64,000 nucleotides of DNA from contig NZ_AP014810.1 of assembly GCF_002355515.1 (NCBI RefSeq), forward strand, positions 1 through 64,000, given 5' to 3'. This stretch comes from Methylorubrum populi (GTDB lineage: Bacteria > Pseudomonadota > Alphaproteobacteria > Rhizobiales > Beijerinckiaceae). Both the position numbers and the translations under genes were made by a program. The notes under the pieces were generated by a model. The model worked only from the letters and a program-made list of their open reading frames with translations. It was not told the DNA's origin and ran no database searches. Of this stretch, positions 1 through 64,000 are shown one piece after another (positions within the stretch are counted from its first letter, which is position 1; each line of letters starts with the position of its first letter).

Positions 1-90
1 TCGACCCAATTACGCCTCGGCATTGGCGCGCACGAGACTTGAGCGATCAATCTCCATCGGAACCCGCCATAGTCCATCAGGGCAACAGCA

Positions 91-924
91 ATGTTACGGA
101 TACTTCAGTCGGCCGGGCTCGACCGGACCGGAACGACGCGTCCGCTCGACGGGCGCGTGGCCATCGTCACCGGTTCCACGAGCGGCATCGGGCTTGCCAT
201 AGCCAACACCTTGGCCGAGCAGGGCGCCTTGATCGTAATCAATGGCCTCGGCGACGAGGCCGAGATCACGCGCCTCTGTCACGATCTGAGCGAGCGGCAC
301 CAGACGTCCGTGCGCTACGACGATGCCGACCTCTCGCAGCCCGGCGCCGTCATGGACCTCGTCGACCGTTCGGCGCGCGCACTCGGGCCCGTCGAGATCC
401 TCGTGAACAATGCCGGCATCCAGCATGTCAGCCCCATCGAGGAGTTCCCGCCCGAAAAGTGGGACGCTATCTTGGCCATCAATCTTTCGGCGGTGTTTTA
501 CGCGACGCGCTCGGTGCTGCCCGACATGCGTCGGCGCGGCTGGGGCCGGATCGTCAACGTGGCCTCGGCGCACGGGCTGATCGGATCGCCGTTCAAGAGC
601 GCCTACGTGGCGGCCAAGCATGGCGTCGTGGGGCTGACCAAGGTCACGGCCCTGGAGACTGCCGAGGTCGGCATAACCTGCAACGCGGTCTGTCCCGGCT
701 ACGTCTGGACCCCGCTCGTCGCGGATCAGGTGCACGCGCAGGCGGCCGCGCACGGCATCTCGGAGGAGGAGGTCGTGCGTCAGGTGTTCCTCGCCGAGCA
801 ACCGAACAAACGCTTCGTCACCGTCGAGGAGATCGCCGGTACCGTCGCCTTCTTATGCAGCCCGGCAGCGGCCTCGATCACGGGCGCCTCGATCAACGTC
901 GACGGTGGCTGGACGGCCCATTGA
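91..924 (+). CDS. bdhA: SDR-family dehydrogenase, probably 3-hydroxybutyrate dehydrogenase
   Basis: The 277-residue protein is a classical short-chain dehydrogenase. It has the nucleotide-binding motif TGSTSGIG near residue 27, NNAG near residue 106, and the catalytic Ser with SAYVAAKHG (Tyr-x3-Lys). The C-terminal part (PGYVWTPLV, then VTVEEIAGTVAFLCS and GASINVDGGWTAH) resembles D-3-hydroxybutyrate dehydrogenases, which oxidise 3-hydroxybutyrate to acetoacetate with NAD in polyhydroxybutyrate turnover. The N-terminus has about 20 residues before the Rossmann strand, so a start slightly downstream is possible. It stands alone here, with about 290 gene-less bases after it. The family is certain; the substrate is inferred from overall resemblance. 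Confidence 0.8.
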   Translation: MLRILQSAGLDRTGTTRPLDGRVAIVTGSTSGIGLAIANTLAEQGALIVINGLGDEAEITRLCHDLSERHQTSVRYDDADLSQPGAVMDLVDRSARALGPVEILVNNAGIQHVSPIEEFPPEKWDAILAINLSAVFYATRSVLPDMRRRGWGRIVNVASAHGLIGSPFKSAYVAAKHGVVGLTKVTALETAEVGITCNAVCPGYVWTPLVADQVHAQAAAHGISEEEVVRQVFLAEQPNKRFVTVEEIAGTVAFLCSPAAASITGASINVDGGWTAH

Positions 925-1214
925 GGAGGCAGCGCGCCGACCCTTCCCCATGCAACGCTGGCCTTCCTCCAACCGGCGGCTTTTAGGCTGGGGAGGTCCA
1001 TTTTCGGCCTCGCGGTCATACGGGTAAGGAACGCTGCTCCCCCTGGCGGGCATCGGCGCACCTCAGGCGCCCGGAACAAGCACGCCTGAACGTCGGGTTG
1101 GCAAGTCTTCCTGAGCGACGGCTACGAACGAGCGTCCGGCGGGCCGGAGGCAGGGCGGCGCCGTGCGGCGATATCTGTCGCCACACGGCGGATCTTAGCT
1201 CCCCGGGACGGATG

Positions 1215-1526
1215 TCAGCGGGTTGAGCCGGTATGGTTGCCATACATCATTTCCGAATCGTCCGCATAGGAGAGCCGGTCTCCCAGTTTCTCGATCGACT
1301 GCATGGCCATCATCTTGCCGTTCGGTAACTTGACGACGTTGAACGTCCGCCCGGTCTTCTTGTCCTTGGCGGTGGCGACGGGAAGCTGTCGGGTCTCGAA
1401 CGGGCTGAGTTCGACGTCCGAACCGGCGACGCTCAATTCCTTGAGCGTCTCGGAAGTCGCGGGCAAGGCCGTCAGAGCGCCCATCAGGGCGAGAGCGGCG
1501 ACGGGAATACGGAAATTGCGAGACAT
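1215..1526 (-). CDS. small exported protein of unknown function
   Basis: 103 residues with a Sec-type signal peptide (MSRNFRIPVAALALMGAL, then ALPATSE as a likely cleavage region). The mature part carries KKTGRTFNVVKLPNGKMMAM. A second exported protein at 58858-59124 has nearly the same stretch (SKTGRKFNVVKLKNGKMMAI), so the two are distant paralogues. The mature domain is short and likely periplasmic. No catalytic motif is visible and I cannot assign a function. Confidence 0.65.
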   Translation of the reverse strand: MSRNFRIPVAALALMGALTALPATSETLKELSVAGSDVELSPFETRQLPVATAKDKKTGRTFNVVKLPNGKMMAMQSIEKLGDRLSYADDSEMMYGNHTGSTR

Positions 1527-1564
1527 TTCATTTTCCTATCAAGGGCGACCTTTCGCTGGAAAGG

Positions 1565-1687
1565 TCAGGTAATCCCCGCGATGGTGATCCCGAGGTTCTT
1601 CGGGCCGCGGAGGGAAGCGCCCGGCCGGTAAGGCGGCGGGTCATCTAGGAGCCGGGGGGCGACGAGGCGCCGGCAGAGCGTCACGAG
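1565..1687 (-). pseudogene. cytochrome P450, C-terminal fragment cut off by IS1380 element
   Basis: Read on the minus strand, this piece encodes a typical P450 C-terminus (LCRRLVAPRLLDD, then PYRPGASLRGPKNLGITIAGIT and a stop). It is separated from the rest of the gene (3359-4482) only by the IS at 1688-3358. Removing the IS and one copy of the 5-bp duplication ACGAG joins 3364-4482 to 1565-1687. The result is an uninterrupted 1242-nt frame (413 aa) that reads IEAEIALVTLCRRLV across the join. Confidence 0.85.
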
Positions 1688-3358
1688 CATACATTCCCCA
1701 AGTCGCATGCCGTCTGACGTGAGTTTCGCCTGAATCCGACCGCAGGACAATCATTTTCCGTCCCGAGCGGCGTCGTCGGGCGCGCAAGGCGCTGAGACAG
1801 GGCAGATCGGCCCGCGAAGCCGCCGTGTTGTGCCCTGGTGGCGGTGTTTTTCAGCGCAGCGGACAGACCCATCCTGCCGTTTTCGTTCAGTTTGGGCGTG
1901 GATGGCGGTCATGCGCATAGCGGAGGCGCTCGCAATCGGCGGATGGCGGCGAGGATGGCGCGGACCATCGGACCGGTGACGGCCACCTCGGCCAGCTGGA
2001 AGGTGATGGCGCGGGCATGGCGGACGACACGTGCCCCGATCTTGATCAGCTTCAGTTGCAGGCTGGTCAACGACCAGTCGGCCATCGTCTCGGGCAACTC
2101 GATGCAGCGCAAGAAGATGGCCAGGTTGTAGGCCAGCGCATGCAGTTGCAGTCGCACCTCATTGTCGCGGAACTTCCGGCATGACAGCCGCGTCCAGTGG
2201 AAGGCATATTTACCTTCCTTGATGTGCTGCTCGGCGGTGCCGCGCTGGTTATAGAACCGCACCACCCAGTCGGGCTCCATCGGCAGGTTGGTGACGATGA
2301 AGCCGACACGCGGGAACAGTTCGCCCGGATGCCATTCGATCTTGGCGATCACCCGGCGTTCCTTGTCCCAGGATGCCGCCTGATACTCGAAGTCTTCGTA
2401 GAAGCGCTTGACCTTGGTCAGCGAAGGTCGCCCGACAGGGCGCGTCAGCCGATGCGCGATCTTCTCGCGCAGGACGTTGTTCGCAGGCAGCCGGATGGCG
2501 TAGAAGAATCGGGCTTCTTCCAGCCGCTCATAGATCGCGGGGATCGCGTAGGCGGCGTCAGCCCGGAAGAACCGGCCGCAAAGGTCGCGCTCCGCGTAGC
2601 GGGCGATGACGGGGTCGAGAACGTCCCGCCAGCCATCGGCGCTGTGGACGTTGCCATGGCGCAAGGCGCAGCGCTCCAGCATGCCGAACTGGTTGAACAA
2701 AAAGTTCGGGTGATAGCAGGTGCAGTCGAAATGCCCGTTCCAGGCCGCGCCCTCCTGATCGCCATGGGTGGGGCTGACCGAACTGTCCATGTCCAGAACG
2801 ATGTACTTCAGCCCGTTACGGTCATGGAACCGGTCGATCCATTGGCCATTCAGGTCGGCCAGCGCGGCACGGTTCTCGGGCTGTGCCAGTGTCTCGGTCT
2901 CGAACCGTCCCATCTGCGAGGCCGAGGCCGCTTGCGCATCGACAGCCCTTCCACCCACGACCTGGCGCATCACCGGATCGAGGGCCAGGCGGTCGGCGTC
3001 GTTCACATCCTCGTATCCGGCCAGTCGCCCGAACACCGATTGCCGGAACAACCCGTCAAGCCGGTGGACCGTGTTCTTGCCGCGCCGGGTGTCGCGCAAT
3101 GCTTTTGCCGCCAGATCGGACAGCCCGAGCGCGTCATCCAGCTCGCGCATCACCAGCAGGCCGCCGTCGGAACTGAGCTGCGCACCTCGGAACTCCACAT
3201 GCACCCGGCGGTCGAACTCGACCCGATCTGCCCGCTTCGAACCCGCACCCTCTGGGTGATCCATCAAACGCGCCCCTCACGGCCATCAACACCATGATTT
3301 ATATCGGAAATATTGAGATCCTGACAGCAAAATCAGCGATTTACTTGGGGAATGTGGG
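1688..3358 (-). mobile_element. IS1380-family insertion sequence in a P450 gene
   Basis: The 1671-bp element has imperfect terminal inverted repeats: CATACATTCCCCAAGT at the left, and CCCACATTCCCCAAGT read inwards from the right. It is flanked by the direct repeat ACGAG at 1683-1687 and 3359-3363, the 5-bp size expected for IS1380-like elements. It carries one transposase gene. The flanking P450 halves rejoin in frame when it is removed, so both ends are well supported. Confidence 0.9.
1909..3267 (-). CDS. IS1380-family transposase
   Basis: 452 residues. The N-terminus (SSDGGLLVMRELDDALGL, then the RLAGYEDVNDADRL region) and the middle part (VLDMDSS, GFIVTNL, YNQRGTAEQHIKEGK) match the DDE transposase of IS1380 elements, with Asp of LDMDSS and Glu of EQHIKEGK as likely catalytic acids. 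The length is usual for the family and the frame is intact, so the element may still be active. It fills most of the IS at 1688-3358. Confidence 0.92.
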   Translation of the reverse strand: MMDHPEGAGSKRADRVEFDRRVHVEFRGAQLSSDGGLLVMRELDDALGLSDLAAKALRDTRRGKNTVHRLDGLFRQSVFGRLAGYEDVNDADRLALDPVMRQVVGGRAVDAQAASASQMGRFETETLAQPENRAALADLNGQWIDRFHDRNGLKYIVLDMDSSVSPTHGDQEGAAWNGHFDCTCYHPNFLFNQFGMLERCALRHGNVHSADGWRDVLDPVIARYAERDLCGRFFRADAAYAIPAIYERLEEARFFYAIRLPANNVLREKIAHRLTRPVGRPSLTKVKRFYEDFEYQAASWDKERRVIAKIEWHPGELFPRVGFIVTNLPMEPDWVVRFYNQRGTAEQHIKEGKYAFHWTRLSCRKFRDNEVRLQLHALAYNLAIFLRCIELPETMADWSLTSLQLKLIKIGARVVRHARAITFQLAEVAVTGPMVRAILAAIRRLRAPPLCA

Positions 3359-4482
3359 ACGAGAGCGATCTCAGCCTCGATGCGCGCCAGGGGTGCCCCG
3401 GCGCAGTAGTGAAGCCCGCCGCCGAACCCGAAATGCTGGTTGTCCCGGCGATCCGGATCGAACCGGTCCGCGTCCGCGAAGCGTGCCGGGTCACGGCTCG
3501 CGGACGCGAAGAGCAGGATTACTGGCGATCCCGCCGGGATCGTCACCCCCGCCACGTCGATGGCACCCAGCGCCTTGCGGGTGCGAAAGTGGACGGGGGG
3601 CTCGTAGCGCAGCATCTCCTCGATCACGCGGGGTGCTCGCGCGGGGTCAACCTTGAGCCTTTCAAGCTCGTCCGGGTGCCTGAGCAGGGTGAGCATTCCG
3701 TTGGTGATGAGGTTCACCGTCGTCTCGTGGCCCGCAACGAGAAGCAGGATCGCTGTCGAGATGAGGTCGATGTCCCCCATCGCCGGACGACCTTGGCCGC
3801 CACGGGCGGCGAGGCCGCTGAGCATGTCGTCAGCCGGCCGCCGACGCTTCTCGCGGATCAGCCGGCGCATGTAGTCCGAGATCGCATCGAAGGTCGCGGT
3901 GATCTCCCGCCGCCCCGCCTCGTCGTGGCGCGCGTCGGGCTCCAGGGCCGTCGCGAGGCGGATCGCCCAGGCATGGAACTGCGCCTCGTCGGCCTCGGGC
4001 ACGCCGAGAAGCTCGCAGATAACAGCGACGGGAAGGGGATAGGACAGGTCGTCCACGAGGCAGACCGTGTCGCGGCCCCGGCACGCGTCGATCAGGGTAT
4101 CGACGAGCCGGGCGACCTTGGCGTGGGACTCCCGCACCCGGGCGATGGTGAACTCCTTCATCACGAAGTCGCGCAGGGTGTCGTGGTCGGGCGGGTCGCG
4201 AAAGATCAGCGGACGGTGGGCGTTGACCACTCGGTTCCTGATCGGGTTGAGGATCCAGTCCCTCAGGGGGTTGCCCGTGGGGGGCCGCCGGGAGGGCGGC
4301 AGGTCTTCGGAGCTGAGCCGGGGATCGAAGATGAGGCTCCTCACTGCGGCATGGGTACTGACGACGAAGCTGCCGTCGGCTTGGCGGGAGACCGGCGTCT
4401 CGCGTAACCTTCCGTACAGCGGGTAGGGATCCGGCCGGTTCCTCGGGTCGAGGACCTGCGCAAACAGCGTGTCGTCACCCAT
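3359..4482 (-). pseudogene. cytochrome P450, main fragment (disrupted by IS1380 element)
   Basis: About 373 residues of a bacterial class I P450. Visible motifs are the I-helix LLVAGHETT, the K-helix ExxR (EEMLRYEP) and the heme-binding loop FGGGLHYCAG with its Cys ligand. The start at 4482 (MGDDTLFAQVL) is chosen because it overlaps the stop of the upstream reductase gene (ATGGGTGA), which points to translational coupling. After the loop the frame runs into the IS and stops at 3286, so the last 40 or so residues lie on the far side of the IS (1565-1687). Motif order and restored length (413 aa) are normal. The substrate is unknown. Confidence 0.88.
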
Positions 4483-5695
4483 GGGCCGCCTCCAGGGTCG
4501 GCGCGGCCTGGTCGGTGGAACGCCGCGGGACGGGGAAGCCAGGCTCCAGCCACTCGATCCGCGGCTGGTCGGTGGCGCCGAGGATCGGCGGGAAGGCCGA
4601 CCCTGCGGCGACGGCCTCGGCATAGGCGGGTAGCCAGCGCGCCTGATCGAAGGAGACGGCGGCGACGCTGCGCCCGGCCCTGCCGTAAACCGCCAGGAAC
4701 CGCTGCGAGGCCCGCGCCCCCTGGACGACGGCCAGGGCGTCCGCCCCCTCGGTGAGGCCGACGAGCTTGATGTTGAGGCCGAACTGGCTCGACCAAAAGG
4801 CCGGCAGGTGGCCGTACGGAGGCTGTTCGGAGGGACGGGCCAGCATGTTGGCGGCCGCGTGCCGGGCTTGGTCCACCGCGTTTCCCCAGTGCTCGACCGT
4901 CATCGGGCGATTGCCGGTGAGGGGGTTGGGCCAGCGCGCGACGTCGCCGGCCGCGTAGATTGCGGGATCGAGCTCACCCGCGAGGGTCATCGCCCGGCAG
5001 GCTGCGTCGCAGGTCAGGCCGCCCGCATCGGCGCGGAGGCCCGCCGCGGCGAGCCATCCGGTTTCGCGCGTCGCGCCGAGGGCCACGATGACGAGGTCCG
5101 TCGCGATCGTTGCGCCGCCCGGCAAGTGAGCGCGGCGCACCCCGCCCTTCTCGCCGGAGAACGAGTGAATCTTGGTGTTCATGCGGATGTCGACGCCGGC
5201 GTCCCTCATCCGCCCGGCGAGCGTGCCACCGATGACGGTCCCGAGCAGGCGAGCGAGGGGCGTCGGGTTGGGGTCGACGAGGGTGACGTCCAAGCCAAGG
5301 TCTCGGCAGCATGAGGCCGCCTCGCAGCCGATCAATCCGGCACCGACGACGAGGACGCGACCGGGACGCTGCGCGAGGGCATTCCGCAGGGAGCGGGCGT
5401 CCTCCACCGTGCGGATCGTGAATATCCCGGCGAGGTCCGCGCCCTCGCCCGGCCATGTCCGCGCCCTCGCGCCGGTGGCGATCAGCAGCGTCTCGTAGGG
5501 GAGCGTCGCGCCATCGGCGAGGCGAACCACCCGTCGCTCCCGGTCGAGGGCCACCGCTGGCTGGCCGAGCCGCCACCGGGCGCGCAGGCTGCGGAGCTGG
5601 GGCAGCTCGGTGGCCTCCGGCGCGAGTTCCCCCGCCAGGACATGCTTCGACAGGGGCGGCCTGTCGTAGGGCCGGTGGGGCTCGTCGCCGACGAT
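4475..5695 (-). pseudogene. FAD-dependent ferredoxin reductase, N-terminus removed by IS6 copy
   Basis: 406 residues remain of a pyridine nucleotide-disulfide family reductase that would pass electrons from NAD(P)H to a ferredoxin for the adjacent P450. The PYDRPPLSK motif, the ATG motif (LLIATGAR), the second nucleotide fold (VLVVGAGLIGCEAA) and the C-terminal FAD motif (IYAAGDVARW) are present. The N-terminal FAD fold (GxGxxG, roughly 35 residues) is missing because the IS begins at 5696. The frame happens to stay open back through the IS to 5956, but those residues are IS-derived. The 3' end overlaps the P450 start, so reductase and P450 were one operon. Without the FAD site it should be inactive. 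Confidence 0.85.
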
Positions 5696-6583
5696 GGGCC
5701 TGTCGCAAGCCGTGCCGTAGGCCGCAGCAGAGGCTAGATCTGTCTCGTTTTTAGGCTCTGTTAACCGCCTGAAGGCCGAAGCAGACCCCGAGCAGTCGGT
5801 TCTGCTCGCGGATGGTCCATGCGCCGGCAAAGCCGAAGCCCTTGCGCAGCCACAGCATGGCCTCGAACCCCTGGATCGTGCGCCGGGCAGTGCGGAAGGA
5901 CTGGAAGCCGCCGATCCGGGGCATGTTCTTCTTGACCCGAAAGTGGTCGCTCTCAATGCCCTGCTGCAGGTGCTTGGTCACATAGTGGAGCGGCGCGCGG
6001 GGTAGAAGGCCGTCGTTCCTCGCAGCCAAGATGGCGGGTGGATAGGTGCCGGCGCCATCCGTGCCGATGCGATCCGGGGCGAGCAACGGCTGATCCTGCA
6101 GCATCTTGCGGAAGAAGCGCTTGGCGGCATCGAGATCCCGATTGGCGGTGAGCAGGAAATCGACTGGATTGCCGTGCTTGTCGACGGCCCGGTAGAGATA
6201 GCGCCACTCCCCCCGCACCTTGATGTACGTTTCGTCGATGCGTACCGAGCCGCAGTGCGGTTTGCGGAACTGCCGCAACCGCTTTTCGATCAGCGGCGCG
6301 TAGGCCAAGACCCAGCGGTTCAGGGTGGAGTGGTCCACATCCATGCCGCGTTCCAGGAACAGCTCCTCGATGTCGCGGTAGCTCAGCGGGTAGCGCAGGT
6401 ACCAGGAGACGGCCTGGACGATCAGGGCAGCCTCATAGTGCCGGCCCTTGAAGTCAGCCTTGGCACGCTGCTTCAGCTTCGCGGCGATGGCGGACAGGAT
6501 CATGGGGTGGCCTCCGGGACTGGAGGCACCATGCGGGCTGCATGGTCAACGCGGGGTAAACGCTGCGGGTTTGCGACAGGCCC
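5696..6583 (-). mobile_element. IS6-family element, copy 1
   Basis: 888 bp bounded by inverted repeats GGGCCTGTCGCAA at both ends, with one transposase gene. It is the same length and, as far as I can compare, the same sequence as copy 2 (53093-53980), in the same orientation. Its left side abuts a truncated reductase gene and its right side abuts the first 56 bases of a split marR gene. The 8 bases right of it (ATGCCCAC) recur just left of copy 2, marking it as one end of a cointegrate. Confidence 0.92.
5751..6503 (-). CDS. IS6-family transposase (copy 1)
   Basis: 250 residues with the IS6-type DDE catalytic core: VRIDETYIKVRGEW (first Asp), GTDGAGTYPPAI (second Asp) and HFRVKKNMPRIGGFQSF in the third-acid region. 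The N-terminal helix-turn-helix region (YPLSYRDIEELFLERG) is typical of the IS26/IS6 group. The length is normal and the frame intact. The protein at 53148-53900 is identical, so either copy could supply transposase for both. Confidence 0.93.
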   Translation of the reverse strand: MILSAIAAKLKQRAKADFKGRHYEAALIVQAVSWYLRYPLSYRDIEELFLERGMDVDHSTLNRWVLAYAPLIEKRLRQFRKPHCGSVRIDETYIKVRGEWRYLYRAVDKHGNPVDFLLTANRDLDAAKRFFRKMLQDQPLLAPDRIGTDGAGTYPPAILAARNDGLLPRAPLHYVTKHLQQGIESDHFRVKKNMPRIGGFQSFRTARRTIQGFEAMLWLRKGFGFAGAWTIREQNRLLGVCFGLQAVNRA

Positions 6584-6639
6584 ATGCCCACTGCGAGGGC
6601 GCCGAACAGATTGACGAGCCGGTCCGAGAGTACGTTCAA
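6584..6639 (-). pseudogene. MarR-family regulator, N-terminal fragment separated by IS6 cointegrate formation
   Basis: The minus strand from 6639 reads MNVLSDRLVNLFGALAVG and then runs into the IS. The rest of the protein (GITDRIKKAAFDPTIPGG and onward) lies at 52598-53092, adjacent to the other IS copy. Joining 6639-6584 to 53084-52598 gives 543 nt (180 aa) with no frame break. The start is TTG with GAGG six bases upstream. Confidence 0.85.
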
Positions 6640-6671
6640 AGGGTTGCCTCATTCATTGACGGCGCATAGTG

Positions 6672-6686
6672 TATGCGCAGCGCATA
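6672..6686. promoter_or_regulatory. palindromic operator candidate between marR and ykgB
   Basis: TATGCGCAGCGCATA is a perfect 15-base palindrome, overlapped by further GCGCATA half-sites at 6662-6678. It lies in the 104-base divergent region between the marR start (6639) and ykgB (6744), the usual place for a MarR-dimer operator. Binding by the split MarR is inferred. Confidence 0.55.
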
Positions 6687-6743
6687 TATCACGCCTGTCT
6701 AAGCATGAAGGCAGGTCATGCGCCATGATGAAAGCGAGGCACC

Positions 6744-7220
6744 ATGTTTTCGACATTACACATAGCTGAAAAGACGACCGGCTCTCGCGGGTCTCTCGCG
6801 TTGCTGCGCTGGGCGCTGGTGGTCATCTTTCTCTGGTTCGGTTGCATGAAATTCACGAGCTATGAAGCGATGGGCATCGCGCCATTGATGAAGAACAGTC
6901 CGATCATGAGCTGGATTCCGGCCGTTTTTGGGGTGCAGGGTGGAAGCTATTTTATAGGCACCGTCGAGCTCGCGACGGCCGCTGCGCTGATTATCGGTGC
7001 TTTCAACAAGACGGCCTCCGCTCTCGGCGCGGCGATGTCATGCCTGACTTATGCCGTGACACTGACGTTTTTCCTGAGCACGCCTGGCGTCGCCGAGCCG
7101 ACCGCTGGCGGGTTCCCGGCGATTTCGGCCGGAACCGGACAGTTCCTGTTGAAGGACCTGGTGCTTCTTGCGGCATCAGCGTGCCTTCTACTTGCGTCCA
7201 TACGGACAGCAGACGCGTGA
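6744..7220 (+). CDS. ykgB: YkgB/RclC-like inner-membrane protein (DUF417)
   Basis: 158 residues with four hydrophobic segments: LLRWALVVIFLWFG, a helix around the GGSYFIGTVE region, SALGAAMSCLTYAVTLTFF and LLKDLVLLAASACLLL. The FxWFGxxKFTxYEAxxIxPL pattern and the loop SPIMSW are characteristic of the DUF417 family. In E. coli the member RclC (YkgB) belongs to the reactive-chlorine resistance operon, but its molecular role is not settled. The gene is divergent from the split marR and is carried as cargo on a Tn3-family transposon. Control by that MarR and a role in oxidant resistance are inferred. Confidence 0.8.
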   Translation: MFSTLHIAEKTTGSRGSLALLRWALVVIFLWFGCMKFTSYEAMGIAPLMKNSPIMSWIPAVFGVQGGSYFIGTVELATAAALIIGAFNKTASALGAAMSCLTYAVTLTFFLSTPGVAEPTAGGFPAISAGTGQFLLKDLVLLAASACLLLASIRTADA

Positions 7221-7224
7221 CGGC

Positions 7225-7353
7225 AAACAGGTGATAGGCGACGCTCCGGACCTGCGCTTTTGCCGAACCATACCCGCCTCAGCCCATAACGATCGACAAA
7301 CCCTGTCGCTTTGATAGGGTGTTCGAAAACATGCTTTCGAGGGTTTGTCGTAC
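7225..7353. promoter_or_regulatory. probable res site upstream of tnpR
   Basis: The region between ykgB and tnpR contains the inverted pair CGACAAACCCT (7294-7304) and AGGGTTTGTCG (7340-7350). Between them lies another inverted pair (TTCGAAAACATGCTTTCGA). Such paired subsites just before a resolvase gene are expected for the res recombination and operator site of Tn3-family transposons. Subsite borders are not resolved. Confidence 0.55.
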
Positions 7354-7938
7354 ATGCTGGTCGGATATATGCGGGTGTCAACGACCGATGACCGCCAAAC
7401 GGTCGATCTCCAGCGGGACGCGCTCGTCGCAACCGGGGTCGATCATCGGCATCTCCATACCGACAAGGCATCCGGCGCGCGCGACGACCGACCAGGCCTG
7501 AAAGCCTGCCTCGACTATCTGAACGCGGGCGACACACTGATCGTGTGGAAGCTCGACCGGCTCGGACGCTCGCTGCCGCACCTGCTGACGATCGTCACCG
7601 ATCTGAAGGCGCGCGGCATCGCGTTCCGGTCGCTGACCGAGCAGATGGATACGACCACGCCGCACGGCGAATTGCTGTTCTCGCTGTTCGGTGCATTGGC
7701 ACAATATGAGCGTGCGCTCACGCGCGAACGGGTGATGGCGGGACTGGCTGCTGCCAAACGCCGGGGACGCCAAGGTGGCCGCCCGCCGATGATCGACGCC
7801 GAAACGCTCGAGCGGATCACCGCCGCGCTGGATGGCGGGGCCAGCAAGGCGTCCGTCTGCCGGACCTTCAAGGTGCCGCGTTCGACCCTTCTCGGCACGC
7901 TTGCCCGGATCGGCTGGACCGCACCGGCCAAGGTCTAA
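7354..7938 (+). CDS. tnpR: Tn3-family resolvase (serine recombinase)
   Basis: 194 residues. The catalytic domain begins LVGYMRVSTTDDRQ with the nucleophilic Ser, followed by WKLDRLGRSLPHLL and the helix FSLFGALAQYERALTRERV. A C-terminal Hin-type helix-turn-helix (ASKASVCRTFKVPRSTLLGTLAR) follows. ATG at 7354 is preferred over TTG at 7345 because GAGGG at 7339-7343 is better spaced for it. It ends five bases before tnpA and probably resolves transposon cointegrates. Confidence 0.9.
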   Translation: MLVGYMRVSTTDDRQTVDLQRDALVATGVDHRHLHTDKASGARDDRPGLKACLDYLNAGDTLIVWKLDRLGRSLPHLLTIVTDLKARGIAFRSLTEQMDTTTPHGELLFSLFGALAQYERALTRERVMAGLAAAKRRGRQGGRPPMIDAETLERITAALDGGASKASVCRTFKVPRSTLLGTLARIGWTAPAKV

Positions 7939-7942
7939 GCCG

Positions 7943-10921
7943 ATGCCGCGTCGCGCCGTCCTGTCGGACGAGCAACGCGCGGCGTTGCTCGCGCTTCCCG
8001 ACGACGAAACCCTGCTCGTCCAGCACTGGACATTGAGCCGGGACGACTTGGCCATCATCGTCCGCCGGAGGCGACCGCATAACCGGCTGGGTTTCGCGAT
8101 CCAGCTTTGCGCGCTGCGCTATCCTGGCCGTTTCCTGCGACCCGGTGAACTGATCCCTGATACGCCGCTCGCGTTCGTCGCAGAGCAATTGCAGGTCGGA
8201 CCCGAGGTGCTGGCCGACTACGCGACGCGCGGCCCGACCCGGTACGAACAGCTCGATGCACTGCGCGATGCATTCGGCTTCATGCCGCTCAGTCGGCCGC
8301 TGCGAACGACGTTGCAGGAATGGCTCCTGCCGATCGCGCTGACGACGACCAGCGGGGCTAGGCTGGCGCGCGTGATGCTGGATGAGTGCCGGCGACGGCG
8401 CATCATTGTGCCGGGCATCAGTTCGGTCGAGCGGATGGTCGCACAGGCGTTGCTCGATGCCGAACGCCATGTCGCCGAGCATCTGACCCGAGGACTCGAT
8501 GCTCGACAGCGCCGGCTGCTCGATGCGCTTCTCCTGCCCCACACAGGCACGAACTTGAGCGATCTGGCCTGGGTGCGGCAGTCACCCGGCAAGCCCGGCC
8601 GAAAGACATTCGCCGCCATCATCGAGCGACTGACACTGCTTCGGGCCATCGGGATCGATCCGGATATCGCCGTAGGCGTCCATCCCGAGCGCCTCCGACG
8701 CCTGTGCCAGGAAGGCGTGCGGCTGACCGCGCAACATGTTCGGACGCTGCAAGCGACGCGGCGTCGCGCCACATTGGTGGCGACCATCCTCGAAACCATC
8801 GTTACCCTCACCGACGATGCGGTGCTGATGTTCGATCGCCTGCTTGGGCAGATGTTCCGGCGCGAACAGAACAGCGCGGACACGACACTCAAGCGCAACC
8901 GGCGCACCATCAACGGCAAAATCCGGCTGCTTGCCCAACTCGGCGCTGCCTTGCTCGCCGCCAAGATATCAGGTGGCGATATCGGCGCTGCGGTCGAGGC
9001 AGCGATCGGATGGAATGATCTCGGCCGCGAGGTCGATGAAGCCCGCAAGCTGATCCGCCCCGATTCGGTCGATCCCGTCGCGGTCGCCGCGACCAATTAC
9101 CCCGTCCTCCGACAGGTCGGTCCCTCGTTCATCGCCTCGTTCACATTCGGGGCGGTGCCAGCCTGCCATGCGCTCGCGCGAGCGGTCGCGATCATGCGCG
9201 ACCTTCATTTTGGTCATCTGCGCAAATTGCCTGCAGGCACGCCAGTCGGCTTCATCCGGCAAGCTTGGCGTCGGGCGATCGGCACCGGCATTCCCGATCG
9301 CAGGATCTATGAATTGTGCGTGCTGGTCGAGCTTCGCGACCGGCTTCGCGCCGGCGACATGTGGGTCGAGGGAAGCCGACGCTATCGTGCTGTCGAGCAG
9401 CAACTCATTCCTGCCCCCGTATTCGCCAACATGCGCGCGGCCGGCCCCTTGCCGATACCGGCACCGGATACGGCCGATATCTGGCTGGCCGAACGACGCG
9501 CCCGCCTCGCCCGTCGATTGGCCGAGGTCGAGCGAAAGGCGGAGACGGACGCGCTGGAAGACGTGCAGCTCAGCTTGGGCAGGCTGCGGATTTCGCCCTT
9601 GAAGGCGATTACTCCCGAGGAATCCGATACCGCCCTTGCGCCGCTCTATGCGCATCTGCCCGCGATCCGCATCACCGACCTTCTTGCCGAAGTCGATCGA
9701 TGGACCGGGTTCAGCCAGTGCTTCACGCATCTGCAAAGTGGCCGTGCCGCGGATGAACCACGTGCGATCCTCACGGCGGTGCTCGCCGATGCCACCAATC
9801 TGGGCCATACGCGCATGGCGGAAGCCTGCAATCTCGTGACCCAGCGCCAACTCGGTTGGCTCGCCTCATGGCATCTGCGCGAGGAAACCTACGGTCGCGC
9901 GCTCGCCCGGCTTGTCGACGCCCAACACACCGCGCCGCTGGCCGCGCTGTTCGGGTCCGGCACCTCGTCCAGCTCAGACGGTCAGAACTTTCCGCTCGAC
10001 CGCCGCGCCCAGGCAACCGGCGCAGTCAATCCGCACAAGGGGACAGAGCCGGCTGTCTCCTTTTACAGCCACGTCTCGGATCGCTACGCGCCGTTCCATT
10101 CCACAGTTATCTCCGCTTCGGCGAGCGAGGCGGCACAGGTGCTCGACGGGCTGCTCCACCACGGCGCCGATCTGCACATCGAAGAGCATCACGTCGATGG
10201 CGGGGGCGTCTCCGACCATGTGTTCGCGCTATGTCATCTGCTTGGGTTCCGGTTCGCGCCGCGTATCCCGAATATCGCCGCACGCCGTTTGCACCTGTTT
10301 AACGGCATCGAACCCGGCCCCGATATTGCGCCGCTGGTCGCGGGCCGCATCGACGAAGGTCTGATCGAGGCACACTGGGACGACGTGCTGCGACTGGGAA
10401 CCTCGATCCGCACAGGCGTCGTCAGCGCCTCGATCATGCTGGAACGGCTCGGCTCCTATCCACGCGCCAACGGCCTGGCACTGGCGTTGCGCGAGATCGG
10501 TCGCGTCGAGCGTACCCTGTTCACGCTCGACTGGATCGAGCAGCCCGAACAGCGTCGCCGCGCCACCCGCGAACTCAACAAGGGAGAAGCGGAAAATGCC
10601 CTGAAACGCGCCATCTTCTTCCATCGCATCGGCCGTATCCGCGATCATGCGCTGCAAGCCCAAAGCCATCGGGCGAGCGCGCTGAACCTCGTCGCCGGTG
10701 CCATCGTCCTGTGGAACACGACCTACCTGCAAGCCGCCCGGATGCATCTCGCCAACCTCGGCCGGCCGGTCCCGCCGGACCTGCTGCAACACCTATCACC
10801 GCTCGGTTGGCAGCATATCAATCTCACCGGCGATTACCTCTGGACCGATCCCGATGCGCCATCCACCGCGCTCAGACCGCTTCGCCAGATGCGCGCCGTC
10901 GAAGGCACGGCAAAACCTTAG
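7943..10921 (+). CDS. tnpA: Tn3-family transposase
   Basis: 992 residues, the usual size for Tn3-family TnpA. The N-terminal DUF4158-type region (LPDDETLLVQHWTLSRDDL, then NRLGFAIQLCALRYPGR) and the C-terminal DDE region (SSDGQNFPLDRR, then RTLFTLDWIEQPEQRRR and LNKGEAENALKRAIFFHR) are complete. The start at 7943 immediately follows the tnpR stop. The stop codon (10919-10921) overlaps the right inverted repeat, as is common in this family. The protein looks intact, although the right end of its transposon is damaged. Confidence 0.93.
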   Translation: MPRRAVLSDEQRAALLALPDDETLLVQHWTLSRDDLAIIVRRRRPHNRLGFAIQLCALRYPGRFLRPGELIPDTPLAFVAEQLQVGPEVLADYATRGPTRYEQLDALRDAFGFMPLSRPLRTTLQEWLLPIALTTTSGARLARVMLDECRRRRIIVPGISSVERMVAQALLDAERHVAEHLTRGLDARQRRLLDALLLPHTGTNLSDLAWVRQSPGKPGRKTFAAIIERLTLLRAIGIDPDIAVGVHPERLRRLCQEGVRLTAQHVRTLQATRRRATLVATILETIVTLTDDAVLMFDRLLGQMFRREQNSADTTLKRNRRTINGKIRLLAQLGAALLAAKISGGDIGAAVEAAIGWNDLGREVDEARKLIRPDSVDPVAVAATNYPVLRQVGPSFIASFTFGAVPACHALARAVAIMRDLHFGHLRKLPAGTPVGFIRQAWRRAIGTGIPDRRIYELCVLVELRDRLRAGDMWVEGSRRYRAVEQQLIPAPVFANMRAAGPLPIPAPDTADIWLAERRARLARRLAEVERKAETDALEDVQLSLGRLRISPLKAITPEESDTALAPLYAHLPAIRITDLLAEVDRWTGFSQCFTHLQSGRAADEPRAILTAVLADATNLGHTRMAEACNLVTQRQLGWLASWHLREETYGRALARLVDAQHTAPLAALFGSGTSSSSDGQNFPLDRRAQATGAVNPHKGTEPAVSFYSHVSDRYAPFHSTVISASASEAAQVLDGLLHHGADLHIEEHHVDGGGVSDHVFALCHLLGFRFAPRIPNIAARRLHLFNGIEPGPDIAPLVAGRIDEGLIEAHWDDVLRLGTSIRTGVVSASIMLERLGSYPRANGLALALREIGRVERTLFTLDWIEQPEQRRRATRELNKGEAENALKRAIFFHRIGRIRDHALQAQSHRASALNLVAGAIVLWNTTYLQAARMHLANLGRPVPPDLLQHLSPLGWQHINLTGDYLWTDPDAPSTALRPLRQMRAVEGTAKP

Positions 10922-10947
10922 CGTATATCTGGGTCCGTTCTGTGTAC
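10917..10947. repeat. truncated right inverted repeat of Tn3-family transposon
   Basis: Read from right to left, these 31 bases match positions 8-38 of the left repeat at 52545-52582, sharing the inner AGATATACGCTAAG with a few differences in the middle. The outer seven bases are missing where the IS3 element begins. The transposon may therefore be immobile. Confidence 0.75.
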
Positions 10948-10981
10948 TGATCGGCCCCCACGCGGTGGTCCAAGTTCTAAG

Positions 10982-11851
10982 TTAGTGCAGGGTCGGCCTT
11001 TGCTCCACGGGTCGCTTGGCCGGCGGAGCCGGTCGGGTGAGCGCAGCCGGCCAAGCGGATGAGGCCGGCACGAATACCTCCGGGGCTGGCGGCCGATAGC
11101 CGAGCGAGGCGTGCGGGCGCACGCTGTTGTAGTGTCGACGCCAACTCTCGATCACGATCTGCGCCTCCTTGAGCGTGTAGAAGATCTCACCGTTTAAAAG
11201 TTCGTCCCGTAGTCGTGCGTTGAAGCTCTCGACGTAACCGTTCTCCCATGGCGAGCCGGGTGCGATGTAGGCTGTTCTGGCGCCGACACCGGTGATCCAG
11301 GCCTGCACCGACTTGGCGATGAACTCCGGACCGTTGTCCGAGCGGATATGGCCGGGCACGCCGCGCAGGATGAACAGGTCGGACAGCACGTCGATCACGT
11401 CCGCCGCCTTGAGCTTGCGTGCGACGCGGATCGCCAGGCACTCCCGCGTGAACTCATCGACCACGTTCAGCATCCGGAACTTGCGGCCCTCGTGCGTGCG
11501 GGCTTCGACAAAGTCGTAGGACCAGACGTGATCGCGACGCTCCGCCCGCAATCGCAGGCAGGAACCATCCCCGTCCCAGATGCGACCGCGCTTGGGCTGC
11601 CGAGATGGGACCTTCAGCCCCTCGCGCCGCCAGATCCGTTCGACCCGCTTGTCGTTGACGAACCAGCCCGCCGCCTTCAGCAATGCACCGATCTTCCGGT
11701 AGCCGTAGCGCCCGTACTGGCGAGCCAGTTCCACGAGGTCGGCTGTCAGCGCGGCCTCATCCTCTCTTCCCCGCGGCACCTTGCGCTGCGTCGAGCGATG
11801 CTGCCCGAGCGCCCGACAGGCGCGGCGCTCGGAGACGTCTAGGACGTTCAT
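10982..11851 (-). CDS. IS3-family transposase OrfB
   Basis: 289 residues with an integrase-type DDE core: [21 protein letters not shown] (first Asp), [10 protein letters not shown] (second Asp) and [20 protein letters not shown] (catalytic Glu). An N-terminal HTH_21-like region ([18 protein letters not shown]) is present. Synthesis normally needs a programmed frameshift from orfA, which lies just upstream at 11890-12165. Intact as far as can be seen. Confidence 0.92.
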
Positions 11852-11889
11852 GACATGCGCGATGCAGGCGCGTCGGCGCGCGGGGCTGG

Positions 11890-12165
11890 TCAGTTTCCCC
11901 GAGCGGCCTCCTGAAGGATCAGCTTGTCGAGGGTGAGATCCGCAATCGCCTTGCGCAGCCGCTGGTTCTCGACCTCCAAGTCCTTCATCCGCCGAACCTG
12001 ATCGCTCTTCAGGCCGCCGTACTCCTTGCGCCAGCGGTAGTAGGTCACTTCCGTCACGCCGATGGCCCGGATCGCCTCCGCCACGCTCTGGCCCTGCGAG
12101 ACCAGAACATCCACCTGCCGCAGCTTGGCGACGACGTCCTCCGGCTTATGCCGCTTCGTTCCCAT
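11890..12165 (-). CDS. IS3-family transposase OrfA
   Basis: 91 residues with the IS3 OrfA helix-turn-helix ([20 protein letters not shown]) and a leucine-zipper-like tail ([20 protein letters not shown]). It starts about 64 bases inside the right end of the element and precedes orfB on the same strand. Confidence 0.92.
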
Positions 12166-12229
12166 CTGTCCGTCCTCATCTGGCTCAAAGCCATACCTCA
12201 GGGCGGACCACTTCAGTGGGGGCGGATCA

Positions 12230-12738
12230 CCTTCATCGGTGCGACGTGGCTTGTGATGAAAGCCGACGGCGACCTGCAGCGTCGGGCGGTTTCCTGGGCC
12301 CAGAGAACCTTGAGCTTGGCGGCTCTCGGACTGGCATCCGTTTCGCTCGTCACGCCGCTCGTGAGCGCGCGCATCTTCGACAAGTGGTTCTCGTTCCCAA
12401 ACCTCGCCCTGCTCGCCCCGGTTCCGCTGATGACCCTGGGCTTGATCGGGGCGTTATGGGCGATGCTGAAACACCTGCCTCACGCGGATGATCGCTGGGC
12501 GTGGGCGCCCTTCGCCGGCGCGGTCGGCATCTTCATCCTGGCCTTCCATGGCCTTGCCTTCTCGTTTTTCCCGTACATCGTGCCAGAGCGGCTGACCGTA
12601 TGGCGGGCGGCGAGCGCGCCCGAGAGCTTGATGATCATCTTCGTCGGCACTCTCTTCGTGCTGCCGACCATCATCGCCTACACGCTGTTCAGCTATCGAG
12701 TGTTCCGGGGCAAGGCTAGTGAACTCCGCTACTATTAG
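12230..12738 (+). pseudogene. cydB: bd-type quinol oxidase subunit II, C-terminal part
   Basis: From 12232 the frame reads FIGATWLVMKADGDLQRRAV, followed by several membrane segments and ending RGKASELRYY. This matches the second half of CydB/CioB. The first 143 residues lie at 52116-52544, next to this piece on the original circle but separated by the Tn3 transposon and IS3. By comparison with normal CydB, roughly 30-35 residues around the insertion are missing, so excising the insertions would not restore it. Confidence 0.85.
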
Positions 12739-12761
12739 CCCTGCGGAAGGGATCACGTGAG

Positions 12762-13022
12762 GTGAGCTCTGCCGCGCTCCTGGTCCTCGATATCGCCGTC
12801 GCGGTAGCGGCGCTCATTTCGGCCTGGTTCTGGTGGGTTGCGAGCCGGCATCGGGTGCGTCGGATCAGCCGGAACGAGGTGTTGGACGCCGCTGACGTCA
12901 ACCGGATCGTGACGGCGTTAAACCGTACCCAGATCCTCAACTCGCGGGCTGCGCTCGCCACGGCGAGCGCAGCCACTCTGGCAGCCTTGCGCATCGGATT
13001 GGGCGCTCTGCCCGCGCCCTAG
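12762..13022 (+). CDS. small membrane protein downstream of cydB
   Basis: 86 residues from a GTG start 23 bases after the cydB stop. One clear N-terminal membrane segment (LLVLDIAVAVAALISAWFWWVA) is followed by a basic stretch and an Ala-rich, weakly hydrophobic second segment. The position suggests it was the last gene of the cydAB operon, perhaps an accessory small subunit analogous to CydX/CydS. No sequence match to those supports this. It overlaps the end of the convergent gene by a few bases. Confidence 0.55.
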   Translation: MSSAALLVLDIAVAVAALISAWFWWVASRHRVRRISRNEVLDAADVNRIVTALNRTQILNSRAALATASAATLAALRIGLGALPAP

Positions 13023-13768
13023 CGAGGCGTTGACGTATTCACTGGCGGTCTGACAAGAGTTGTGCACCTCTGCTCTTTACCCAATCTGAACGCCGTCTCA
13101 TAACAGCTCTTGAGCTCGTCTCCGCCAGCCCGGGCGATGTTGTAACCTTCGACGAGCCCGTTCCACTGCTGCGGGTTAGCCCGCATCATCAGTCCCATGC
13201 CGGCGTTCCAGCGCTCCTCGCCGAGCGCCGAGGCCGCAAGGCTGTCAGGAAGTGAACCGAAGGGCAGGGCGCGCGCGAGCGGGAAGCCGAGAAGCGGGAA
13301 CAGGGCGAGTCCGACCACGGCGCCGATCACAGCCGCCTGGGCGAGGCGCTTGTTTTGCTCCTCGCGGGTGCGGGCGGATTTCAGGACGGCCTCAATGTCC
13401 CGGGCCGAGCCCCGGATCGCCTGCGCCGTCCCTTCCGCGTCACGCAAGGTGCCCCGCACAGACCCTTCGATCGCCTGTGCGGCCCGGGCGGCATAAGCTT
13501 CCGGCCCGACCTGGATGGCGGGGTGCTTCTCGATTTTACTAATGGCGACGACGATCGCCTTCTGCAGCGTCGCGATCTCGGCGAGCGTCGGGCTGTAGTC
13601 CGGCGCACGCGCCTCGTTCAGCGCCGGCCCGATCCCCTCGACGGCGCGGCGCATGACGGAGAGCTCCGCGCGCACGTCCGCCACCTCGCGCGTGAGGTCC
13701 CGAAAGGCCCTCGTCGCCTCGTCCTCGCCGTCCTCCTCATCCAACCCCGCCGCGTTCACCTGGTCCAT
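13019..13768 (-). CDS. DUF6118-like membrane protein next to traA
   Basis: 249 residues. The first 150 are helical and partly coiled-coil (VADVRAELSVMRRAVEG, AYAARAAQAIEGSVRG). One or two membrane segments follow (AAVIGAVVGLALFPLLGFPLARALPF) and then a soluble tail. The organisation matches the DUF6118 proteins often found downstream of traA on alphaproteobacterial plasmids; that assignment is from memory of the family. It lies 17 bases after traA on the same strand and is probably co-transcribed. Function unknown. Confidence 0.65.
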   Translation of the reverse strand: MDQVNAAGLDEEDGEDEATRAFRDLTREVADVRAELSVMRRAVEGIGPALNEARAPDYSPTLAEIATLQKAIVVAISKIEKHPAIQVGPEAYAARAAQAIEGSVRGTLRDAEGTAQAIRGSARDIEAVLKSARTREEQNKRLAQAAVIGAVVGLALFPLLGFPLARALPFGSLPDSLAASALGEERWNAGMGLMMRANPQQWNGLVEGYNIARAGGDELKSCYETAFRLGKEQRCTTLVRPPVNTSTPR

Positions 13769-13785
13769 CGCTCACCCATCTCGTT

Positions 13786-16743
13786 TCATCGGCTGAGGCC
13801 CTGGCTCCGGTCGAGCCGCAACGACAGCTCCCGCTCGGAGGAGGCCTCCAGCACGCGGGCGAGCCGCGAACCGGCCTCGATGCCGAGCTCCTTGGCCCTG
13901 GCCTTCATCACGCTCTCGGCCTGCGGGTCGCGCTTGATCGCGCCGGCGAGCTGACGCATCCGGCTCTCGACGGCCTCCCTCCGATCGCCCTCCGGCCCCC
14001 AGCTCGCCAGGTTCGACCGTTCGGCCGTGAGCTTCGTCCAGGCCTCCGCGTAGCGCTCCGCGCGCAAGCTCGGTGTCTCGCGCACCTGCCGCTCGTGGGC
14101 GACGGCGCCCATCAGGGCCACCCTGCCCTCTCGGGTGTCGAGGCCGCCGGCGAGCCCCGGTTCCCGCTCCAGGGCCGTCCTGAGGTCCTGGGCCAGGCCC
14201 TTGTCGGCCGCCTCCAGCCGCTCGCCCGCTTGGCGCAGGGCGAGCTCCTGGTGCAGCAGCACCGGCAGCTTGGCCTCGCGCATCCGCTCGGCATCGGCGA
14301 AGGCCCTGGCATAGCCGTCCACGGCCTGCGCGAGCCGCGTCGAGGCGGGAGCCCGGTCCGGCCCCGGATGGGCACCAGGCCCTGCCTCGCGGGCCGCCTC
14401 CGGTCGGCTGAGACGCCGATCGCCGCCGTCCCCGAGCTTGAGGCCGGCGAACATGCTCCGCCGCGGCGCGGTCTGATCCAGAGCCCGCTCCCACTCGGCC
14501 GACGGGCGCGGGACGACGATCTCCGACGGGGGCGCGATCCCGCGCCGCTCGGCGAAGCCGGCCCCGTAGTCGAGGGTGGTGTCCTTCGCCCGCTCCCGCG
14601 ACAAGGCCCGGTCGAGCCCGGCCCGATCATTCAGGTCCGCCTTAGCCCAATGCAGCTCAACGCCCTCGCGGTGGCGTGTCAGCCCCACATAGGCCGCGTG
14701 CCGGTCCATGTGCGGGGTGGCCAGCACGTGCGCCCGGTCGACCGTGACGCCCTGGGCCTTGTGGACCGTGGCGGCATAGCCGTGATCGATGTGCGCGTAG
14801 TCCTTCAGATCGAAGCTGACCCGCATGCTCTCCGCGCCGTCGAGGCGCACAGTGAGCGAGGAACCGCCCTCGATCCGCTCCAGGGTGCCGAGCGTGCCGT
14901 TTTTCACCCCCATGCCCCGCTCGTTGCGCAGGAACATGACCCGGTCGCCCGGCGCGAAGCTCCGCTCGCCCCGCTCCGTCGCCACAGCCTGGTCGGCCCC
15001 GAGCTCGCCGGCGGCCCGCACCCGGGCCCGGGCGAGCTCGTTGAGCCCCCGCACGTCGTCTCGCGTGTAGGCCAGGATGACCGAGCTTGCCTCCGGCTCG
15101 GCCCGTCGCTCGACGTCCCAGCGCTCCACGAGCGCGGCTTTGGCCTGGTCCCTAGTCTCGTGCCCATGCACCATGCCGGCCGCCTCGTAGCGGGCGAGCG
15201 CCGCGGCCGTCTGCTCCGTCGCGAGCTCCTTCGTCGCCTTTCGCTGCCACTCGGCCGCCTGCCGGCGCACGGTGGTGATCTCGGCCGCCCCGTGCCGCTC
15301 GGCGAGCGCTCGGAACGCGGCGCCGGCCTCGATGGCCTGCAGCTGCTCCGGATCGCCCACCAGCACCACCTTGGCTCCGGCCTCTCGCGCATGAGAGAGC
15401 ACGCGCTCCATCTGCCGCGAGCCCACCATCCCGGCCTCGTCGATGACGAGCACGTCGCGGGATGTGAGCTGATCCCTCCCTTGCCCCCAGGCGTGCTCGA
15501 GTGAGGCGATCGTGCGCGAGGCGATCCCCGACCCGCCCTCCAGGTTCTCCGCCGCGATGCCCGACAAAGCCGCGCCCCGCACCTGGTGACCCTGAGCCTC
15601 CCAGGCCTCGCGCGCCGCCCCAAGCATGGTGCTCTTGCCCGTACCGGCGAAGCCCACGACGAGCGCGAGATCTCCGGGCCCCGTTACATGCCGGAACGCC
15701 GCTTCCTGCTCGGCCCCGAGCTGGTGTGAACTCAGGACCGCCTTGCGCGCCCCCTCTCCGACGTTATGCCCCCGGGCGGCCGCAAGCTCGCCTGCGGCCC
15801 GCTCCATGCGCTCCTCCGTCGCGATCATTTCGCGCGTGGTGAAGCGCTCGCGGCCGCGCTCATCCTCACCGAGGCGAACGATCTCCGGCGAGGCCTCCAC
15901 CTTCGCCATCACGGAGGTGAACTGCACCTCGCCATCTGAGTGTCGGTGGATGAAGCGCGCGAGATCCTGGCGCATGAAGGTCGAGTGCTGGTGCGTGAGC
16001 GTGCGCAGCGCGATCTCCGGCTCGGCCGCGATCCGCTCGCCGTTGCGGGCCGCGATAGCCCGGTGCTCGTCCGCGCGCTCCGCCTCCTCGCCTCGCTCCT
16101 CGCGCCGCGCCCCGGCCGGCCCCACCTTGTGCTGGGGTTCCAAGTCGATGCCCTGGTCTGCAAGCGAGCGGTGGTCGATCCGCACCTCGTGCCCGAGCTC
16201 GGCCAAGCGCTCGTTCGCCTTCACCGCCCATGCTTCGCGCCAGCCCTGCAACTCGCTCGTGGCGTTCCACTCGCGGACCTTCTTGCCGAAGCCCTCGGGC
16301 CCGACCTCGCGCAAGCTCAACATGACGTGCGCGTGCGGCTTCGCCTCGCCCTGAGTGTCCACCGGCCAGTGAACGTTCAGGTCCGCCACCATGCCGCGCG
16401 ACACGAACTGCTCGGCAACGAACTCTCGGGCGAGCGCTACTCCCTTCTCCCGCAACAGCTCACGGGGAAGAGCGAACTCCACCTCGCGGGCGAGTTGCGC
16501 GTCCTTACGTTTCTCGACCGCCTCGACCTCGTTCCAGAGCGTGGCGCGGTCGGACAGGCGGTCGGGCGCGCCTTGCGGCAGCAGCACCTCGGAATGCACC
16601 ACGTCGCTCTTGGCCGAGAAGTCGTGCGCGCGCCCGGCCCGCTCGTCATGCAGTTCCGAGGCCGAGCGGTAGGCAGCCGCCGCCACGGCGCTGCGACCCG
16701 CACCGCGCGAAATCACCTGGGCCGAGAAGTGGTAGATCGCCAT
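13786..16743 (-). CDS. traA: Ti-type conjugative relaxase/helicase TraA
   Basis: 985 residues. The N-terminal MobA/MobL (MOBQ) relaxase domain starts MAIYHFSAQVISRGAGRSAV and has the metal-binding His motif PHAHVMLS. The central helicase part has Walker A VVGFAGTGKST and Walker B VLVIDEAGM, followed by later RecD-like motifs (DYAHIDHGYAATVHKAQG). TraA nicks oriT and unwinds the transferred strand. A Ti-like oriT lies about 90 bases upstream of its start, which supports the assignment. It runs opposite to traC and traD, as in Ti plasmids. The frame is intact. Confidence 0.93.
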   Translation of the reverse strand: MAIYHFSAQVISRGAGRSAVAAAAYRSASELHDERAGRAHDFSAKSDVVHSEVLLPQGAPDRLSDRATLWNEVEAVEKRKDAQLAREVEFALPRELLREKGVALAREFVAEQFVSRGMVADLNVHWPVDTQGEAKPHAHVMLSLREVGPEGFGKKVREWNATSELQGWREAWAVKANERLAELGHEVRIDHRSLADQGIDLEPQHKVGPAGARREERGEEAERADEHRAIAARNGERIAAEPEIALRTLTHQHSTFMRQDLARFIHRHSDGEVQFTSVMAKVEASPEIVRLGEDERGRERFTTREMIATEERMERAAGELAAARGHNVGEGARKAVLSSHQLGAEQEAAFRHVTGPGDLALVVGFAGTGKSTMLGAAREAWEAQGHQVRGAALSGIAAENLEGGSGIASRTIASLEHAWGQGRDQLTSRDVLVIDEAGMVGSRQMERVLSHAREAGAKVVLVGDPEQLQAIEAGAAFRALAERHGAAEITTVRRQAAEWQRKATKELATEQTAAALARYEAAGMVHGHETRDQAKAALVERWDVERRAEPEASSVILAYTRDDVRGLNELARARVRAAGELGADQAVATERGERSFAPGDRVMFLRNERGMGVKNGTLGTLERIEGGSSLTVRLDGAESMRVSFDLKDYAHIDHGYAATVHKAQGVTVDRAHVLATPHMDRHAAYVGLTRHREGVELHWAKADLNDRAGLDRALSRERAKDTTLDYGAGFAERRGIAPPSEIVVPRPSAEWERALDQTAPRRSMFAGLKLGDGGDRRLSRPEAAREAGPGAHPGPDRAPASTRLAQAVDGYARAFADAERMREAKLPVLLHQELALRQAGERLEAADKGLAQDLRTALEREPGLAGGLDTREGRVALMGAVAHERQVRETPSLRAERYAEAWTKLTAERSNLASWGPEGDRREAVESRMRQLAGAIKRDPQAESVMKARAKELGIEAGSRLARVLEASSERELSLRLDRSQGLSR

Positions 16744-16828
16744 ACGCGGGTCACACGGACCTGTTTATTCGGGTGAGCCTAGCCGTGAGAGCCAACAAAG
16801 GCCACCCCGTTATGGCTGCTCTGAACGC

Positions 16829-16860
16829 ACGTCGCGCAGCGACGTATAAGCGCGCACTCC
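16829..16860. other. oriT nick region, Ti/RSF1010-like
   Basis: The hairpin ACGTCGCGCAGCGACGT (16829-16845) is followed by ATAAGCGCGCACTCC (16846-16860). A short inverted repeat next to an ATAAG-x-GCGC stretch is the layout of MOBQ-type oriT nick sites as I recall them from Ti plasmids. The location between the divergent traA and traC genes is also as expected. The exact nick position is not assigned. Confidence 0.75.
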
Positions 16861-16974
16861 TCTGCTTCGCTCCGATCGTGACGGTCGCGGCGGCTCCGGT
16901 GTGCCTCCTGGTCAAGCTGGGTTGGCTGTGTCGGTCGAAGCGGCTAGCTTCTGCGTCAAACGGGGAGTGCGACG

Positions 16975-17256
16975 ATGGTGGCCGTCGAGGACGACGAGCT
17001 TGCAGGATTACAGGACCGGCTACATGCCGCACGCAAGGCACTGGGCGAGGCTTATGACAGGCGAGACGCCCGAGCTGAGGAGATCGCGGCTGCCGAGGCC
17101 GTCGTGGGTGGCGTGGTCTGGCCGGAACTGCTGGTCGCGTTCAGCGCTGCCGAACGCGCCGTGCTCGCCGCCGAAGCCGAGATGAAGGATGCCGAGTACG
17201 CCCTCGCGGTCGCGACCGAGGGCGTGGTGTCGGCACCGCGACGCATGACGGGGTGA
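16975..17256 (+). CDS. hypothetical coiled-coil protein in tra region
   Basis: 93 acidic, helical residues (DDELAGLQDRLHAARKALGEAY, and later the AERAVLAAEAEMKDAEYAL region) with no membrane segment or catalytic motif. It is the first gene of a rightward run through traC and traD, starting about 115 bases after oriT and ending four bases before the next gene. Function unknown. Confidence 0.5.
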   Translation: MVAVEDDELAGLQDRLHAARKALGEAYDRRDARAEEIAAAEAVVGGVVWPELLVAFSAAERAVLAAEAEMKDAEYALAVATEGVVSAPRRMTG

Positions 17257-17260
17257 GCCG

Positions 17261-17566
17261 ATGCAGTTCCCAACCGCGATCACCCAGGCCGGCATTCTGC
17301 GCGATCAGGAGCGGCCCGGTTTCACGGAGACCTACCATCGCGTCGTGTTCGCCATCGACCACGACGGCCTCGACGATATGGAGGTGGCGGTCTGGGTCCA
17401 CCCGACCTACCCCGAGGACCAGCTCGTGCCCGTCGCACGCGCCATCCTCGCCGGCCGCCTCGCCAGTATGGCAGAGGCCGCGAGCGAAGGAGCCATGACG
17501 CCAGACGAGGTCGACGCGCTCTGGCAGCGCGTGAAGCCTGCCACCATCGAAGGAGAACCCGCCTGA
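17261..17566 (+). CDS. hypothetical protein upstream of traC
   Basis: 101 residues (TETYHRVVFAIDHDGLDDM, VWVHPTYPEDQLVPVARAIL), soluble and acidic. The stop overlaps the ATG of traC (TGATG), which indicates translational coupling and supports a real gene. No recognised domain. Confidence 0.6.
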   Translation: MQFPTAITQAGILRDQERPGFTETYHRVVFAIDHDGLDDMEVAVWVHPTYPEDQLVPVARAILAGRLASMAEAASEGAMTPDEVDALWQRVKPATIEGEPA

Positions 17567-17907
17567 TGCGCAAACCGCGTGACATCGACGCCGAGCTGAA
17601 AGCCCTCCAGGATCGTCAGAAGCAGCTCCGCGCCAAGCGAACCGTCCAGCTCGGTGAGATCGTCTCGGCCACCGGTGCTGACAGCCTGGATCCCGAGACG
17701 CTCGCCGGCGTGCTCCTCGACGCGATCGAGAAGGCTAAGGGCGACGCGAGCGCGAAGGAGGCGTGGCGGCGGAAGGGCGAGGGCTTCTTTCGCCGCGAGA
17801 AGCGCGCCCGCGGCTCCGGGGCGAATGGCGCCGGCGACGCTGCTCAAGGAAGCGCAGGCGACCTCGGCGGCGCTGCGCCGAGCGACGGCGAGCATCAGGC
17901 GAGCTGA
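17566..17907 (+). CDS. traC: TraC-like conjugal transfer protein
   Basis: 113 residues starting MRKPRDIDAELKALQDRQKQL, with a charged coiled-coil N-terminus and a basic tail. The size, the DIDAELKAL-type start and the position between oriT and traD match Ti-type TraC, an accessory factor of the oriT relaxosome. It overlaps the start of traD by about 80 bases in another frame. Confidence 0.7.
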   Translation: MRKPRDIDAELKALQDRQKQLRAKRTVQLGEIVSATGADSLDPETLAGVLLDAIEKAKGDASAKEAWRRKGEGFFRREKRARGSGANGAGDAAQGSAGDLGGAAPSDGEHQAS

Positions 17908-18208
17908 AGCCGCTCGCGCCCGGTCGGACACGAGAACCTGGGTCATGGAACGCCGCGCCCGCACCCGTCGCCTCATCGAGCTCGGCGGCCTCGTCGCCAG
18001 GAGCGGCCTCGAGGAGATCATCGGCACGGCCGAGCCCGACACGCGCGCCGTGATCCTGGGCGCGCTCATGCACCTTGCCGACGAGCTGCAGGAGCCCACG
18101 CCCGGACACCCCTCCCCGCTCGCCCGCATCACCACCTGGCGGGAGCGCGGCCGCGCGGCGCTGCGGGCCGAGGCGACCGGCGAGGCCGCCGCGGAGATCT
18201 CCGCGTGA
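17825..18208 (+). CDS. traD: TraD-like conjugal transfer protein
   Basis: 127 residues from ATG 17825. The central block MERRARTRRLIELGGLVARSGLEEII is the TraD signature of Ti-type transfer systems. A shorter form from ATG 17945 is possible, in which case the overlap with traC disappears. It ends four bases into the next gene. It is probably a small relaxosome or coupling accessory protein. Confidence 0.7.
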   Translation: MAPATLLKEAQATSAALRRATASIRRAEAARARSDTRTWVMERRARTRRLIELGGLVARSGLEEIIGTAEPDTRAVILGALMHLADELQEPTPGHPSPLARITTWRERGRAALRAEATGEAAAEISA

Positions 18209-18585
18209 TGGCGCGCCATGCTCGATCGGACGAGCGCCAAGCCGACCTCTTCGGCTGGACGCCTCCACCGCCGGCGCCGCGCGCCCCGCGGCGACCGGCG
18301 CAACCATCGCCAGACGTCACCTCACCTGCGGCCGCGTTGGACACGACGGCCGCCTTCGCCGCACGGGCCACCGCCTTCGACCTCGACGAGCTCGTGACGG
18401 CTCTTGATGACGAGGGCTTGGCCTACCTCGCCGTCGCGAGCGCCCGCCAACTCCGCCGCCGGCTCGGGCGCACGAACGTAGGCCGGTCGCGCTCGAAGGG
18501 TGGAGGAGGGCGCCGGGGCCCGCTCGACCGCGCCGGCGCCCAACTCGCAGCCGAGTGGGCGGCACCACCCGAGGAGGCCTGGTGA
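18205..18585 (+). CDS. hypothetical protein between traD and traG
   Basis: 126 residues overlapping the traD stop (GTGATGG). The N-terminal half is Pro/Ala-rich (PPPPAPRAPRRPAQPSP) and a helical middle part follows (AFDLDELVTALDDEGLAYLA). A basic Gly-rich tail ends the protein. Overlap and composition fit an operon member, but I recognise no family. Confidence 0.5.
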   Translation: MMARHARSDERQADLFGWTPPPPAPRAPRRPAQPSPDVTSPAAALDTTAAFAARATAFDLDELVTALDDEGLAYLAVASARQLRRRLGRTNVGRSRSKGGGGRRGPLDRAGAQLAAEWAAPPEEAW

Positions 18586-18622
18586 TGCCCATCCTCTCGC
18601 CGCACAACACAAGCGATCAAGC

Positions 18623-19408
18623 ATGATCCGTTACGTTCTTCCGTTCGTCCTCGCTGGCGCTCTCTCCTACTGGACGGTGGGCTGGGCGGTGCTCCACGGC
18701 CTGCACGACGTGCTCGGCTGGGAGCATCGCGCTGCCGACCGAGCGGCGCTCTTCGCATTCCTCGTTTGCTGGCCCGTGATCTACTTCGGCGCCGGCTGGC
18801 TCTACCGACGCCTCATGTCCTCCCCCGGCCAGGACGTGTTCGGCTCGGCCCGCTTCATGAGCGCACAGCGCGTGCGCGCCCTCCTCGCTGGCGAGAGCAG
18901 CACCGGCCTCGTCATTGGCCGCGAGGATAAGCAGCGCGGCCGGCTCCTGCGCTATGGGGGCGAGCAGCATCTGCTCACGCTGGCCCCAACCCGCTCCGGC
19001 AAGGGTGTCGGCGCCGTGATCCCGAACCTGCTCACCGCCGAGCGCTCCGTGCTGTGCATCGACCCCAAGGGCGAGAACGCCCGGGTCACGGCCCGCCGGC
19101 GTCGCCGCTTCGGCCCCGTCCACATCCTCGACCCATTCGGGATCTCAGGATCGATCTCGGCCGCCTACAACCCGCTCGACGCAATCGACCCCGCCTCGCC
19201 CGACGCGGCCGAGGACGCCACCACCCTCGCCGATGCCCTCGTCTCCGATCCGCCGGGCTCCTCCGAACCGCACTGGAACGAGGAGGCGAAGGCCCTCCTC
19301 ACCGGCCTCATCCTGCACGTCGCAGCCAGCGAGGAGCCGTATCGGCGGACGCTGGGCACCGTGCGCGAGCTCGTCACCCTGGCCCCTGTCGCCTTCTCAG
19401 CTCTCCTC
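18623..19408 (+). pseudogene. traG: traG coupling protein, N-terminal part interrupted by Tn3-family transposon
   Basis: 262 codons from ATG 18623. Two N-terminal membrane segments (YVLPFVLAGALSYWTVGW and AALFAFLVCWPVIYFGAGW) are followed by the VirD4/TraG ATPase domain with Walker A APTRSGKGVG and LCIDPKGEN. Sequence after 19408 belongs to the transposon. The C-terminal part is at 23212-24078. Joined with one copy of the TCCTC duplication they give 1653 nt (550 aa) without a break. TraG couples the relaxosome to the secretion channel, so this insertion should abolish transfer unless a related protein is supplied. Confidence 0.92.
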
Positions 19409-19441
19409 GGGGACCGGTGAGAGGATGGTCGAAAACGTACG

Positions 19442-22429
19442 CTAAGCGTCGCGGCCTTGCTGGTGGAGGCGGAGCGGCCTGAGCCGTTCGCGGGGCTTGT
19501 CGATTTCGGCCCAGAGGTAGTCGCCGGTGAGGCCGACATGCTCCCAGCCCAGCGGGGCGACGTGGGCGAGCCGTTCGTCGGGCACCGCGACGCCGCTGCC
19601 GCGCAGATGGCGGACGGCGCGATCGAGATAGACGGTGTTCCACAGCGTGACGGCCGCGGTCACGAGGGTCAGGCCGGAGGCACGATGGCGCTGGTTCTCG
19701 AAGGTGCGGTCGCGCAGCTCGCCGAGGCGGTTGAAGAAGATGGCGCGGGCGAGCGCGTTGCGGGCCTCGCCCTTGTTGAGGATGCTGCCGGTCCGGCGCC
19801 GCTGGCCGGGATCGTCGAACCAGTCGAGCATGAACAGGGTGCGCTCGACCCGCCCGACCTCGCGCAGCGCACGCGCCACGGGGTTCTGGCGCGGATAGCC
19901 CGCGAGCTTGCGCAGCATGACCGAGGCGCTGACGGTGCCGGCCCGGATCGAGGCGGCGAGCCGGAGCGTCTCGTCCCAGTCCGCCTCGATGGCGCGGACG
20001 TTGACCGGCCCGGCGACGAGCGGGCGCAGCGTCGGCCACGGGTCGAGCGGCGACAGGCCGTACAGCCGGCGTTCGTTGATATCGCGGATGCGCGGCGCGA
20101 AGCGGAAGCCGAGCAGGTGGCACAGGCCGAAGACATGATCGACCGCGCCCGCGGTGTCGGTCGCATGCTCGCGGATGACCAGGTCGCTCTCATGATCGAG
20201 CAGGCCGTCGAGGACATGGGCGGCCTCGCCGGCATTGGCGGCGATGACCTTGGTGTGGAACGGCGTGAAGCGGTCGGTGACGTGCGTGTAGAACAGCACA
20301 CCGGGTTCGGTGCCGTAGCGGGCGTTGCGATCGGCGCGCGCCTCGCCCTGACCGCCGGCGCGGAAGAACTGCCCGTCCGACGACGACGTGTCGCCCGGGC
20401 CCCAGACCGCGGCGAGCGGATGCACGGTGTGGCAATCGACGATCGCCGCCAGCGCCGACAGGTAGGTCTCGTCGCGCACATGCCATTCCGCTGTCCAGCG
20501 CAGGCGCGGCAGCGTCAGCCCGCGCGAGCTTTCCGCCATGCGCCCGAGGCCCAGGTTGGTCGCGTCGGCGAGGATCGCGCCCATCAGCGCGGCCGGGTCG
20601 GAAGCGGGTACGCCGCTGCGGGCATGGACGAAGCGGTCGGCGAACCCCGACCAGGCGGCGACCTCCACCAGCAGGTCGGTGATGCGGACACGCGGCAGCA
20701 TCGCGTAGAGCTGGCTCTTCAACGCCTCGGCCTCGTCGGCCGGGGAGCGCCGGATGGGTGAGATCAGTAGCTGCCCGCGCTCGATCGTCACGTCGACCAG
20801 CCCACCGGCCGCGGCGGCGCGCTCCACCTCGGTCATACGCCGGGCCAGGAGCGTGCGGCGCTCCTCATGCCATTGGGCAAACCCAGGCGACACGGCGAGG
20901 CGCAGGTTGCCATCGGCGCGCATCGTCTCGAACGCGGGCACGGGCAGCAGATAATCGTCGAGCGTGCGATAGGCGCGGCTGCCGTCCACCCAGATGCTGC
21001 CCGAGGCCAGCCGCTCGCGCAGGTGGACGATCACCGCGATCTCGTAGGCGCGCCGGTCGATCGTCCCTTCGACCGGCTGCACGACCTTGCGCCAGCGCGG
21101 CCTGATGAAGCTGGTCGGCACCCGCTTCGGCAGGACCGATCGACCGTCGCGGTACATCGTCCGCAGCGCCTCGATCGCACCGAGAAGCGGATCGCCCGAC
21201 CGCGCCGTGCGGAAGGTGAAGGCGGCGAGGAAGGTCGGGGCGAACCGCCGCACGGCGGGATAGCGTTCGACCACATCCTCCAGGCCGTCATCGACCGAGC
21301 GCGTCAGATCCTCGGCAAAGCGGATGCTGCGTTCCAGCTGATCCCACCCCACTCGGTCGTCGATCGCGCGGAAGGGGTCGCGCCCGCTCGCGCGGGCCTC
21401 GACCAGCAGGCGGCCGAGCCGGGCATGGAGGCGGGCCGTGTCCTTCAGCATCCGCGCTTGCCCGAGCAGCCGGTCGGAGCGGGTGCGGTCGGCACGGCGG
21501 AACAGCGCGCCCACCATCTTCTCGACCATGACCAGGGCGGCGTCGGTCAGCGCCGCCTCCATCTCGATCATGGAGGCGACGAGCATGGCGAGCCGACGAG
21601 GACGTTCGAGGCGGCGCAGGTGCTGGGCGGTGACGAGGCCGGCGGTGCGCGCGATGACGGCGTAGCGGGCGGCATGGATGCGGCGTGCCCCGTCCGCCGC
21701 GATCCCGATGGCGCGCACCGCGTCGAGCCGTTCGACGATCCCCTTCAGGTTGGCAGCCGACGGCGCCTCCGGCCACTCCCGTATCCAGCCGAGCCGGGTG
21801 CGGCCGTCGTCGTCCGAGGCGATCAGGCGATCGAGCGCCGCTTGCTGCTCGGCCGGGCAGTCTCGGATCAGCCCGGCATGGGCGGCCTTGCGCGCCCGGG
21901 TCCGTACGATGAGCGCCAGCCGTTCCAGCGTCGATGCGGCCGGCAGCACGATCCGGCCCAGCCGCAGCCGATCGACCATGCCGGCGACGATCGTCTCGCC
22001 CCGGTCGGTCGAGGCGGCGATCTCCGACCCCACCGCCAGCATCGATCGCACGTCCGCCCGCTCGAAGGCGCGCAGGCCGAGCCAGGCTTCGATCTCGGCG
22101 CGATGCTCGCGCAGCGTCGTCGGGCGGGCGGCATAGCTGGCGAAGTCGGTGGCATCGCATCCGATCTGACCGGCGAGCAACTCCAGCATCGCGTCGGGCA
22201 CCGCCTCACCCGCCACCAGTGCGCGTCCGGGATGACGGAGGTAGCAGAGCTGCACCGCATGGCCGATCCGGTTCGGACCTCGCCGACGCCGTGCCACCTG
22301 CACGAGGTCGGCGGGACCGAGGGTGTAGAGTCGTTCGATCGTCGCGTGATCGGCAGGCGGGTCGAAGATCGCGGCGCGCTGCGCCGGTGACAAGATAGTC
22401 TTGGCCGGCATCCGCTTCCCATCCGTCAC
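19442..22429 (-). CDS. tnpA: Tn3-family transposase (element in traG)
   Basis: 995 residues. The N-terminus ILSPAQRAAIFDPPADHATIE and the C-terminal DDE region (SSDGQFFRAGGQGEARADRN, then RTLFMLDWFDDPGQRRR and LNKGEARNALARAIFF) are those of Tn3-family TnpA. It is only moderately similar to the other TnpA in this window (7943-10921), so the two transposons are distinct. The stop codon lies inside the left inverted repeat. It is divergent from tnpR. Confidence 0.93.
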   Translation of the reverse strand: MTDGKRMPAKTILSPAQRAAIFDPPADHATIERLYTLGPADLVQVARRRRGPNRIGHAVQLCYLRHPGRALVAGEAVPDAMLELLAGQIGCDATDFASYAARPTTLREHRAEIEAWLGLRAFERADVRSMLAVGSEIAASTDRGETIVAGMVDRLRLGRIVLPAASTLERLALIVRTRARKAAHAGLIRDCPAEQQAALDRLIASDDDGRTRLGWIREWPEAPSAANLKGIVERLDAVRAIGIAADGARRIHAARYAVIARTAGLVTAQHLRRLERPRRLAMLVASMIEMEAALTDAALVMVEKMVGALFRRADRTRSDRLLGQARMLKDTARLHARLGRLLVEARASGRDPFRAIDDRVGWDQLERSIRFAEDLTRSVDDGLEDVVERYPAVRRFAPTFLAAFTFRTARSGDPLLGAIEALRTMYRDGRSVLPKRVPTSFIRPRWRKVVQPVEGTIDRRAYEIAVIVHLRERLASGSIWVDGSRAYRTLDDYLLPVPAFETMRADGNLRLAVSPGFAQWHEERRTLLARRMTEVERAAAAGGLVDVTIERGQLLISPIRRSPADEAEALKSQLYAMLPRVRITDLLVEVAAWSGFADRFVHARSGVPASDPAALMGAILADATNLGLGRMAESSRGLTLPRLRWTAEWHVRDETYLSALAAIVDCHTVHPLAAVWGPGDTSSSDGQFFRAGGQGEARADRNARYGTEPGVLFYTHVTDRFTPFHTKVIAANAGEAAHVLDGLLDHESDLVIREHATDTAGAVDHVFGLCHLLGFRFAPRIRDINERRLYGLSPLDPWPTLRPLVAGPVNVRAIEADWDETLRLAASIRAGTVSASVMLRKLAGYPRQNPVARALREVGRVERTLFMLDWFDDPGQRRRTGSILNKGEARNALARAIFFNRLGELRDRTFENQRHRASGLTLVTAAVTLWNTVYLDRAVRHLRGSGVAVPDERLAHVAPLGWEHVGLTGDYLWAEIDKPRERLRPLRLHQQGRDA

Positions 22430-22540
22430 GAAACAGGAATGCGGGCCTGTTCACGGAGCGTAGACCACAAGACGGGTTGTGTGACATCATGCTGACCGAT
22501 CGGCGGGCAATGCCGCTCCGTCACGCAGACGGACGTATGA

Positions 22541-23173
22541 ATGACGACCGTGATCGGCTACGCCCGGGTGTCCAAGGCCGACGGCAGCCAAGTGCACGAC
22601 CTGCAGCGCGACGCGCTCGTCGCGGCCGGCGTCGATCCCGGGCACATCTACGAGGATGCCGCCTCCGGTCGGCGCGACGATCGTCCCGGGCTCGAGGCCT
22701 GCCTCAAGGCGCTACGGATCGGCGACACGCTGGCGGTGTGGAAGCTCGACCGGCTCGGCCGCGACCTGCGCCACCTCGTCAACCTGGTCGGGGATCTCAC
22801 GAAGCGCAACGTCGGGCTGAAGGTGCTGTCGGGCGAAGGCGCCTCGATCGATACCACCACGGCCAACGGCCGGCTGGTGTTCGCCATCTTCGCCGGCTTG
22901 GCCGAGTTCGAGCGCGAGTTGATCTCCGAGCGCACGAAGGCCGGGCTGGCCGCGGCTCGCGCCCGGGGCCGCAGGGGCGGTCGCCCCTTCAAGATGACGC
23001 CCGCCAAGCTGCGCCTGGCTCAGGCCGCGATGGGAAACCCCGAAACCTGCGTCGCCGACCTCTGCGTGGAACTCGGCATCACCCGGCAGACCCTCTACCG
23101 GCACGTCACGCCCAAGGGGGCGATCAGGCCAGACGGAGAAAAGCTCCTCGCCCGCACCGGTCGGCGGGCTTAG
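22541..23173 (+). CDS. tnpR: Tn3-family resolvase (element in traG)
   Basis: 210 residues with a serine recombinase catalytic domain (VIGYARVSKADGSQ, WKLDRLGRDLRHLV, IFAGLAEFERELISERTKAG) and a C-terminal HTH (CVADLCVELGITRQTLYRH). The 111-base gap to the divergent tnpA should hold the res site. The end of the gene overlaps the right inverted repeat by a few bases. Confidence 0.92.
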   Translation: MTTVIGYARVSKADGSQVHDLQRDALVAAGVDPGHIYEDAASGRRDDRPGLEACLKALRIGDTLAVWKLDRLGRDLRHLVNLVGDLTKRNVGLKVLSGEGASIDTTTANGRLVFAIFAGLAEFERELISERTKAGLAAARARGRRGGRPFKMTPAKLRLAQAAMGNPETCVADLCVELGITRQTLYRHVTPKGAIRPDGEKLLARTGRRA

Positions 23174-23206
23174 CGTACGTTTTCGACCATCCTCTCACCG
23201 GGCCCC

Positions 23207-24078
23207 TCCTCGAGTGCATGCAGGCGAGCCCGGCCGCGGGCGGCCTGGTGGCGCGGGCCGCCAACCGCCACCTCTCGAAGTCCGACCGCGAGGCCTCGGG
23301 CGTGCTCTCGGCCGCCCAGCGCCACACCCACTTCCTCGACAGCCCACGTATGGGCGCCGTCATGGCCCGCTCGGACTTCGGCTTCGCCGACCTGAAACAG
23401 GGCACCTGCACCGTGTTCCTGGTGCTGCCACCCGATCGCCTCGACGCCTATGGCCGCTGGCTGCGCCTCATGGTGGCCCAGGCCATCACCGCCCTGGCGC
23501 GCTCGCCCCACAAGCCCCCCTCCCCTGTCCTGTTCCTGCTCGACGAGTTCGCGGCGCTCGGTCGCCTCGAGCCGGTGGAGCGGGCGATGGGGCTGATGGC
23601 CGGCTACGGCCTCCAGCTCTGGCCCATCCTCCAGGACCTGCACCAGCTCCGGAGCACCTACGGGCAGAGGGCTGGCACCTTCCTGGCCAATGCGGGCGTC
23701 ACGCAGGTGTTCAACGTCAACGACGTCGACACGGCGGCCTGGGTCTCGCGGGCGCTGGGCGATACGACGCTCCTCTACGAGACGAGCTCGATGGGCAGCT
23801 CGTCCAAGAGCGGGGACTGGTCGGGCGAGGGCACCACGACGAGCGAGGGGGTGAGCACGCACTTAGGCCGGCGCGCTCTCCTCACCCCTGACGAGGTGCG
23901 CCGGCTGCGGCCCGAAGCGTCCCTGCTGTTCCTGTCGGGCGAGGCCCCGATCCTCGCGCGCAAGGTGGTCTACCACGCCGATCCGGAGTTCCGCGGCCTG
24001 TTCGATCCCCCGAACGCGTCCGCTCCGCCGCCGGGCCAGCCTGCCCCGACGGCGCCGATCCGCGCGGCCGCGGAATAA
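23207..24078 (+). pseudogene. traG: traG coupling protein, C-terminal part
   Basis: From 23212 the frame continues traG: CMQASPAAGGLVARAANRH, then the ATPase Walker B region LFLLDEFAALGRLEPVERA and the LWPILQDLHQLRSTYG motif, ending APIRAAAE. The first five bases are the duplicated target TCCTC. On its own the piece lacks the Walker A site and both membrane anchors. Confidence 0.92.
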
Positions 24079-24530
24079 ACCTCGACGATTCCGCCCTCGC
24101 AGAGGCTCCAGAACGGCCGTTTCACTCCGACCCTGCCGAGCCACGTCCAATCCCCTCCTCGCCCCTCCAGGGCCGCCGCAAGGCGGCCCTACCCCGGTTC
24201 TGCAAGCCTCGGCCCTCGTCCAGCTCGCGACCACGGAACTGCCTTGGCTTCTCGGAAGCCAACAGGACGGTTCCGCTTGGCTCACGATTCTCAAGAGGCC
24301 ACTCAAATCACGAATCTGTCGGCCGACTAGGCCGACGCCGATTCTGGGGATGCCGGGTGGGAGGGCGCGTAGCGCCCGGGGCGGAGCCGCGTGAGCGGCG
24401 GAGTGAGCCGGCGGGGGCGGAGCCCCCAAGAGGCGGTGGTTAGAAGGTTATTTGAGACTCGTTAGAAGGTTAGCCTGTGGACAAGGCATGCGAGATTGTT
24501 TGTAGATCAACGGCTTAGAGAGAATCCGGC
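24079..24530. other. gene-less region between traG and the iterons
   Basis: No supported gene. It holds two copies of GTTAGAAGGTTA (24439-24450 and 24461-24472) and, at 24476-24484, TGTGGACAA, one base from a DnaA box on the opposite strand. These lie just before the iterons and probably belong to the replication origin. The earlier 300 bases are GC-rich without a clear signal. Confidence 0.5.
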
Positions 24531-24681
24531 GTTCCCGAAGTCCCGCCAGACCGTTCCCGAAGTCCCGATGTGTTTGTTCCTGATGTCCCGCCAGACCGTT
24601 CCTGATCTCCCGAGCGACAAGGTCGTGCCCTGAATGCCGCAGCGTTCCTGATGTCCCGACAACCGCGTTCCCGAAATCCCG
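24531..24681. repeat. iteron array, probable plasmid replication origin (oriV)
   Basis: Six copies of a 15-base repeat with consensus GTTCCYGAWSTCCCG start at 24531, 24553, 24576, 24598, 24644 and 24667. The spacing is 22-23 bases, about two helical turns, with a degenerate unit near 24621. A further copy in the opposite orientation lies at 24770-24784, just beyond the repA stop. Regularly phased direct repeats beside a repA gene are the standard layout of an iteron-controlled origin. Confidence 0.85.
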
Positions 24682-24789
24682 AAGCCGCAGCAAAGACTTG
24701 CGCGCGAAGTGATTCACGGCGATTTGTCAAGCTTGTTTTTGAGCCGTTTCGGCATCCTGGCCCGACTGTCGGGACTTCAGGAACGGGCC

Positions 24790-25932
24790 TCAGCGCGAGA
24801 GCTGGTGGCGGTTTCGCGCGTCGTGGCGCTTCACGAAGCCGTAGAACGCAGCCTGGTAGTCCTGGGGCTGCCGGTTCTCAGCGCCGTCGATCCAGATGTC
24901 GAACTCGGCCTTGAGAGCATGGACGTCCCAGCCGGGGAAGTCGCGCCGCACGGCGTTGATCGTCTCATCCGTCAGGAACCGGAACATGGGCTCGAACCGG
25001 CCCTGTTCGGGCGGCGCCGACCGTGAGGCCTTCGCGCCGCGCCGCGGACGCGCCTCAGGTGCGGCCGTGCCAGTCCCCTCCCCTTCCTCAGCGCTGCTGG
25101 TGCGGCGCATGCGCAGCATGGGCTCGTCGGCGCCGTCGGGGAGTTCCAGCGCGAGCTGGAAACCCGGCAGCTCGTTGCGGCGAACGATGCCTTGGATCTC
25201 GAACTTGAACCGCCGATACGTCCCCTCGGCGCCGGACTTCTCGAAGAGCGTCGGCAGCGTGATCGCGAACCCGGCCGCGCCGGCCCCGCCGGCGTGCTTG
25301 CGGGCCACGCGGTACAGCCAGCGCTCTCGTCCTCCGGTCAGAGAGAAATAGGCCGGGTCGATCGCCAGCACGCCACCGTCCATGACGACGCCTTCGTAGA
25401 ACCAATCGGAGAGCGTGATGCTCATGCCGCGGCTCTGGTCGGTGGTCTCGTCGACGAGGTCGGACCACGACTCGATCCAGCCGAACTGGCGCTGCTTGCG
25501 GCGGGTTTTCTCGGCCCGAATGTTCGTGACGATCGAGGTGGATTGGAGACGCGCGAGCGCGTTGCGCAGCAGCGCATATTCCCGGCCGCCCGTGTCGCGA
25601 CAGATCGTAGTGAGGAGGTCGTAGGGCTGGAAGTGCAGGGTGCGGGGCAGATCGTTCGCCCCTCGCCGCTTGAGGTCCGTGAGGGCAGAGGCCGCCCAGA
25701 TCAGGATGTCGGCGTCCCAGATGGTCGCCATGCCGAACTCGGGGTTCGGATAGACGTTCACGAACACGCTGCCGTCAGGGCTGCGGTACTCGATCGGCTT
25801 CAGGCGCTTGTTCTTCGACAGGCTGAAGAACGGCCGTTCCATGGTCTCGCGCTGGTCGCGCAGCGAGAGCCCGGCCGCAACGAAGGGCACGAAGAGGTCG
25901 GACTGCCGATCGATGTACTGCCGCTGGCTCAC
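24790..25932 (-). CDS. repA: plasmid replication initiator RepA
   Basis: 380 residues of the alphaproteobacterial RepA (RPA, PF10134-type) family. Visible motifs are LRDQRETMERPFFSLSK, RLKPIEYRSPDG and PEFGMATIWDADILIWAAS. The protein should bind the iterons at 24531-24784 and open the origin. The start used is GTG at 25932, and a GTGTATGCAC palindrome lies directly upstream (25933-25942), where it could act as an autoregulatory operator. The linker around residues 285-315 is Ala/Arg-rich. The gene looks intact, so the integrated segment still carries its own replicon. Confidence 0.92.
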   Translation of the reverse strand: MSQRQYIDRQSDLFVPFVAAGLSLRDQRETMERPFFSLSKNKRLKPIEYRSPDGSVFVNVYPNPEFGMATIWDADILIWAASALTDLKRRGANDLPRTLHFQPYDLLTTICRDTGGREYALLRNALARLQSTSIVTNIRAEKTRRKQRQFGWIESWSDLVDETTDQSRGMSITLSDWFYEGVVMDGGVLAIDPAYFSLTGGRERWLYRVARKHAGGAGAAGFAITLPTLFEKSGAEGTYRRFKFEIQGIVRRNELPGFQLALELPDGADEPMLRMRRTSSAEEGEGTGTAAPEARPRRGAKASRSAPPEQGRFEPMFRFLTDETINAVRRDFPGWDVHALKAEFDIWIDGAENRQPQDYQAAFYGFVKRHDARNRHQLSR

Positions 25933-25991
25933 GTGTATGCACTCACACCATTATAAGCGTAGCATTGTCTAAGCTCACACACGTTAGCGTG

Positions 25992-26363
25992 TCAGGGCTT
26001 CAGGAGGTCGGCGATGCGCGCCCTGCCCTTCTTGGCGAAGAGCAGGTCCAAGGCCTCTTCGAGGAGCGCCTGGACGGTGGTGTCGTCCTCCACCGCGATC
26101 AGCTTGAGCTGCTTGGCCACCTTCGGAGCGAAGTGGCCCGCGACGAGGCGCTTGTCCTCGCGCGACGGCCGATGGAAGCGCGGCGTGGCCTCAGCAACAA
26201 CGGCATCATCGCCGGCAGCAGCCGGGGCGCTCCGTCGGGGTGAGACGCGGGCGGCTGCCTGTCGAGCGGGTTTCGGAGAGGGCGGGGCAGAAGATTTCGG
26301 GGCCGGCGCGGCGTCAGCTCCGGACGAGGCTTTATCGAGCACCGCTTGCAAGGCGTTTTTCAT
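25992..26363 (-). CDS. small RHH-type partition partner of ParA
   Basis: 123 residues. The Pro/Ala/Ser-rich N-terminal half looks disordered. The C-terminal part (VAKQLKLIAVEDDTTVQALLEEALDLLF) fits a ribbon-helix-helix DNA-binding fold. It overlaps the 3' end of parA by 32 bases on the same strand, the arrangement of type Ib partition operons in which a small RHH protein binds the centromere. A GTGCATGCAC palindrome lies 32 bases upstream of its start, inside parA. Confidence 0.75.
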   Translation of the reverse strand: MKNALQAVLDKASSGADAAPAPKSSAPPSPKPARQAAARVSPRRSAPAAAGDDAVVAEATPRFHRPSREDKRLVAGHFAPKVAKQLKLIAVEDDTTVQALLEEALDLLFAKKGRARIADLLKP

Positions 26364-27003
26364 GGGCTACTCCCATACCATCCACTTTGTATAGGTGCAT
26401 GCACACATAGGCGTAAAGCTCTGCAATCTCCTGGGCGGCCTTGCCGTCTGGGTCGATCTCCTGGGCCGCGAGGCCAGTCTGCTGGGCGCGCGAGTAGGCG
26501 ATGCGGTTGCCGATCCGCACGGGGCTGATCTCGGCTCCGAGCTGCCGGATGACGGCCATCGTGTCGTCCAGCTCGCGCCCCTGCGGCGGGCAAAAGGTGA
26601 GCACCGCCGAGAACGGCTTGCCGTAGTGCTTCACCAGGTCGAGGGTCCGCGTCATGGCCATGACGTCAAGGACCGCCGGACGGGAAGGCACGAGCACGAA
26701 GTCGGCCTGCTGGGCCGCCTCGAAGGCGATGTCCTTGGCGAAGGGCGGCGTATCGATGATGGCAAGGTCGCACCCGGCCTCGCGCACCGCGCCGAGCACG
26801 TGGCCGAGGCGAGCGGCCGGGATCGCCGTGATGGCGAGCGTCGTGTCCTTGCGGGTGTCCATCCAGAACGAGGCGCTGGCCTGGGGGTCGAGGTCGAAGA
26901 GCACGGTCTTCTTCCCGGCGCGGCTCGCCTCGACGGCGAGAGCCGTGGCGAGGGTGGTTTTCCCGACGCCGCCCTTCTGCGAGATGATGGAGAGCACCTT
27001 CAT
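26332..27003 (-). CDS. parA: ParA-family partition ATPase
   Basis: 223 residues with the deviant Walker A motif KGGVGKTT at residues 10-17, the switch LFDLDPQASAS and Walker B LAIIDTPP. It lacks an N-terminal DNA-binding domain, so it is a small type Ib ParA. It should segregate the plasmid with the overlapping RHH protein. A GTGTATACAC palindrome stands 22 bases upstream of the start (27025-27034), a likely operator or centromere component. Confidence 0.92.
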   Translation of the reverse strand: MKVLSIISQKGGVGKTTLATALAVEASRAGKKTVLFDLDPQASASFWMDTRKDTTLAITAIPAARLGHVLGAVREAGCDLAIIDTPPFAKDIAFEAAQQADFVLVPSRPAVLDVMAMTRTLDLVKHYGKPFSAVLTFCPPQGRELDDTMAVIRQLGAEISPVRIGNRIAYSRAQQTGLAAQEIDPDGKAAQEIAELYAYVCMHLYKVDGMGVAHEKRLASGAR

Positions 27004-27253
27004 GCAACACCTATCCAGCTATGCGTGTATACACCCTAACCTGCATGCGTGTTGGGGTGAAGAGGTGTTGTAAGGTGGGACGCTATACACTTCGTTAACG
27101 CTGATGGACGGCGCTGCGCGCCGGACGGTTGACGCACAGCCGTCCCCCGGCCCTACGGCCCTTCACGATGAGAGCGGGCCGGGGAACGGCTGCTGCGCGC
27201 GCCAGCCGGCGCGCTCCGCCCCGCAGGGGTGGACAACCGCCGTTGCAAACGGC

Positions 27254-27287
27254 GGCGGGCCGCGGCGCACATGCGCCGCGGCCCGCC
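27254..27287 (-). terminator. strong GC hairpin downstream of the large parB-like gene
   Basis: The 15-base arms at 27254-27268 (GGCGGGCCGCGGCGC) and 27273-27287 pair perfectly around a 4-base loop, about 50 bases after the gene ending at 27340. No U-run follows on either strand, so factor-independent termination is uncertain. An mRNA-stabilising role is equally possible. Confidence 0.4.
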
Positions 27288-27339
27288 AATTTCCGACCTT
27301 GGGAGGAGGCCGGGGCCGATCGGCCCCGGCGAGGTCTGC

Positions 27340-29373
27340 CTATTCCGCTGCCTCGACCTGAACGGGCTCGGGACCGATCTCGTCGGTGTCGCGGATGACC
27401 TCGACGGTGATCCGCGCGGAGGCCAGGGCACAGGGCTCGGTGTTCCCGCCCTGGTCCGGGGTGCGCAGGGGCTCGGGCAACCAGCCCCGGCCCTCCAGGG
27501 CCTGCGCCGCCCGGCTCACGGCCTCGGCCTTCGGCAGCTTGAGGAAGAGGGGGGGCAACTCGCCCGCATCCTGGCCCATACCCTCCGCCACGGCCGCCGC
27601 GATCTGCGCTTTGCTGAGGCGGGCCAGGAACGCGGCGTCCACGCTCCACCACGCCCGCATATCGAGGTCGGCCGAGGCCGCGATCTGGTCCGCATGCTCG
27701 ATCCGCCCCGGCCGGCCGCGCTCGTGGCGGTGCTTCACCCCGTTCAGGCTCTGCGCGGCGAGGAAGGCGAGGAGGTCGAGAAGCGTGTCCCCGCTCTGCT
27801 CGGTGAGCCATTCCCAGAGGTCACCCACGTCGCCCGGCAGGCGATAGCCCCAGGCCTCTCGCGCCTCCGTCATTGCAGTCAGGGCAGGGCAGGCCTCGGC
27901 CGCCGCGATCCGGCCGGCGAGGTCGGTGCTGGTGGCCTTGATCTCCACGGCCGACTCCGCCCGCCACGCGTGGGTGTAGAACACCGGCAGCGCGAGCGCA
28001 TGGACGACACCGGCCAACGCCAGGTCCGGCCGGCGCATCACCTCGACGCGCAACGCCGCCGTGCGGATCGCGGTCAGTTCCTCGATGAGCACATCGGACA
28101 GGGCAGGGGAGGGCGCCTCCGTCACCGTCTCGCCCGCCTCAGCCCGGCTTGCGGCGATCTCGGCGCGCTCGGCCCGTTCCCGCTCCTTCTTCTCACGCCG
28201 CACGTCCTCGGGGCGGACAAGGCCGCGCTCCACCTTCACCCGGCCCTCGTGGGTGAGCCCAACCGCCGCGCCGGCTCGCGCCATGTCCTCGGGGGTGAAC
28301 CCGTAGTCGCGCTGCCTCACGGTGCCGATCGCCGCCTCGACGGTCGCCAACTCCTCGGCCAAGGTCTCATCCGGCCCGGCTTCCAAGCGGGTGAGGATAG
28401 CGTCGCGCCGCTCCACGAGGCGGGTGAGTTCCGCCCGGTCCTCGTCCGACAAGGGCAGGGCGCGCGGGTAGACCCGGCCATGGTTGTAGAACCCGGAATA
28501 GGGGAACTGCTCGAAGGTCTCGACCCATCCCCAGCCCTCGGCCGACAGGGCAGCAGCCTCCTGCTCCATCTTCTCGGCCGCGAGGCGTCGCAATAAGTCG
28601 GGGTCGGCGAGCCACGTCCCGCCCTCGTCGTCGCTGAACAGGTCGCGCGTGACCGCCCCGCCCGCCCCCTCGTAGGCCTGCAAGGTGACAAAGCGGGCCA
28701 GTTTGTCAGTGACGGGCACGTGCTCGGACAGGAGCGCGCGCCGGATGCCCTGGCCGGTGCTCTCCCGGACATAATGAGTGTTCCACACCGCCTCCTGCCG
28801 GGCGTGGTCGTCCACCACGGCGAAGGCGGTGAGCTGGTCCAAGGTCATCTCGTCGGCCCGGTAGGCTTTGACGAGGGCAGGGGAGACGGCGGCGAGCTTC
28901 ATGCGCTGCTCGACATGGCGCAGCGTGGTCCCGAAGCGCCGGGCGACCTCCGGGGCGTCATGCCCCTCGTGGATCAGAGCGGCGAAGGCCTCGAACTCGT
29001 CGGCGGGGTGGAGGGCGCGCCGCATCACGTTCTCGGCGAGGCTGACGCGCTGCGCCGCCTCGCTCGGGAGCACGAGGCAGCGCACGGGGCCGCTCCAGCG
29101 TCCGGATTTTGCCAACAGCTTAAGGGCGGCGAGGCGTCGGCCGCCGGCGACGACGCGGAAACGGCCAGCCTCGGTCTCGAACACGACGAGGTTCTGCAAC
29201 AGGCCTTCCTCGGCAATGCTCTCGGCCAACCCCTCGGCGCCACCGCGCTTGTCCGTGCGGCGCACGTTCTCGGGGGCTACGCTGAGTTTTGTAAGCTGGA
29301 TCAGCGCCTCGACGGGCGCGCCGGCCGGGGTCTGAGCGGGGGCGGGGAGGGTGGTGTCAACGGTCGCGGTCAT
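27340..29373 (-). CDS. large ParB/RepB-like nuclease-domain protein
   Basis: 677 residues. The N-terminal ParB domain has LTKLSVAPENVRRTDKRGG, VAGGRRLAAL and SLAENVMRRALHPADEFEAF, then a central HTH (VARRFGTTLRHVEQRMKLAAVSPAL). The long C-terminal region (residues 300-677) is Glu/Ala-rich and unassigned. ATG 29373 is preferred because AAAGGGA lies about nine bases upstream; an alternative start is 29400. Such proteins accompany ardC on many alphaproteobacterial plasmids. It is much larger than a canonical ParB and not linked to parA, so a role other than partition is possible. Confidence 0.75.
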   Translation of the reverse strand: MTATVDTTLPAPAQTPAGAPVEALIQLTKLSVAPENVRRTDKRGGAEGLAESIAEEGLLQNLVVFETEAGRFRVVAGGRRLAALKLLAKSGRWSGPVRCLVLPSEAAQRVSLAENVMRRALHPADEFEAFAALIHEGHDAPEVARRFGTTLRHVEQRMKLAAVSPALVKAYRADEMTLDQLTAFAVVDDHARQEAVWNTHYVRESTGQGIRRALLSEHVPVTDKLARFVTLQAYEGAGGAVTRDLFSDDEGGTWLADPDLLRRLAAEKMEQEAAALSAEGWGWVETFEQFPYSGFYNHGRVYPRALPLSDEDRAELTRLVERRDAILTRLEAGPDETLAEELATVEAAIGTVRQRDYGFTPEDMARAGAAVGLTHEGRVKVERGLVRPEDVRREKKERERAERAEIAASRAEAGETVTEAPSPALSDVLIEELTAIRTAALRVEVMRRPDLALAGVVHALALPVFYTHAWRAESAVEIKATSTDLAGRIAAAEACPALTAMTEAREAWGYRLPGDVGDLWEWLTEQSGDTLLDLLAFLAAQSLNGVKHRHERGRPGRIEHADQIAASADLDMRAWWSVDAAFLARLSKAQIAAAVAEGMGQDAGELPPLFLKLPKAEAVSRAAQALEGRGWLPEPLRTPDQGGNTEPCALASARITVEVIRDTDEIGPEPVQVEAAE

Positions 29374-29431
29374 GGGTTCGGTCCCTTTCAGGATCGGCAT
29401 GGGATGATCGGAGTGGGGGAGGGGAGGCCGC

Positions 29432-30457
29432 CTAAGCGGCGGCCTCGAACGCACGGGCCGGGGCGGCGCGGTGCTCGGCCTTGGGGTCGGCAGCCTCGGC
29501 CTCGGCCCTGGCTCCCGGCTGCAAGCCGTGCAGGAACTTGACCGCCCGCTCGGCGTGGGCGGCGGCGGAGAAGATCGCCCGCTTGTCGCCCTTCAAGACC
29601 GCGATCCAGTCCGCGATGTAGGCGGCATGGTCCTCGCGGGGCTCCAGGGCGAGCCCGAGATCGGCGGCGAGGAATGCGGCCCCGAGTTCGGCCACCAACT
29701 CCTCGCGCGCATAGCCCTCGTCGCCCCAGCGCTTGCGGCCGAAGCTCCGGTCCAGGCGCGAGGGATGGCGCGTCCAGTGCACCGCCTCATGGCCGAGGGT
29801 GGCGTAATAGCTCTCGGCGTCACGGAAGGCGGCGAGGGGCGGCATGCCGATGTGATCGGCCCCGGCGTGATAGAAGGCCTGCGCGCCTCCATGCCGGATG
29901 TCGGCTCGCGTGGCAGCAAAGAACGCTTCCGCGTGCGCGATGGGCTCCGGGCCGAGGAGGGCAGGGGCGTCCGTCACGGGCGGGATCGCGAAGGCTTCGG
30001 GCAAGCCGTCGATCTGGCCGACGTTGAAAACCGTGTAGGTCTTGAGGAAGCGGACGCCCCGCTCCTCTTCCTCGCCCGTGCTCTCATCCTGCCGGCGCTT
30101 CGTGGTCTCGCCCATGTAGACGACCTGGGACCCGCGCTCGCCGCGCCGGACCTGTCCCCCGAGTTCCTGGGCCTGGCGGTAGGTCATCCAGGTGGGCGAG
30201 CGGTGGCCCTTCTCGACCGCCTCCAGCCAGAGGAGGAGCGTGTTTATCCCTGAGTAGGGCTTCCCGTTCGCCCGCCTCGGCCGCGTGACCCTGGCCCCGA
30301 GCCCTTCGCCGCCCCACGGCTTGCACCACGGCCGGACGCCCCCCTCCAGGTCGGCCACGATACGGGTGGTGATCCGAGCATAGGCGTCCGGGGCCGTCGC
30401 GCTCGCTGCGGCCATCGCGCCCGGCTTACCCTTGGTCTGCTTCGTCATGGTGTTCAT
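29432..30457 (-). CDS. ardC: ArdC-like antirestriction protein with zincin domain
   Basis: 341 residues. The N-terminal ssDNA-binding DUF1738-like domain has VRPWCKPW, ANGKPYSGINTLLLW and PTWMTYRQA. The C-terminal metallopeptidase-like domain has the zinc motif LGHEAVHWT (HExxH) and a downstream EELVAELGAAF. ArdC proteins protect incoming plasmid DNA against host restriction. It precedes the ParB-like gene on the same strand, 58 bases apart. The motifs are complete. Confidence 0.85.
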   Translation of the reverse strand: MNTMTKQTKGKPGAMAAASATAPDAYARITTRIVADLEGGVRPWCKPWGGEGLGARVTRPRRANGKPYSGINTLLLWLEAVEKGHRSPTWMTYRQAQELGGQVRRGERGSQVVYMGETTKRRQDESTGEEEERGVRFLKTYTVFNVGQIDGLPEAFAIPPVTDAPALLGPEPIAHAEAFFAATRADIRHGGAQAFYHAGADHIGMPPLAAFRDAESYYATLGHEAVHWTRHPSRLDRSFGRKRWGDEGYAREELVAELGAAFLAADLGLALEPREDHAAYIADWIAVLKGDKRAIFSAAAHAERAVKFLHGLQPGARAEAEAADPKAEHRAAPARAFEAAA

Positions 30458-30853
30458 CCCTCGTTCCTGACGGGGTCAGGGCCCCGCCATGACCCCTGCC
30501 CGTCGGCGAGACCGGGGGAGCCGGGGGAGGGATGCGGGCGGGGGCGGCCGGGCCGCGAGCAAGCGGGGCGTCAGCCCTGCGCAGCCGAGCGGCCCTGCTG
30601 CCCTGTAGGCGGCGTTCCGTGGGGCGAGGGGGCGGAGCCCCCTCGGCGCCCCGCCACACAGGGCGATGTTGGCCGTCAGGCCGCCGCGTGATGCGAAAGT
30701 CGATCGTCACCGGCAGGCGGAGACCGCCTGCGGGCTCCGGGAGGGGCGCAGCCCCGACTAGAGCGCGGCCGGCCACAAGGTCGGTTCGCCCGCGGGTCAT
30801 ACCGTCAAACGCGTATACACCTATATGCTTGGTTGCGTCTGGTCCAACATTGC
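30458..30853. other. GC-rich gene-less region with hairpin and GTATACAC motif
   Basis: No supported gene. A long imperfect hairpin sits at 30621-30652 (GGGGCGAGGGGGCGG, then its complement). The palindromic motif GCGTATACAC lies at 30811-30820, between the divergent ardC and PIN-toxin genes, and probably holds promoters for both directions. Confidence 0.5.
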
Positions 30854-31300
30854 ATGGGATGTTACACTCGGGCGGTGTTACGGGTTGTGCTGGATACCTC
30901 GGTGATCGCGTCGGCGTTCCGCAGCCAAGCGGGCGCGAGCTTCGCCATCCTCCGAGCGGTCCGCTTTCGGCGCGTCATCCCGCTCGCCACGACTGGCCTG
31001 CTCCTCGAGTATGAGGACGTGCTCAAGCGGCCGGAGCAGCGCGAGGTCTCAGGCCTGAGCCTCGCCGACGTGGACAGGGTTCTAGGCGCCCTCGCGGTGG
31101 CGATCGAGCCGGTGGACGTTCATCTGCGGTGGCGTCCGCAGCTGCGCGACACCGATGACGAGCTGGTGCTCGAGGCGGCCATCAACGGCCGAGCCGACGC
31201 ACTGGTGACCTACAACGTGCGTGATTTCGTGTCGGCTGCGCCCCGCTTCGGCGTGCGGGTGTTGCGACCGGCGGACCTGCTGCAGGAGCTGGCAACGTGA
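30854..31300 (+). CDS. PIN-domain toxin of a type II toxin-antitoxin pair
   Basis: 148 residues. The fold starts LRVVLDTSVIASAFRS, giving the first acidic residue, and ends DALVTYNVRDF with later acids, as in COG1569-type PIN ribonucleases. DTDDELVLEAAI supplies the central acids. The start is ambiguous: ATG 30854 and GTG 30875 both fit. The stop overlaps the GTG start of the antitoxin (GTGA). The toxin-first order is known for some PIN and HigBA-like pairs. It probably stabilises the plasmid by killing or arresting cells that lose it. Confidence 0.8.
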   Translation: MGCYTRAVLRVVLDTSVIASAFRSQAGASFAILRAVRFRRVIPLATTGLLLEYEDVLKRPEQREVSGLSLADVDRVLGALAVAIEPVDVHLRWRPQLRDTDDELVLEAAINGRADALVTYNVRDFVSAAPRFGVRVLRPADLLQELAT

Positions 31301-31578
31301 GCAAGGCAACCTACCCCCTCAAGCTTCCCACCTCGATCAAGCGGGCCGCGGCGCGGCTGGCCAAGGAGGACGGGGTGAGCCTGAACCAGTGGATCGCGAC
31401 CGCGGTGGCGCAGAAGGTCGGGGCCGTCGAGACGGCGGCCGAGTTCTTCAAGCGGCGTGCGGAGGGCCACTCGCTCGATCAGCTCAACGAGATCCTGGCC
31501 CGCGTGCCCCACCGCCCGCCGGAGCCAGGCGACGAGCTGCCGGAGGGCTGGACGCCCGGGTCAGTCGATGGGCGGTAA
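31297..31578 (+). CDS. RHH/HicB-like antitoxin
   Basis: 93 residues starting at GTG inside the toxin stop. YPLKLPTSIKRAAARLAKED followed by VSLNQWIATAVAQKVG is an Arc/HicB-type ribbon-helix-helix region, and the C-terminus is Pro-rich and flexible. It should neutralise the PIN toxin encoded just upstream and may repress the pair by binding the TAGGTGTATRCACCTA-type palindromes nearby. Confidence 0.75.
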   Translation: MSKATYPLKLPTSIKRAAARLAKEDGVSLNQWIATAVAQKVGAVETAAEFFKRRAEGHSLDQLNEILARVPHRPPEPGDELPEGWTPGSVDGR

Positions 31579-31620
31579 GCTGCGAAGGGTTTGACCGAGA
31601 ACATCACCCAAGTCGAACTG

Positions 31621-31640
31621 TTTAGGTGTATGCACCTAAA
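31621..31640. promoter_or_regulatory. 20-base near-perfect palindrome of the maintenance module
   Basis: TTTAGGTGTATGCACCTAAA pairs with its own complement except for the central step. Related palindromes occur at 25933-25942 (GTGTATGCAC), 26395-26404 (GTGCATGCAC), 27025-27034 (GTGTATACAC) and 30811-30820 (GCGTATACAC). Each lies close to a gene of the rep/par/toxin module. It looks like an operator or centromere-type site for one dimeric DNA-binding protein. Confidence 0.6.
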
Positions 31641-31657
31641 CCATCAAAGGTGTAGCT

Positions 31658-31945
31658 TCACAGCCACCCTTCCGGGTCGATGAGCTCGCGGGTAACGTAG
31701 GGCACGCCGATCCGCCGCGGCGCCGACGCGCGGCGTTGCAGGCATGCCCGCGCTAGGCGCTGCGCCCCGAGTTCGTCGCCGGCGATGTAGGTGACGGTTC
31801 GGCCCCGTGTCGCCCCGATCCGACCGAATGTGATCGCCACCACCCACGTCCCGAACAGGTCCCGGCCGGCCTCGACCCGATACGAGCGCCAGCGGTTCTG
31901 GGCCGGATCGCAAGCCTCGAGATGGGCCGAGAACACCGGGATCAT
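31658..31945 (-). CDS. WGR-domain protein
   Basis: 95 residues made almost wholly of a WGR-like domain: RWRSYRVEAGRDLFGTWVVA and FGRIGATRGRTVTYIAGDE. WGR domains bind nucleic acid and occur in PARPs and in small plasmid proteins. It starts within the stop of the resolvase gene (ATGA overlap), so the two are co-translated. The precise role is unknown. Confidence 0.75.
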   Translation of the reverse strand: MIPVFSAHLEACDPAQNRWRSYRVEAGRDLFGTWVVAITFGRIGATRGRTVTYIAGDELGAQRLARACLQRRASAPRRIGVPYVTRELIDPEGWL

Positions 31946-32520
31946 GCGGCCGCTACCTTGGATGCGTCTCGCTTCCCGAGCACCCGATAGACGCTGGCTC
32001 GCCCGATCCCGAGCCGCTTGGCGATTGCGGCCGGCCCGAGCTTCTCGTCGGCATGAAGCCGCTGTACTTCGGCAGCATCGATCGTGGGTTTGCGTCCCTT
32101 GCCCTTGTAGACACCGCGCGCCTTGGCAGCCGCGATCCCCTCCATCTGGCGCTCGCGGCGCAGATTGGTCTCGAACTCGGCGAACACGCCCAGCATGTCG
32201 AGGAAGGCTTTGCCGGCCGCCGTCGAGGTGTCGATCGGCTGCTCGGTCGCGCGCAAGGCCACGCCCTTGGCCTTGAGCGCGCGGACCACATCCTGGAGGT
32301 CGCCGATGGAGCGGGCGAGGCGATCGACCCGGGTGACCACGAGCGTGTCGCCAGCGCGCAAGAAGTCGAGGAGCGTGGCGAGCTCGGTCCGGCCCTCGCG
32401 CGAGGTGCCGGACTTCTTCTCGGTGCGGATTACGTCGCAGCCGGCGGCGCGCAGCGCTGCCTCCTGCAAGCCGAGATCCTGGTCCGTGGTGCTGACGCGG
32501 GCGTAGCCGTAAGAAGGCAT
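31942..32520 (-). CDS. serine recombinase (resolvase/invertase family)
   Basis: 192 residues from ATG 32520: SYGYARVSTTDQDLGLQEAA with catalytic Ser, VTRVDRLARSIGDLQ, MLGVFAEFETNLRRERQ, and a C-terminal Hin-like HTH (LGPAAIAKRLGIGRASVYRVL). No transposase accompanies it, so it may act as a plasmid multimer resolvase; a res site could lie in the 186 bases before the next gene. The ORF extends 14 codons further upstream, but the domain begins at 32520. Confidence 0.85.
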   Translation of the reverse strand: MPSYGYARVSTTDQDLGLQEAALRAAGCDVIRTEKKSGTSREGRTELATLLDFLRAGDTLVVTRVDRLARSIGDLQDVVRALKAKGVALRATEQPIDTSTAAGKAFLDMLGVFAEFETNLRRERQMEGIAAAKARGVYKGKGRKPTIDAAEVQRLHADEKLGPAAIAKRLGIGRASVYRVLGKRDASKVAAA

Positions 32521-32748
32521 GAGCGAGGGCGATCCGTCTCGGAACGGTCTAGATCCGCTCACCCTAGCGTCTCACAATCCCGAGAACAACCAATTTGAGA
32601 CGCGACCCGGCGTCTCACGCCCATGTCTCGCAGCGGTATACCCATTCAGACGGTAACCGCCTCTGAACCCGTGCTCTAAAGGTCTCAACAGATCAGGCCC
32701 AGCCTCATCACGGTTGCTCGCCTCGCAGCCCACTCTTAGGCTTGGTGC

Positions 32749-35034
32749 ATGATCAGAAAAATCATCTCGCTGAAGGGCATCGGACGCTTCGAGGGGTTCA
32801 ACGCCGCTCAGGATGTCACCTTCAAGAAGTACACCTTGATCTTCGCTGAGAACGGGGTGGGAAAGACCACTCTTTGCGACGTCATCCGATCGCTCCAGAC
32901 GGGTGACCCTGGCTACATCATCGGGCGTCGCACACTGAACAGCGCCGTTGAGCAAGAGGCCAAAATCCTCCTGGCGGACGGCACGGTTGCGATCTTCTCG
33001 AATGGTCAGTGGTCCAAACAGCCGCAGGGAGGCTGTACGATCTTCGACAGCGGCTACGTCCGCGACAACGTTCATGCCGGCGAGGTGGTGGATCTTGAGC
33101 ACAAAAAGGCGCTGTTCTCCCTTATCGTGGGGCAGCAGGGCGTTTCGCTTCACCATGAGGTTGTTAGGCTGGAGAAGGAGCGCTCGGATCTGAACACGCC
33201 CCTTCGAACGGCAAAGCAGGCTGTGGAGGCCAACCTCCCCTCTGGCGTACGGCTGGCCGCCTACTTAGCGTTAGAACCAGATCCTGACATCGACGCCAAA
33301 ATTTCGGACGCAGAGCGGCTACTCCGCGGTTCGCAGGAAGAAGAAGCTCTCAAGCGCCACCGCATCCTCACCCCATTGAGTCTACCGGTGTTGCCAAGTG
33401 ATCTGGAGGAGATCCTGGCGAGAACACTCGAGAACGTGGCCGACAGCGCACAGCGCCAGCTCGACTCTCACCTGGCCCACCTCGGGGCAGCAGGTGGGCA
33501 GGCGTGGCTTTCACAGGGACTTTCGCTTTTGCGAGGCGAAAACTGCCCATTCTGCGCGCAGAGCATCTCGGGCAACGACCTTGTGGCCGCCTATCGAGCT
33601 TGTTTCAGCGAAGCCTATCGCGAACTCTTTAAGACGGTCACAGCCAAAAGGGCGGAGGTTGAAGCGCACCTTGGAACATCAGCAGTATCGAGGCTGGAAA
33701 CGACACTGGCGCAGAATGCGGAGGCCATTTCATTCTGGTCGCGCTACTGCGAGTTGGCGCCGCTGGCGGAGGTAGATGCCGAGGCTCTGGGGTTGGCAAT
33801 CGATCGTCTAAGGATCGCGGCGCTGGCGCTCCTTGAGCAGAAAGAGCGCAACTTGCTCGACGCGGTTGAGATCGACGATGATCTCAGCACCGCGTTGACC
33901 GGCATGGAAGCCGCATTTCAGGACGTTCCTGCCTACAACGCCGCCGTCGAGGCCGCGAACCGCGTCATCGAGGCACGGCGCGGCGCGCTCGCCGGCATCG
34001 ACGTCGCCATCGCAAAGAGCAGCCTGGAAAACCTGCAGCGTCGGAAGCGGCGTTTTGAAGATCCGGTAAAAACTTCCTGCGACGAGTATAATCGTCTACA
34101 GGCATTGCGCGACGATTTGGACACGCGCAAAGAGACTGCCGTTATCGCGCTAAAAAATTACAGTGCGGGCGTGGTGCGCGACTACCAGCAGACCCTTAAC
34201 AAGCACTTGGCCAGGTTTATGGTCGGTTTTCGCATTGAGGGAACACGGACAGAGTTTCCTCGCGGCTATCCGAGCTCCTCTTATCAACTGATGATCAACG
34301 ACGTCCCGGTTGAACTTGGGAACGAGAACACAACGCACGCCGAGCCGAGCTTTCGAAACACATTGAGTGGTGGCGACCGTAGCGCTTTGGCGCTCTCCCT
34401 GTTCATGGCTCAGTTGGAACGCTCTACCGCCCAGCCCGACATCGCCGTCATTCTTGATGACCCGTTTCAGAGTCAGGATGCCTTCCGCAAGAACGCAACA
34501 GCTCACCAGATCAGGCGGTGCGGCGAGCAGTGCGGGCAGGTCGTCGTACTCTCTCACGATCCAACCTTCATCAAGATGGTATGGGATAAGCTGCCTCCTG
34601 ATGAGAGGAAGGCTCTCCGGCTGGTGCGGGTGGGTCAATGCACGAACATGGTGCCGCACGACGTTGAAGAGCACCTCAAGCCCGAGCACCAGTCGCGCAT
34701 CGACGCGATCCAGCGTTACGTTCACGAAGGGCAAGGCGAAGCACGCAACGTGGCCCAGAAGCTTCGATTAGCTCTGGAAGGCTACTGCAAGATCGTCAGC
34801 CCAGGTGAGTTCCCGGACGGCTTGATGATGGGCGAGATCTGCAGGCGGGTTCGCGAGACGGGCTCGTCTCATCTCCTGCATCCGATCCTCGATGATCTTG
34901 AGGAACTGAACGACTACGCTCGGCAGTACCATCACGCCTCGAACGATGATCACGCCTCCGTGCCCATCGATGAAGGTGAGCTGCTGGGCTACAGTCGGCG
35001 CATCCTTGCCCTTATCCGTTCGAGGGCTCCCTGA
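32749..35034 (+). CDS. AAA_13-family ATPase with CPFC motif, RloC/PrrC-like
   Basis: 761 residues. Walker A is AENGVGKTT near residues 33-41, the ABC signature LSGGDRSALALSLF is near 540, and Walker B VILDDPFQSQD is near 565 with VVVLSHDPTF after it. The two ATPase halves are separated by a long helical region containing CPFC near residue 266, a zinc-hook-like motif. The C-terminal 100 residues have RxxxE (RLALE, about residue 672), a His about 35 residues on, and a LNDYxxxxHH-type stretch. The architecture resembles RloC/PrrC anticodon nucleases and other AAA_13 defence ATPases. The nuclease assignment is inferred. It lies next to a P63C gene and an MmeI-like restriction enzyme. Confidence 0.75.
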   Translation: MIRKIISLKGIGRFEGFNAAQDVTFKKYTLIFAENGVGKTTLCDVIRSLQTGDPGYIIGRRTLNSAVEQEAKILLADGTVAIFSNGQWSKQPQGGCTIFDSGYVRDNVHAGEVVDLEHKKALFSLIVGQQGVSLHHEVVRLEKERSDLNTPLRTAKQAVEANLPSGVRLAAYLALEPDPDIDAKISDAERLLRGSQEEEALKRHRILTPLSLPVLPSDLEEILARTLENVADSAQRQLDSHLAHLGAAGGQAWLSQGLSLLRGENCPFCAQSISGNDLVAAYRACFSEAYRELFKTVTAKRAEVEAHLGTSAVSRLETTLAQNAEAISFWSRYCELAPLAEVDAEALGLAIDRLRIAALALLEQKERNLLDAVEIDDDLSTALTGMEAAFQDVPAYNAAVEAANRVIEARRGALAGIDVAIAKSSLENLQRRKRRFEDPVKTSCDEYNRLQALRDDLDTRKETAVIALKNYSAGVVRDYQQTLNKHLARFMVGFRIEGTRTEFPRGYPSSSYQLMINDVPVELGNENTTHAEPSFRNTLSGGDRSALALSLFMAQLERSTAQPDIAVILDDPFQSQDAFRKNATAHQIRRCGEQCGQVVVLSHDPTFIKMVWDKLPPDERKALRLVRVGQCTNMVPHDVEEHLKPEHQSRIDAIQRYVHEGQGEARNVAQKLRLALEGYCKIVSPGEFPDGLMMGEICRRVRETGSSHLLHPILDDLEELNDYARQYHHASNDDHASVPIDEGELLGYSRRILALIRSRAP

Positions 35035-35095
35035 GAGAGCGGACGACCGACAGGGTTTCGGTCTGCTTGCAATCGCAAGCATTATGCGTCAGTCT

Positions 35096-35123
35096 CCCAT
35101 GCTTGCTGTTGCAAGCATGGGAG
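35096..35123. promoter_or_regulatory. hairpin covering the ribosome-binding site of the P63C gene
   Basis: CTCCCATGCTTGC and GCAAGCATGGGAG form 13-base arms around a 4-base loop. The right arm includes GGGAG, the likely Shine-Dalgarno sequence six bases before ATG 35129. A second small palindrome GCTTGCAATCGCAAGC lies just upstream. The layout suggests translational control or a repressor site over the gene start. Confidence 0.5.
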
Positions 35124-35128
35124 ACACG

Positions 35129-36145
35129 ATGTCGAACGTTCAAGCTAAGGGCGGCCAAGCTCGAGCTAAGGCCCTTTCCCCCATGGCGCGTAGCGCGATT
35201 GCGAGTGCTGGGGCGCAAGCGCGATGGGCCAAGGCCGACCCTTCCCGCGAACAGCTGCCGAAAGCCGTGTGCGGCTCGAAGGAGAAGCCCCTCGTCATCG
35301 GTGATATTTCGATTCCGGCCTACGTGCTCGAGGATGAGCGCCGGGTATTGACAGTGTCGGGTATGTCCGAAGGCCTCTCCATGGCTAAGGGCGGATCGGA
35401 AGTGCCGGGCCTGAACCGGTTCGAACTGTTCATCGCGCGCGATCGCCTGCGCCCGTTCATCTCGGAGGAACTGGCGGACCGCATCTCGTCGCCCATCGTG
35501 TTCGTGACCCCGACCGGCGCCAAAGCTTATGGTTACGAGGCCGACGTGCTCGTCGAGCTTTGCGAAGCCGTGCTGAAGATGCGTGAGGCCGGCAAGCTCC
35601 AGAAGCAGCAGGAGCGGATCGCCCAGCGGTGCGAGATCCTAGTTCGGGGGCTTGCTCGCGTCGGCATCATCGCCCTCGTCGACGAGGCCACAGGGTATCA
35701 GGAGATCCGTACCCGCAACGCCCTCAGTAAGATCTTAGAGGCATATATCTCTAAGGAGCTGCTTCCCTGGGCGCAGCGCTTTCCGCTCCAATTCTACGAG
35801 GAGATCTACCGGCTTCACGGATGGACCCTCAACCCGGCGAGCCGAGCGAAGCCGGCCTATGTCGGCCGGCTCACGAACGCTCTCGTGTACGAGCGCCTGC
35901 CGGAGGGTGTGTTGGCGGAGCTGCGCAGCCAGAACCCGGTCGACCCGGAGACTGGCCGGCGACGCTTTAAGCACCACCAGTTCCTCACCGAGAACATCGG
36001 CAATCCGCACTTGGAAAAGCACTTAGCCAAGGTCATCGGCCTTATGCAGGCTTCCGACACCTGGGGTGAGTTCAAGCGCATGTTCCGCAAGGTGTTCAAA
36101 GTCCAGGACGAGGGCCAGAGGGTACGCGGAACCGTGCGGATCTAA
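35129..36145 (+). CDS. P63C-domain protein of unknown function
   Basis: 338 residues. The N-terminus is basic and Ala-rich (NVQAKGGQARAKALSPMARS). The C-terminal half has the P63C pattern EAYISKELLPWAQRFPLQFY and EIYRLHGW, followed by RLTNALVYERLPEGVLAEL. The start is set at 35129 by GGGAG six bases upstream; 35117 is an alternative. It lies 94 bases after the AAA ATPase and 81 bases before the restriction enzyme. P63C proteins have no established function that I know of. The location suggests a defence or regulatory role. Confidence 0.75.
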   Translation: MSNVQAKGGQARAKALSPMARSAIASAGAQARWAKADPSREQLPKAVCGSKEKPLVIGDISIPAYVLEDERRVLTVSGMSEGLSMAKGGSEVPGLNRFELFIARDRLRPFISEELADRISSPIVFVTPTGAKAYGYEADVLVELCEAVLKMREAGKLQKQQERIAQRCEILVRGLARVGIIALVDEATGYQEIRTRNALSKILEAYISKELLPWAQRFPLQFYEEIYRLHGWTLNPASRAKPAYVGRLTNALVYERLPEGVLAELRSQNPVDPETGRRRFKHHQFLTENIGNPHLEKHLAKVIGLMQASDTWGEFKRMFRKVFKVQDEGQRVRGTVRI

Positions 36146-36226
36146 TCGGTCTGCGGAGCTCTGAAGCACTGACGATCTCGGGTGGATCGGCTACGGTCGC
36201 ACCCAAGAAATGGCGGGGTGGAAACG

Positions 36227-39028
36227 GTGCGGCTGAGTTGGAATGAGATCCGGGCCCGGGCGGCGCGGTTCGCCGACGAGTGGAGCGACGCCCGTTACGA
36301 GAAGGGCGAAACGCAAAGCTTCTACAACGACCTCTTCGAGGTGTTCGGGGTCAAGCGCCGGCGGGTCGCCAGCTTCGAAGAGCCCGTCAAGCTGCTCGGG
36401 GCGAAGCGCGGCTTCATCGACCTGTTCTGGAAGGGCGTGCTGCTCGTCGAGCAAAAGAGCGCCGGCCGCAGCCTCACCCCGGCCAAGGCGCAGGCGCTCG
36501 ACTACTTCCCTGGCCTGAAGGAGGCCGAGCTACCCCGCTACATCCTGCTCTCGGATTTCCAGACTTTCGAGCTGCACGACCTGGACGAGGGAACGGAGCT
36601 ACGGTTCACGCTTGCCGAGCTGCCCCAGCACGTCCAGGCCTTCGGCTTCATCCTCGGCGTCCAAAAGCGCACGTTCCGCGATCAGGCCAAGGTCAACATC
36701 GAAGCCTCAGAGCTGATGGGCAAGCTCCACGACGCGCTGAAGGCGTCGGGCTACACGGGCCATGACCTCGAACGCTTCCTCGTCCGCCTGCTCTTCTGCC
36801 TGTTCGCCGACGATACGGGCATCTTCGAAGAGCGCGACATCTTCGAGGCCCTGATCCGGGATCGCACCCGTGAGGATGGCAGTGACGTAGGGCCTTGGCT
36901 CGCCAACCTGTTCGAGGTGCTGAACACGCCCCTGGAGCGGCGCCAGGCCAAGCTTGACGCGGACCTGAAGCAATTCCCCTACGTGAACGGGGACCTCTTC
37001 GCCGAGCGCCTGCCCATCCCGGCTTTTGACGCCGAGATGCGGACACGGCTCTTGGACGCCTGCGCATTCTCGTGGGACGCGATCTCGCCGGCGATCTTCG
37101 GCTCCCTGTTTCAATCGGTCATGAACGCGAAGGAGCGACGGGCGGCGGGAGCGCACTACACCACCGAGAGGAACATCCTGAAGGTCATTGAGCCCCTGTT
37201 CCTGGATGAGCTGCGGGCCGAGTTCGAGCGCCTGCGGGCACGGCGCGACACGGGGCGGGCGAACGCGCTTAGGGCGTTTCAGGACAAGCTCGCCGGGCTG
37301 CGCTTCCTCGACCCGGCCTGCGGTTGCGGGAACTTCCTCATCATCGCCTATCGCGAGCTGCGGGCGCTCGAAACGGAGGTGCTGAAGGAGCTGAACCCCA
37401 AGGGGCAGCGCACCCTTCTCGACGTGGCCACCCTCTCCAAGGTGGATGTGAACCAGTTCTACGGGATCGAGATCGGGGAGTTTCCGGCCCGCATCGCCGA
37501 GGTGGCGCTGTGGATGATGGATCACATCATGAATGTGCGGCTCTCGCTGGAATTCGGCGAGGCCTATGCCCGCATCCCACTTAAGACCTCGCCTCACATC
37601 CGGCACGGGGACGCCCTGGAGGTGGATTGGGCCACGGTGCTGCCGCCGGCCGAGTGCAGCTTCGTGTTTGGCAACCCGCCTTTCGTCGGGGCGAAGTACC
37701 AGACCGAGGCGCAGCGCGCCCAGGTGCGCCGGATCGCCGGGCTCGGCGGCTCGGGCGGGACGCTCGACTACGTGACCGCCTGGTTTCTGAAAGCTGGGGC
37801 CTACGTGCGCCAGGGCCGGGCACCGATCGGCTTCGTCGCCACGAACTCGATCACGCAGGGCGAGCAGGTGGCGCAGCTCTGGCCCCTGCTCTTCGACCGT
37901 CACGGGCTTGAGATCGCCTTCGCGCATCGCACCTTCGCGTGGGGATCGGACGCGCGGGGCGTCGCCCACGTGCATGTCGTCATCGTCGGCCTGACCCGCC
38001 GAGATCAGGAACCGAAGGAGAAGCGGCTTTTCAGCTATGACAACATCAACGCCGATCCGGTGGAGAGCCGGCACGGAGCGCTGACGGCCTACCTCTTCGA
38101 CGCGGGCCAGGTCGCCAACCGCCATCTTGTCGTTGACGAACGGTCCCGTCCTCTCTGCGACGTGCCGCGGCTGGTGAGCGGGACGCAGCCCATTGATGAT
38201 GGGAACTACATCTTTGACGCGGCCGAGCGTGCCGCCTTCGTGGCGGCGGAGCCTGAAGCAGCCCTCTTCCTGCGGCCCTACATCGGCTCCGTCGAATACA
38301 TCAACGGCCTTCAGCGGTGGATCTTGTGCCTGAAGAAAGCCTCGCCTGGTGATCTTCGCAAGATGCCGCTCACTGTCGAGCGAATGCGGAAGGTGAAGGC
38401 ATTCAGATCTAAGAGTCAACGCAAGAGCACACTCGCGATAGCAGACTACCCTGACCGCTACAACGTGGAGGTCATACCGGACCGCCCTTTTCTCACCATC
38501 CCAGAGGTTAGTTCAGAGCGTCGGGAGTATGTTCCGATCGGCTGGCTGGAGCCCCCGACCATTCCTAGCAACCTCGTTCGTGTTCTACTTGATCCTGATC
38601 TCTGGCATTTTGGTATTCTCACCTCACGAATGCATATGTCATGGCTGCGACACATCGGGGGGCGCCTGAAGAGCGATTATAGATACTCGGCTGGCGTGGT
38701 CTACAACGCCTTTCCCTGGCCTTCGGCGACCGACGCGCAGCGAGCTAAGGTGCGCGAGCTGGCCCAGGCCGTGCTCGACGCCCGCGCCCGCTTTCCTGGC
38801 GCGACGCTCGCCGATCTCTACGACGCCGACGTGATGCGGCCCGAGCTGCGGAAGGTCCATCGCGCCCTCGACGCGGCCGTTGACCGGCTCTACCGAGGCG
38901 TGGCCTTCGGCAGTGACCGCGAGCGGGTGGAGCACTTGTTCGGCCTCTACGAGAAGCTCGTAACGCCCCTGACGGCCGCGGCTGCGGCACGGCCGCGCCG
39001 CCCACGGACGAGGGCTGCTGCTGAATGA
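36227..39028 (+). CDS. MmeI-like type IIL restriction-modification enzyme
   Basis: 933 residues, close to MmeI (about 919). The N-terminus V-RLSWNEIRARA aligns with MmeI's M-ALSWNEIRRKA as I recall it, which supports GTG 36227 with GGGGTGG before it. The nuclease motif is D...VEQK in FIDLFWKGVLLVEQKS (residues 62-78). The methyltransferase motifs are LDPACGCGNF (about 362) and GNPPF (about 483), the latter indicating N6-adenine methylation. A target-recognition region and a helical C-terminus follow. Such enzymes cut DNA about 20 bases from the site and protect by hemimethylation. All motifs are intact, so no separate methylase is needed. Confidence 0.88.
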   Translation: MRLSWNEIRARAARFADEWSDARYEKGETQSFYNDLFEVFGVKRRRVASFEEPVKLLGAKRGFIDLFWKGVLLVEQKSAGRSLTPAKAQALDYFPGLKEAELPRYILLSDFQTFELHDLDEGTELRFTLAELPQHVQAFGFILGVQKRTFRDQAKVNIEASELMGKLHDALKASGYTGHDLERFLVRLLFCLFADDTGIFEERDIFEALIRDRTREDGSDVGPWLANLFEVLNTPLERRQAKLDADLKQFPYVNGDLFAERLPIPAFDAEMRTRLLDACAFSWDAISPAIFGSLFQSVMNAKERRAAGAHYTTERNILKVIEPLFLDELRAEFERLRARRDTGRANALRAFQDKLAGLRFLDPACGCGNFLIIAYRELRALETEVLKELNPKGQRTLLDVATLSKVDVNQFYGIEIGEFPARIAEVALWMMDHIMNVRLSLEFGEAYARIPLKTSPHIRHGDALEVDWATVLPPAECSFVFGNPPFVGAKYQTEAQRAQVRRIAGLGGSGGTLDYVTAWFLKAGAYVRQGRAPIGFVATNSITQGEQVAQLWPLLFDRHGLEIAFAHRTFAWGSDARGVAHVHVVIVGLTRRDQEPKEKRLFSYDNINADPVESRHGALTAYLFDAGQVANRHLVVDERSRPLCDVPRLVSGTQPIDDGNYIFDAAERAAFVAAEPEAALFLRPYIGSVEYINGLQRWILCLKKASPGDLRKMPLTVERMRKVKAFRSKSQRKSTLAIADYPDRYNVEVIPDRPFLTIPEVSSERREYVPIGWLEPPTIPSNLVRVLLDPDLWHFGILTSRMHMSWLRHIGGRLKSDYRYSAGVVYNAFPWPSATDAQRAKVRELAQAVLDARARFPGATLADLYDADVMRPELRKVHRALDAAVDRLYRGVAFGSDRERVEHLFGLYEKLVTPLTAAAAARPRRPRTRAAAE

Positions 39029-39325
39029 GCCTTTGTTCCTCGGATTTCCGCGTTGGGAAATTCGTTCTGGCGTGGTCGTGGCCTGCCGGTCCGATTTGAT
39101 CGGTTCTTCAGCCGCAGACCGGCCGGCACGGGGCCGGTCCGTCAAGGGCATATCCAAAACGCACTCCTCAGGGTGAACTGGGCCAACCGCGCCTTTAGCT
39201 CACCTGGGCTCTGCCGTTCGACACTACCGCCGCCCCCTATCTCGAAATCGAGCTCCGGCTGATGTTGCGATCGACAGCCGCAGGCCGGTGCGGCACATCG
39301 TGCCGGCGGAGAGGAAAGTCGACAG

Positions 39326-40408
39326 ATGGCAAGTGACAAGTTGCCGACGTGGACGTGGACGGCCCCGATCGGCGGGTGGGCGCTCATTGCCGCTTCAGCG
39401 GCCGTCTCGCATCCCGCGCTGACGATCGCGCTCGGGGCCGGCCTCTTCGCTTGCGTGCTGGCCGCGGTTCACCACGCCGAAGTGGTCGCGCATCGGGTCG
39501 GCGAGCCCTACGGCACGCTCGTGCTGGCGCTCGCTGTGACCGTGATCGAGGTGGCTTTGATCGTCTCCCTCATGATCGCGGGCGGCGAGGAAACGGCGGC
39601 GCTCGCCCGCGACACGGTGTTCGCGGCCGTGATGATCATCCTCAACGGCATGGTCGGCCTGTCATTGCTCGTCGGCGCTGCGCGCCATGGCGAGCAGGCC
39701 TACGGCCTCTACGGCGTGAACGCCGCTCTTGCCGCGCTCGCCACCATGGCGGTTCTCACGCTAGTTCTACCTAATACGACGACCAGCATCGCCGGCCCGG
39801 TCTACGCACCGAGCCAGCTCGTGATGGTTGCCCTGGCGTCTCTCACGCTCTATGGCGCCTTCGTGCTGGTGCAAACCGTGCGCCACCGCGACTACTTCCT
39901 GCCCGAAGGTGACGCCGCGCACGACGAGGAGGCGCACGCCCCGCCGCCCGGCGCCAGGGCCGCCGCCGTGAGCGCTGTGCTTCTTCTCGCCTGCCTTGGA
40001 GCCGTAGTGCTCCTCGCCAAGGCGCTCGCCCCGACGATCGAGGCCAGTGTCGATGCCGCAGGCGCGCCGAAAGCTCTGGTCGGCATCATTATCGCCGGCG
40101 TCGTGCTCCTGCCTGAGGGTGTCGCAGCGTTGCGCGCAGCCCGCGCCGACCGCCTCCAGACCAGCATGAACTTGGCGCTTGGCTCGGCGCTGGCCACTAT
40201 CGGGCTCACAGTCCCAGCGGTCGCGGTCGTATCTCTCGTGACGGGGTGGACGCTGGTGCTCGGGCTCGACCTGAAGGGCATGGCGCTGCTCATGCTGACG
40301 CTGATCGTCGCCACGCTCTCGCTTGGCACCGGGCGCACGACGGTGCTGCAGGGTATCATCCACCTCGTGATCTTCGCCGTGTACCTGTTCACCACGGTCG
40401 TACCGTGA
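39326..40408 (+). CDS. chaA: calcium/proton antiporter ChaA-like
   Basis: 360 residues with about eleven membrane segments in two homologous halves. The halves carry the acidic signatures EPYGTLVLALAVTVIEVALI and ALVGIIIAGVVLLPEGVAAL. A hydrophilic acidic and His-containing loop (EGDAAHDEEAHAPPPGAR) separates them. ChaA proteins exchange Ca2+ or Na+/K+ for H+ at the inner membrane. A GGAGAGG-type ribosome site precedes the ATG. It opens the ion and stress island but does not carry the structured leader seen upstream of five other units there. Confidence 0.88.
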   Translation: MASDKLPTWTWTAPIGGWALIAASAAVSHPALTIALGAGLFACVLAAVHHAEVVAHRVGEPYGTLVLALAVTVIEVALIVSLMIAGGEETAALARDTVFAAVMIILNGMVGLSLLVGAARHGEQAYGLYGVNAALAALATMAVLTLVLPNTTTSIAGPVYAPSQLVMVALASLTLYGAFVLVQTVRHRDYFLPEGDAAHDEEAHAPPPGARAAAVSAVLLLACLGAVVLLAKALAPTIEASVDAAGAPKALVGIIIAGVVLLPEGVAALRAARADRLQTSMNLALGSALATIGLTVPAVAVVSLVTGWTLVLGLDLKGMALLMLTLIVATLSLGTGRTTVLQGIIHLVIFAVYLFTTVVP

Positions 40409-40650
40409 TGCGGGTTTCTGGCGTGATGCTTACGCAATCGCGAGAAGGGGGAGTGGGGGCGAACTGGTCTGGCCAGCGGCTCTGCGTTTGAGTATGCACC
40501 ACTCAAAATCTAGAAATGCCCGGGACCCGGAGTGCTGCAAGACGTGATGATGGGATGGTCCGTTCGGGCATCGTACATCGGCAAAGCCAATGATCATCAT
40601 TTCTCATCCGCACATTGCTCAATGATGTAGGTATCCACACTTTCAGTCGA

Positions 40651-40696
40651 GGTTCGGGCCCCTCTGGCACAGCACGATGCTGTGCGATGTCGAACC
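40651..40696 (+). ncRNA. structured leader element, copy A
   Basis: The outer stem GGTTCG/CGAACC encloses the conserved GGCCCCTCTGG on the 5' side and CGATGT on the 3' side. A variable inner hairpin CACAGCA-CGA-TGCTGTG sits between them. It ends 43 bases before the ATG of the gene at 40740. Relative to the other copies the outer stem has changed C to T with a matching G to A on the other arm. Confidence 0.75.
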
Positions 40697-40739
40697 TGAC
40701 GCGCGCGATGACGCGCGCCACCGCAAGAGGAGGACTTCT

Positions 40740-41237
40740 ATGCCGTTCAAGAACGATCTCGCTTCCCTCGTCGACGAGACGCACCAGGGAAAGAGCTACG
40801 GGGAGATCGCCGCGTCCTCGGTCGGCGCCCTCGGCGGGCTGACCCACACGGAGGCCGCTAAGGTGATGGACGCCCTCGACGTGAAGTCGATCGAGGAACT
40901 CGCCACGTCGAAGTACGTGCTCTGGGCGCAGGCCATCGCCCACCTGGCCAAGTTCGAGAAGATCGACGCCACCAAGGTCGGAACCGACCAGGCGTTCAAC
41001 CCGAGCCTCGCGGCCATCCTCGACTCGAAGTGGGAGAAGAGGCCCCTTCGCGAGATCGCCAAGGCCTCGCCCGCGGTGCTCTCCGGCATCTCGCGCAAGG
41101 AGGCTGATCTGCTCGCGGAGGCGCTCCAGGTGAAGACCGTGGAGGAACTCGCGACGAACCGCTTCGTGCTCGTGGCGCAGGTGATCGCGCACCTCGCCAA
41201 GTACGAGGCGACGAGCCCGCTGAAGAAGGCGGCCTGA
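40740..41237 (+). CDS. hypothetical two-repeat helical protein
   Basis: 165 residues from ATG 40740, with AGAGGAGG six bases upstream. It consists of two related halves. The first reads GGLTHTEAAKVMDALDVKSI, EELATSKYVLWAQAIAHLAK. The second reads SGISRKEADLLAEALQVKTV, EELATNRFVLVAQVIAHLAK. Each half ends in the same EELAT-x6-WAQ/VAQ-x-IAHLAK block, which looks like a helical-hairpin repeat related to DNA-binding or pore-free helical modules. No catalytic residues are visible. It is under structured leader A and followed by a strong terminator, so it is a single-gene unit. Function unknown. Confidence 0.7.
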   Translation: MPFKNDLASLVDETHQGKSYGEIAASSVGALGGLTHTEAAKVMDALDVKSIEELATSKYVLWAQAIAHLAKFEKIDATKVGTDQAFNPSLAAILDSKWEKRPLREIAKASPAVLSGISRKEADLLAEALQVKTVEELATNRFVLVAQVIAHLAKYEATSPLKKAA

Positions 41238-41265
41238 GCGTCGAAGCTCCGGTTGGGTCGGAACG

Positions 41266-41296
41266 GGACGGGCGGGGTGACCCCGCCCGTCCTTTT
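41266..41296 (+). terminator. intrinsic terminator after the two-repeat protein gene
   Basis: The perfect 12-base arms GGACGGGCGGGG and CCCCGCCCGTCC around TGA are followed directly by TTTT. It ends the rightward unit 29 bases after its stop codon and also separates it from the convergent kinase gene. Confidence 0.8.
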
Positions 41297-41341
41297 CGCT
41301 TTCGGCGCTCGATACTCCGGCGCGCTATGTCTGACGCGCGC

Positions 41342-42466
41342 CTACGAGGGCAGCGATGTGCTTCCGTTCGCTCGTGGCAACAAGCGCACACGAGTGCCGG
41401 GAGTGGCGTCCTCCCACGCGACCTCGGTCCTGAGTTGCTTGGCCAACATGGTCAGTAGCGTCGTCCCGAAGCCGCTTGCGGCTCGCGGCCGGGGCGAGAC
41501 GAGTTGCCCAGCATCACGGCCGATCCCGTCGTCCTCGACTTCGAGCGTGGGAGCACCGCTTGGGCCGATGGCTGCGAGCCGGAGCGTGAGGCGCCCCGGG
41601 CGGCCGTTCGGGAAGGCGTGCTTGAGGGCGTTGGTGACGAGCTCGTTCACGATTAATCCGAGGGAGGCCGCGTCGCGGGCCGGCACCCGAGCGGCCGCGA
41701 CGGGATCGATGTCGAGATCGAGCCGGACGGTGTCGCCCCGCCCGCTCGTCGCAAGTGTGTCCCGCGCGAGGTCGGCCAGGTAAGCACCGACGTCGACGTG
41801 GTGGACGTCCGTCGCTTGGTAGAGCTTGGTGTGCAGGGTTCCGATCGCCGCTACGCGCTCGATCATGCCGTCGACGAGGGTGCGCAGGCCCGCGTCCTGG
41901 AACGACCGGGATTGGAGGTGCAGGAGCGAGGCGACGAGCTGCAGGTTGTTCTTCACGCGGTGGTCGACCTCCCGTAGGAGGAGGTCTTGCCGGGCGAGCG
42001 CGGCGGCGAGTTCCTCGTTCGCGCTCTGCAGGTCCCTCTCCAGCGCCTTGCGAGCCGTGAGGTCGACCTGCGTGCCATAGAAGAACACGAGGTCGCCCGC
42101 CGCGTCGCGGACGGGACTGATGAAGAGAACGTTCCAGAACGGCGTCCCGTCCCGGCGGTAGTTGAGCAGTTCCACCTCGATCGGCTCCCCGCGCTCCACC
42201 GCCGCCCGGATACGCGCCACAGTGGCCTGGTCCGTCCCAGGGCCTTGCAGAAAGCGGCAGTTGCGCCCGATCACCTCGTCGCGCGGGTAGCCCGTCACGC
42301 GAGCGAACGCGTCGTTCACGTAGACGAGCGGGTTGTCGGGCTCCCGGGGATCGGTAATTGTCACGGGGATACGGCCCGAGCGAACCGCCGCGGCGAACGG
42401 GTCGTCGAATTCGTGCGCGGCCTCGATCTCCGCGTTGCGACGGCGCGACCGCTCACGGCCGGGCAT
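41342..42466 (-). CDS. LOV-domain blue-light sensor histidine kinase
   Basis: 374 residues. The N-terminal PAS/LOV domain contains GRNCRFLQG with the flavin-adduct Cys at residue 70, plus NDAFARVTGY and FWNVLFISPV. A short coiled linker leads to a HisKA_2/HWE-type kinase with phospho-His 169 in REVDHRVKNN, the N-box NELVTNALKHAF and G-box DDGIG. LOV-histidine kinases of this type feed the alphaproteobacterial general stress response (PhyR/EcfG). It is the last gene of a leftward unit with ftsH and a membrane protein. No response regulator is nearby. Confidence 0.88.
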   Translation of the reverse strand: MPGRERSRRRNAEIEAAHEFDDPFAAAVRSGRIPVTITDPREPDNPLVYVNDAFARVTGYPRDEVIGRNCRFLQGPGTDQATVARIRAAVERGEPIEVELLNYRRDGTPFWNVLFISPVRDAAGDLVFFYGTQVDLTARKALERDLQSANEELAAALARQDLLLREVDHRVKNNLQLVASLLHLQSRSFQDAGLRTLVDGMIERVAAIGTLHTKLYQATDVHHVDVGAYLADLARDTLATSGRGDTVRLDLDIDPVAAARVPARDAASLGLIVNELVTNALKHAFPNGRPGRLTLRLAAIGPSGAPTLEVEDDGIGRDAGQLVSPRPRAASGFGTTLLTMLAKQLRTEVAWEDATPGTRVRLLPRANGSTSLPS

Positions 42467-42552
42467 GGTGCCTCCCTTCTCGAAACTGAATGGTCATCGA
42501 CCGACGTGTCGCCGCGGGACAGACGAGTTCAGCTGCCCCGCGGTTGAACTCC

Positions 42553-42957
42553 TTATCGCGATCGCCACCAAAGCAGCAGGATCGTGACGACGAAGCCGCC
42601 GGACACAAGCGCCGTCGCGCTGCGGGCGACGACAGCGCCAGCGTTTGCGACGTCACTCGAGCCAGCAAGCGCGTAGGGGAGAACCGGCACGGCCGTCGCC
42701 GTTCCGGCGAGCGCCAGGAGTGCGATGGTGAGAGCGCAGGCGCTCGCCGCGACATCCGACAACACGCCTTGTCGCGCCGCGAAGCCGGCGAGGCAGACGA
42801 GCCCGCCGAGGATCGCCGGGATCAGCACCGTCCAGTGCGGCAGGCCGCCCAGAACGACGCTGACAAGGCCGATCACGATCAGCGCGCCGCCGTAGTAGTA
42901 CACCGTCGGTCGATACCAAGCCGCCACCGGCGAAAGGGTCTGCGAAGCGGATCTCAT
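42553..42957 (-). CDS. hypothetical four-helix membrane protein
   Basis: 134 residues with four predicted membrane segments (YYYGGALIVIGLVSVVLGG, TVLIPAILGGLVCLAGF, ACALTIALLALAGTATAV, ATALVSGGFVVTILLLWW). It lies 51 bases after ftsH and 86 before the LOV kinase on the same strand and is probably part of that operon. No family recognised. Confidence 0.65.
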   Translation of the reverse strand: MRSASQTLSPVAAWYRPTVYYYGGALIVIGLVSVVLGGLPHWTVLIPAILGGLVCLAGFAARQGVLSDVAASACALTIALLALAGTATAVPVLPYALAGSSDVANAGAVVARSATALVSGGFVVTILLLWWRSR

Positions 42958-43008
42958 GTGCGGTCTCCTCTGGATACGAGTGGAATGGGTCTCCTTTGGG
43001 CGGAAGCT

Positions 43009-44949
43009 TCAGCCCGCTCCTTCGAGCTGCGGAGTGGGGGACTTGCCGGAGTCCGCAAGGCGTTGCGGCCGGCTCGGCACCGAGCTCCTGGGAGGGGTGG
43101 CTGGCGAGGGCTCGCCGGCGTCGCGCACCGGCGGCTTTCCATTGAGCAAGTCGCGGATTTCGTCGCCCGAGAGCGTCTCGTACTCAAGGAGGCCGCGGGC
43201 GAGCGTCTCCAGGTCCTCGCGCCGCTCGGTGAGGATCTGGCGGGCGTCGTTGAGGCCGGTCTCGACGAGCCGACGGACCTCCTTGTCGATGGTCTGGGCC
43301 GTGGCTTCAGAGAGGCTTTGCTGGCGTCCCATGGACATGCCGAGGAACACCTCGCCTTGGTTCTCGGCGTAAGCCACCGGGCCGAGCTCATCCGAGAAGC
43401 CCCAGCGCGTCACCATCATGCGGGCGAGATTGGTCGCCTGCTCGATGTCGCTCTGCGCGCCCGACGTCACCTTCTCCTTGCCGAAGATTATCTCCTCCGC
43501 GATGCGCCCGCCCATCATGATGGCCAAGCGCGAGGTCATCTGCTCGAAGCTCATCGAGAGCTTGTCGCGCTCAGGGAGCTGCATGACCATGCCGAGCGCC
43601 CGACCGCGGGGGATGATGGTCGCCTTGTGGACGGGATCGGTGGCGGGAACGTTCAGCGCGACGATGGCGTGGCCGGCCTCGTGATAGGCGGTGAGCCGCT
43701 TCTCGTCGTCGGTCATCGCCATGGAGCGGCGCTCGGCGCCCATCATCACCTTGTCCTTGGCGTCCTCGAAGTCTCGCATCATGACGATACGCTTCGACCG
43801 GCGTGCAGCGAGCAGGGCCGCCTCGTTGACGATGTTGGCCAAGTCGGCTCCGGAGAAGCCCGGAGTGCCCCGAGCCAAGGTCCGCAAATCGACGTCGGGT
43901 CCGAGCGGCACCTTCTTGGTGTGAACTCGAAGAATGGCCTCGCGGCCGACCACGTCCGGGTTCGGGACGACGATCTGGCGGTCGAAGCGGCCGGGGCGCA
44001 AGAGCGCCGGGTCGAGCACGTCGGGGCGGTTCGTCGCCGCGATGATGATGATGCCCTCGTTGGCCTCGAAGCCGTCCATCTCGACGAGGAGCTGGTTCAG
44101 CGTCTGCTCCCGCTCGTCGTTGCCGCCCCCGAGGCCCGCGCCGCGGTGGCGGCCCACCGCGTCGATCTCGTCGATGAAGATGATGCAGGGCGCGTTCTTC
44201 TTGGCCTGGTCGAACATGTCGCGCACGCGGCTCGCGCCGACGCCGACGAACATCTCCACGAAGTCCGAGCCCGAGATGGTGAAGAACGGCACTGCGGCTT
44301 CACCAGCGACCGCTTTCGCCGTCAGCGTTTTGCCCGTGCCGGGCGGGCCGACGAGCAGCACGCCGCGGGGAATGCGGCCGCCGAGGCGCTGGAATTTCTG
44401 CGGGTCGCGGAGGAACTCAACGATCTCCTGCAGATCCTCCTTCGCCTCGTCGATGCCGGCGACATCGGCGAAGGTCACGGTCGCGTTCTCCGGCGCGATG
44501 AGACGAGCCTTCGACTTGCCGAACGAGAGCGGACCACCTGACCCCGTCAGGCCGCTCATGGCGCGGCGGCTCATCCAGACCCACACGCCGATGAGCAGCG
44601 CGATCGGCAGGATCGACCAGAATAGGCTCGCCAGCAGCGAGGGTTGAGGCGGTGGGACAGCCGTGACCTCGACGCTGCGGGCCTGCATCGTCGTGACCAC
44701 ATCCGAACCGTCAGGCACGAAGGTGGTGACCTTCGTGCCGTCCGTGCGGAGGGCCTCGATGGTCTGACCCTGGATGCGGGCCGAGCGGACCTCACCTCGC
44801 TCCACCGCGCCCACGAACGCGGAGTAGGGCAAAGCCTCCGGCCGGCCGGCGCCCTCGCGCGGAACGAACTGGCCGAAGAGCACCGACACGAAGAACGTGA
44901 ACAGGGCGAGCGTGAGCCAGCGGCGCTGATCGAAGGGTTTCTGCTCCAT
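43009..44949 (-). CDS. ftsH: FtsH-type membrane AAA+ zinc metalloprotease
   Basis: 646 residues. It has two N-terminal membrane segments flanking a periplasmic domain, then the AAA domain with Walker [15 protein letters not shown], Walker [16 protein letters not shown] and [20 protein letters not shown]. The protease zinc motif is [10 protein letters not shown]. All essential motifs are present. FtsH degrades damaged membrane proteins and some regulators. A plasmid-borne extra copy resembles the FtsH found on stress-resistance islands. It is preceded by structured leader B and followed by a membrane protein and the LOV kinase. Confidence 0.95.
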
Positions 44950-44982
44950 GGCGATCGGTCTCCTATGACAAACGTCAGTGAG

Positions 44983-45028
44983 GAGTCCGACATCGCGAGG
45001 AGAGACCTCGCCAGAGGGGCCCGGACTC
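44983..45028 (-). ncRNA. structured leader element, copy B
   Basis: On the minus strand the outer stem GAGTCCG/CGGACTC encloses GGCCCCTCTGG and CGATGT with inner hairpin CGAGG-TCTCT-CCTCG. It lies 33 bases before the ftsH start at 44949. CTTGAA about 50 bases upstream could be a heat-shock-type -35 box. Confidence 0.75.
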
Positions 45029-45100
45029 GGGCTTAGGCTTCAGATGCGAACGCGAACGGCCAAGTTCAAGAGATATGGTCGCCCCGAACGTCGCCGGTTC

Positions 45101-46096
45101 TCAGGTCGGCCAGATCGCCCAGACATAAAGACCGTAGCCCAAAACGAGCGCCGCCCCCTCTCGACGGCCGATGCGCAGCCCGGTCCAGGCGAAGGCGAGG
45201 AGCAGGCCTGAGACGGCGAGCATGACCAGATTGTCGAACCGGGCGATCTCCGGAGGCACGGCCGTCGGCGCGATGAGCGCGGTGAGGCCGCCGATGCCGA
45301 GGATGTTGTAGATGTTGGACCCGAGAACGTTGCCCAGCGCCACGTCGGACTGACGGCGGATCGCGGCCACGACTGAGGTGACGAACTCAGGCATCGAGGT
45401 ACCGACGGCGACGATGGTGAGGCCGATCACCGTCTCCGAGATGCCGAAACGCTGTGCGAGGGCGATCGCGCCCTCGACGAGGTAGCCGCCGCCCAGGACG
45501 ACCAGGGCAAGGCCGCCGAGCGCGAAGGCGAGCGACAGCGCGACGCCAGCGAGCCCCGCCTTCGGAGCCGAGGCGCCCGCCTGATGAACGCCGGCGTGCA
45601 CGGCCTCGAACGCCTCGGCCTTCTCGAACGCCGCCGTGTGCCCATCGCCGCCGACCCGCTCCTGCCGCCAAGCGTAGACGATATAGGCGACGAGGCCGGC
45701 GACGAAGAGAGCGCCGACCCAGCGCTCGAGAGCGAGGGTCCAGCCGACCAAGGCGAGAAGCGCGGCGGTGGCGACCACCAACACGCCGTCGCGCTTGAGC
45801 GCGCCCGAGGGGACCGCGATGGGCGAGATGAGGGCGGCAAGCCCGAGGATCAGCAAGATGTTGGCGATGTTGGAGCCGACGATGTTGCCGACCGCAATGC
45901 CGGACGAGCCAATCAGCGCCGCCTGCACGCTCGTCACGAGTTCCGGCGTCGAGGTGCCGAAGCCGACGAGGGTCAGGCCGATGAGGAGCGGCGAGACGCC
46001 CATGCGCTCGGCGAGCTGCACGGCGCCGCGCACGAGGAACTCGCCGCCGAGGACGAGGAGCGCGAGGCCGCCGAGGATCGAGAGTGCGACGTCCAT
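45101..46096 (-). CDS. CaCA-family sodium/calcium antiporter
   Basis: 331 residues in two inverted halves. The alpha repeats are GFGTSTPELVTSV with GNIVGSNIANILLILG, and AVGTSMPEFVTSV with GNVLGSNIYNILGIGG, carrying the ion-binding Glu residues. Ten or eleven membrane segments are visible. The family (YrbG-like) exchanges Ca2+ for Na+ or H+. It starts two bases after the nhaA stop, so it is coupled to nhaA. Confidence 0.9.
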   Translation of the reverse strand: MDVALSILGGLALLVLGGEFLVRGAVQLAERMGVSPLLIGLTLVGFGTSTPELVTSVQAALIGSSGIAVGNIVGSNIANILLILGLAALISPIAVPSGALKRDGVLVVATAALLALVGWTLALERWVGALFVAGLVAYIVYAWRQERVGGDGHTAAFEKAEAFEAVHAGVHQAGASAPKAGLAGVALSLAFALGGLALVVLGGGYLVEGAIALAQRFGISETVIGLTIVAVGTSMPEFVTSVVAAIRRQSDVALGNVLGSNIYNILGIGGLTALIAPTAVPPEIARFDNLVMLAVSGLLLAFAWTGLRIGRREGAALVLGYGLYVWAIWPT

Positions 46097-46098
46097 GG

Positions 46099-47301
46099 CT
46101 ACGCTCCTGGTAGGGCAGAGACCGGGCGCGCCGGCGCGCCGAGCGCCGCGGCCCTGGTAGCGAAGAGCAGGATAGCGACGCCGGCCAGCGCTGAGACGGT
46201 CGATCCCGCCAGCACGCCCAGCCGCACCTGGTTCATCAGCGAGCCGTCGGTGAAGGCGAGCGCCCCGATGAAGAGGCTCATCGTGAAGCCGATGCCGGCG
46301 ATGCAGGCGATACCTGCGACCTGGGCCCAGGATGCGCCCGCGGGCAGGTGGGCGAGGCCGGCCCGGACCACGACGAAGACGCAGAGCAGAATGCCCATGG
46401 GCTTGCCGAGGGCGAGGCCGAGCGCGATGCCGGCGGTCACGGGATGAGCGATTTCGTCAAAGCCGAGGCCGACGAGCGGCACCCCGGCGTTCGCCAGCGC
46501 GAACACAGGCATGATGACGAACAGGACGGGGAACTTCAGGGCATGGACGAGGTCGTGCAAGGGATGCGCCCTCGCGCCCGTGCCGTGCAGCGGCACGAAG
46601 AGGGCCGTGACCACGCCGGCCAGCGTCGGGTTCACGCCCGACTTCAGCACGCAGAACCACAGCACGGCGCCGACAAGGAGATAGGGCGCGAGCCGCGTCA
46701 CGCCGGCCGCGTTGAAAACGGCGAGCGCCAGCACCGCTCCCGCCGCCCACGCGAGCGCCACGAGACTGATCTCGGCGGTGTAGAAGGCGGCGATGACGAG
46801 GATGGCGCCGAGATCGTCGATGACGGCGACCGCGAGCAGGAACGCCTTGAGGGCGGTCGGCACCCGCTTGCCCAGCAGGCCGACGACCCCGACCGCAAAG
46901 GCGATGTCGGTCGCGGCCGGGATCGCCCAGCCGTTCGCGAAGACGGGATCGCCGCCGGCGAGGGCGAGATAGACGAGCGCGGGCGCCGCCATGCCGCCGA
47001 CGGCGGCGGCGAAGGGCAGGGCGGCGCGGCTGGCGTCCGAGAGCGTGCCCTCCTTGAACTCGGCCTTGATCTCCAGGCCGATGAACAGGAAGAACACCGC
47101 CATCAGCGCGTTCTTGATCCAGTCTTTCAGCGGGTCGGCGAGTTCGTAGGCGCCGACGCCGATCCGGATCGGCGTCGCGAGAACCTCGCCGTAGAGGTCA
47201 GACAGCGCCGAGTTGGCAAGGATGAGAGCGACGACCGCCGCCCCGAGCAGGACGAAGCTCGCCCGGATTTCAGTCGAAGAGTTCGAGGGAGAAGAGGCCA
47301 C
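46099..47301 (-). CDS. nhaA: Na+/H+ antiporter NhaA
   Basis: 400 residues with about twelve membrane segments. The key ion-binding pair is in AVIDDLGAILVIA (two adjacent Asp). Further NhaA motifs are LFIGLEIKAEF near residue 75 and AIPAATDIAFAVGV with its conserved TD. It exchanges internal Na+ for external H+ under alkaline or salt stress. First gene of a two-gene unit with the CaCA antiporter. It has no copy of the structured leader, but a hairpin terminator of the preceding unit lies just upstream. Confidence 0.93.
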   Translation of the reverse strand: MASSPSNSSTEIRASFVLLGAAVVALILANSALSDLYGEVLATPIRIGVGAYELADPLKDWIKNALMAVFFLFIGLEIKAEFKEGTLSDASRAALPFAAAVGGMAAPALVYLALAGGDPVFANGWAIPAATDIAFAVGVVGLLGKRVPTALKAFLLAVAVIDDLGAILVIAAFYTAEISLVALAWAAGAVLALAVFNAAGVTRLAPYLLVGAVLWFCVLKSGVNPTLAGVVTALFVPLHGTGARAHPLHDLVHALKFPVLFVIMPVFALANAGVPLVGLGFDEIAHPVTAGIALGLALGKPMGILLCVFVVVRAGLAHLPAGASWAQVAGIACIAGIGFTMSLFIGALAFTDGSLMNQVRLGVLAGSTVSALAGVAILLFATRAAALGAPARPVSALPGA

Positions 47302-47335
47302 GGGGTTTCGCCGAGAGGAGAAGGTTGGGAGTTCA

Positions 47336-47372
47336 ACCGGTGCAGGGGGGTGTGCTTCGCCCCTGCACCGGT
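47336..47372 (-). terminator. hairpin between nhaA and the DUF4112 unit
   Basis: ACCGGTGCAGGGG and CCCCTGCACCGGT are 13-base complementary arms. The hairpin lies 85 bases after the stop of the leftward gene at 47458 and before nhaA. No T-run follows, so it is only a probable terminator. Confidence 0.5.
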
Positions 47373-47457
47373 CGTCAGCGGTGTCACGACCGATGCAGGC
47401 CGTAGGAATGAGCGCCTCTCAACGAGAGAACCAGCTTAGCAGTTCGTATGGTCATCG

Positions 47458-47832
47458 TTATCTTCTTTTGAGAAAACGATGCATGAGGCGTCGCGAGCGC
47501 CAAATCGAGTCGGTTGCAGAGCCCGGCGGAAGCGCCCACCTTGGCGATCTGGAGACCCGGCTTGATCGCCCGGCGAGGCGCAGAACGGCGGGGACGACCA
47601 GGATAAGCGCACAGCCGATCAGCCATATGACGATCACGCCGGCGAGGCCCAGGCTCGTGAGCAGGCCAGCGAGCCAGGACAGCCAAACCACCGTCTCGGG
47701 GTGGCCCGTCACGAGGTCCGCGTTCGCGGCAAGCCCATCTCCAAGCCAGCCAAGGAGCGCATAGGTCCCCCAGGCGAGAAACGACCACAGCACCGCCGCT
47801 ACGAGAGCAAGGATCCACATAAGGCGCCTCAT
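47458..47832 (-). CDS. hypothetical membrane protein coupled to DUF4112 gene
   Basis: 124 residues with two clear membrane segments (LMWILALVAAVLWSFLAWGTY and LAGVIVIWLIGCALILVVPAV) and a basic C-terminus. Its ATG overlaps the stop of the DUF4112 gene (ATGA), so they form one operon under structured leader C. No family recognised. Confidence 0.65.
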   Translation of the reverse strand: MRRLMWILALVAAVLWSFLAWGTYALLGWLGDGLAANADLVTGHPETVVWLSWLAGLLTSLGLAGVIVIWLIGCALILVVPAVLRLAGRSSRVSRSPRWALPPGSATDSIWRSRRLMHRFLKRR

Positions 47833-48293
47833 CGCACGCCCTCCATGATGGGCGCCGGCGCGGCGTCAGTCCTTAGGACCCACCCATGCGGGCGCGGTTC
47901 AGCGGCCCCGACTCCGTCGAGGTGCTCGCGCAGCAGCGCCATGTTGCGCTGGTTGGAGCGGTAGAACACGTCGCCGAACCAGCCCACGACAGGGATGGCG
48001 CTGATGACGAGGTCGACGCCGACGTGGCCTGCCATGCGCAGAAGCGTCTTGAACGGAACCCCAAGGCGGCGCGCTTCCCAGATCAGGTAGGCGGACAGCC
48101 CCTTCGAGGTGAGCGTGCCGACGCCCGGGATCAGGTTGAGCAGGGCGTCCGCGCCCACGCGCACGTTGGTTCCCGGCACGCGCACCGCGCTGTCGAGGAG
48201 CCGCGCCAGCGCGTCGAGGCGTTCGCGCGCGTCTTGCACGTGGTCGGACGGCGCCGCCCAAGTAAAATCATGATGAGTGTAAGCGGAGTGCAT
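47829..48293 (-). CDS. DUF4112 membrane protein
   Basis: 154 residues. LDALARLLDSAVRVPGTNVR, GADALLNLIPGVGTLTSKGL and AIPVVGWFGDVFYRSNQRNM are the DUF4112 signature, with two amphipathic or membrane segments. Function unknown. It heads a two-gene leftward unit preceded by structured leader C. Confidence 0.85.
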   Translation of the reverse strand: MHSAYTHHDFTWAAPSDHVQDARERLDALARLLDSAVRVPGTNVRVGADALLNLIPGVGTLTSKGLSAYLIWEARRLGVPFKTLLRMAGHVGVDLVISAIPVVGWFGDVFYRSNQRNMALLREHLDGVGAAEPRPHGWVLRTDAAPAPIMEGVR

Positions 48294-48342
48294 TGACGTC
48301 TCCCAAGATCGGAGCGCACGCTTAAGCGCTCGTCAGGTGAGA

Positions 48343-48390
48343 GAGTCCGACATCGTCGTCTTGTGCGGACGACCAGAGGGGCCCGGACCC
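48343..48390 (-). ncRNA. structured leader element, copy C
   Basis: On the minus strand the outer stem GGGTCCG/CGGACTC (with a G-T pair) encloses GGCCCCTCTGG and CGATGT. The inner hairpin TCGTC-CGCACAA-GACGA differs from every other copy but pairs perfectly. It lies 49 bases before the DUF4112 start and faces away from copy D. Confidence 0.75.
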
Positions 48391-48533
48391 CAATGACCCT
48401 CAAGTCGTGGCGAACCGTCAAGGTTTCAAGACCGGCGCGCCCGCGATCGACATCGCCTTCGCCAATGGACCTCATTCGCATTGCGTAACCTTGACAGCCT
48501 CGGGCGCCGATCCCCACCTTGCGTACAACCCGT

Positions 48534-48583
48534 GGTCCGGGCCCCTCTGGCGAGCGCTGCCGGCGCTCTCGCGATGTCGGACC
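48534..48583 (+). ncRNA. structured leader element, copy D
   Basis: The outer stem GGTCCG/CGGACC encloses GGCCCCTCTGG and CGATGT, with a longer inner hairpin starting CGAGCGC and ending GCGCTCTCG. It is divergent from copy C, 143 bases away. The next convincing start codon is 284 bases downstream, so the leader is unusually long. Confidence 0.72.
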
Positions 48584-48867
48584 GATCCTGACATCGCTTG
48601 CCGGCCTAGGACCTCCCGTTGATGACGGGTCCTTCCCTTGCTGACTGGCTCGAAGAGTCCGCTTTGGAGCGAGCTCCGCCCTCTCGCTCGTGCCCCGCGC
48701 CGCGCTCAGGCGCAGCACGACGGCTTCAAGCTTGGTTGCTCGGCCTCTGTGACGTCAGCCTCACCGAACGGCGCACCCCAGAGATCACCCAGCGCTCTTG
48801 CAATCGTCGGCGCTCGCGACCTGCGAGCCGGTCATTCTTCTTCAACTTACCGGAACCGGAGCACCAC
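48584..48867 (+). other. long untranslated leader before the first DUF1476-like gene
   Basis: A 284-base stretch after structured leader D. The frame of the following gene is open from ATG 48619, but that extension is Arg/Ser-rich, unlike the family, and lacks a ribosome site, so I treat it as untranslated. I see no other gene here. Confidence 0.45.
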
Positions 48868-49194
48868 ATGACTCACGCCAACGTCGACCGCCTGACCAGC
48901 CCCGAAGCGCTGCTGATCGAGCACGACACCCGCGACGGCATCATCGCCCGCCGCAACGTGCTCTTCGGGCTCTGGACCGCCGCGCGCCTCGGGCTCACCG
49001 GCCCCGATGCGGAGACCTACGCCTGGAGCGTGCATTTCGCCGATCTCGATGAGCCGGGACATGACGACGTGCTGGCCAAGGTCGCCGCCGACCTTGGCCA
49101 GCATGGCTGTGCCGTCTGCGAGCGGAGCCTGCGCCGGCAACTGCGCGAGATGGAGGCCAGGGCCGAGCTCCAGCTGGCCGCCGAGCCGCTGTGA
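48868..49194 (+). CDS. DUF1476 protein, F1F0-ATPase inhibitor zeta-like (copy 1)
   Basis: 108 residues. ARRNVLFGLWTAARLGLTG, then AETYAWSVHFADLDEPGHDD and VLAKVAADL match the conserved core of DUF1476, the alphaproteobacterial zeta subunit that blocks ATP hydrolysis by the F1 motor. GGAG lies about eight bases before ATG 48868. The N-terminal inhibitory segment (HDTRDGIIARRN) is recognisable. A second, diverged copy follows. Inhibiting ATP hydrolysis would save energy under stress; that role for these copies is inferred. Confidence 0.75.
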   Translation: MTHANVDRLTSPEALLIEHDTRDGIIARRNVLFGLWTAARLGLTGPDAETYAWSVHFADLDEPGHDDVLAKVAADLGQHGCAVCERSLRRQLREMEARAELQLAAEPL

Positions 49195-49226
49195 ACCAGC
49201 ATCAAAAACCCTCGGAGGAAACGACC

Positions 49227-49559
49227 ATGCAACTTCACCTGCACGAGCCGCAATCGATGCATGCCCCACCCGCTTCGTGGTGCCCTGACGAGGATACCCG
49301 CGATCATGTGCTCGCCCGCCGCAACGTGCTCGCGGCTCTGTGGGCCGGAGGGCTGATGGGGCTCTCGGGGGCGCCGCTCACGGCCTACGCCGTCGAGGTG
49401 CATCTGGCAGACTTCGAAGCTCCGGGCGACGCCGACGTCGTCGACAAGATCACGGCCGACCTCCACCGCGCCGGTCTGCCGGCCCGCCCCTCCGAGGTGC
49501 GCTCACGCCTCAATGCGTTCCACCGCGAAGCGCTGACGCAAACGCACGCGACCGACTGA
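49227..49559 (+). CDS. DUF1476 protein, F1F0-ATPase inhibitor zeta-like (copy 2)
   Basis: 110 residues from ATG 49227, with GGAGGAAAC directly upstream. The core DEDTRDHVLARRNVLAALWA, GLMGLSGAPLTAYAVEVHLA and DFEAPGDADVVDKITADLH parallels copy 1 (48868-49194), but the rest has diverged. The ATG lies 32 bases after the copy 1 stop, so the two are co-transcribed. Function as for copy 1. Confidence 0.72.
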   Translation: MQLHLHEPQSMHAPPASWCPDEDTRDHVLARRNVLAALWAGGLMGLSGAPLTAYAVEVHLADFEAPGDADVVDKITADLHRAGLPARPSEVRSRLNAFHREALTQTHATD

Positions 49560-49585
49560 CCCCACGAACCCTACAGGAGGTGATC

Positions 49586-49891
49586 TTGCCCGACCTCTTC
49601 GCCGCCCTCGTCGCCTTCTTCCTCATCGACCCACTCAAGGCCGAGATGGCCGACAAGCTCGCCGCCGCGCGAGCGCCTCAGGCCGTCGTCGCACAGGTGA
49701 GCGCCTGCGCCCGGTCCGCCGCACCGCAAATCGTGGAGCGGGCGACCGCCGATCCATGGTGGGCCATGGCGAACACGTTCAACGTGTGGGTCGGCTCCAA
49801 GGGGCCGGAGGCGTTGCTCGTCGAGATCGCGCCGGCCTGTGCGGGCGCTGTTGCCGCCGCGCAGCCGTTTCTCACCGGACGCCAGGCGTGA
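49586..49891 (+). CDS. hypothetical small protein between zeta-like gene and exoD
   Basis: 101 residues from a TTG start at 49586. The start is supported by an unusually complete Shine-Dalgarno sequence, AGGAGGTGATC, ending one base before it; a slightly later start would give normal spacing. The protein (PDLFAALVAFFLIDPLKAEM, VVAQVSACARSAAPQIVERA) is helical with a weak N-terminal hydrophobic segment. The stop overlaps the exoD ATG (TGATG). Function unknown. Confidence 0.6.
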   Translation: MPDLFAALVAFFLIDPLKAEMADKLAAARAPQAVVAQVSACARSAAPQIVERATADPWWAMANTFNVWVGSKGPEALLVEIAPACAGAVAAAQPFLTGRQA

Positions 49892-50553
49892 TGACGCTCA
49901 CGAACCCGGTGGTTCTAACGACCACCAAGAGAACACCGATACGAGGACGCGGCGCCATCACGCGCCGCGTGATGGCGGTGGCCGGGTTGCTGCGCCAAGA
50001 GCGTGTCACGGTGGGCGAGCTGTTCGATCGGCTCGGGCCTGAGGGCCTCGGGCTTGCCCTCCTGCTTCTGACGTTGCCGACCCTCATCCCCGTTCCCGGC
50101 CCGATCGGGATCACCTTCGGAGCGCTGATCGCGCTCGTCGCGATCCAGGTTATGATCGGCGCAGGGGCGCTCTGGCTGCCCCAGGTTCTACGCTCACGCA
50201 CGTTGCCCTCTGCGATCCTGCGCGGCGTTATCGCGCGCGCCCTACCATGGTTGGCTCGCGCGGAGCACTGGCTGCACGAACGCCGGCTCGCCAGCCTCAC
50301 CGGCCGACGCGCCCGCGCCGTCGTGGCCTTGCTGCTCCTGCCGCTCGCGGTAGCGATCATCCTGCCGATCCCATTCGGCAACGTCGGACCGGCCCTTGCC
50401 CTGATCGCGTTCAGCTTAGGGTTCATGGCCCGAGACGGCGCGGCGATCCTGCTGGCCGTCATCCTGGGCCTTGCAGCCCTCGCCTGGACGGGCTTCCTGT
50501 TCATGGCGGGTGCTGCCCTGCTGGAGTGGGGAGCGGCCTTGGTCGGCTGGTAG
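49891..50553 (+). CDS. exoD: ExoD-family exopolysaccharide synthesis protein
   Basis: 220 residues. The ExoD pattern is clear: VTVGELFDRLGPEGLGLALL, LLTLPTLIPVPGPIGITFG and a mirrored LLLPLAVAIILPIPFGNVGPALALI, with about four to five membrane segments. In rhizobia ExoD affects exopolysaccharide production and alkaline tolerance. It is coupled to the gene before it by a TGATG overlap and ends the unit under leader D. Confidence 0.85.
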   Translation: MTLTNPVVLTTTKRTPIRGRGAITRRVMAVAGLLRQERVTVGELFDRLGPEGLGLALLLLTLPTLIPVPGPIGITFGALIALVAIQVMIGAGALWLPQVLRSRTLPSAILRGVIARALPWLARAEHWLHERRLASLTGRRARAVVALLLLPLAVAIILPIPFGNVGPALALIAFSLGFMARDGAAILLAVILGLAALAWTGFLFMAGAALLEWGAALVGW

Positions 50554-50617
50554 ACCGATGCCCTGCCGCACAGGGTTAAGCCTTGCGCCCAAGCTTGGCA
50601 CGACACATCTCAACCCT

Positions 50618-50662
50618 GGTCCGGGCCCCTCTGGCGAGGCATGTCCCTCGCGATGTCGGATC
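50618..50662 (+). ncRNA. structured leader element, copy E
   Basis: The outer stem GGTCCG/CGGATC (one G-T pair) encloses GGCCCCTCTGG and CGATGT with inner hairpin CGAGG-CATGTC-CCTCG. It ends 54 bases before the cydA start at 50717. Confidence 0.75.
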
Positions 50663-50716
50663 TTCATCTGGTGCCGTCCTCCGTGAAGCGGCGCGCCACC
50701 TGAAGGAGCGAAGGCC

Positions 50717-52105
50717 GTGGACGATCCGATCCTGCTCGCGCGCATCCAGTTCGCCGCGAACATCACCTTCCACATCCTGTTCCCCACGATCACCATCGCG
50801 CTCGCCTGGGTGCTGCTCTTCGTCAAGCTGCGCTTCGACGCCACGCGCGACGAGGGCTGGATGGAGGTCTACCGCTTCTGGGTGAAGGCGTTCGCGCTCA
50901 CCTTCTCGCTCGGCGTCGTGTCCGGCATCGTGATGAGCTTCCAGTTCGGCACCAACTGGCCGGGCTTCATGAACACGGTGGGCAACATCGCGGGGCCGCT
51001 CCTCGCCTACGAGATCATGACCGCCTTCTTCCTCGAGGCGGTGTTCATCGGCATCATGCTGTTCGGCCAGGGCCGGGTGTCGAACCGGGTGCACACGCTC
51101 GCGACCTTCCTCGTCGCCTTCGGCACGACGATGTCCGCCTTCTGGATTATGGTGCTGTCCTCCTGGATGCATACGCCGGACGGCTTCGAGATGCGTGACG
51201 GCGTAGCGCACGCCACCGATTGGTGGGCCATCGTATTCAACCCGTCCCTGCCCTACCGACTCTCGCATATGCTCCTCGCCTCGGGGCTCACCGTGGCCTT
51301 CCTGATCGCGGGCCTGTCGGCTTTCCGCTGGCTGCGAGGAGACCGGGCACCTGCAGTCGCCAAGGGTCTGCGGCTCGGCGTGTGGCTCGGCGCCGTTCTC
51401 ATCCCGGTCCAGATCGTGGTGGGGGACCTGCACGGGCTCAACACCCTGCAGCATCAGCCCGCCAAGGTCGCCGCCATCGAGGGCAACTGGGAGACGCGCG
51501 GGAACGTGCCGCTGCTGCTCTTTGCCCTGCCGGACGAGGAGGCGCGAGCGAACCGTTTCGAGCTTGGTATCCCGAGCGGGGCGAGCCTGATTTTGAAGCA
51601 CGACCCAGCCGGCGTCGTGCCGGGCCTCAATGACTTCAAGGGCAAGCACCCGCCTGTGGCACCCGTGTTCTGGTCCTTTCGGGTCATGGTCGGCGTCGGA
51701 ATGCTGATGCTCGTCCTTTCCTGGTGGAGCGCCTGGCAGCTCTGGCGCCGCGGCGCGGTCGGAGCCTGGACGGCGCGGGCCCTGGTCGCGATGACCTTCT
51801 CAGGCTGGGTCGCCACGGTGGCGGGCTGGTACGTCACCGAGATCGGCCGCCAGCCCTGGCTCGTGCATGGGGTGCTCACGACGGCACAAGCCGCTTCTGC
51901 GGTGCCGGCGACGATGATCGCGACCACCCTGGCGCTCTACGTGGCGGTCTACGTCGCACTGCTCGCTGCCTACGTCGGCACCCTGTTCTACCTCGCCATG
52001 AAGTCCGGGGCGGCCGCGGCGCACAGCCCGTCCGAGCCGATCGCGCAGGGCGGCGCAAGCCTGTCTCCGACAGCGCCTGCGGTACCGGCCGGCGCGGCGG
52101 CCTGA
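50717..52105 (+). CDS. cydA: bd-type (cyanide-insensitive) quinol oxidase subunit I
   Basis: 462 residues from GTG 50717 with AAGGAGCGAAGG upstream. RIQFAANITFHILFPTITI holds the first heme-ligand His, and GRQPWLVHGVL is the conserved bd-oxidase motif. The quinol loop is short, as in CioA-type oxidases rather than E. coli CydA. About nine membrane segments are visible. The partner subunit gene begins ten bases downstream but is broken by a transposon, so the complex cannot form from this locus. Structured leader E precedes it. Confidence 0.92.
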   Translation: MDDPILLARIQFAANITFHILFPTITIALAWVLLFVKLRFDATRDEGWMEVYRFWVKAFALTFSLGVVSGIVMSFQFGTNWPGFMNTVGNIAGPLLAYEIMTAFFLEAVFIGIMLFGQGRVSNRVHTLATFLVAFGTTMSAFWIMVLSSWMHTPDGFEMRDGVAHATDWWAIVFNPSLPYRLSHMLLASGLTVAFLIAGLSAFRWLRGDRAPAVAKGLRLGVWLGAVLIPVQIVVGDLHGLNTLQHQPAKVAAIEGNWETRGNVPLLLFALPDEEARANRFELGIPSGASLILKHDPAGVVPGLNDFKGKHPPVAPVFWSFRVMVGVGMLMLVLSWWSAWQLWRRGAVGAWTARALVAMTFSGWVATVAGWYVTEIGRQPWLVHGVLTTAQAASAVPATMIATTLALYVAVYVALLAAYVGTLFYLAMKSGAAAAHSPSEPIAQGGASLSPTAPAVPAGAAA

Positions 52106-52115
52106 GGAGGCGACC

Positions 52116-52544
52116 ATGGGCGAACTCTCCCCCGCCGACTGGCTGCCCGTCGTCTTCGCGGCGCTGCTCGGGCTGTCGATCCTGGCCTACGTCATCCTCG
52201 ACGGCTACGACCTCGGGGTTGGCGTGCTCTTGGGGAGCGCACGGACAGAGGCCGAGCGCGACACCATGATCGCTTCCATCGGCCCGTTCTGGGACGCGAA
52301 CGAGACCTGGCTCGTCCTCGCGACCGGCCTGCTGCTCGTGGCCTTTCCCGCCGCCCACGGCGTCATCCTGACCGAGCTTTACCTGCCGGTCGCCCTGATG
52401 CTCTTGGGCCTGATCCTGCGGGGCGTCGCCTTCAAGTTCCGCACCAAGATGGCGCCTGCTCGCAAGCTCGCCTGGGACCACGCCTTCGTGGCGGGCTCCG
52501 GTCTCACGGCGCTGGCGCAAGGCTACATGCTCGGGCTCTACATC
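52116..52544 (+). pseudogene. cydB: bd-type quinol oxidase subunit II, N-terminal part
   Basis: 143 codons: LSILAYVILDGYDLGVGVLL, FWDANETWLVLATGLLLVAFP and RGVAFKFRTK are typical of CydB/CioB. The reading frame leaves the gene at 52545 where the left inverted repeat of the Tn3 transposon begins, and stops after four extra codons. The C-terminal part lies at 12230-12738, adjacent on the original circle. Confidence 0.9.
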
Positions 52545-52582
52545 GGGGTCAGGACATAGAACGGGCACAGATATACGCTAAG
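52545..52582. repeat. left inverted repeat of Tn3-family transposon in cydB
   Basis: 38 bases beginning GGGGTCAGGACATAGAAC and ending AGATATACGCTAAG, facing the marR gene. The partner repeat is the truncated one at 10917-10947 across the circle junction. Confidence 0.85.
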
Positions 52583-52597
52583 CGTCTCTGCGCGCAC

Positions 52598-53092
52598 TTA
52601 TGGGTCGACTCTATGCGTCGACGACTCCAGCATTCCAAAGGCATCCATCGGACAGTTGTAGCATCGCCTCTCGTCGCAGAGCCGGCATATCGTCAGCGCC
52701 GAGACAGCGTCGTCAGACATCTGCGCAAGTATTGTCTCGGCAATACGTTCCAGCACGAGGCGGTCAGCATTCGAGACATGGCTAAGGATTTCGGATAAAG
52801 TCTCGTTTCTTCGTTGCAGGATCGCAGATAGGCGAGTCTCGCCTGCCTCAGTGAGCATCAGCGCTACTGCACGACGGTCCCGTAGCGCTTTGGATCGAAC
52901 GGCGAACCCGGCTGCAACCAATCGATCGACAAGCCGCACCGTCCCCGCGTGGGACAAGCCTAGCACCCGTCCTAATTCGTCGATCGAAAGACCGGTCGCG
53001 TGACCGATGACGACGATCGCCGCGGTGGTTTCGCCACCGCCGGGTATCGTCGGGTCGAATGCCGCCTTCTTAATTCGATCGGTGATGCCCAC
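52598..53092 (-). pseudogene. MarR-family regulator, main fragment cut off from its start by IS6
   Basis: About 163 residues: winged-helix core ETTAAIVVIGHATGLSIDEL, GRVLGLSHAGTVRLVDRLVA and wing RDRRAVALMLTEAGETRLS. The tail is Cys-rich (TICRLCDERRCYNCPMDAFG), with four Cys that could bind metal or sense oxidants. The first 18 residues are at 6584-6639; joined, the gene is 180 aa. It was probably the repressor of the divergent ykgB gene. Confidence 0.85.
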
Positions 53093-53980
53093 GGGCCTGT
53101 CGCAAGCCGTGCCGTAGGCCGCAGCAGAGGCTAGATCTGTCTCGTTTTTAGGCTCTGTTAACCGCCTGAAGGCCGAAGCAGACCCCGAGCAGTCGGTTCT
53201 GCTCGCGGATGGTCCATGCGCCGGCAAAGCCGAAGCCCTTGCGCAGCCACAGCATGGCCTCGAACCCCTGGATCGTGCGCCGGGCAGTGCGGAAGGACTG
53301 GAAGCCGCCGATCCGGGGCATGTTCTTCTTGACCCGAAAGTGGTCGCTCTCAATGCCCTGCTGCAGGTGCTTGGTCACATAGTGGAGCGGCGCGCGGGGT
53401 AGAAGGCCGTCGTTCCTCGCAGCCAAGATGGCGGGTGGATAGGTGCCGGCGCCATCCGTGCCGATGCGATCCGGGGCGAGCAACGGCTGATCCTGCAGCA
53501 TCTTGCGGAAGAAGCGCTTGGCGGCATCGAGATCCCGATTGGCGGTGAGCAGGAAATCGACTGGATTGCCGTGCTTGTCGACGGCCCGGTAGAGATAGCG
53601 CCACTCCCCCCGCACCTTGATGTACGTTTCGTCGATGCGTACCGAGCCGCAGTGCGGTTTGCGGAACTGCCGCAACCGCTTTTCGATCAGCGGCGCGTAG
53701 GCCAAGACCCAGCGGTTCAGGGTGGAGTGGTCCACATCCATGCCGCGTTCCAGGAACAGCTCCTCGATGTCGCGGTAGCTCAGCGGGTAGCGCAGGTACC
53801 AGGAGACGGCCTGGACGATCAGGGCAGCCTCATAGTGCCGGCCCTTGAAGTCAGCCTTGGCACGCTGCTTCAGCTTCGCGGCGATGGCGGACAGGATCAT
53901 GGGGTGGCCTCCGGGACTGGAGGCACCATGCGGGCTGCATGGTCAACGCGGGGTAAACGCTGCGGGTTTGCGACAGGCCC
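53093..53980 (-). mobile_element. IS6-family element, copy 2
   Basis: 888 bp, bounded by GGGCCTGTCGCAA repeats and apparently identical to copy 1 (5696-6583), in the same orientation. Its left flank ATGCCCAC equals the right flank of copy 1. Its right flank (GTATTCCT) does not match the left flank of copy 1 (CCGACGAT), and senA is cut at this point. Confidence 0.92.
53148..53900 (-). CDS. IS6-family transposase (copy 2)
   Basis: 250 residues, identical in translation to the transposase of copy 1 (5751-6503), with the same DDE residues (RIDETY, GTDGAG and the KNMPRIGG region). Identity of two copies 47 kb apart indicates a recent duplication event or gene conversion. Confidence 0.93.
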   Translation of the reverse strand: MILSAIAAKLKQRAKADFKGRHYEAALIVQAVSWYLRYPLSYRDIEELFLERGMDVDHSTLNRWVLAYAPLIEKRLRQFRKPHCGSVRIDETYIKVRGEWRYLYRAVDKHGNPVDFLLTANRDLDAAKRFFRKMLQDQPLLAPDRIGTDGAGTYPPAILAARNDGLLPRAPLHYVTKHLQQGIESDHFRVKKNMPRIGGFQSFRTARRTIQGFEAMLWLRKGFGFAGAWTIREQNRLLGVCFGLQAVNRA

Positions 53981-55141
53981 GTATTCCTTGTAGGCGTCGG
54001 GCGCGAAGCCGGGGAAAGGCAGGAACGGGCTCGCCGTCCATTCCCAGACGTTCCCGATCATCTGTCGGCAACCCCAGGCGCTGTCGCCCTCGGGATGGGC
54101 CGCGACATCGACGCAGCCAAGGTGACCGCCATCGAGATTGGCAAGCTCGGGCGTCGGAACCTCGACGCCCCAAGGATAGGCGCGCTTGGTCTCGCTCAAG
54201 GTGTCGGGGAGCGCCGGCGCACCTGCGGCGGCGGCCTCCCACTCGGCTTCCGTCGGCAAGCGGCGGCCCGCCCAGCGGCAATAGGCATTCGCCTCATGCC
54301 AATTGACGTGGATGACCGGCTGATCGGGCGCCAGCGGCTCCTCGCGGTCGAACCTCCGCACGGTCCACTCCCGTGCCCCACGGCGCGTCCAGTAAACTGG
54401 GTGTTCGGCGCGGCAGCCTTCGCGCCACTTCGCCCCCTCCGGGTCCCAGTAGGCTGCCTCACGGTAACCGCCATCGGTGACGAACGCCGCGAACTCAGCG
54501 TTCGTCACCGGCGCGCGAGCGATGCGAAACGGCGTAACCGGTACGGGATGCGCCCATTTCTCATTGTCGAAGACGAAGCCGTCGCCAGGCTCCGACCCAA
54601 GCCGCCAGATGCCTCCGCTGACCGGGACGTCGCCGGGCCAGGGGCCGGAACCCGCGGCCCGTGCTGAGGTGGATACTGCGAAGGTCGGCGCCGGATAGCC
54701 GAGGGTTTGGCGCGAATAGGTGAAGGCCTCGTCGTGCATGTCCTCGTGGTAGGTGACGAGCTGGTAGAGTTCGGCCTCCTGCGGCGTGGGCTCGCGGCCA
54801 GCGAGGCGCCGGACCAGCGCGTCGTGAACGCTCGCCATGTAGGCGAGGGTGTCGACCAGTGGGGGCAGCGGGATCGACCAGCGCGTCCCATGGGGCACCC
54901 GCGCGGAATCGTAAAGCCCGTCGGCCTCCGACATCAGGGGCGGCTGCCCGTCGAGACCGCGAAGGATGAAATGCTCGTGAAACCAGGCGAGATGCCCGAT
55001 TTCCCACAAAAGGGGATTCACGATGTCGAGCTGCGGCCCCATGAGACGCTCACGGTCGAGGCCTGCCACCAATTCAAGCGTTCGCGCCCGGGCATCCTGC
55101 AGCATAGCCACGAGACCGGCGGCGGAAACCTGTGCGTTCAT
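53981..55141 (-). pseudogene. senA: SenA-like selenoneine synthase (EgtB family), C-terminus removed by IS6
   Basis: 387 residues remain. The N-terminal DinB-like iron-binding part has the His ligands in IGHLAWFHEHF and YHEDMHDEAF. The C-terminal formylglycine-enzyme-like domain has DQPVIHVNWHEANAYCRWAG, RRLPTEAEWE and IGNVWEWTASPF. The reading stops being gene-derived at 53980 (after DAYKEY), so about 30-40 residues are lost. By sequence alone it could be EgtB. The divergent senB neighbour, 27 bases away, makes the selenium branch more likely. The end of the fold, including part of the active-site region, is missing, so it is probably inactive. Confidence 0.75.
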
Positions 55142-55168
55142 CAATCGTCCCGGAAGCCTGTCGAACCC

Positions 55169-56134
55169 ATGAAGATCAGCCTCATCACGCCGGCCGCGAA
55201 GACATCCCGCGCCGGCAACCGGACCACGGCAGTGCGCTGGGCTCGCATCCTCGGCGATCTCGGCCATCAAGTCGATGTGGCGACGACGTATGAGGACGAT
55301 GCGGACGCCGATCTGATGCTGGCGCTGCACGCCTGGCGCAGCTCCTCGTCCATCGCGCGGTTCAAGGCGCGCCATCCGGAACGGCCGCTCATCGTCGCCC
55401 TCACGGGCACGGACATCTACCACTATCTCGCCGCGGATCCCGAGCCGACCCTGCGCTCGCTCGACCTCGCGGACCGGCTGATTGGCCTGCACGATCTGGT
55501 CCCCGCCGCACTTCCTGAACGCCATCGCCAAAAGGTCGACGTGGTGTTCCAATCCGCCTTGCCTCGTCGACGGCGCTGGGCGGCCTCCGAGGAGGCTTTC
55601 GAAGTCCTGGTGATCGGGCATCTACGCACCGAGAAAGACCCGTTCTGCGCCGCCCGTGCGGCCCGGAGGCTTCCGGTGCGGTCCCACATCCGCATCGTCC
55701 ATCTCGGTGGTGCCCATGAGGAAGTCTGGGCGACCCGGGCACGGGCCGAGATGGCTGACAATTCGCGATACCTATGGCTCGGGGATCGTCCCCAATCCTT
55801 GGTGCGGCGCTGGCTGACCCGTGGCCGGGTCATGGTTCTGAGTTCGCGTCAGGAGGGCGGCGCCAACGTGGTATCGGAGGCTATCGCAGCCGGACTGCCG
55901 GTCATCGCCTCCGGCATTCCCGGTACCATCGGTCTGCTTGGTCCCGCATATCCGGGCTACTTCCCGATCGGTGACGACGCCGCCCTCGCCGGCATGCTTC
56001 TGCGAGCCGAAGAGGATCCACAATTTCTCCGAGCTTTGAGCAATGGAGGTGCAGCGCGCGCATATCTGTTTTCACCGGCGCAGGAGCGCGAATCTCTACG
56101 ACGCGTCGTCGTGTCGATAAGCATAGAAGTTTGA
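55169..56134 (+). CDS. senB: SenB-like selenosugar synthase (TIGR04348-type glycosyltransferase)
   Basis: 321 residues. KISLITPAAKTSRAGNRTTA, RWARILGDLGHQVDV, LMLALHAWRSSSSIARFKAR and LIVALTGTDIYHYL follow the pattern of the TIGR04348 family, and VMVLSSRQEGGANVVSEAI is the GT-B sugar-nucleotide site. In characterised sen clusters SenB joins selenophosphate to UDP-GlcNAc to give a selenosugar that SenA attaches to hercynine. It is divergent from senA with starts 27 bases apart. No senC/selD gene lies in the window. Confidence 0.78.
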   Translation: MKISLITPAAKTSRAGNRTTAVRWARILGDLGHQVDVATTYEDDADADLMLALHAWRSSSSIARFKARHPERPLIVALTGTDIYHYLAADPEPTLRSLDLADRLIGLHDLVPAALPERHRQKVDVVFQSALPRRRRWAASEEAFEVLVIGHLRTEKDPFCAARAARRLPVRSHIRIVHLGGAHEEVWATRARAEMADNSRYLWLGDRPQSLVRRWLTRGRVMVLSSRQEGGANVVSEAIAAGLPVIASGIPGTIGLLGPAYPGYFPIGDDAALAGMLLRAEEDPQFLRALSNGGAARAYLFSPAQERESLRRVVVSISIEV

Positions 56135-56186
56135 CCCCAGTAGAACTCGCTCTAAGAACTTGAAACTTCGGGAACATGAAAAGTCG

Positions 56187-56224
56187 AGGCAGGGTCACGA
56201 TCGACGTCGATCGTGACCCTGCCT
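56187..56224. repeat. perfect 38-base palindrome after senB
   Basis: AGGCAGGGTCACGATCG is followed by ACGT and then the exact complement. It sits 53 bases after the senB stop in a gene-less stretch of about 390 bases (56135-56528). It may act as a terminator, though no T-run follows, or as a protein-binding site. The rest of the stretch shows nothing definite. Confidence 0.6.
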
Positions 56225-56528
56225 AGCTATCCGAAATTCTTAAGCCCGCAATGGCTTAGCCCTGCTCTAGGGTAGGGTCAATTTTTGGAAGCAGTTTCAG
56301 ACCCGCAGGAAATTTAGACCGATAAGGCGCCATTCTGGACCCGTGTCGGTCAGCCTCAGGGACCCCGGGCAATCGAGTGCCTCCACCACGCAGTCGATGC
56401 TGGGTCGACATCACCATCGAAATGCAAGATCCGTCGCCAGCTCCCGAGCACCTCATTCCCAAGGGGATTTTCGCCTTTCGATGGCGCTCCCTCTTTAAGG
56501 GTCGCGTTCAGAGCGATACAACGATTCG

Positions 56529-58070
56529 ATGACAGCACCGAAAGAAATCGAACTTAAGTTGGTCTGCGACGCGTCCGACCTGACCATTCTGCGGGAGCAC
56601 CCGCGTCTTCGGGGCGCCGTCGGCGAGGAGCGGGATCAGCTGAACTCCGTCTACTTCGATACGCACGACGGGCGGCTGCGCGAGGCCGGATACGTCCTGC
56701 GGGTGCGGGGCACGAAGGATGGATACGTGCAGACCGCGAAGGGCGCCGGCGACGGATTGCTCGAACGGTCGGAGTGGGAGCGGCCGGTCGAGGGACCGGA
56801 ACCCGACCGCGACGCCCTGGAAGGTACGCCCCTGGCCAAGTTGCTGGGAAAGAACACGAAGCTCGCGCCTATGTTCACGGTTGCCGTCGAGCGCCTCGCC
56901 TATCATGTCGAACAGGGTGCCTCGCGCATCGAGGTCGCGTTGGATCAAGGCCGCATCACTCAGACCGCCGGGAAGCGCGCTTCCGACGCCGTGACCATCA
57001 GCGAGATCGAACTCGAACTGAAGGAGGGTTCGCCGGCCGACCTCTTCGACCTCGCCCACGAGATGTGTTCCCAGGTCTCTGTGAGGCTCGGGGTCCGGAC
57101 CAAGCCGGAGCGCGGGTTCGCCCTGATCGACGGTGAACCGAACGGCATGCGCAAGGCGGAGCCGGTCCTGCTTTTGGAAGAGATGACGGCGGCCGACGCC
57201 TTCCGAAGCATCGCCCACGCCTGCTTGCGGCACATGCGTCTCAACGAGGATGTCATCCTCGAACGTCGCGATGTCGGCGCCCTTCACCAGACGCGTGTCG
57301 CGATCCGCCGCCTGCGGTCGGCGTTCTCGCTCTTCGGCGACATGATCGCGGACGGCCGGAGCGAGGCCATGCGGGCCGCCCTCAAGCGGCTCTCGGCGCC
57401 GCTGGGCCGGGCACGCAACCTCGATGTCTTCCTAACCAGGACCTTACCCGCCGAGCGTGCGCGCCATCCGGACGAGGGTGGGCTGCTCAACCTGGAGAAG
57501 CACCTCGAAGCCCAGCGCACCGAGGCCTATGAGGCCGTCCGGAAGACCCTGGCCTCGGAGGAATGGCGCAGGTTCATCCTCGAACTGGTGGCCTGGATCA
57601 ACGCCGGATCATGGCTCACGTCCGGCGACGACAGGGATGCCCGACGCCGTGATCAGCCGGCGATTGCGTTCGCGGCCGGCGTGCTGGAGAAACGCAGGCG
57701 TCAGGTCAAGAAGCGTGGTCGAGACCTTGAGAGCCTTAACGCCGAGGAACGCCATAACGTCCGCATCGCGGCGAAGAAGCTGCGTTATGGCGCCGAGTTC
57801 TTCGCGGGCCTTTACATTGATAAGAAAGCCAGCAAGCGCCACATGGCGTTCGTTGCGGCACTCGAAGACCTGCAAGACAGCCTGGGCGATCTTAACGATA
57901 TCACCACCGGTCACGAGTTGCTTAACGAGTTGACCGAGGCCGGTTCGGGCTCGGCGTTGTTCGCGGCGGGGATGACGGCCGCGGATATCGAGGCAAGGGC
58001 AACGAAGCTCGTGGCTTCGGCAGCGAAGGCGCATGAGGCATTGATCGACGTGCGGCCATTCTGGCGTTGA
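56529..58070 (+). CDS. CYTH and CHAD domain protein (inorganic triphosphatase-like)
   Basis: 513 residues. The N-terminal CYTH domain begins KEIELKLVCD (EIELK signature) with YFDTHDGRLREAGYVLRVR and ISEIELELKEG. The C-terminal CHAD domain has HQTRVAIRRLRSAFSLF, RAMALKRLSAPLGRARNLDV-like helices and NVRIAAKKLRYGAEFF, rich in His/Arg/Lys for phosphate binding. The family (YgiF-like) hydrolyses inorganic triphosphate, and CHAD can bind polyphosphate. It stands alone with no obvious operon partner. Confidence 0.88.
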   Translation: MTAPKEIELKLVCDASDLTILREHPRLRGAVGEERDQLNSVYFDTHDGRLREAGYVLRVRGTKDGYVQTAKGAGDGLLERSEWERPVEGPEPDRDALEGTPLAKLLGKNTKLAPMFTVAVERLAYHVEQGASRIEVALDQGRITQTAGKRASDAVTISEIELELKEGSPADLFDLAHEMCSQVSVRLGVRTKPERGFALIDGEPNGMRKAEPVLLLEEMTAADAFRSIAHACLRHMRLNEDVILERRDVGALHQTRVAIRRLRSAFSLFGDMIADGRSEAMRAALKRLSAPLGRARNLDVFLTRTLPAERARHPDEGGLLNLEKHLEAQRTEAYEAVRKTLASEEWRRFILELVAWINAGSWLTSGDDRDARRRDQPAIAFAAGVLEKRRRQVKKRGRDLESLNAEERHNVRIAAKKLRYGAEFFAGLYIDKKASKRHMAFVAALEDLQDSLGDLNDITTGHELLNELTEAGSGSALFAAGMTAADIEARATKLVASAAKAHEALIDVRPFWR

Positions 58071-58209
58071 TGCAGTGCCCAGCCAAAGACGGTGCCGGCG
58101 AGGACGTGCGTCAATGCGGGCGGCGGATGCCTGAGGTGGCTTACTGCTCGGCATGGGACGAGGGCAGTTACGAACCGTTCGCCCGTGTATGCATCCAGAT
58201 TGGCGCTTG

Positions 58210-58452
58210 TCATGTGTGGGGACGGCGGCCGGCGAGGGGCGTCCCCACACGAGCCTCGATCCAGCTCGGGGACAGGATGTCGCCGGCCTCTGTGATGATC
58301 CAGGTCCGGACGTCCTCCGCCGCCATGGCCTTGCCGGCCGCATCGAGCGCCTCGCGAAGGGTCACATAGTCCTTGCTCCGCGCAATCCTAGCGGGAGTCG
58401 TACGAGGCCAGACCGTTAACGCGGCCGCCTGATCGAGGTCATGGATTTGCAT
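58210..58452 (-). CDS. hypothetical protein
   Basis: 80 residues (MQIHDLDQAAALTVWPRTTP, TLREALDAAGKAMAAEDVRT, then WIITEAGDILSPSWIEA). Codon usage and the regular alternation of hydrophobic residues suggest a real small protein, perhaps a dimeric alpha/beta fold. No family recognised and no operon partner. Confidence 0.5.
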   Translation of the reverse strand: MQIHDLDQAAALTVWPRTTPARIARSKDYVTLREALDAAGKAMAAEDVRTWIITEAGDILSPSWIEARVGTPLAGRRPHT

Positions 58453-58857
58453 GGCATCACGATCCTGGCAGAAGTGCTATGGACTACAATGCTCACGTGA
58501 CCGGTGTTTGACGCCAACGAAGAGCAATATGATCTTGCAGGACGCGGACGCGCCTAAGTGATCCGTCCTTATTAAGCAGTAGTCCACCATGCCCCCGCGC
58601 CCATGGGCGCTCCTAAAGCCGTGCGTTAGGTTGAACGAGGCCAGGCGGAAGTGCGTCCACAGTGCGTGCCCCGTGAACCGCGCACCGACCAGGGTGACCA
58701 TGTCGTCGAGCACAGGTGGATGCCTAGCGCTTCAGAGCCTGATCCTGGCCACGCACCCGATCTGGATCAGAACAACGGAACGGGCGCCCCGAGAACGTTC
58801 GAAGGCGTTTTCATGAGGCACCCGAACCATCAGGGATGAGTGAGCCCTAAATCCGGC
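58453..58857. other. gene-less region
   Basis: About 400 bases with lower GC than the surroundings in places and only short overlapping frames that lack ribosome sites. I see no RNA gene or clear repeat in it. Confidence 0.4.
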
Positions 58858-59124
58858 CTATTGGACCATGTCGTCCTGGGCCATCTCGGGCATGCCCTGC
58901 ATGCCGGTGATCGGCGAGATGGCCATCATCTTCCCGTTCTTCAGCTTCACGACGTTGAACTTTCGCCCCGTCTTGCTGTCGGTCGCGACGCCGACCATCA
59001 TCTGCTGGGGCGCGAACTGCGAGACGGTAAAGTCATGCCCCCACGCTGAAAAGGTTTGCTGGGCCAAAGCATATCCAGATGTTGTGACAATGAGCGCGCC
59101 GGCGAGCGTCAGTGTTTTCATCAT
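58858..59124 (-). CDS. small exported protein, paralogue of 1215-1526
   Basis: 88 residues with a signal peptide (MMKTLTLAGALIVTTSGYALA, cleavage likely before QQTFSA). The mature part contains SKTGRKFNVVKLKNGKMMAI, which closely parallels KKTGRTFNVVKLPNGKMMAM in the protein at 1215-1526. The C-terminus is Met-rich (MQGMPEMAQDDMVQ). Function unknown; a periplasmic location is likely. Confidence 0.7.
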   Translation of the reverse strand: MMKTLTLAGALIVTTSGYALAQQTFSAWGHDFTVSQFAPQQMMVGVATDSKTGRKFNVVKLKNGKMMAISPITGMQGMPEMAQDDMVQ

Positions 59125-59310
59125 GACATAACTCCAAAGTTATTATTGGATTTAGACTTTCGAGGAATGTACCAGCGCCGTGAAATGCCGATTGCGCATC
59201 AAGACGATGCCCTCCGGCTTCGAACTTCGAGGACGTGCGGTCCAACCCGACGCGGCTGATCCCGCGCAAACCTGCTGGAGCGGGCCAAATCGTATGCACA
59301 CTTCGGTCGT

Positions 59311-60679
59311 GTCCGTCAATGAGGTGGAAATTCGGGGTGGAGTTGGAGCGGCCATCGGTCAGGCGGCCTGAGGTGGAATTGCTGTGAGGGTGTCGTCGAG
59401 CAGGCTCGGGGTGAAGCCAGCCATGCCCTCGATCTGCATGTAGCGGTGCTGGAGCTGCCATTCGTCGTTGGCCTCCAACAGCACGGCTCCGATCAGACGC
59501 TGGATCGAGTCGGTGTTGGGGAAGATGCCCACCACGTCGGCGCGTCGCTTGATCTCCTTGTTGAGACGCTCCAGCGGGTTTGTGGAGTGCAACTTCGTTC
59601 GGTGCTGCAGCGGGAACGTCAGGTAGGCGAGCACGTCCTCGCTCGTGGCATCGATGAAGCCTTTGAGCTTCGGCCAACGGTTGTGAAGCTGCTCAGCCAG
59701 ATGGTGGAGCGCGGCTCGGGCTGCCTCCTGGTCGGGCTGCTGGAAGGCGTGGCGCAAGCCGGCGGCGACCATGGTCTGCTGAGCGCGCGGCACATAAGCG
59801 AGCGCGTTGCGGGTCCAATGAACCCGGCACCTTTGCCAGGTCGCCTTCAGGACGCGGCATATGGCGGCTTTAAGCCCCTCGTGCGCGTCCGAGATGACAA
59901 GTTGCACACCTGACAGCCCGCGCTTGACCAGGTCGCGCAGGAAATCGGTCCAGAACACCTCGGCCTCGGACGGGCCGATGTGCAGCCCGATGATCTCGCG
60001 TCGACCTTCGGTGTCCACCGCCACGGCGACTATGGCGGCTACGGAGACGATGCGCCCGCCCTCACGCACCTTGAGGTAGGTGGCGTCGAGCCAGAGATAG
60101 GGCCATGCGCCGGACAGCGGGCGCTTGAGGAAGGCGTTCACCCGCTCATCGATGTCCTTGCACAGCTTCGACACGGAGGACTTCGAGATGCCCGACAGCC
60201 CCATGGCCTGCACCAGGTCGTCCACGCGCCGAGTCGACACGCCTGCGATCCACGCCTCCTGGATCACCGCCACCAGCGCCTTCTCGACGGTCTTCCTTGG
60301 CTCCAGGAAGCCGGGGAAGTAGCTGCCGGTGCGCAGCTTGGGGATCTTGAGGTTGAGCGAGCCCAGCCGCGTGTCGAGGCTGCGTTCGCGATACCCGTTG
60401 CGGTAGGTGCTGCGCTCGCCAGACCGCTCGTAACGACCCGCGCCGATCAGACCGTCCACATCGGCCTCCATCAGGATCTGCAGGACCGTCTCGGCCAGGC
60501 TGCGCAGGAAGTTGCCGTCGTCAGCCTTCTGAAAAGCCTCGATCAGTGCCACTCTGTCGTCGGTCATCGGGTGCTCCCGGTTCGGGTTGAAGTCCGCAAA
60601 CTCCACCTTAGCCGCATGGCCCGATGGCCACCCCAATCCCCGCCAAAGCGGTCCTCGAATTTACACCTCGTCCGCGGAC
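59311..60679 (-). mobile_element. IS256-family insertion sequence (ends approximate)
   Basis: The ends carry imperfect inverted repeats sharing GTCCG, then GAGGTG-x-AAATTCG (left at 59311-59336, right at about 60654-60679 on the other strand). I could not find a flanking direct repeat, so the borders may be a few bases off. It carries one intact transposase. Confidence 0.7.
59359..60567 (-). CDS. IS256-family transposase
   Basis: 402 residues from ATG 60567 (MTDDRVALIEAFQKADDG). Mutator-type core: DVDGLIGAGRYERSGERSTY, RNGYRERSLDTRLGSLNLKI, catalytic WLDATYLKVREGG and ISDAHEGLKAAI, and the third acid in LHSTNPLERLNKEIKRRADV. The frame is intact. Confidence 0.93.
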   Translation of the reverse strand: MTDDRVALIEAFQKADDGNFLRSLAETVLQILMEADVDGLIGAGRYERSGERSTYRNGYRERSLDTRLGSLNLKIPKLRTGSYFPGFLEPRKTVEKALVAVIQEAWIAGVSTRRVDDLVQAMGLSGISKSSVSKLCKDIDERVNAFLKRPLSGAWPYLWLDATYLKVREGGRIVSVAAIVAVAVDTEGRREIIGLHIGPSEAEVFWTDFLRDLVKRGLSGVQLVISDAHEGLKAAICRVLKATWQRCRVHWTRNALAYVPRAQQTMVAAGLRHAFQQPDQEAARAALHHLAEQLHNRWPKLKGFIDATSEDVLAYLTFPLQHRTKLHSTNPLERLNKEIKRRADVVGIFPNTDSIQRLIGAVLLEANDEWQLQHRYMQIEGMAGFTPSLLDDTLTAIPPQAA

Positions 60680-60716
60680 GCTACCTGCACTTCCGATAGG
60701 AAACCGCTCCGGGATC

Positions 60717-61916
60717 TCAGAGCGACCCGACGGACGGATCGGACGCGTTCTCGTGGAGGACAAGCCCTTCCACCTCGTCGACCGCCCGCTCCCAGGGCGC
60801 GTCGGCGAGTGCCTTACGGGTGTTCTCGTAACCAGCCTGCCGCCGCGCCGCGATGCCGTCGCGGCTGAAGTCGACGTCGCCCGTATGGTCCTGGCCCTCC
60901 ACCGGCTGTGCGAGGAGCCGCACCACATGCATGCGCGTCAGGCATCCGAAGCTCTCAAGCTCCCGCACCTCCGGCGTTTGTCGCTCCTCCTCCGGCAGGC
61001 GCCTGGCGAGCTCCGCGACGACGTGGCGGAGCCGGTGCAACTGCTTCTGCCGAGTGATGTGGGTATGGGCGCGGCTCGCGTATTGCAGGTCCTTTTGGCG
61101 GCCCATCACCTCCCAGATACTGGTTGGCTCCGCTCCCTCCGGATTCCAGATATGGATCGCGAACACCAGGGAGTTCCGGCGCGGGTTGTCGTCGAACACC
61201 GCCTCGACAGGCGTGTTCGAGAGGATACCTCCGTCCCAGTAAAGCTGGCCGTCGATGCGGACCGCCGGGAAGGCTGGAGGCAGCGCTCCGGAGGCCATGA
61301 CATGGCGTAGGTCAAGACGCATGTCCCGGCTGTCGAAGTAACGCATCTGCCCGGTGCCCACGTTCGCCGCCCCCACCGTGAGGCGGCAGCCGCCGTGGTT
61401 CAGCGTCGGTTGGTCGACGAGATCCCGCAGCGTCGCCTCAAGCGGGCGGGTCGAGTAGTAGCCCGCCTGCTCGGCACCAAGCGGCACATGCGGCCCGGCA
61501 AAGGCAAACGGGTTGGGAGTGAAGAACGGTTCGATCCCTTGCGTGATCGTCAGCCAGTTGGCGGCGTAGGTGCCGAACACCGGCAGCGCCGACAAAGTCC
61601 GATGCAGCGGACCATGCTCGACCCGGCTCCAGAACGCATCGAGACGTTCGAGGCGGCGCTCCAGGGGATTTCCCGCGATCAGGCTGGCGTTGATGGCACC
61701 GATGGAGGTGCCGATGACCCAATCGGGCTCGATCCCGGCCTCGTGCAGGGCCTGGTAGACGCCGACCTGGTAGGCGCCGAGAGCCCCGCCTCCCTGTAAC
61801 ACCAGCACGATCTGCCCGAATCGCCTGCGCAGGCCATGGGCGAGCGACTCGGGTTCGGGTGCCGTTGGCGCGGAAGACGAGTTCGTGGGAGGTTGAGGTG
61901 GGACCGTATCGAGCAT
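60717..61916 (-). CDS. patatin-like phospholipase
   Basis: 399 residues. The oxyanion loop LVLQGGGALGAYQVG, the nucleophile elbow IGTSIGAINASLIAG (Ser of GxSxG) and the catalytic Asp in YWDGGILSNTP form the Ser-Asp dyad of patatin lipases. The C-terminal 130 residues resemble the DUF3734 extension of bacterial patatins (SIWEVMGRQKDLQYASRAHT). The substrate is probably membrane lipid or short-chain ester. The first residues are Pro/Ser-rich, so a start a few codons away is possible. Confidence 0.9.
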   Translation of the reverse strand: MLDTVPPQPPTNSSSAPTAPEPESLAHGLRRRFGQIVLVLQGGGALGAYQVGVYQALHEAGIEPDWVIGTSIGAINASLIAGNPLERRLERLDAFWSRVEHGPLHRTLSALPVFGTYAANWLTITQGIEPFFTPNPFAFAGPHVPLGAEQAGYYSTRPLEATLRDLVDQPTLNHGGCRLTVGAANVGTGQMRYFDSRDMRLDLRHVMASGALPPAFPAVRIDGQLYWDGGILSNTPVEAVFDDNPRRNSLVFAIHIWNPEGAEPTSIWEVMGRQKDLQYASRAHTHITRQKQLHRLRHVVAELARRLPEEERQTPEVRELESFGCLTRMHVVRLLAQPVEGQDHTGDVDFSRDGIAARRQAGYENTRKALADAPWERAVDEVEGLVLHENASDPSVGSL

Positions 61917-61961
61917 GGCATCCTCCATCGCGGTCCGGGCTCGATCCGCCGGGCTTCGGAT

Positions 61962-63200
61962 TTATGTCACACCTCGGGCCGAACTCGGCTCGCGCAGGCC
62001 CAATGTCAGGGCCGCCGCCAGGGCGAGCGAGGCCGCCACGCCGAGGACGCAGGCGCCCCAGCCCCAGCGCTCGAACACCTGTCCAAGGACGGCCGTGCCA
62101 GCGAGGCCGCCGAGATAGTAGAAAAAGAGGTACAACCCGCTCGCCGACGTCCGCTCTCCCGTTGCGGACCGGCCGACGACGCTCGTGGCGATGGCTTGCG
62201 CCAGGAAGGTGCCGACCCCGACGAGGACGAGACCGGCCAGGACGAGCGGGAGGGCCATGGACGTCAGCAGCGGCAGGCCGAGCCCGGCAATCAGCAGGCC
62301 CACGGCCAAGCCGCGTCGGAGCCCGAGCCGAGCGCTCACGCGTCCGGCCAGCGGCGTGATCACCAACGAGGGCAGAAAGACGAAGTAGACGAAGCCCAGC
62401 ATCATCGGTCCGACCAGGAAGGGCGAGCCGATCAGGACGAAATTCACGAAGGTGAACGTTCCCAGGAAGGCGAACAGGATGCAGAAGCCGATGCCGAAGG
62501 CGGCCAGTAGCGTCGGGTTGGCGAAGTGTTCAGCCCAGACGGCGAACGGCGAGGTTTGCCCGTGCCGGCCCATGTCTGCGCTCGGTTTGGGCGGGGGGGC
62601 TCTCAGCACGAGCACGGCGAGGCCGGCGCCGGCGAGGTTCAGCAGCGCGAAGGCGATGAAGTTCGAGACCAGCCCGAGGTGGTCGACGAGGGCGGCGGCG
62701 ACGAGCCGGCCGACAAGGTTGCTGGCAACGTTCCCGGTCACGTATGCCGCGAAGGCACCGGCCGCGGCCGACGCGGAGCAAGCCTCGCCCAGGTAGGCGA
62801 GGGTCAGCGTGAAGGCCGCCGCCATGCAGATGCCCTGCAGCACCCGGAGCGCGGCAAAGGTCATGAGGTCCGGCAGGGTACCGAGCAGCGCTGTCGGGAT
62901 GGCGAGAAGCAACAGGCTGACGACCACGCCGCGGCGTCTGTCGATACGCCGACCGAGCAGGGCTACTCCGAGACCGCCGAGGGCCATGCCGAGCGTGGTC
63001 GCGTTGACGGCGAAGCTGATCGTGGCGGCGCTCACCCCGTAGGCCTGGGCGAGGGACGGCAGGATGGCCTGGGTTGCGAACAGGTCCACCACGGTCAGGA
63101 ATGCCATCAGGCCGATGACCAGGTTGCGGACGAGGTCACCCGCGTAGCTGCCCTCGCGCAGCGTAGGCCCGTTCAGGCCGACCGTACCGGGATGGGTCAT
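61962..63200 (-). CDS. MFS transporter
   Basis: 412 residues with twelve membrane segments. The loop 2-3 motif appears as GLGVALLGRRIDRRRGVVVS and an N-terminal segment reads VVDLFATQAILPSLAQAYGV, typical of the YnfM/AraJ-type subfamily of drug or metabolite exporters. It starts 27 bases after the end of the cupin gene on the same strand, so the two may be co-transcribed. Substrate unknown. Confidence 0.88.
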   Translation of the reverse strand: MTHPGTVGLNGPTLREGSYAGDLVRNLVIGLMAFLTVVDLFATQAILPSLAQAYGVSAATISFAVNATTLGMALGGLGVALLGRRIDRRRGVVVSLLLLAIPTALLGTLPDLMTFAALRVLQGICMAAAFTLTLAYLGEACSASAAAGAFAAYVTGNVASNLVGRLVAAALVDHLGLVSNFIAFALLNLAGAGLAVLVLRAPPPKPSADMGRHGQTSPFAVWAEHFANPTLLAAFGIGFCILFAFLGTFTFVNFVLIGSPFLVGPMMLGFVYFVFLPSLVITPLAGRVSARLGLRRGLAVGLLIAGLGLPLLTSMALPLVLAGLVLVGVGTFLAQAIATSVVGRSATGERTSASGLYLFFYYLGGLAGTAVLGQVFERWGWGACVLGVAASLALAAALTLGLREPSSARGVT

Positions 63201-63227
63201 GGCCCGCCTCCTTGCCTTCTCGCGGCC

Positions 63228-63731
63228 TCACATCTCGTGAGGATCGCCCTTCACGTGGAAGAGGTCGGCCGACAGAAGGACGGCGGTCGTGCTGCCGGTG
63301 TTCTTCCACCAATGCGCGGTGGCGTGCGTCTCCGTCGTCGCCTCGCCGGCCTTGTGGGTGATCGGCACCGCGCACGTGCTCGCGTATTCGACCACCTCGC
63401 CTGCGACGACGTATATGATGGCCGGGCGGTCGCCGTGGCTGTGCCAGGGGACGATGCCGCCTGGCTCGATCACCAGCCGCCGCAACCGGAACTGCCGGTC
63501 CTTTATGCCAACCGGCTCCTTCACGAGGTCGGTCGAGGCGATCACGGTGTCGGTCACGCCCTTGGCCAAGGCCTTGCTCTCGGCCTGCCCATTGCCGCTC
63601 GCGGCCACCTTGTCCGCCGGGCAGGAACCAGCCTGTGCCGTGCTGGCGCCGAGCGCGATGGCCGCAATCGTGATGAGTGAGCTTCGCAGGTTGCATCTGA
63701 CCGCATTGCGGATCTTCGGGATCGTGGCCAT
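63228..63731 (-). CDS. exported cupin-domain protein
   Basis: 167 residues from ATG 63731, with GGAGGG six bases upstream. The signal peptide SLITIAAIALGASTAQAGS is followed by a cupin fold with VIEPGGIVPWHSHGDRPAIIYVV (metal-binding His pair) and THATAHWWKN in motif 2. The ORF stays open to 63989, but the extra part is Arg-rich and does not fit. A single-domain periplasmic cupin; substrate unknown. It precedes the MFS gene. Confidence 0.85.
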   Translation of the reverse strand: MATIPKIRNAVRCNLRSSLITIAAIALGASTAQAGSCPADKVAASGNGQAESKALAKGVTDTVIASTDLVKEPVGIKDRQFRLRRLVIEPGGIVPWHSHGDRPAIIYVVAGEVVEYASTCAVPITHKAGEATTETHATAHWWKNTGSTTAVLLSADLFHVKGDPHEM

Positions 63732-63864
63732 CGCTGCCCTCCTGGATGGACGTCGGAACCATCCCGGTCGGGATGCGCCTGGATCATCCGAGGGTAGCGG
63801 CCGCGGCAGAAATGCCGTTACGGCGTAGGGACGATGCCTTGCGGTTATCGGCTCGGCGCCCGCC

Positions 63865-64000
63865 TCACGCGGATACCAGCGGCTCAGGAGTAACCTCCTC
63901 GCCCAGATCGAACCGGCTGGGAGGCCAGCGATATCGGCCGAGCGCCGCCACGAGCGCCGCGAGTGGCGATGACCAGCGCCGGCCCGCAACCGTGACGAGA
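63865..64000 (-). CDS. C-terminal end of a protein cut by the window edge, possibly a LysR regulator
   Basis: On the minus strand from the right edge, one frame reads LVTVAGRRWSSPLAALVAAL, GRYRWPPSRFDLGEEVTPEP, LVSA and a stop. It has the look of the last helix and tail of a LysR-type effector domain, but only 44 residues are visible. The identity is a guess. Confidence 0.4.
   Translation of the reverse strand, partial: LVTVAGRRWSSPLAALVAALGRYRWPPSRFDLGEEVTPEPLVSA

Follow-up and report, generated by a model that had tools for sequence, protein, structure and literature searches.

terC RNAs behind heat-shock-type promoters suggest a second control on cell-membrane stress genes

The yybP-ykoY Mn2+ riboswitch heads TerC-family and metal genes, and the RNA thermometers ROSE and fourU form leaders of heat-shock genes; the Methylobacterium-1 motif is also present in Rfam. 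terC RNA (RF03067) is a known but orphan family, and we found no publication giving it a function among the literature matches listed. Here, we analyzed a window of 64,000 nucleotides from Methylorubrum populi (NZ_AP014810.1, positions 1 to 64,000), for which a preliminary description had reported five short leader elements with covarying stems and had proposed that they form an unrecognised structured RNA controlling a stress regulon.

Identity and fold of the five elements

Using cmscan against Rfam, we found all five elements where the preliminary description had placed them and on the same strands, and each matched RF03067 at 49.4-60.8 bits (gathering threshold 39.9 bits) with E-values of 1.6e-5 to 4.2e-8, covering model positions 1-59 of 59 and hence both stems and the internal loop:

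40646-40702, + strand: terC RNA 1, RF03067, 49.4 bits
44978-45032, - strand: terC RNA 2, RF03067, 58.7 bits
48338-48394, - strand: terC RNA 3, RF03067, 50.2 bits
48529-48589, + strand: terC RNA 4, RF03067, 60.8 bits
50613-50668, + strand: terC RNA 5, RF03067, 53.1 bits

The five elements are thus members of the terC RNA family, and the earlier view that they belong to no recognised family was mistaken. No other family reaches its gathering score in the window; the Methylobacterium-1 motif, suggested earlier as a comparator, accordingly does not match. As first described, the strands GGCCCCTCTGG and CGATGT are identical across all five elements, while the arms of the inner hairpin vary with pairing kept in every copy. 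The sequence, two stems and conserved loop strands are those of RF03067, with no structural difference; what appears new relative to that family is the predicted RpoH-type promoter directly upstream, the clustering of five copies on a probable plasmid, and the non-TerC operons that the elements lead (ftsH, zeta/exoD, DUF4112-nhaA and cyd). The full terC structure occurs in six copies in the 5.94 Mb genome, five of them within 10 kb, whereas the conserved 11-mer alone is not rare (8 genome copies vs. 10 for the same pattern read backwards). Some genome searches for terC elements used stricter filters, at which weak matches are lost.

Both stems covary over 242 distinct elements, and the terC element is therefore a real RNA, which bears out the structured RNA originally proposed. 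Inner pairs 2-6 are formed in 78-98% of 230 elements compared with 42-70% of shuffles (z 11-19). In the outer stem, pair -5 forms in 96% and pair -6 in 92% of 242 elements (z 18 and 12, respectively); position -4/+3 shows standard pairing in 58% only. Across the family the internal loop is nearly invariant while the stems vary freely, and the inner hairpin ranges in length from 11 to 53 nt with pairing maintained. Among 246 5' strands in the count, that of locus L263 (GGACCCTCTAG) is an artefact of a pattern begun too early; 8 of 222 loci together with 9 of 60 new loci dropped out because the pattern was absent or the element duplicated another. These properties also bear on a reading of the element as a DNA operator that lies in the initially transcribed region and is recognised by a transcription factor. 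The palindromic outer arms and the short distance to the promoter would fit an operator, but an inner hairpin that varies in sequence and over this range of lengths with its pairing kept is RNA-like rather than protein-site-like, and we regard this reading as very improbable.

RpoH-type promoters upstream of terC RNAs

Close upstream of each of the five window elements lies a CTTGMM-N15/16-CCYATNT-type promoter (p <= 0.005 each):

40613-40644, + strand: predicted RpoH-type promoter of element 1, CATTGC ... CCACACTTT, score 9.8, p = 0.0047, the weakest of the five
45040-45071, - strand: predicted RpoH-type promoter of element 2, TCTTGAAC ... TCGCATCTGA, score 17.4, a value reached by none of 3000 random segments
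48400-48431, - strand: predicted RpoH-type promoter of element 3, TCTTGAAA ... CACGACTTGA, score 17.9, a value reached by none of 3000 random segments
48489-48521, + strand: predicted RpoH-type promoter of element 4, CCTTGACA ... CCCCACCTTG, score 15.7, a value reached by none of 3000 random segments
50581-50612, + strand: predicted RpoH-type promoter of element 5, CCTTGCGC ... ACACATCTCA, score 14.3, p = 0.0003

The same promoter-then-terC layout was found in most related elements tested. After removal of near-identical upstream regions (225 elements reduced to 197), an unbiased motif search recovered CTTGM-N16/17-CCYAYNT upstream of 158 of the 197 non-redundant elements, with the end of the -10 block 5-15 nt ahead of the stem in 149; 39 carry no motif scoring >9. 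Started from random words (25 starts for terC leaders, 15 for controls), the search reached 1050 bits, compared with 63 in far-upstream and 47 in shuffled controls, and the motif was present in 40 of 49 held-out elements vs. 1.0% of random segments. Its spacing is the same as that of the RpoH1/RpoH2 consensus printed in excerpts of two studies (PMC4843759; PMC8844928). In S. meliloti 1021, for which PMC3616915 provides a table of transcription start sites, the pSymB element has its promoter-like site some 40 nt farther upstream, and the leader there is predicted to be longer.

A promoter model trained on terC leaders only gave groES of the same genome a score of 20.8. Among five hsp20 genes, two scored 14.2 and 17.2 and three 2.2-6.3, with the top 1% of random 350-nt segments at 14.7. 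The genome holds two RpoH-like factors, one at 366 bits and one at 285 bits; the latter falls short of the cut-off of 323.1. Upstream regions of 30 of the genome's 43 tRNAs served as a further control, with 10 of 30 scoring >8 and 3 of 30 scoring >12, compared with 146 of 197 terC leaders >12; an excerpt of PMC3616915 describes overlap of sigma-70 and RpoH promoters in this bacterial class.

From the motif and its position in most elements, we infer that terC RNA is, as a rule, the 5'-terminal part of an RpoH-type transcript, with dependence on RpoH predicted from the promoters. The promoter position likewise favors the earlier suggestion that the element is part of a transcribed leader, and the proposed stress regulon would follow, indirectly, from the placement of all five elements behind RpoH-type promoters, a layout that recurs in most of their relatives. 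This 5'-end placement points to informative mutants and conditions (rpoH strains, heat, acid, Cu or Mn), for which the cluster on the probable plasmid offers five natural reporters within one strain.

Genes led by terC RNAs

All five window elements are co-oriented with a protein-coding gene downstream:

40740-41237, + strand: 165-aa ORF without Pfam family, led by element 1
43009-44949, - strand: FtsH membrane protease (Pfam), led by element 2
41342-42466, - strand: PAS histidine kinase, which lies downstream of FtsH together with a 100-aa ORF without match
47829-48293, - strand: DUF4112 protein (Pfam), led by element 3
45101-46096 and 46099-47301, - strand: Na/Ca exchanger and NhaA, respectively, which follow DUF4112 together with a 124-aa ORF without match
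48619-49194 and 49191-49559, + strand: two ATPase-inhibitor-zeta ORFs, led by element 4
49756-50553, + strand: ExoD, in the unit of element 4 (whole unit 48619-50553)
50717-52559, + strand: cydA (462 aa) and cydB cut short at 147 aa, led by element 5

The short cydB aligns to positions 1-136 of a 302-position profile. Across the family, TerC is the commonest first downstream gene (83 of 187), followed by DAGK, DUF4112, DUF475, TerB, Bax1-I, ATPase-inhibitor zeta and others, a gene set that points to membrane, metal or ion stress. The first ORF was taken as the longest starting within 450 nt (400 nt in a second set), a definition that includes some wrong frames, and the Pfam input comprised 187 of 189 downstream ORFs (leaving out a duplicate and the second ORF of locus L100) and 54 of 55 in the second set. 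Start codons, sought within 15-160 nt, are spread over 26-147 nt downstream (5-95% range).

terC RNA resembles yybP-ykoY as a leader RNA before TerC-family genes, but yybP-ykoY is a different Rfam family with no match in the window. It also resembles ROSE and fourU as a 5' leader of heat-shock genes; these too have no match in the window, and the terC element differs from them in being GC-rich, with the Shine-Dalgarno sequence outside the element in the leaders examined. Start codons in the window lie 33-53 nt beyond the element, which places the Shine-Dalgarno sequence outside it, and an RNA thermometer, in which the element would enclose that sequence in a hairpin that melts, was rejected for the window.

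A second control and the search for its platform

We consider it likely that terC RNAs on RpoH-type promoters act in cis as a second control on the mRNA after initiation. Each window element probably lies on a transcript made from an RpoH (sigma-32)-type promoter; the terC fold would begin no more than about 10 nt from where transcription is predicted to start and would be the earliest structure in the mRNA. RpoH would set the timing of the transcript (heat, acid, oxidative or metal stress), and the fold, consisting of outer stem, large invariant internal loop and variable hairpin, would supply a separate second control in cis; RpoH dependence, transcription and control after initiation are all predictions from sequence. 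As its likeliest action, we tentatively suggest binding of a ligand or protein by the invariant loop, with the GGCCCCUCUGG strand held or released and access to the ribosome-binding site thereby altered.

No expression platform shared across terC leaders was found. Among 44 close-start leaders, 14 show predicted pairing of the invariant strand to the Shine-Dalgarno sequence, which is above chance (mean 0.354 vs. 0.112, p = 0.0003) in a subset picked after the data had been seen. With control gene starts swapped in, a paired test over all 98 leaders showed no overall excess (p = 0.49), and none of the five leaders assigned to the window elements showed such pairing (at most 0.09); on these grounds anti-Shine-Dalgarno pairing was not adopted as a general mechanism. 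The conserved strand is complementary to the region 8-60 nt downstream beyond dinucleotide shuffles (z -5.1, 157 leaders; +0.9 at 40-110 nt), and predicted pairing falls when the strand is reversed (p = 5e-7, 100 leaders). It pairs more strongly with Shine-Dalgarno regions of terC-led genes than with those of controls (-12.43 vs. -11.05 kcal/mol, 122 vs. 260, p = 0.001), a difference that partly reflects Shine-Dalgarno strength.

One possible reading, of which we are somewhat doubtful, makes terC RNA a riboswitch that senses an ion or small molecule (candidates Mn2+, pH and Na+), with a role like that of yybP-ykoY. A near-invariant internal loop between stems free to vary would suit it, as would the frequency downstream of TerC genes and of others concerned with membranes, ions and metals, and the control of the Bacillus TerC gene meeY by a Mn riboswitch, described in an excerpt of PMC10550928; yet a common platform is missing, starts are widely spread, the Shine-Dalgarno pairing signal is confined to a subset, and DAGK, cydA and FtsH have no obvious common ligand. 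The missing platform, the unrelated downstream genes and the position at the extreme 5' end agree with a stability element or RNA-binding-protein site that protects or marks RpoH transcripts with no small-molecule ligand, a reading we hold doubtful in its turn, as an 11-nt conserved loop strand exceeds the needs of a simple protective hairpin. It is improbable that the leader is cut off and acts in trans as an sRNA, using its CCCCUCU strand to base-pair to Shine-Dalgarno sequences on other mRNAs: the conserved strand is anti-Shine-Dalgarno-like, and an excerpt of PMC8844928 describes the anti-Shine-Dalgarno sRNA AbcR2 as driven by RpoH1 in S. meliloti, but the elements examined sit ahead of ORFs.

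Returning to control in cis, a conserved second hairpin downstream was rejected (mean fold z -0.33 vs. -0.26 in coding and -0.52 in upstream controls), and an upstream ORF at the conserved ATG was not conserved among leaders inspected by eye. One candidate alternative pairing lies directly beyond element 4:

48590-48596, + strand: GACATCG, complement of the CGATGTC strand in element 4

GACATC recurs 10-19 nt downstream in 8 of 193 leaders, a subgroup feature rather than a general one. It would enter a bistable switch of sigma-32 transcripts, which we think unlikely as a whole, with GGCCCCUCUGG as an anti-Shine-Dalgarno strand either locked by ligand or protein (on) or paired to the ribosome-binding site (off). 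The CGAUGUC strand would find its partner GACAUCG downstream in zeta/TerC leaders and upstream in DUF475 leaders, and RpoH would signal general stress and the RNA a specific membrane or metal signal. Finally, pairing of the apical loop with downstream sequence is significant (mean -8.57 vs. -8.06 +/- 0.14 in permutations, 156 sequences), a lead that related subgroups may drive.

Five copies of the terC RNA family

The five structured leader elements placed in the window by the preliminary description were borne out when we checked the sequence. That account had not recognised them as a known element, which proved mistaken: when the window was scanned with cmscan and Rfam 15, all five matched RF03067 (terC RNA) over its full length and at gathering score.

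40646-40702 (+), element 1, leading a 165-aa ORF
44978-45032 (-), element 2, leading FtsH
48338-48394 (-), element 3, leading a DUF4112 operon
48529-48589 (+), element 4, leading an ATPase-inhibitor-zeta pair with ExoD
50613-50668 (+), element 5, leading cydA and a short cydB

No other family reached gathering score in the window, and a relaxed Rfam search added just an implausible microRNA match below its threshold. With them a known orphan RNA family, whose motif was reportedly first described in a 2017 survey of 224 candidate RNAs, gains five new members of an ordinary kind. Genome-wide there are six matches, five on the window's contig (C2) and one on contig C1, the latter leading a lipid-kinase-like gene (DAGK_cat and YegS_C).

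The earlier reading of the element as a structured RNA was likewise upheld, as both stems covary in fixed-register counts, made with no alignment, over 242 distinct terC elements. Inner pairs 2 to 6, counted in 230 of these, are formed in 98, 97, 90, 88 and 78%, vs. 70, 61, 42, 43 and 43% in shuffles; a one-base shift lowers pairs 1 to 6 to 8, 62, 14, 60, 29 and 37%, with the fourth alone then exceeding its shuffle. In the outer stem, pairing is seen at -5 in 96%, at -6 in 92% and at -7 in 79%; standard pairs make up just 58% at -4, and pair -9 gave no signal in these counts. The terC element is an RNA. Its 5' loop strand reads GGCCCCTCTGG in 226 of 246 cases, the others differing by 1-2 bases; variants were restricted to those allowed by the search pattern, so true conservation of GGCCCCTCTGG may be lower.

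An RpoH-type promoter upstream of terC RNA

In aligned upstream regions a TTG and a C-rich block were both visible but blurred. A two-block motif search seeded with random words and given no information on promoters (25 starts; 15 for each control) converged upon CTTGM, 16-17 bases, CCYAYNT at 1050 bits, compared with 63 bits in far-upstream sequence and 47 bits in shuffles. The motif scores above 9 in 158 of 197 terC elements, and in 149 of these 158 there are 5-15 nt from the end of the second block to the stem's first base. Boxes and spacing are those of the published consensuses, given as CTTGAA-N15-16-CCTATAT for RpoH1 and CTTGCC-N15-16-CCTATCT for RpoH2 in one source (PMC4843759), and as CTTGAA-N16-CCTATAT for RpoH1 in another (PMC8844928).

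A model fitted from an RpoH-like start gave an equivalent outcome (median 15.8 vs. 7.0-7.3 in refitted controls). Held-out testing used 55 new elements, of which 49 remained once near-identical copies were taken out; 40 of the 49 pass a score that 1.0% of random window segments reach. Window elements 1-5 score 9.8, 17.4, 17.9, 15.7 and 14.3, and the genome's groES promoter, absent from training, scores 20.8. Two RpoH-like factors are encoded in the genome. One exceeds the curated cut-off, and the other falls short of it:

G000:C1:4484980-4485786 (contig C1 of the window's genome), second RpoH-like sigma factor, candidate RpoH2, 285 bits (curated cut-off 323.1)

The discrimination of this signal has limits. 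Scores above 8 occur in 10 and above 12 in 3 of 30 tRNA upstream regions tested (from the genome's 43 tRNAs), vs. 146 of the 197 terC leaders with scores above 12. Two of five hsp20 genes score 14.2 and 17.2, and the remaining three 2.2-6.3. Mapped S. meliloti promoters are described as having sigma-70/RpoH overlap with many false positives (PMC3616915, section 14 of the text). Directly before the conserved A of the -10 box, terC leaders have C in 55% and T in 34% of cases, vs. T in several high-scoring tRNA promoters of this genome, and we read this position as favouring RpoH. Overall, the linkage of terC RNA to an RpoH-type promoter is strong, and makes the function of the family directly testable. 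We found no mention of it in the open-licence papers searched; the motif's original description may note the promoter.

DUF475 leaders, including that on S. meliloti pSymB, have their promoter-like site some 40 nt farther upstream of the element. In four of them (L188, L189, L192, L289), the extra ~40 nt separating promoter from terC RNA contains GACATCGG, complementary to the element's CGATGTC.

Downstream genes, distribution and candidate mechanism

Among 187 first downstream ORFs (Pfam at 1e-5), TerC leads with 83, followed by DAGK/YegS (12), DUF4112 (9), DUF475 (7), TerB, Bax1-I and ATPase inhibitor zeta (4 each), Zn_ribbon_TFIIB (3), Na/Ca exchanger, DUF2076 and Tim44 (2 each), and singles such as NhaA, FtsH, cydA and MnhE. 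A further 54 comprise TerC (20), DUF4112 (6) and singles, including some transposase or regulator genes; the window operons contribute NhaA, Na/Ca exchanger and ExoD as well. In Bacillus, TerC proteins export Mn and on purification are recovered together with FtsH, ATP synthase subunits and proteins of the Sec translocon, and cells without TerC proteins depend on FtsH (PMC10550928); on this basis we infer that TerC, FtsH and the ATP-synthase inhibitor may be linked under one signal. In Caulobacter under copper, terB and terC rise together with dnaK, rpoH and groESL (PMC8224329), which would be consistent with RpoH control. Neither 'TerC' nor 'tellur' was found in the main text of one S. meliloti RpoH1 study.

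Counting matches at E <= 0.001, terC RNA occurs in 138 of 298 genomes of the family sample, 147/397 of the order sample, 52/385 of the class sample and 45/299 of the phylum sample (6 of the 45 outside the class), and among 14 control genomes in Caulobacter vibrioides alone. At least three copies are present in 22 of the 138 positive family-sample genomes, with a maximum of nine. Relatives of element 4 appear in 155 of 72,556 plasmid records, 122 of them Sinorhizobium, Agrobacterium or Rhizobium, and in 0 of 50,697 phage records. The back-to-back arrangement of elements 3 and 4 recurs in other sampled genomes (G039, G127, G128).

terC RNA occupies the 5' end of the leader, with start codons, sought 15-160 nt downstream, lying 26-147 nt away (5-95%; 33-53 nt in the window). 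An RNA thermometer masking its own Shine-Dalgarno is ruled out, since start codons are this far downstream and spread. As to mechanism, the strongest lead is that this RNA's conserved strand can pair with the Shine-Dalgarno: where the start lies within 45 nt, 14 of 44 leaders have a predicted pairing probability >0.5, vs. 11% in swapped controls, and forcing the terC fold raises Shine-Dalgarno access from 0.23 to 0.30 (100 leaders, p = 0.0017). Yet a paired test of strand pairing over all 98 leaders was not significant, and the probability is at most 0.09 in the five entries assigned to window elements, so that translation control by terC RNA is the preferred but unproven reading.

Contig C2 and neighbouring features

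C2 (64,864 bases) is probably a plasmid, since it carries replication initiator A, ParB-domain, MobA/MobL relaxase, coupling-protein and Tn3 transposase genes. Other window features are:

29435-30457, ArdC-type anti-restriction protein
32749-35031, AAA/SMC-like ATPase, preceding the MmeI-like enzyme
34946-36142, P63C-domain protein, also preceding it
36182-39025, MmeI-like restriction-modification enzyme of 948 aa, lying upstream of the stress cluster
52116-52559, short cydB of 147 aa, matching positions 1-136 in a profile of 302
53151-53900, IS240-type transposase gene near the short cydB

The MmeI-like enzyme, ATPase and P63C-domain protein form a possible defence group. The cyd operon behind element 5 looks broken, because cydB is cut to 147 aa. 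Identical 300-base direct repeats (5696-5995 and 53093-53392) enclose most of the window, the second lying within the IS240-type transposase gene and the first within an ORF of equal length (250 aa).
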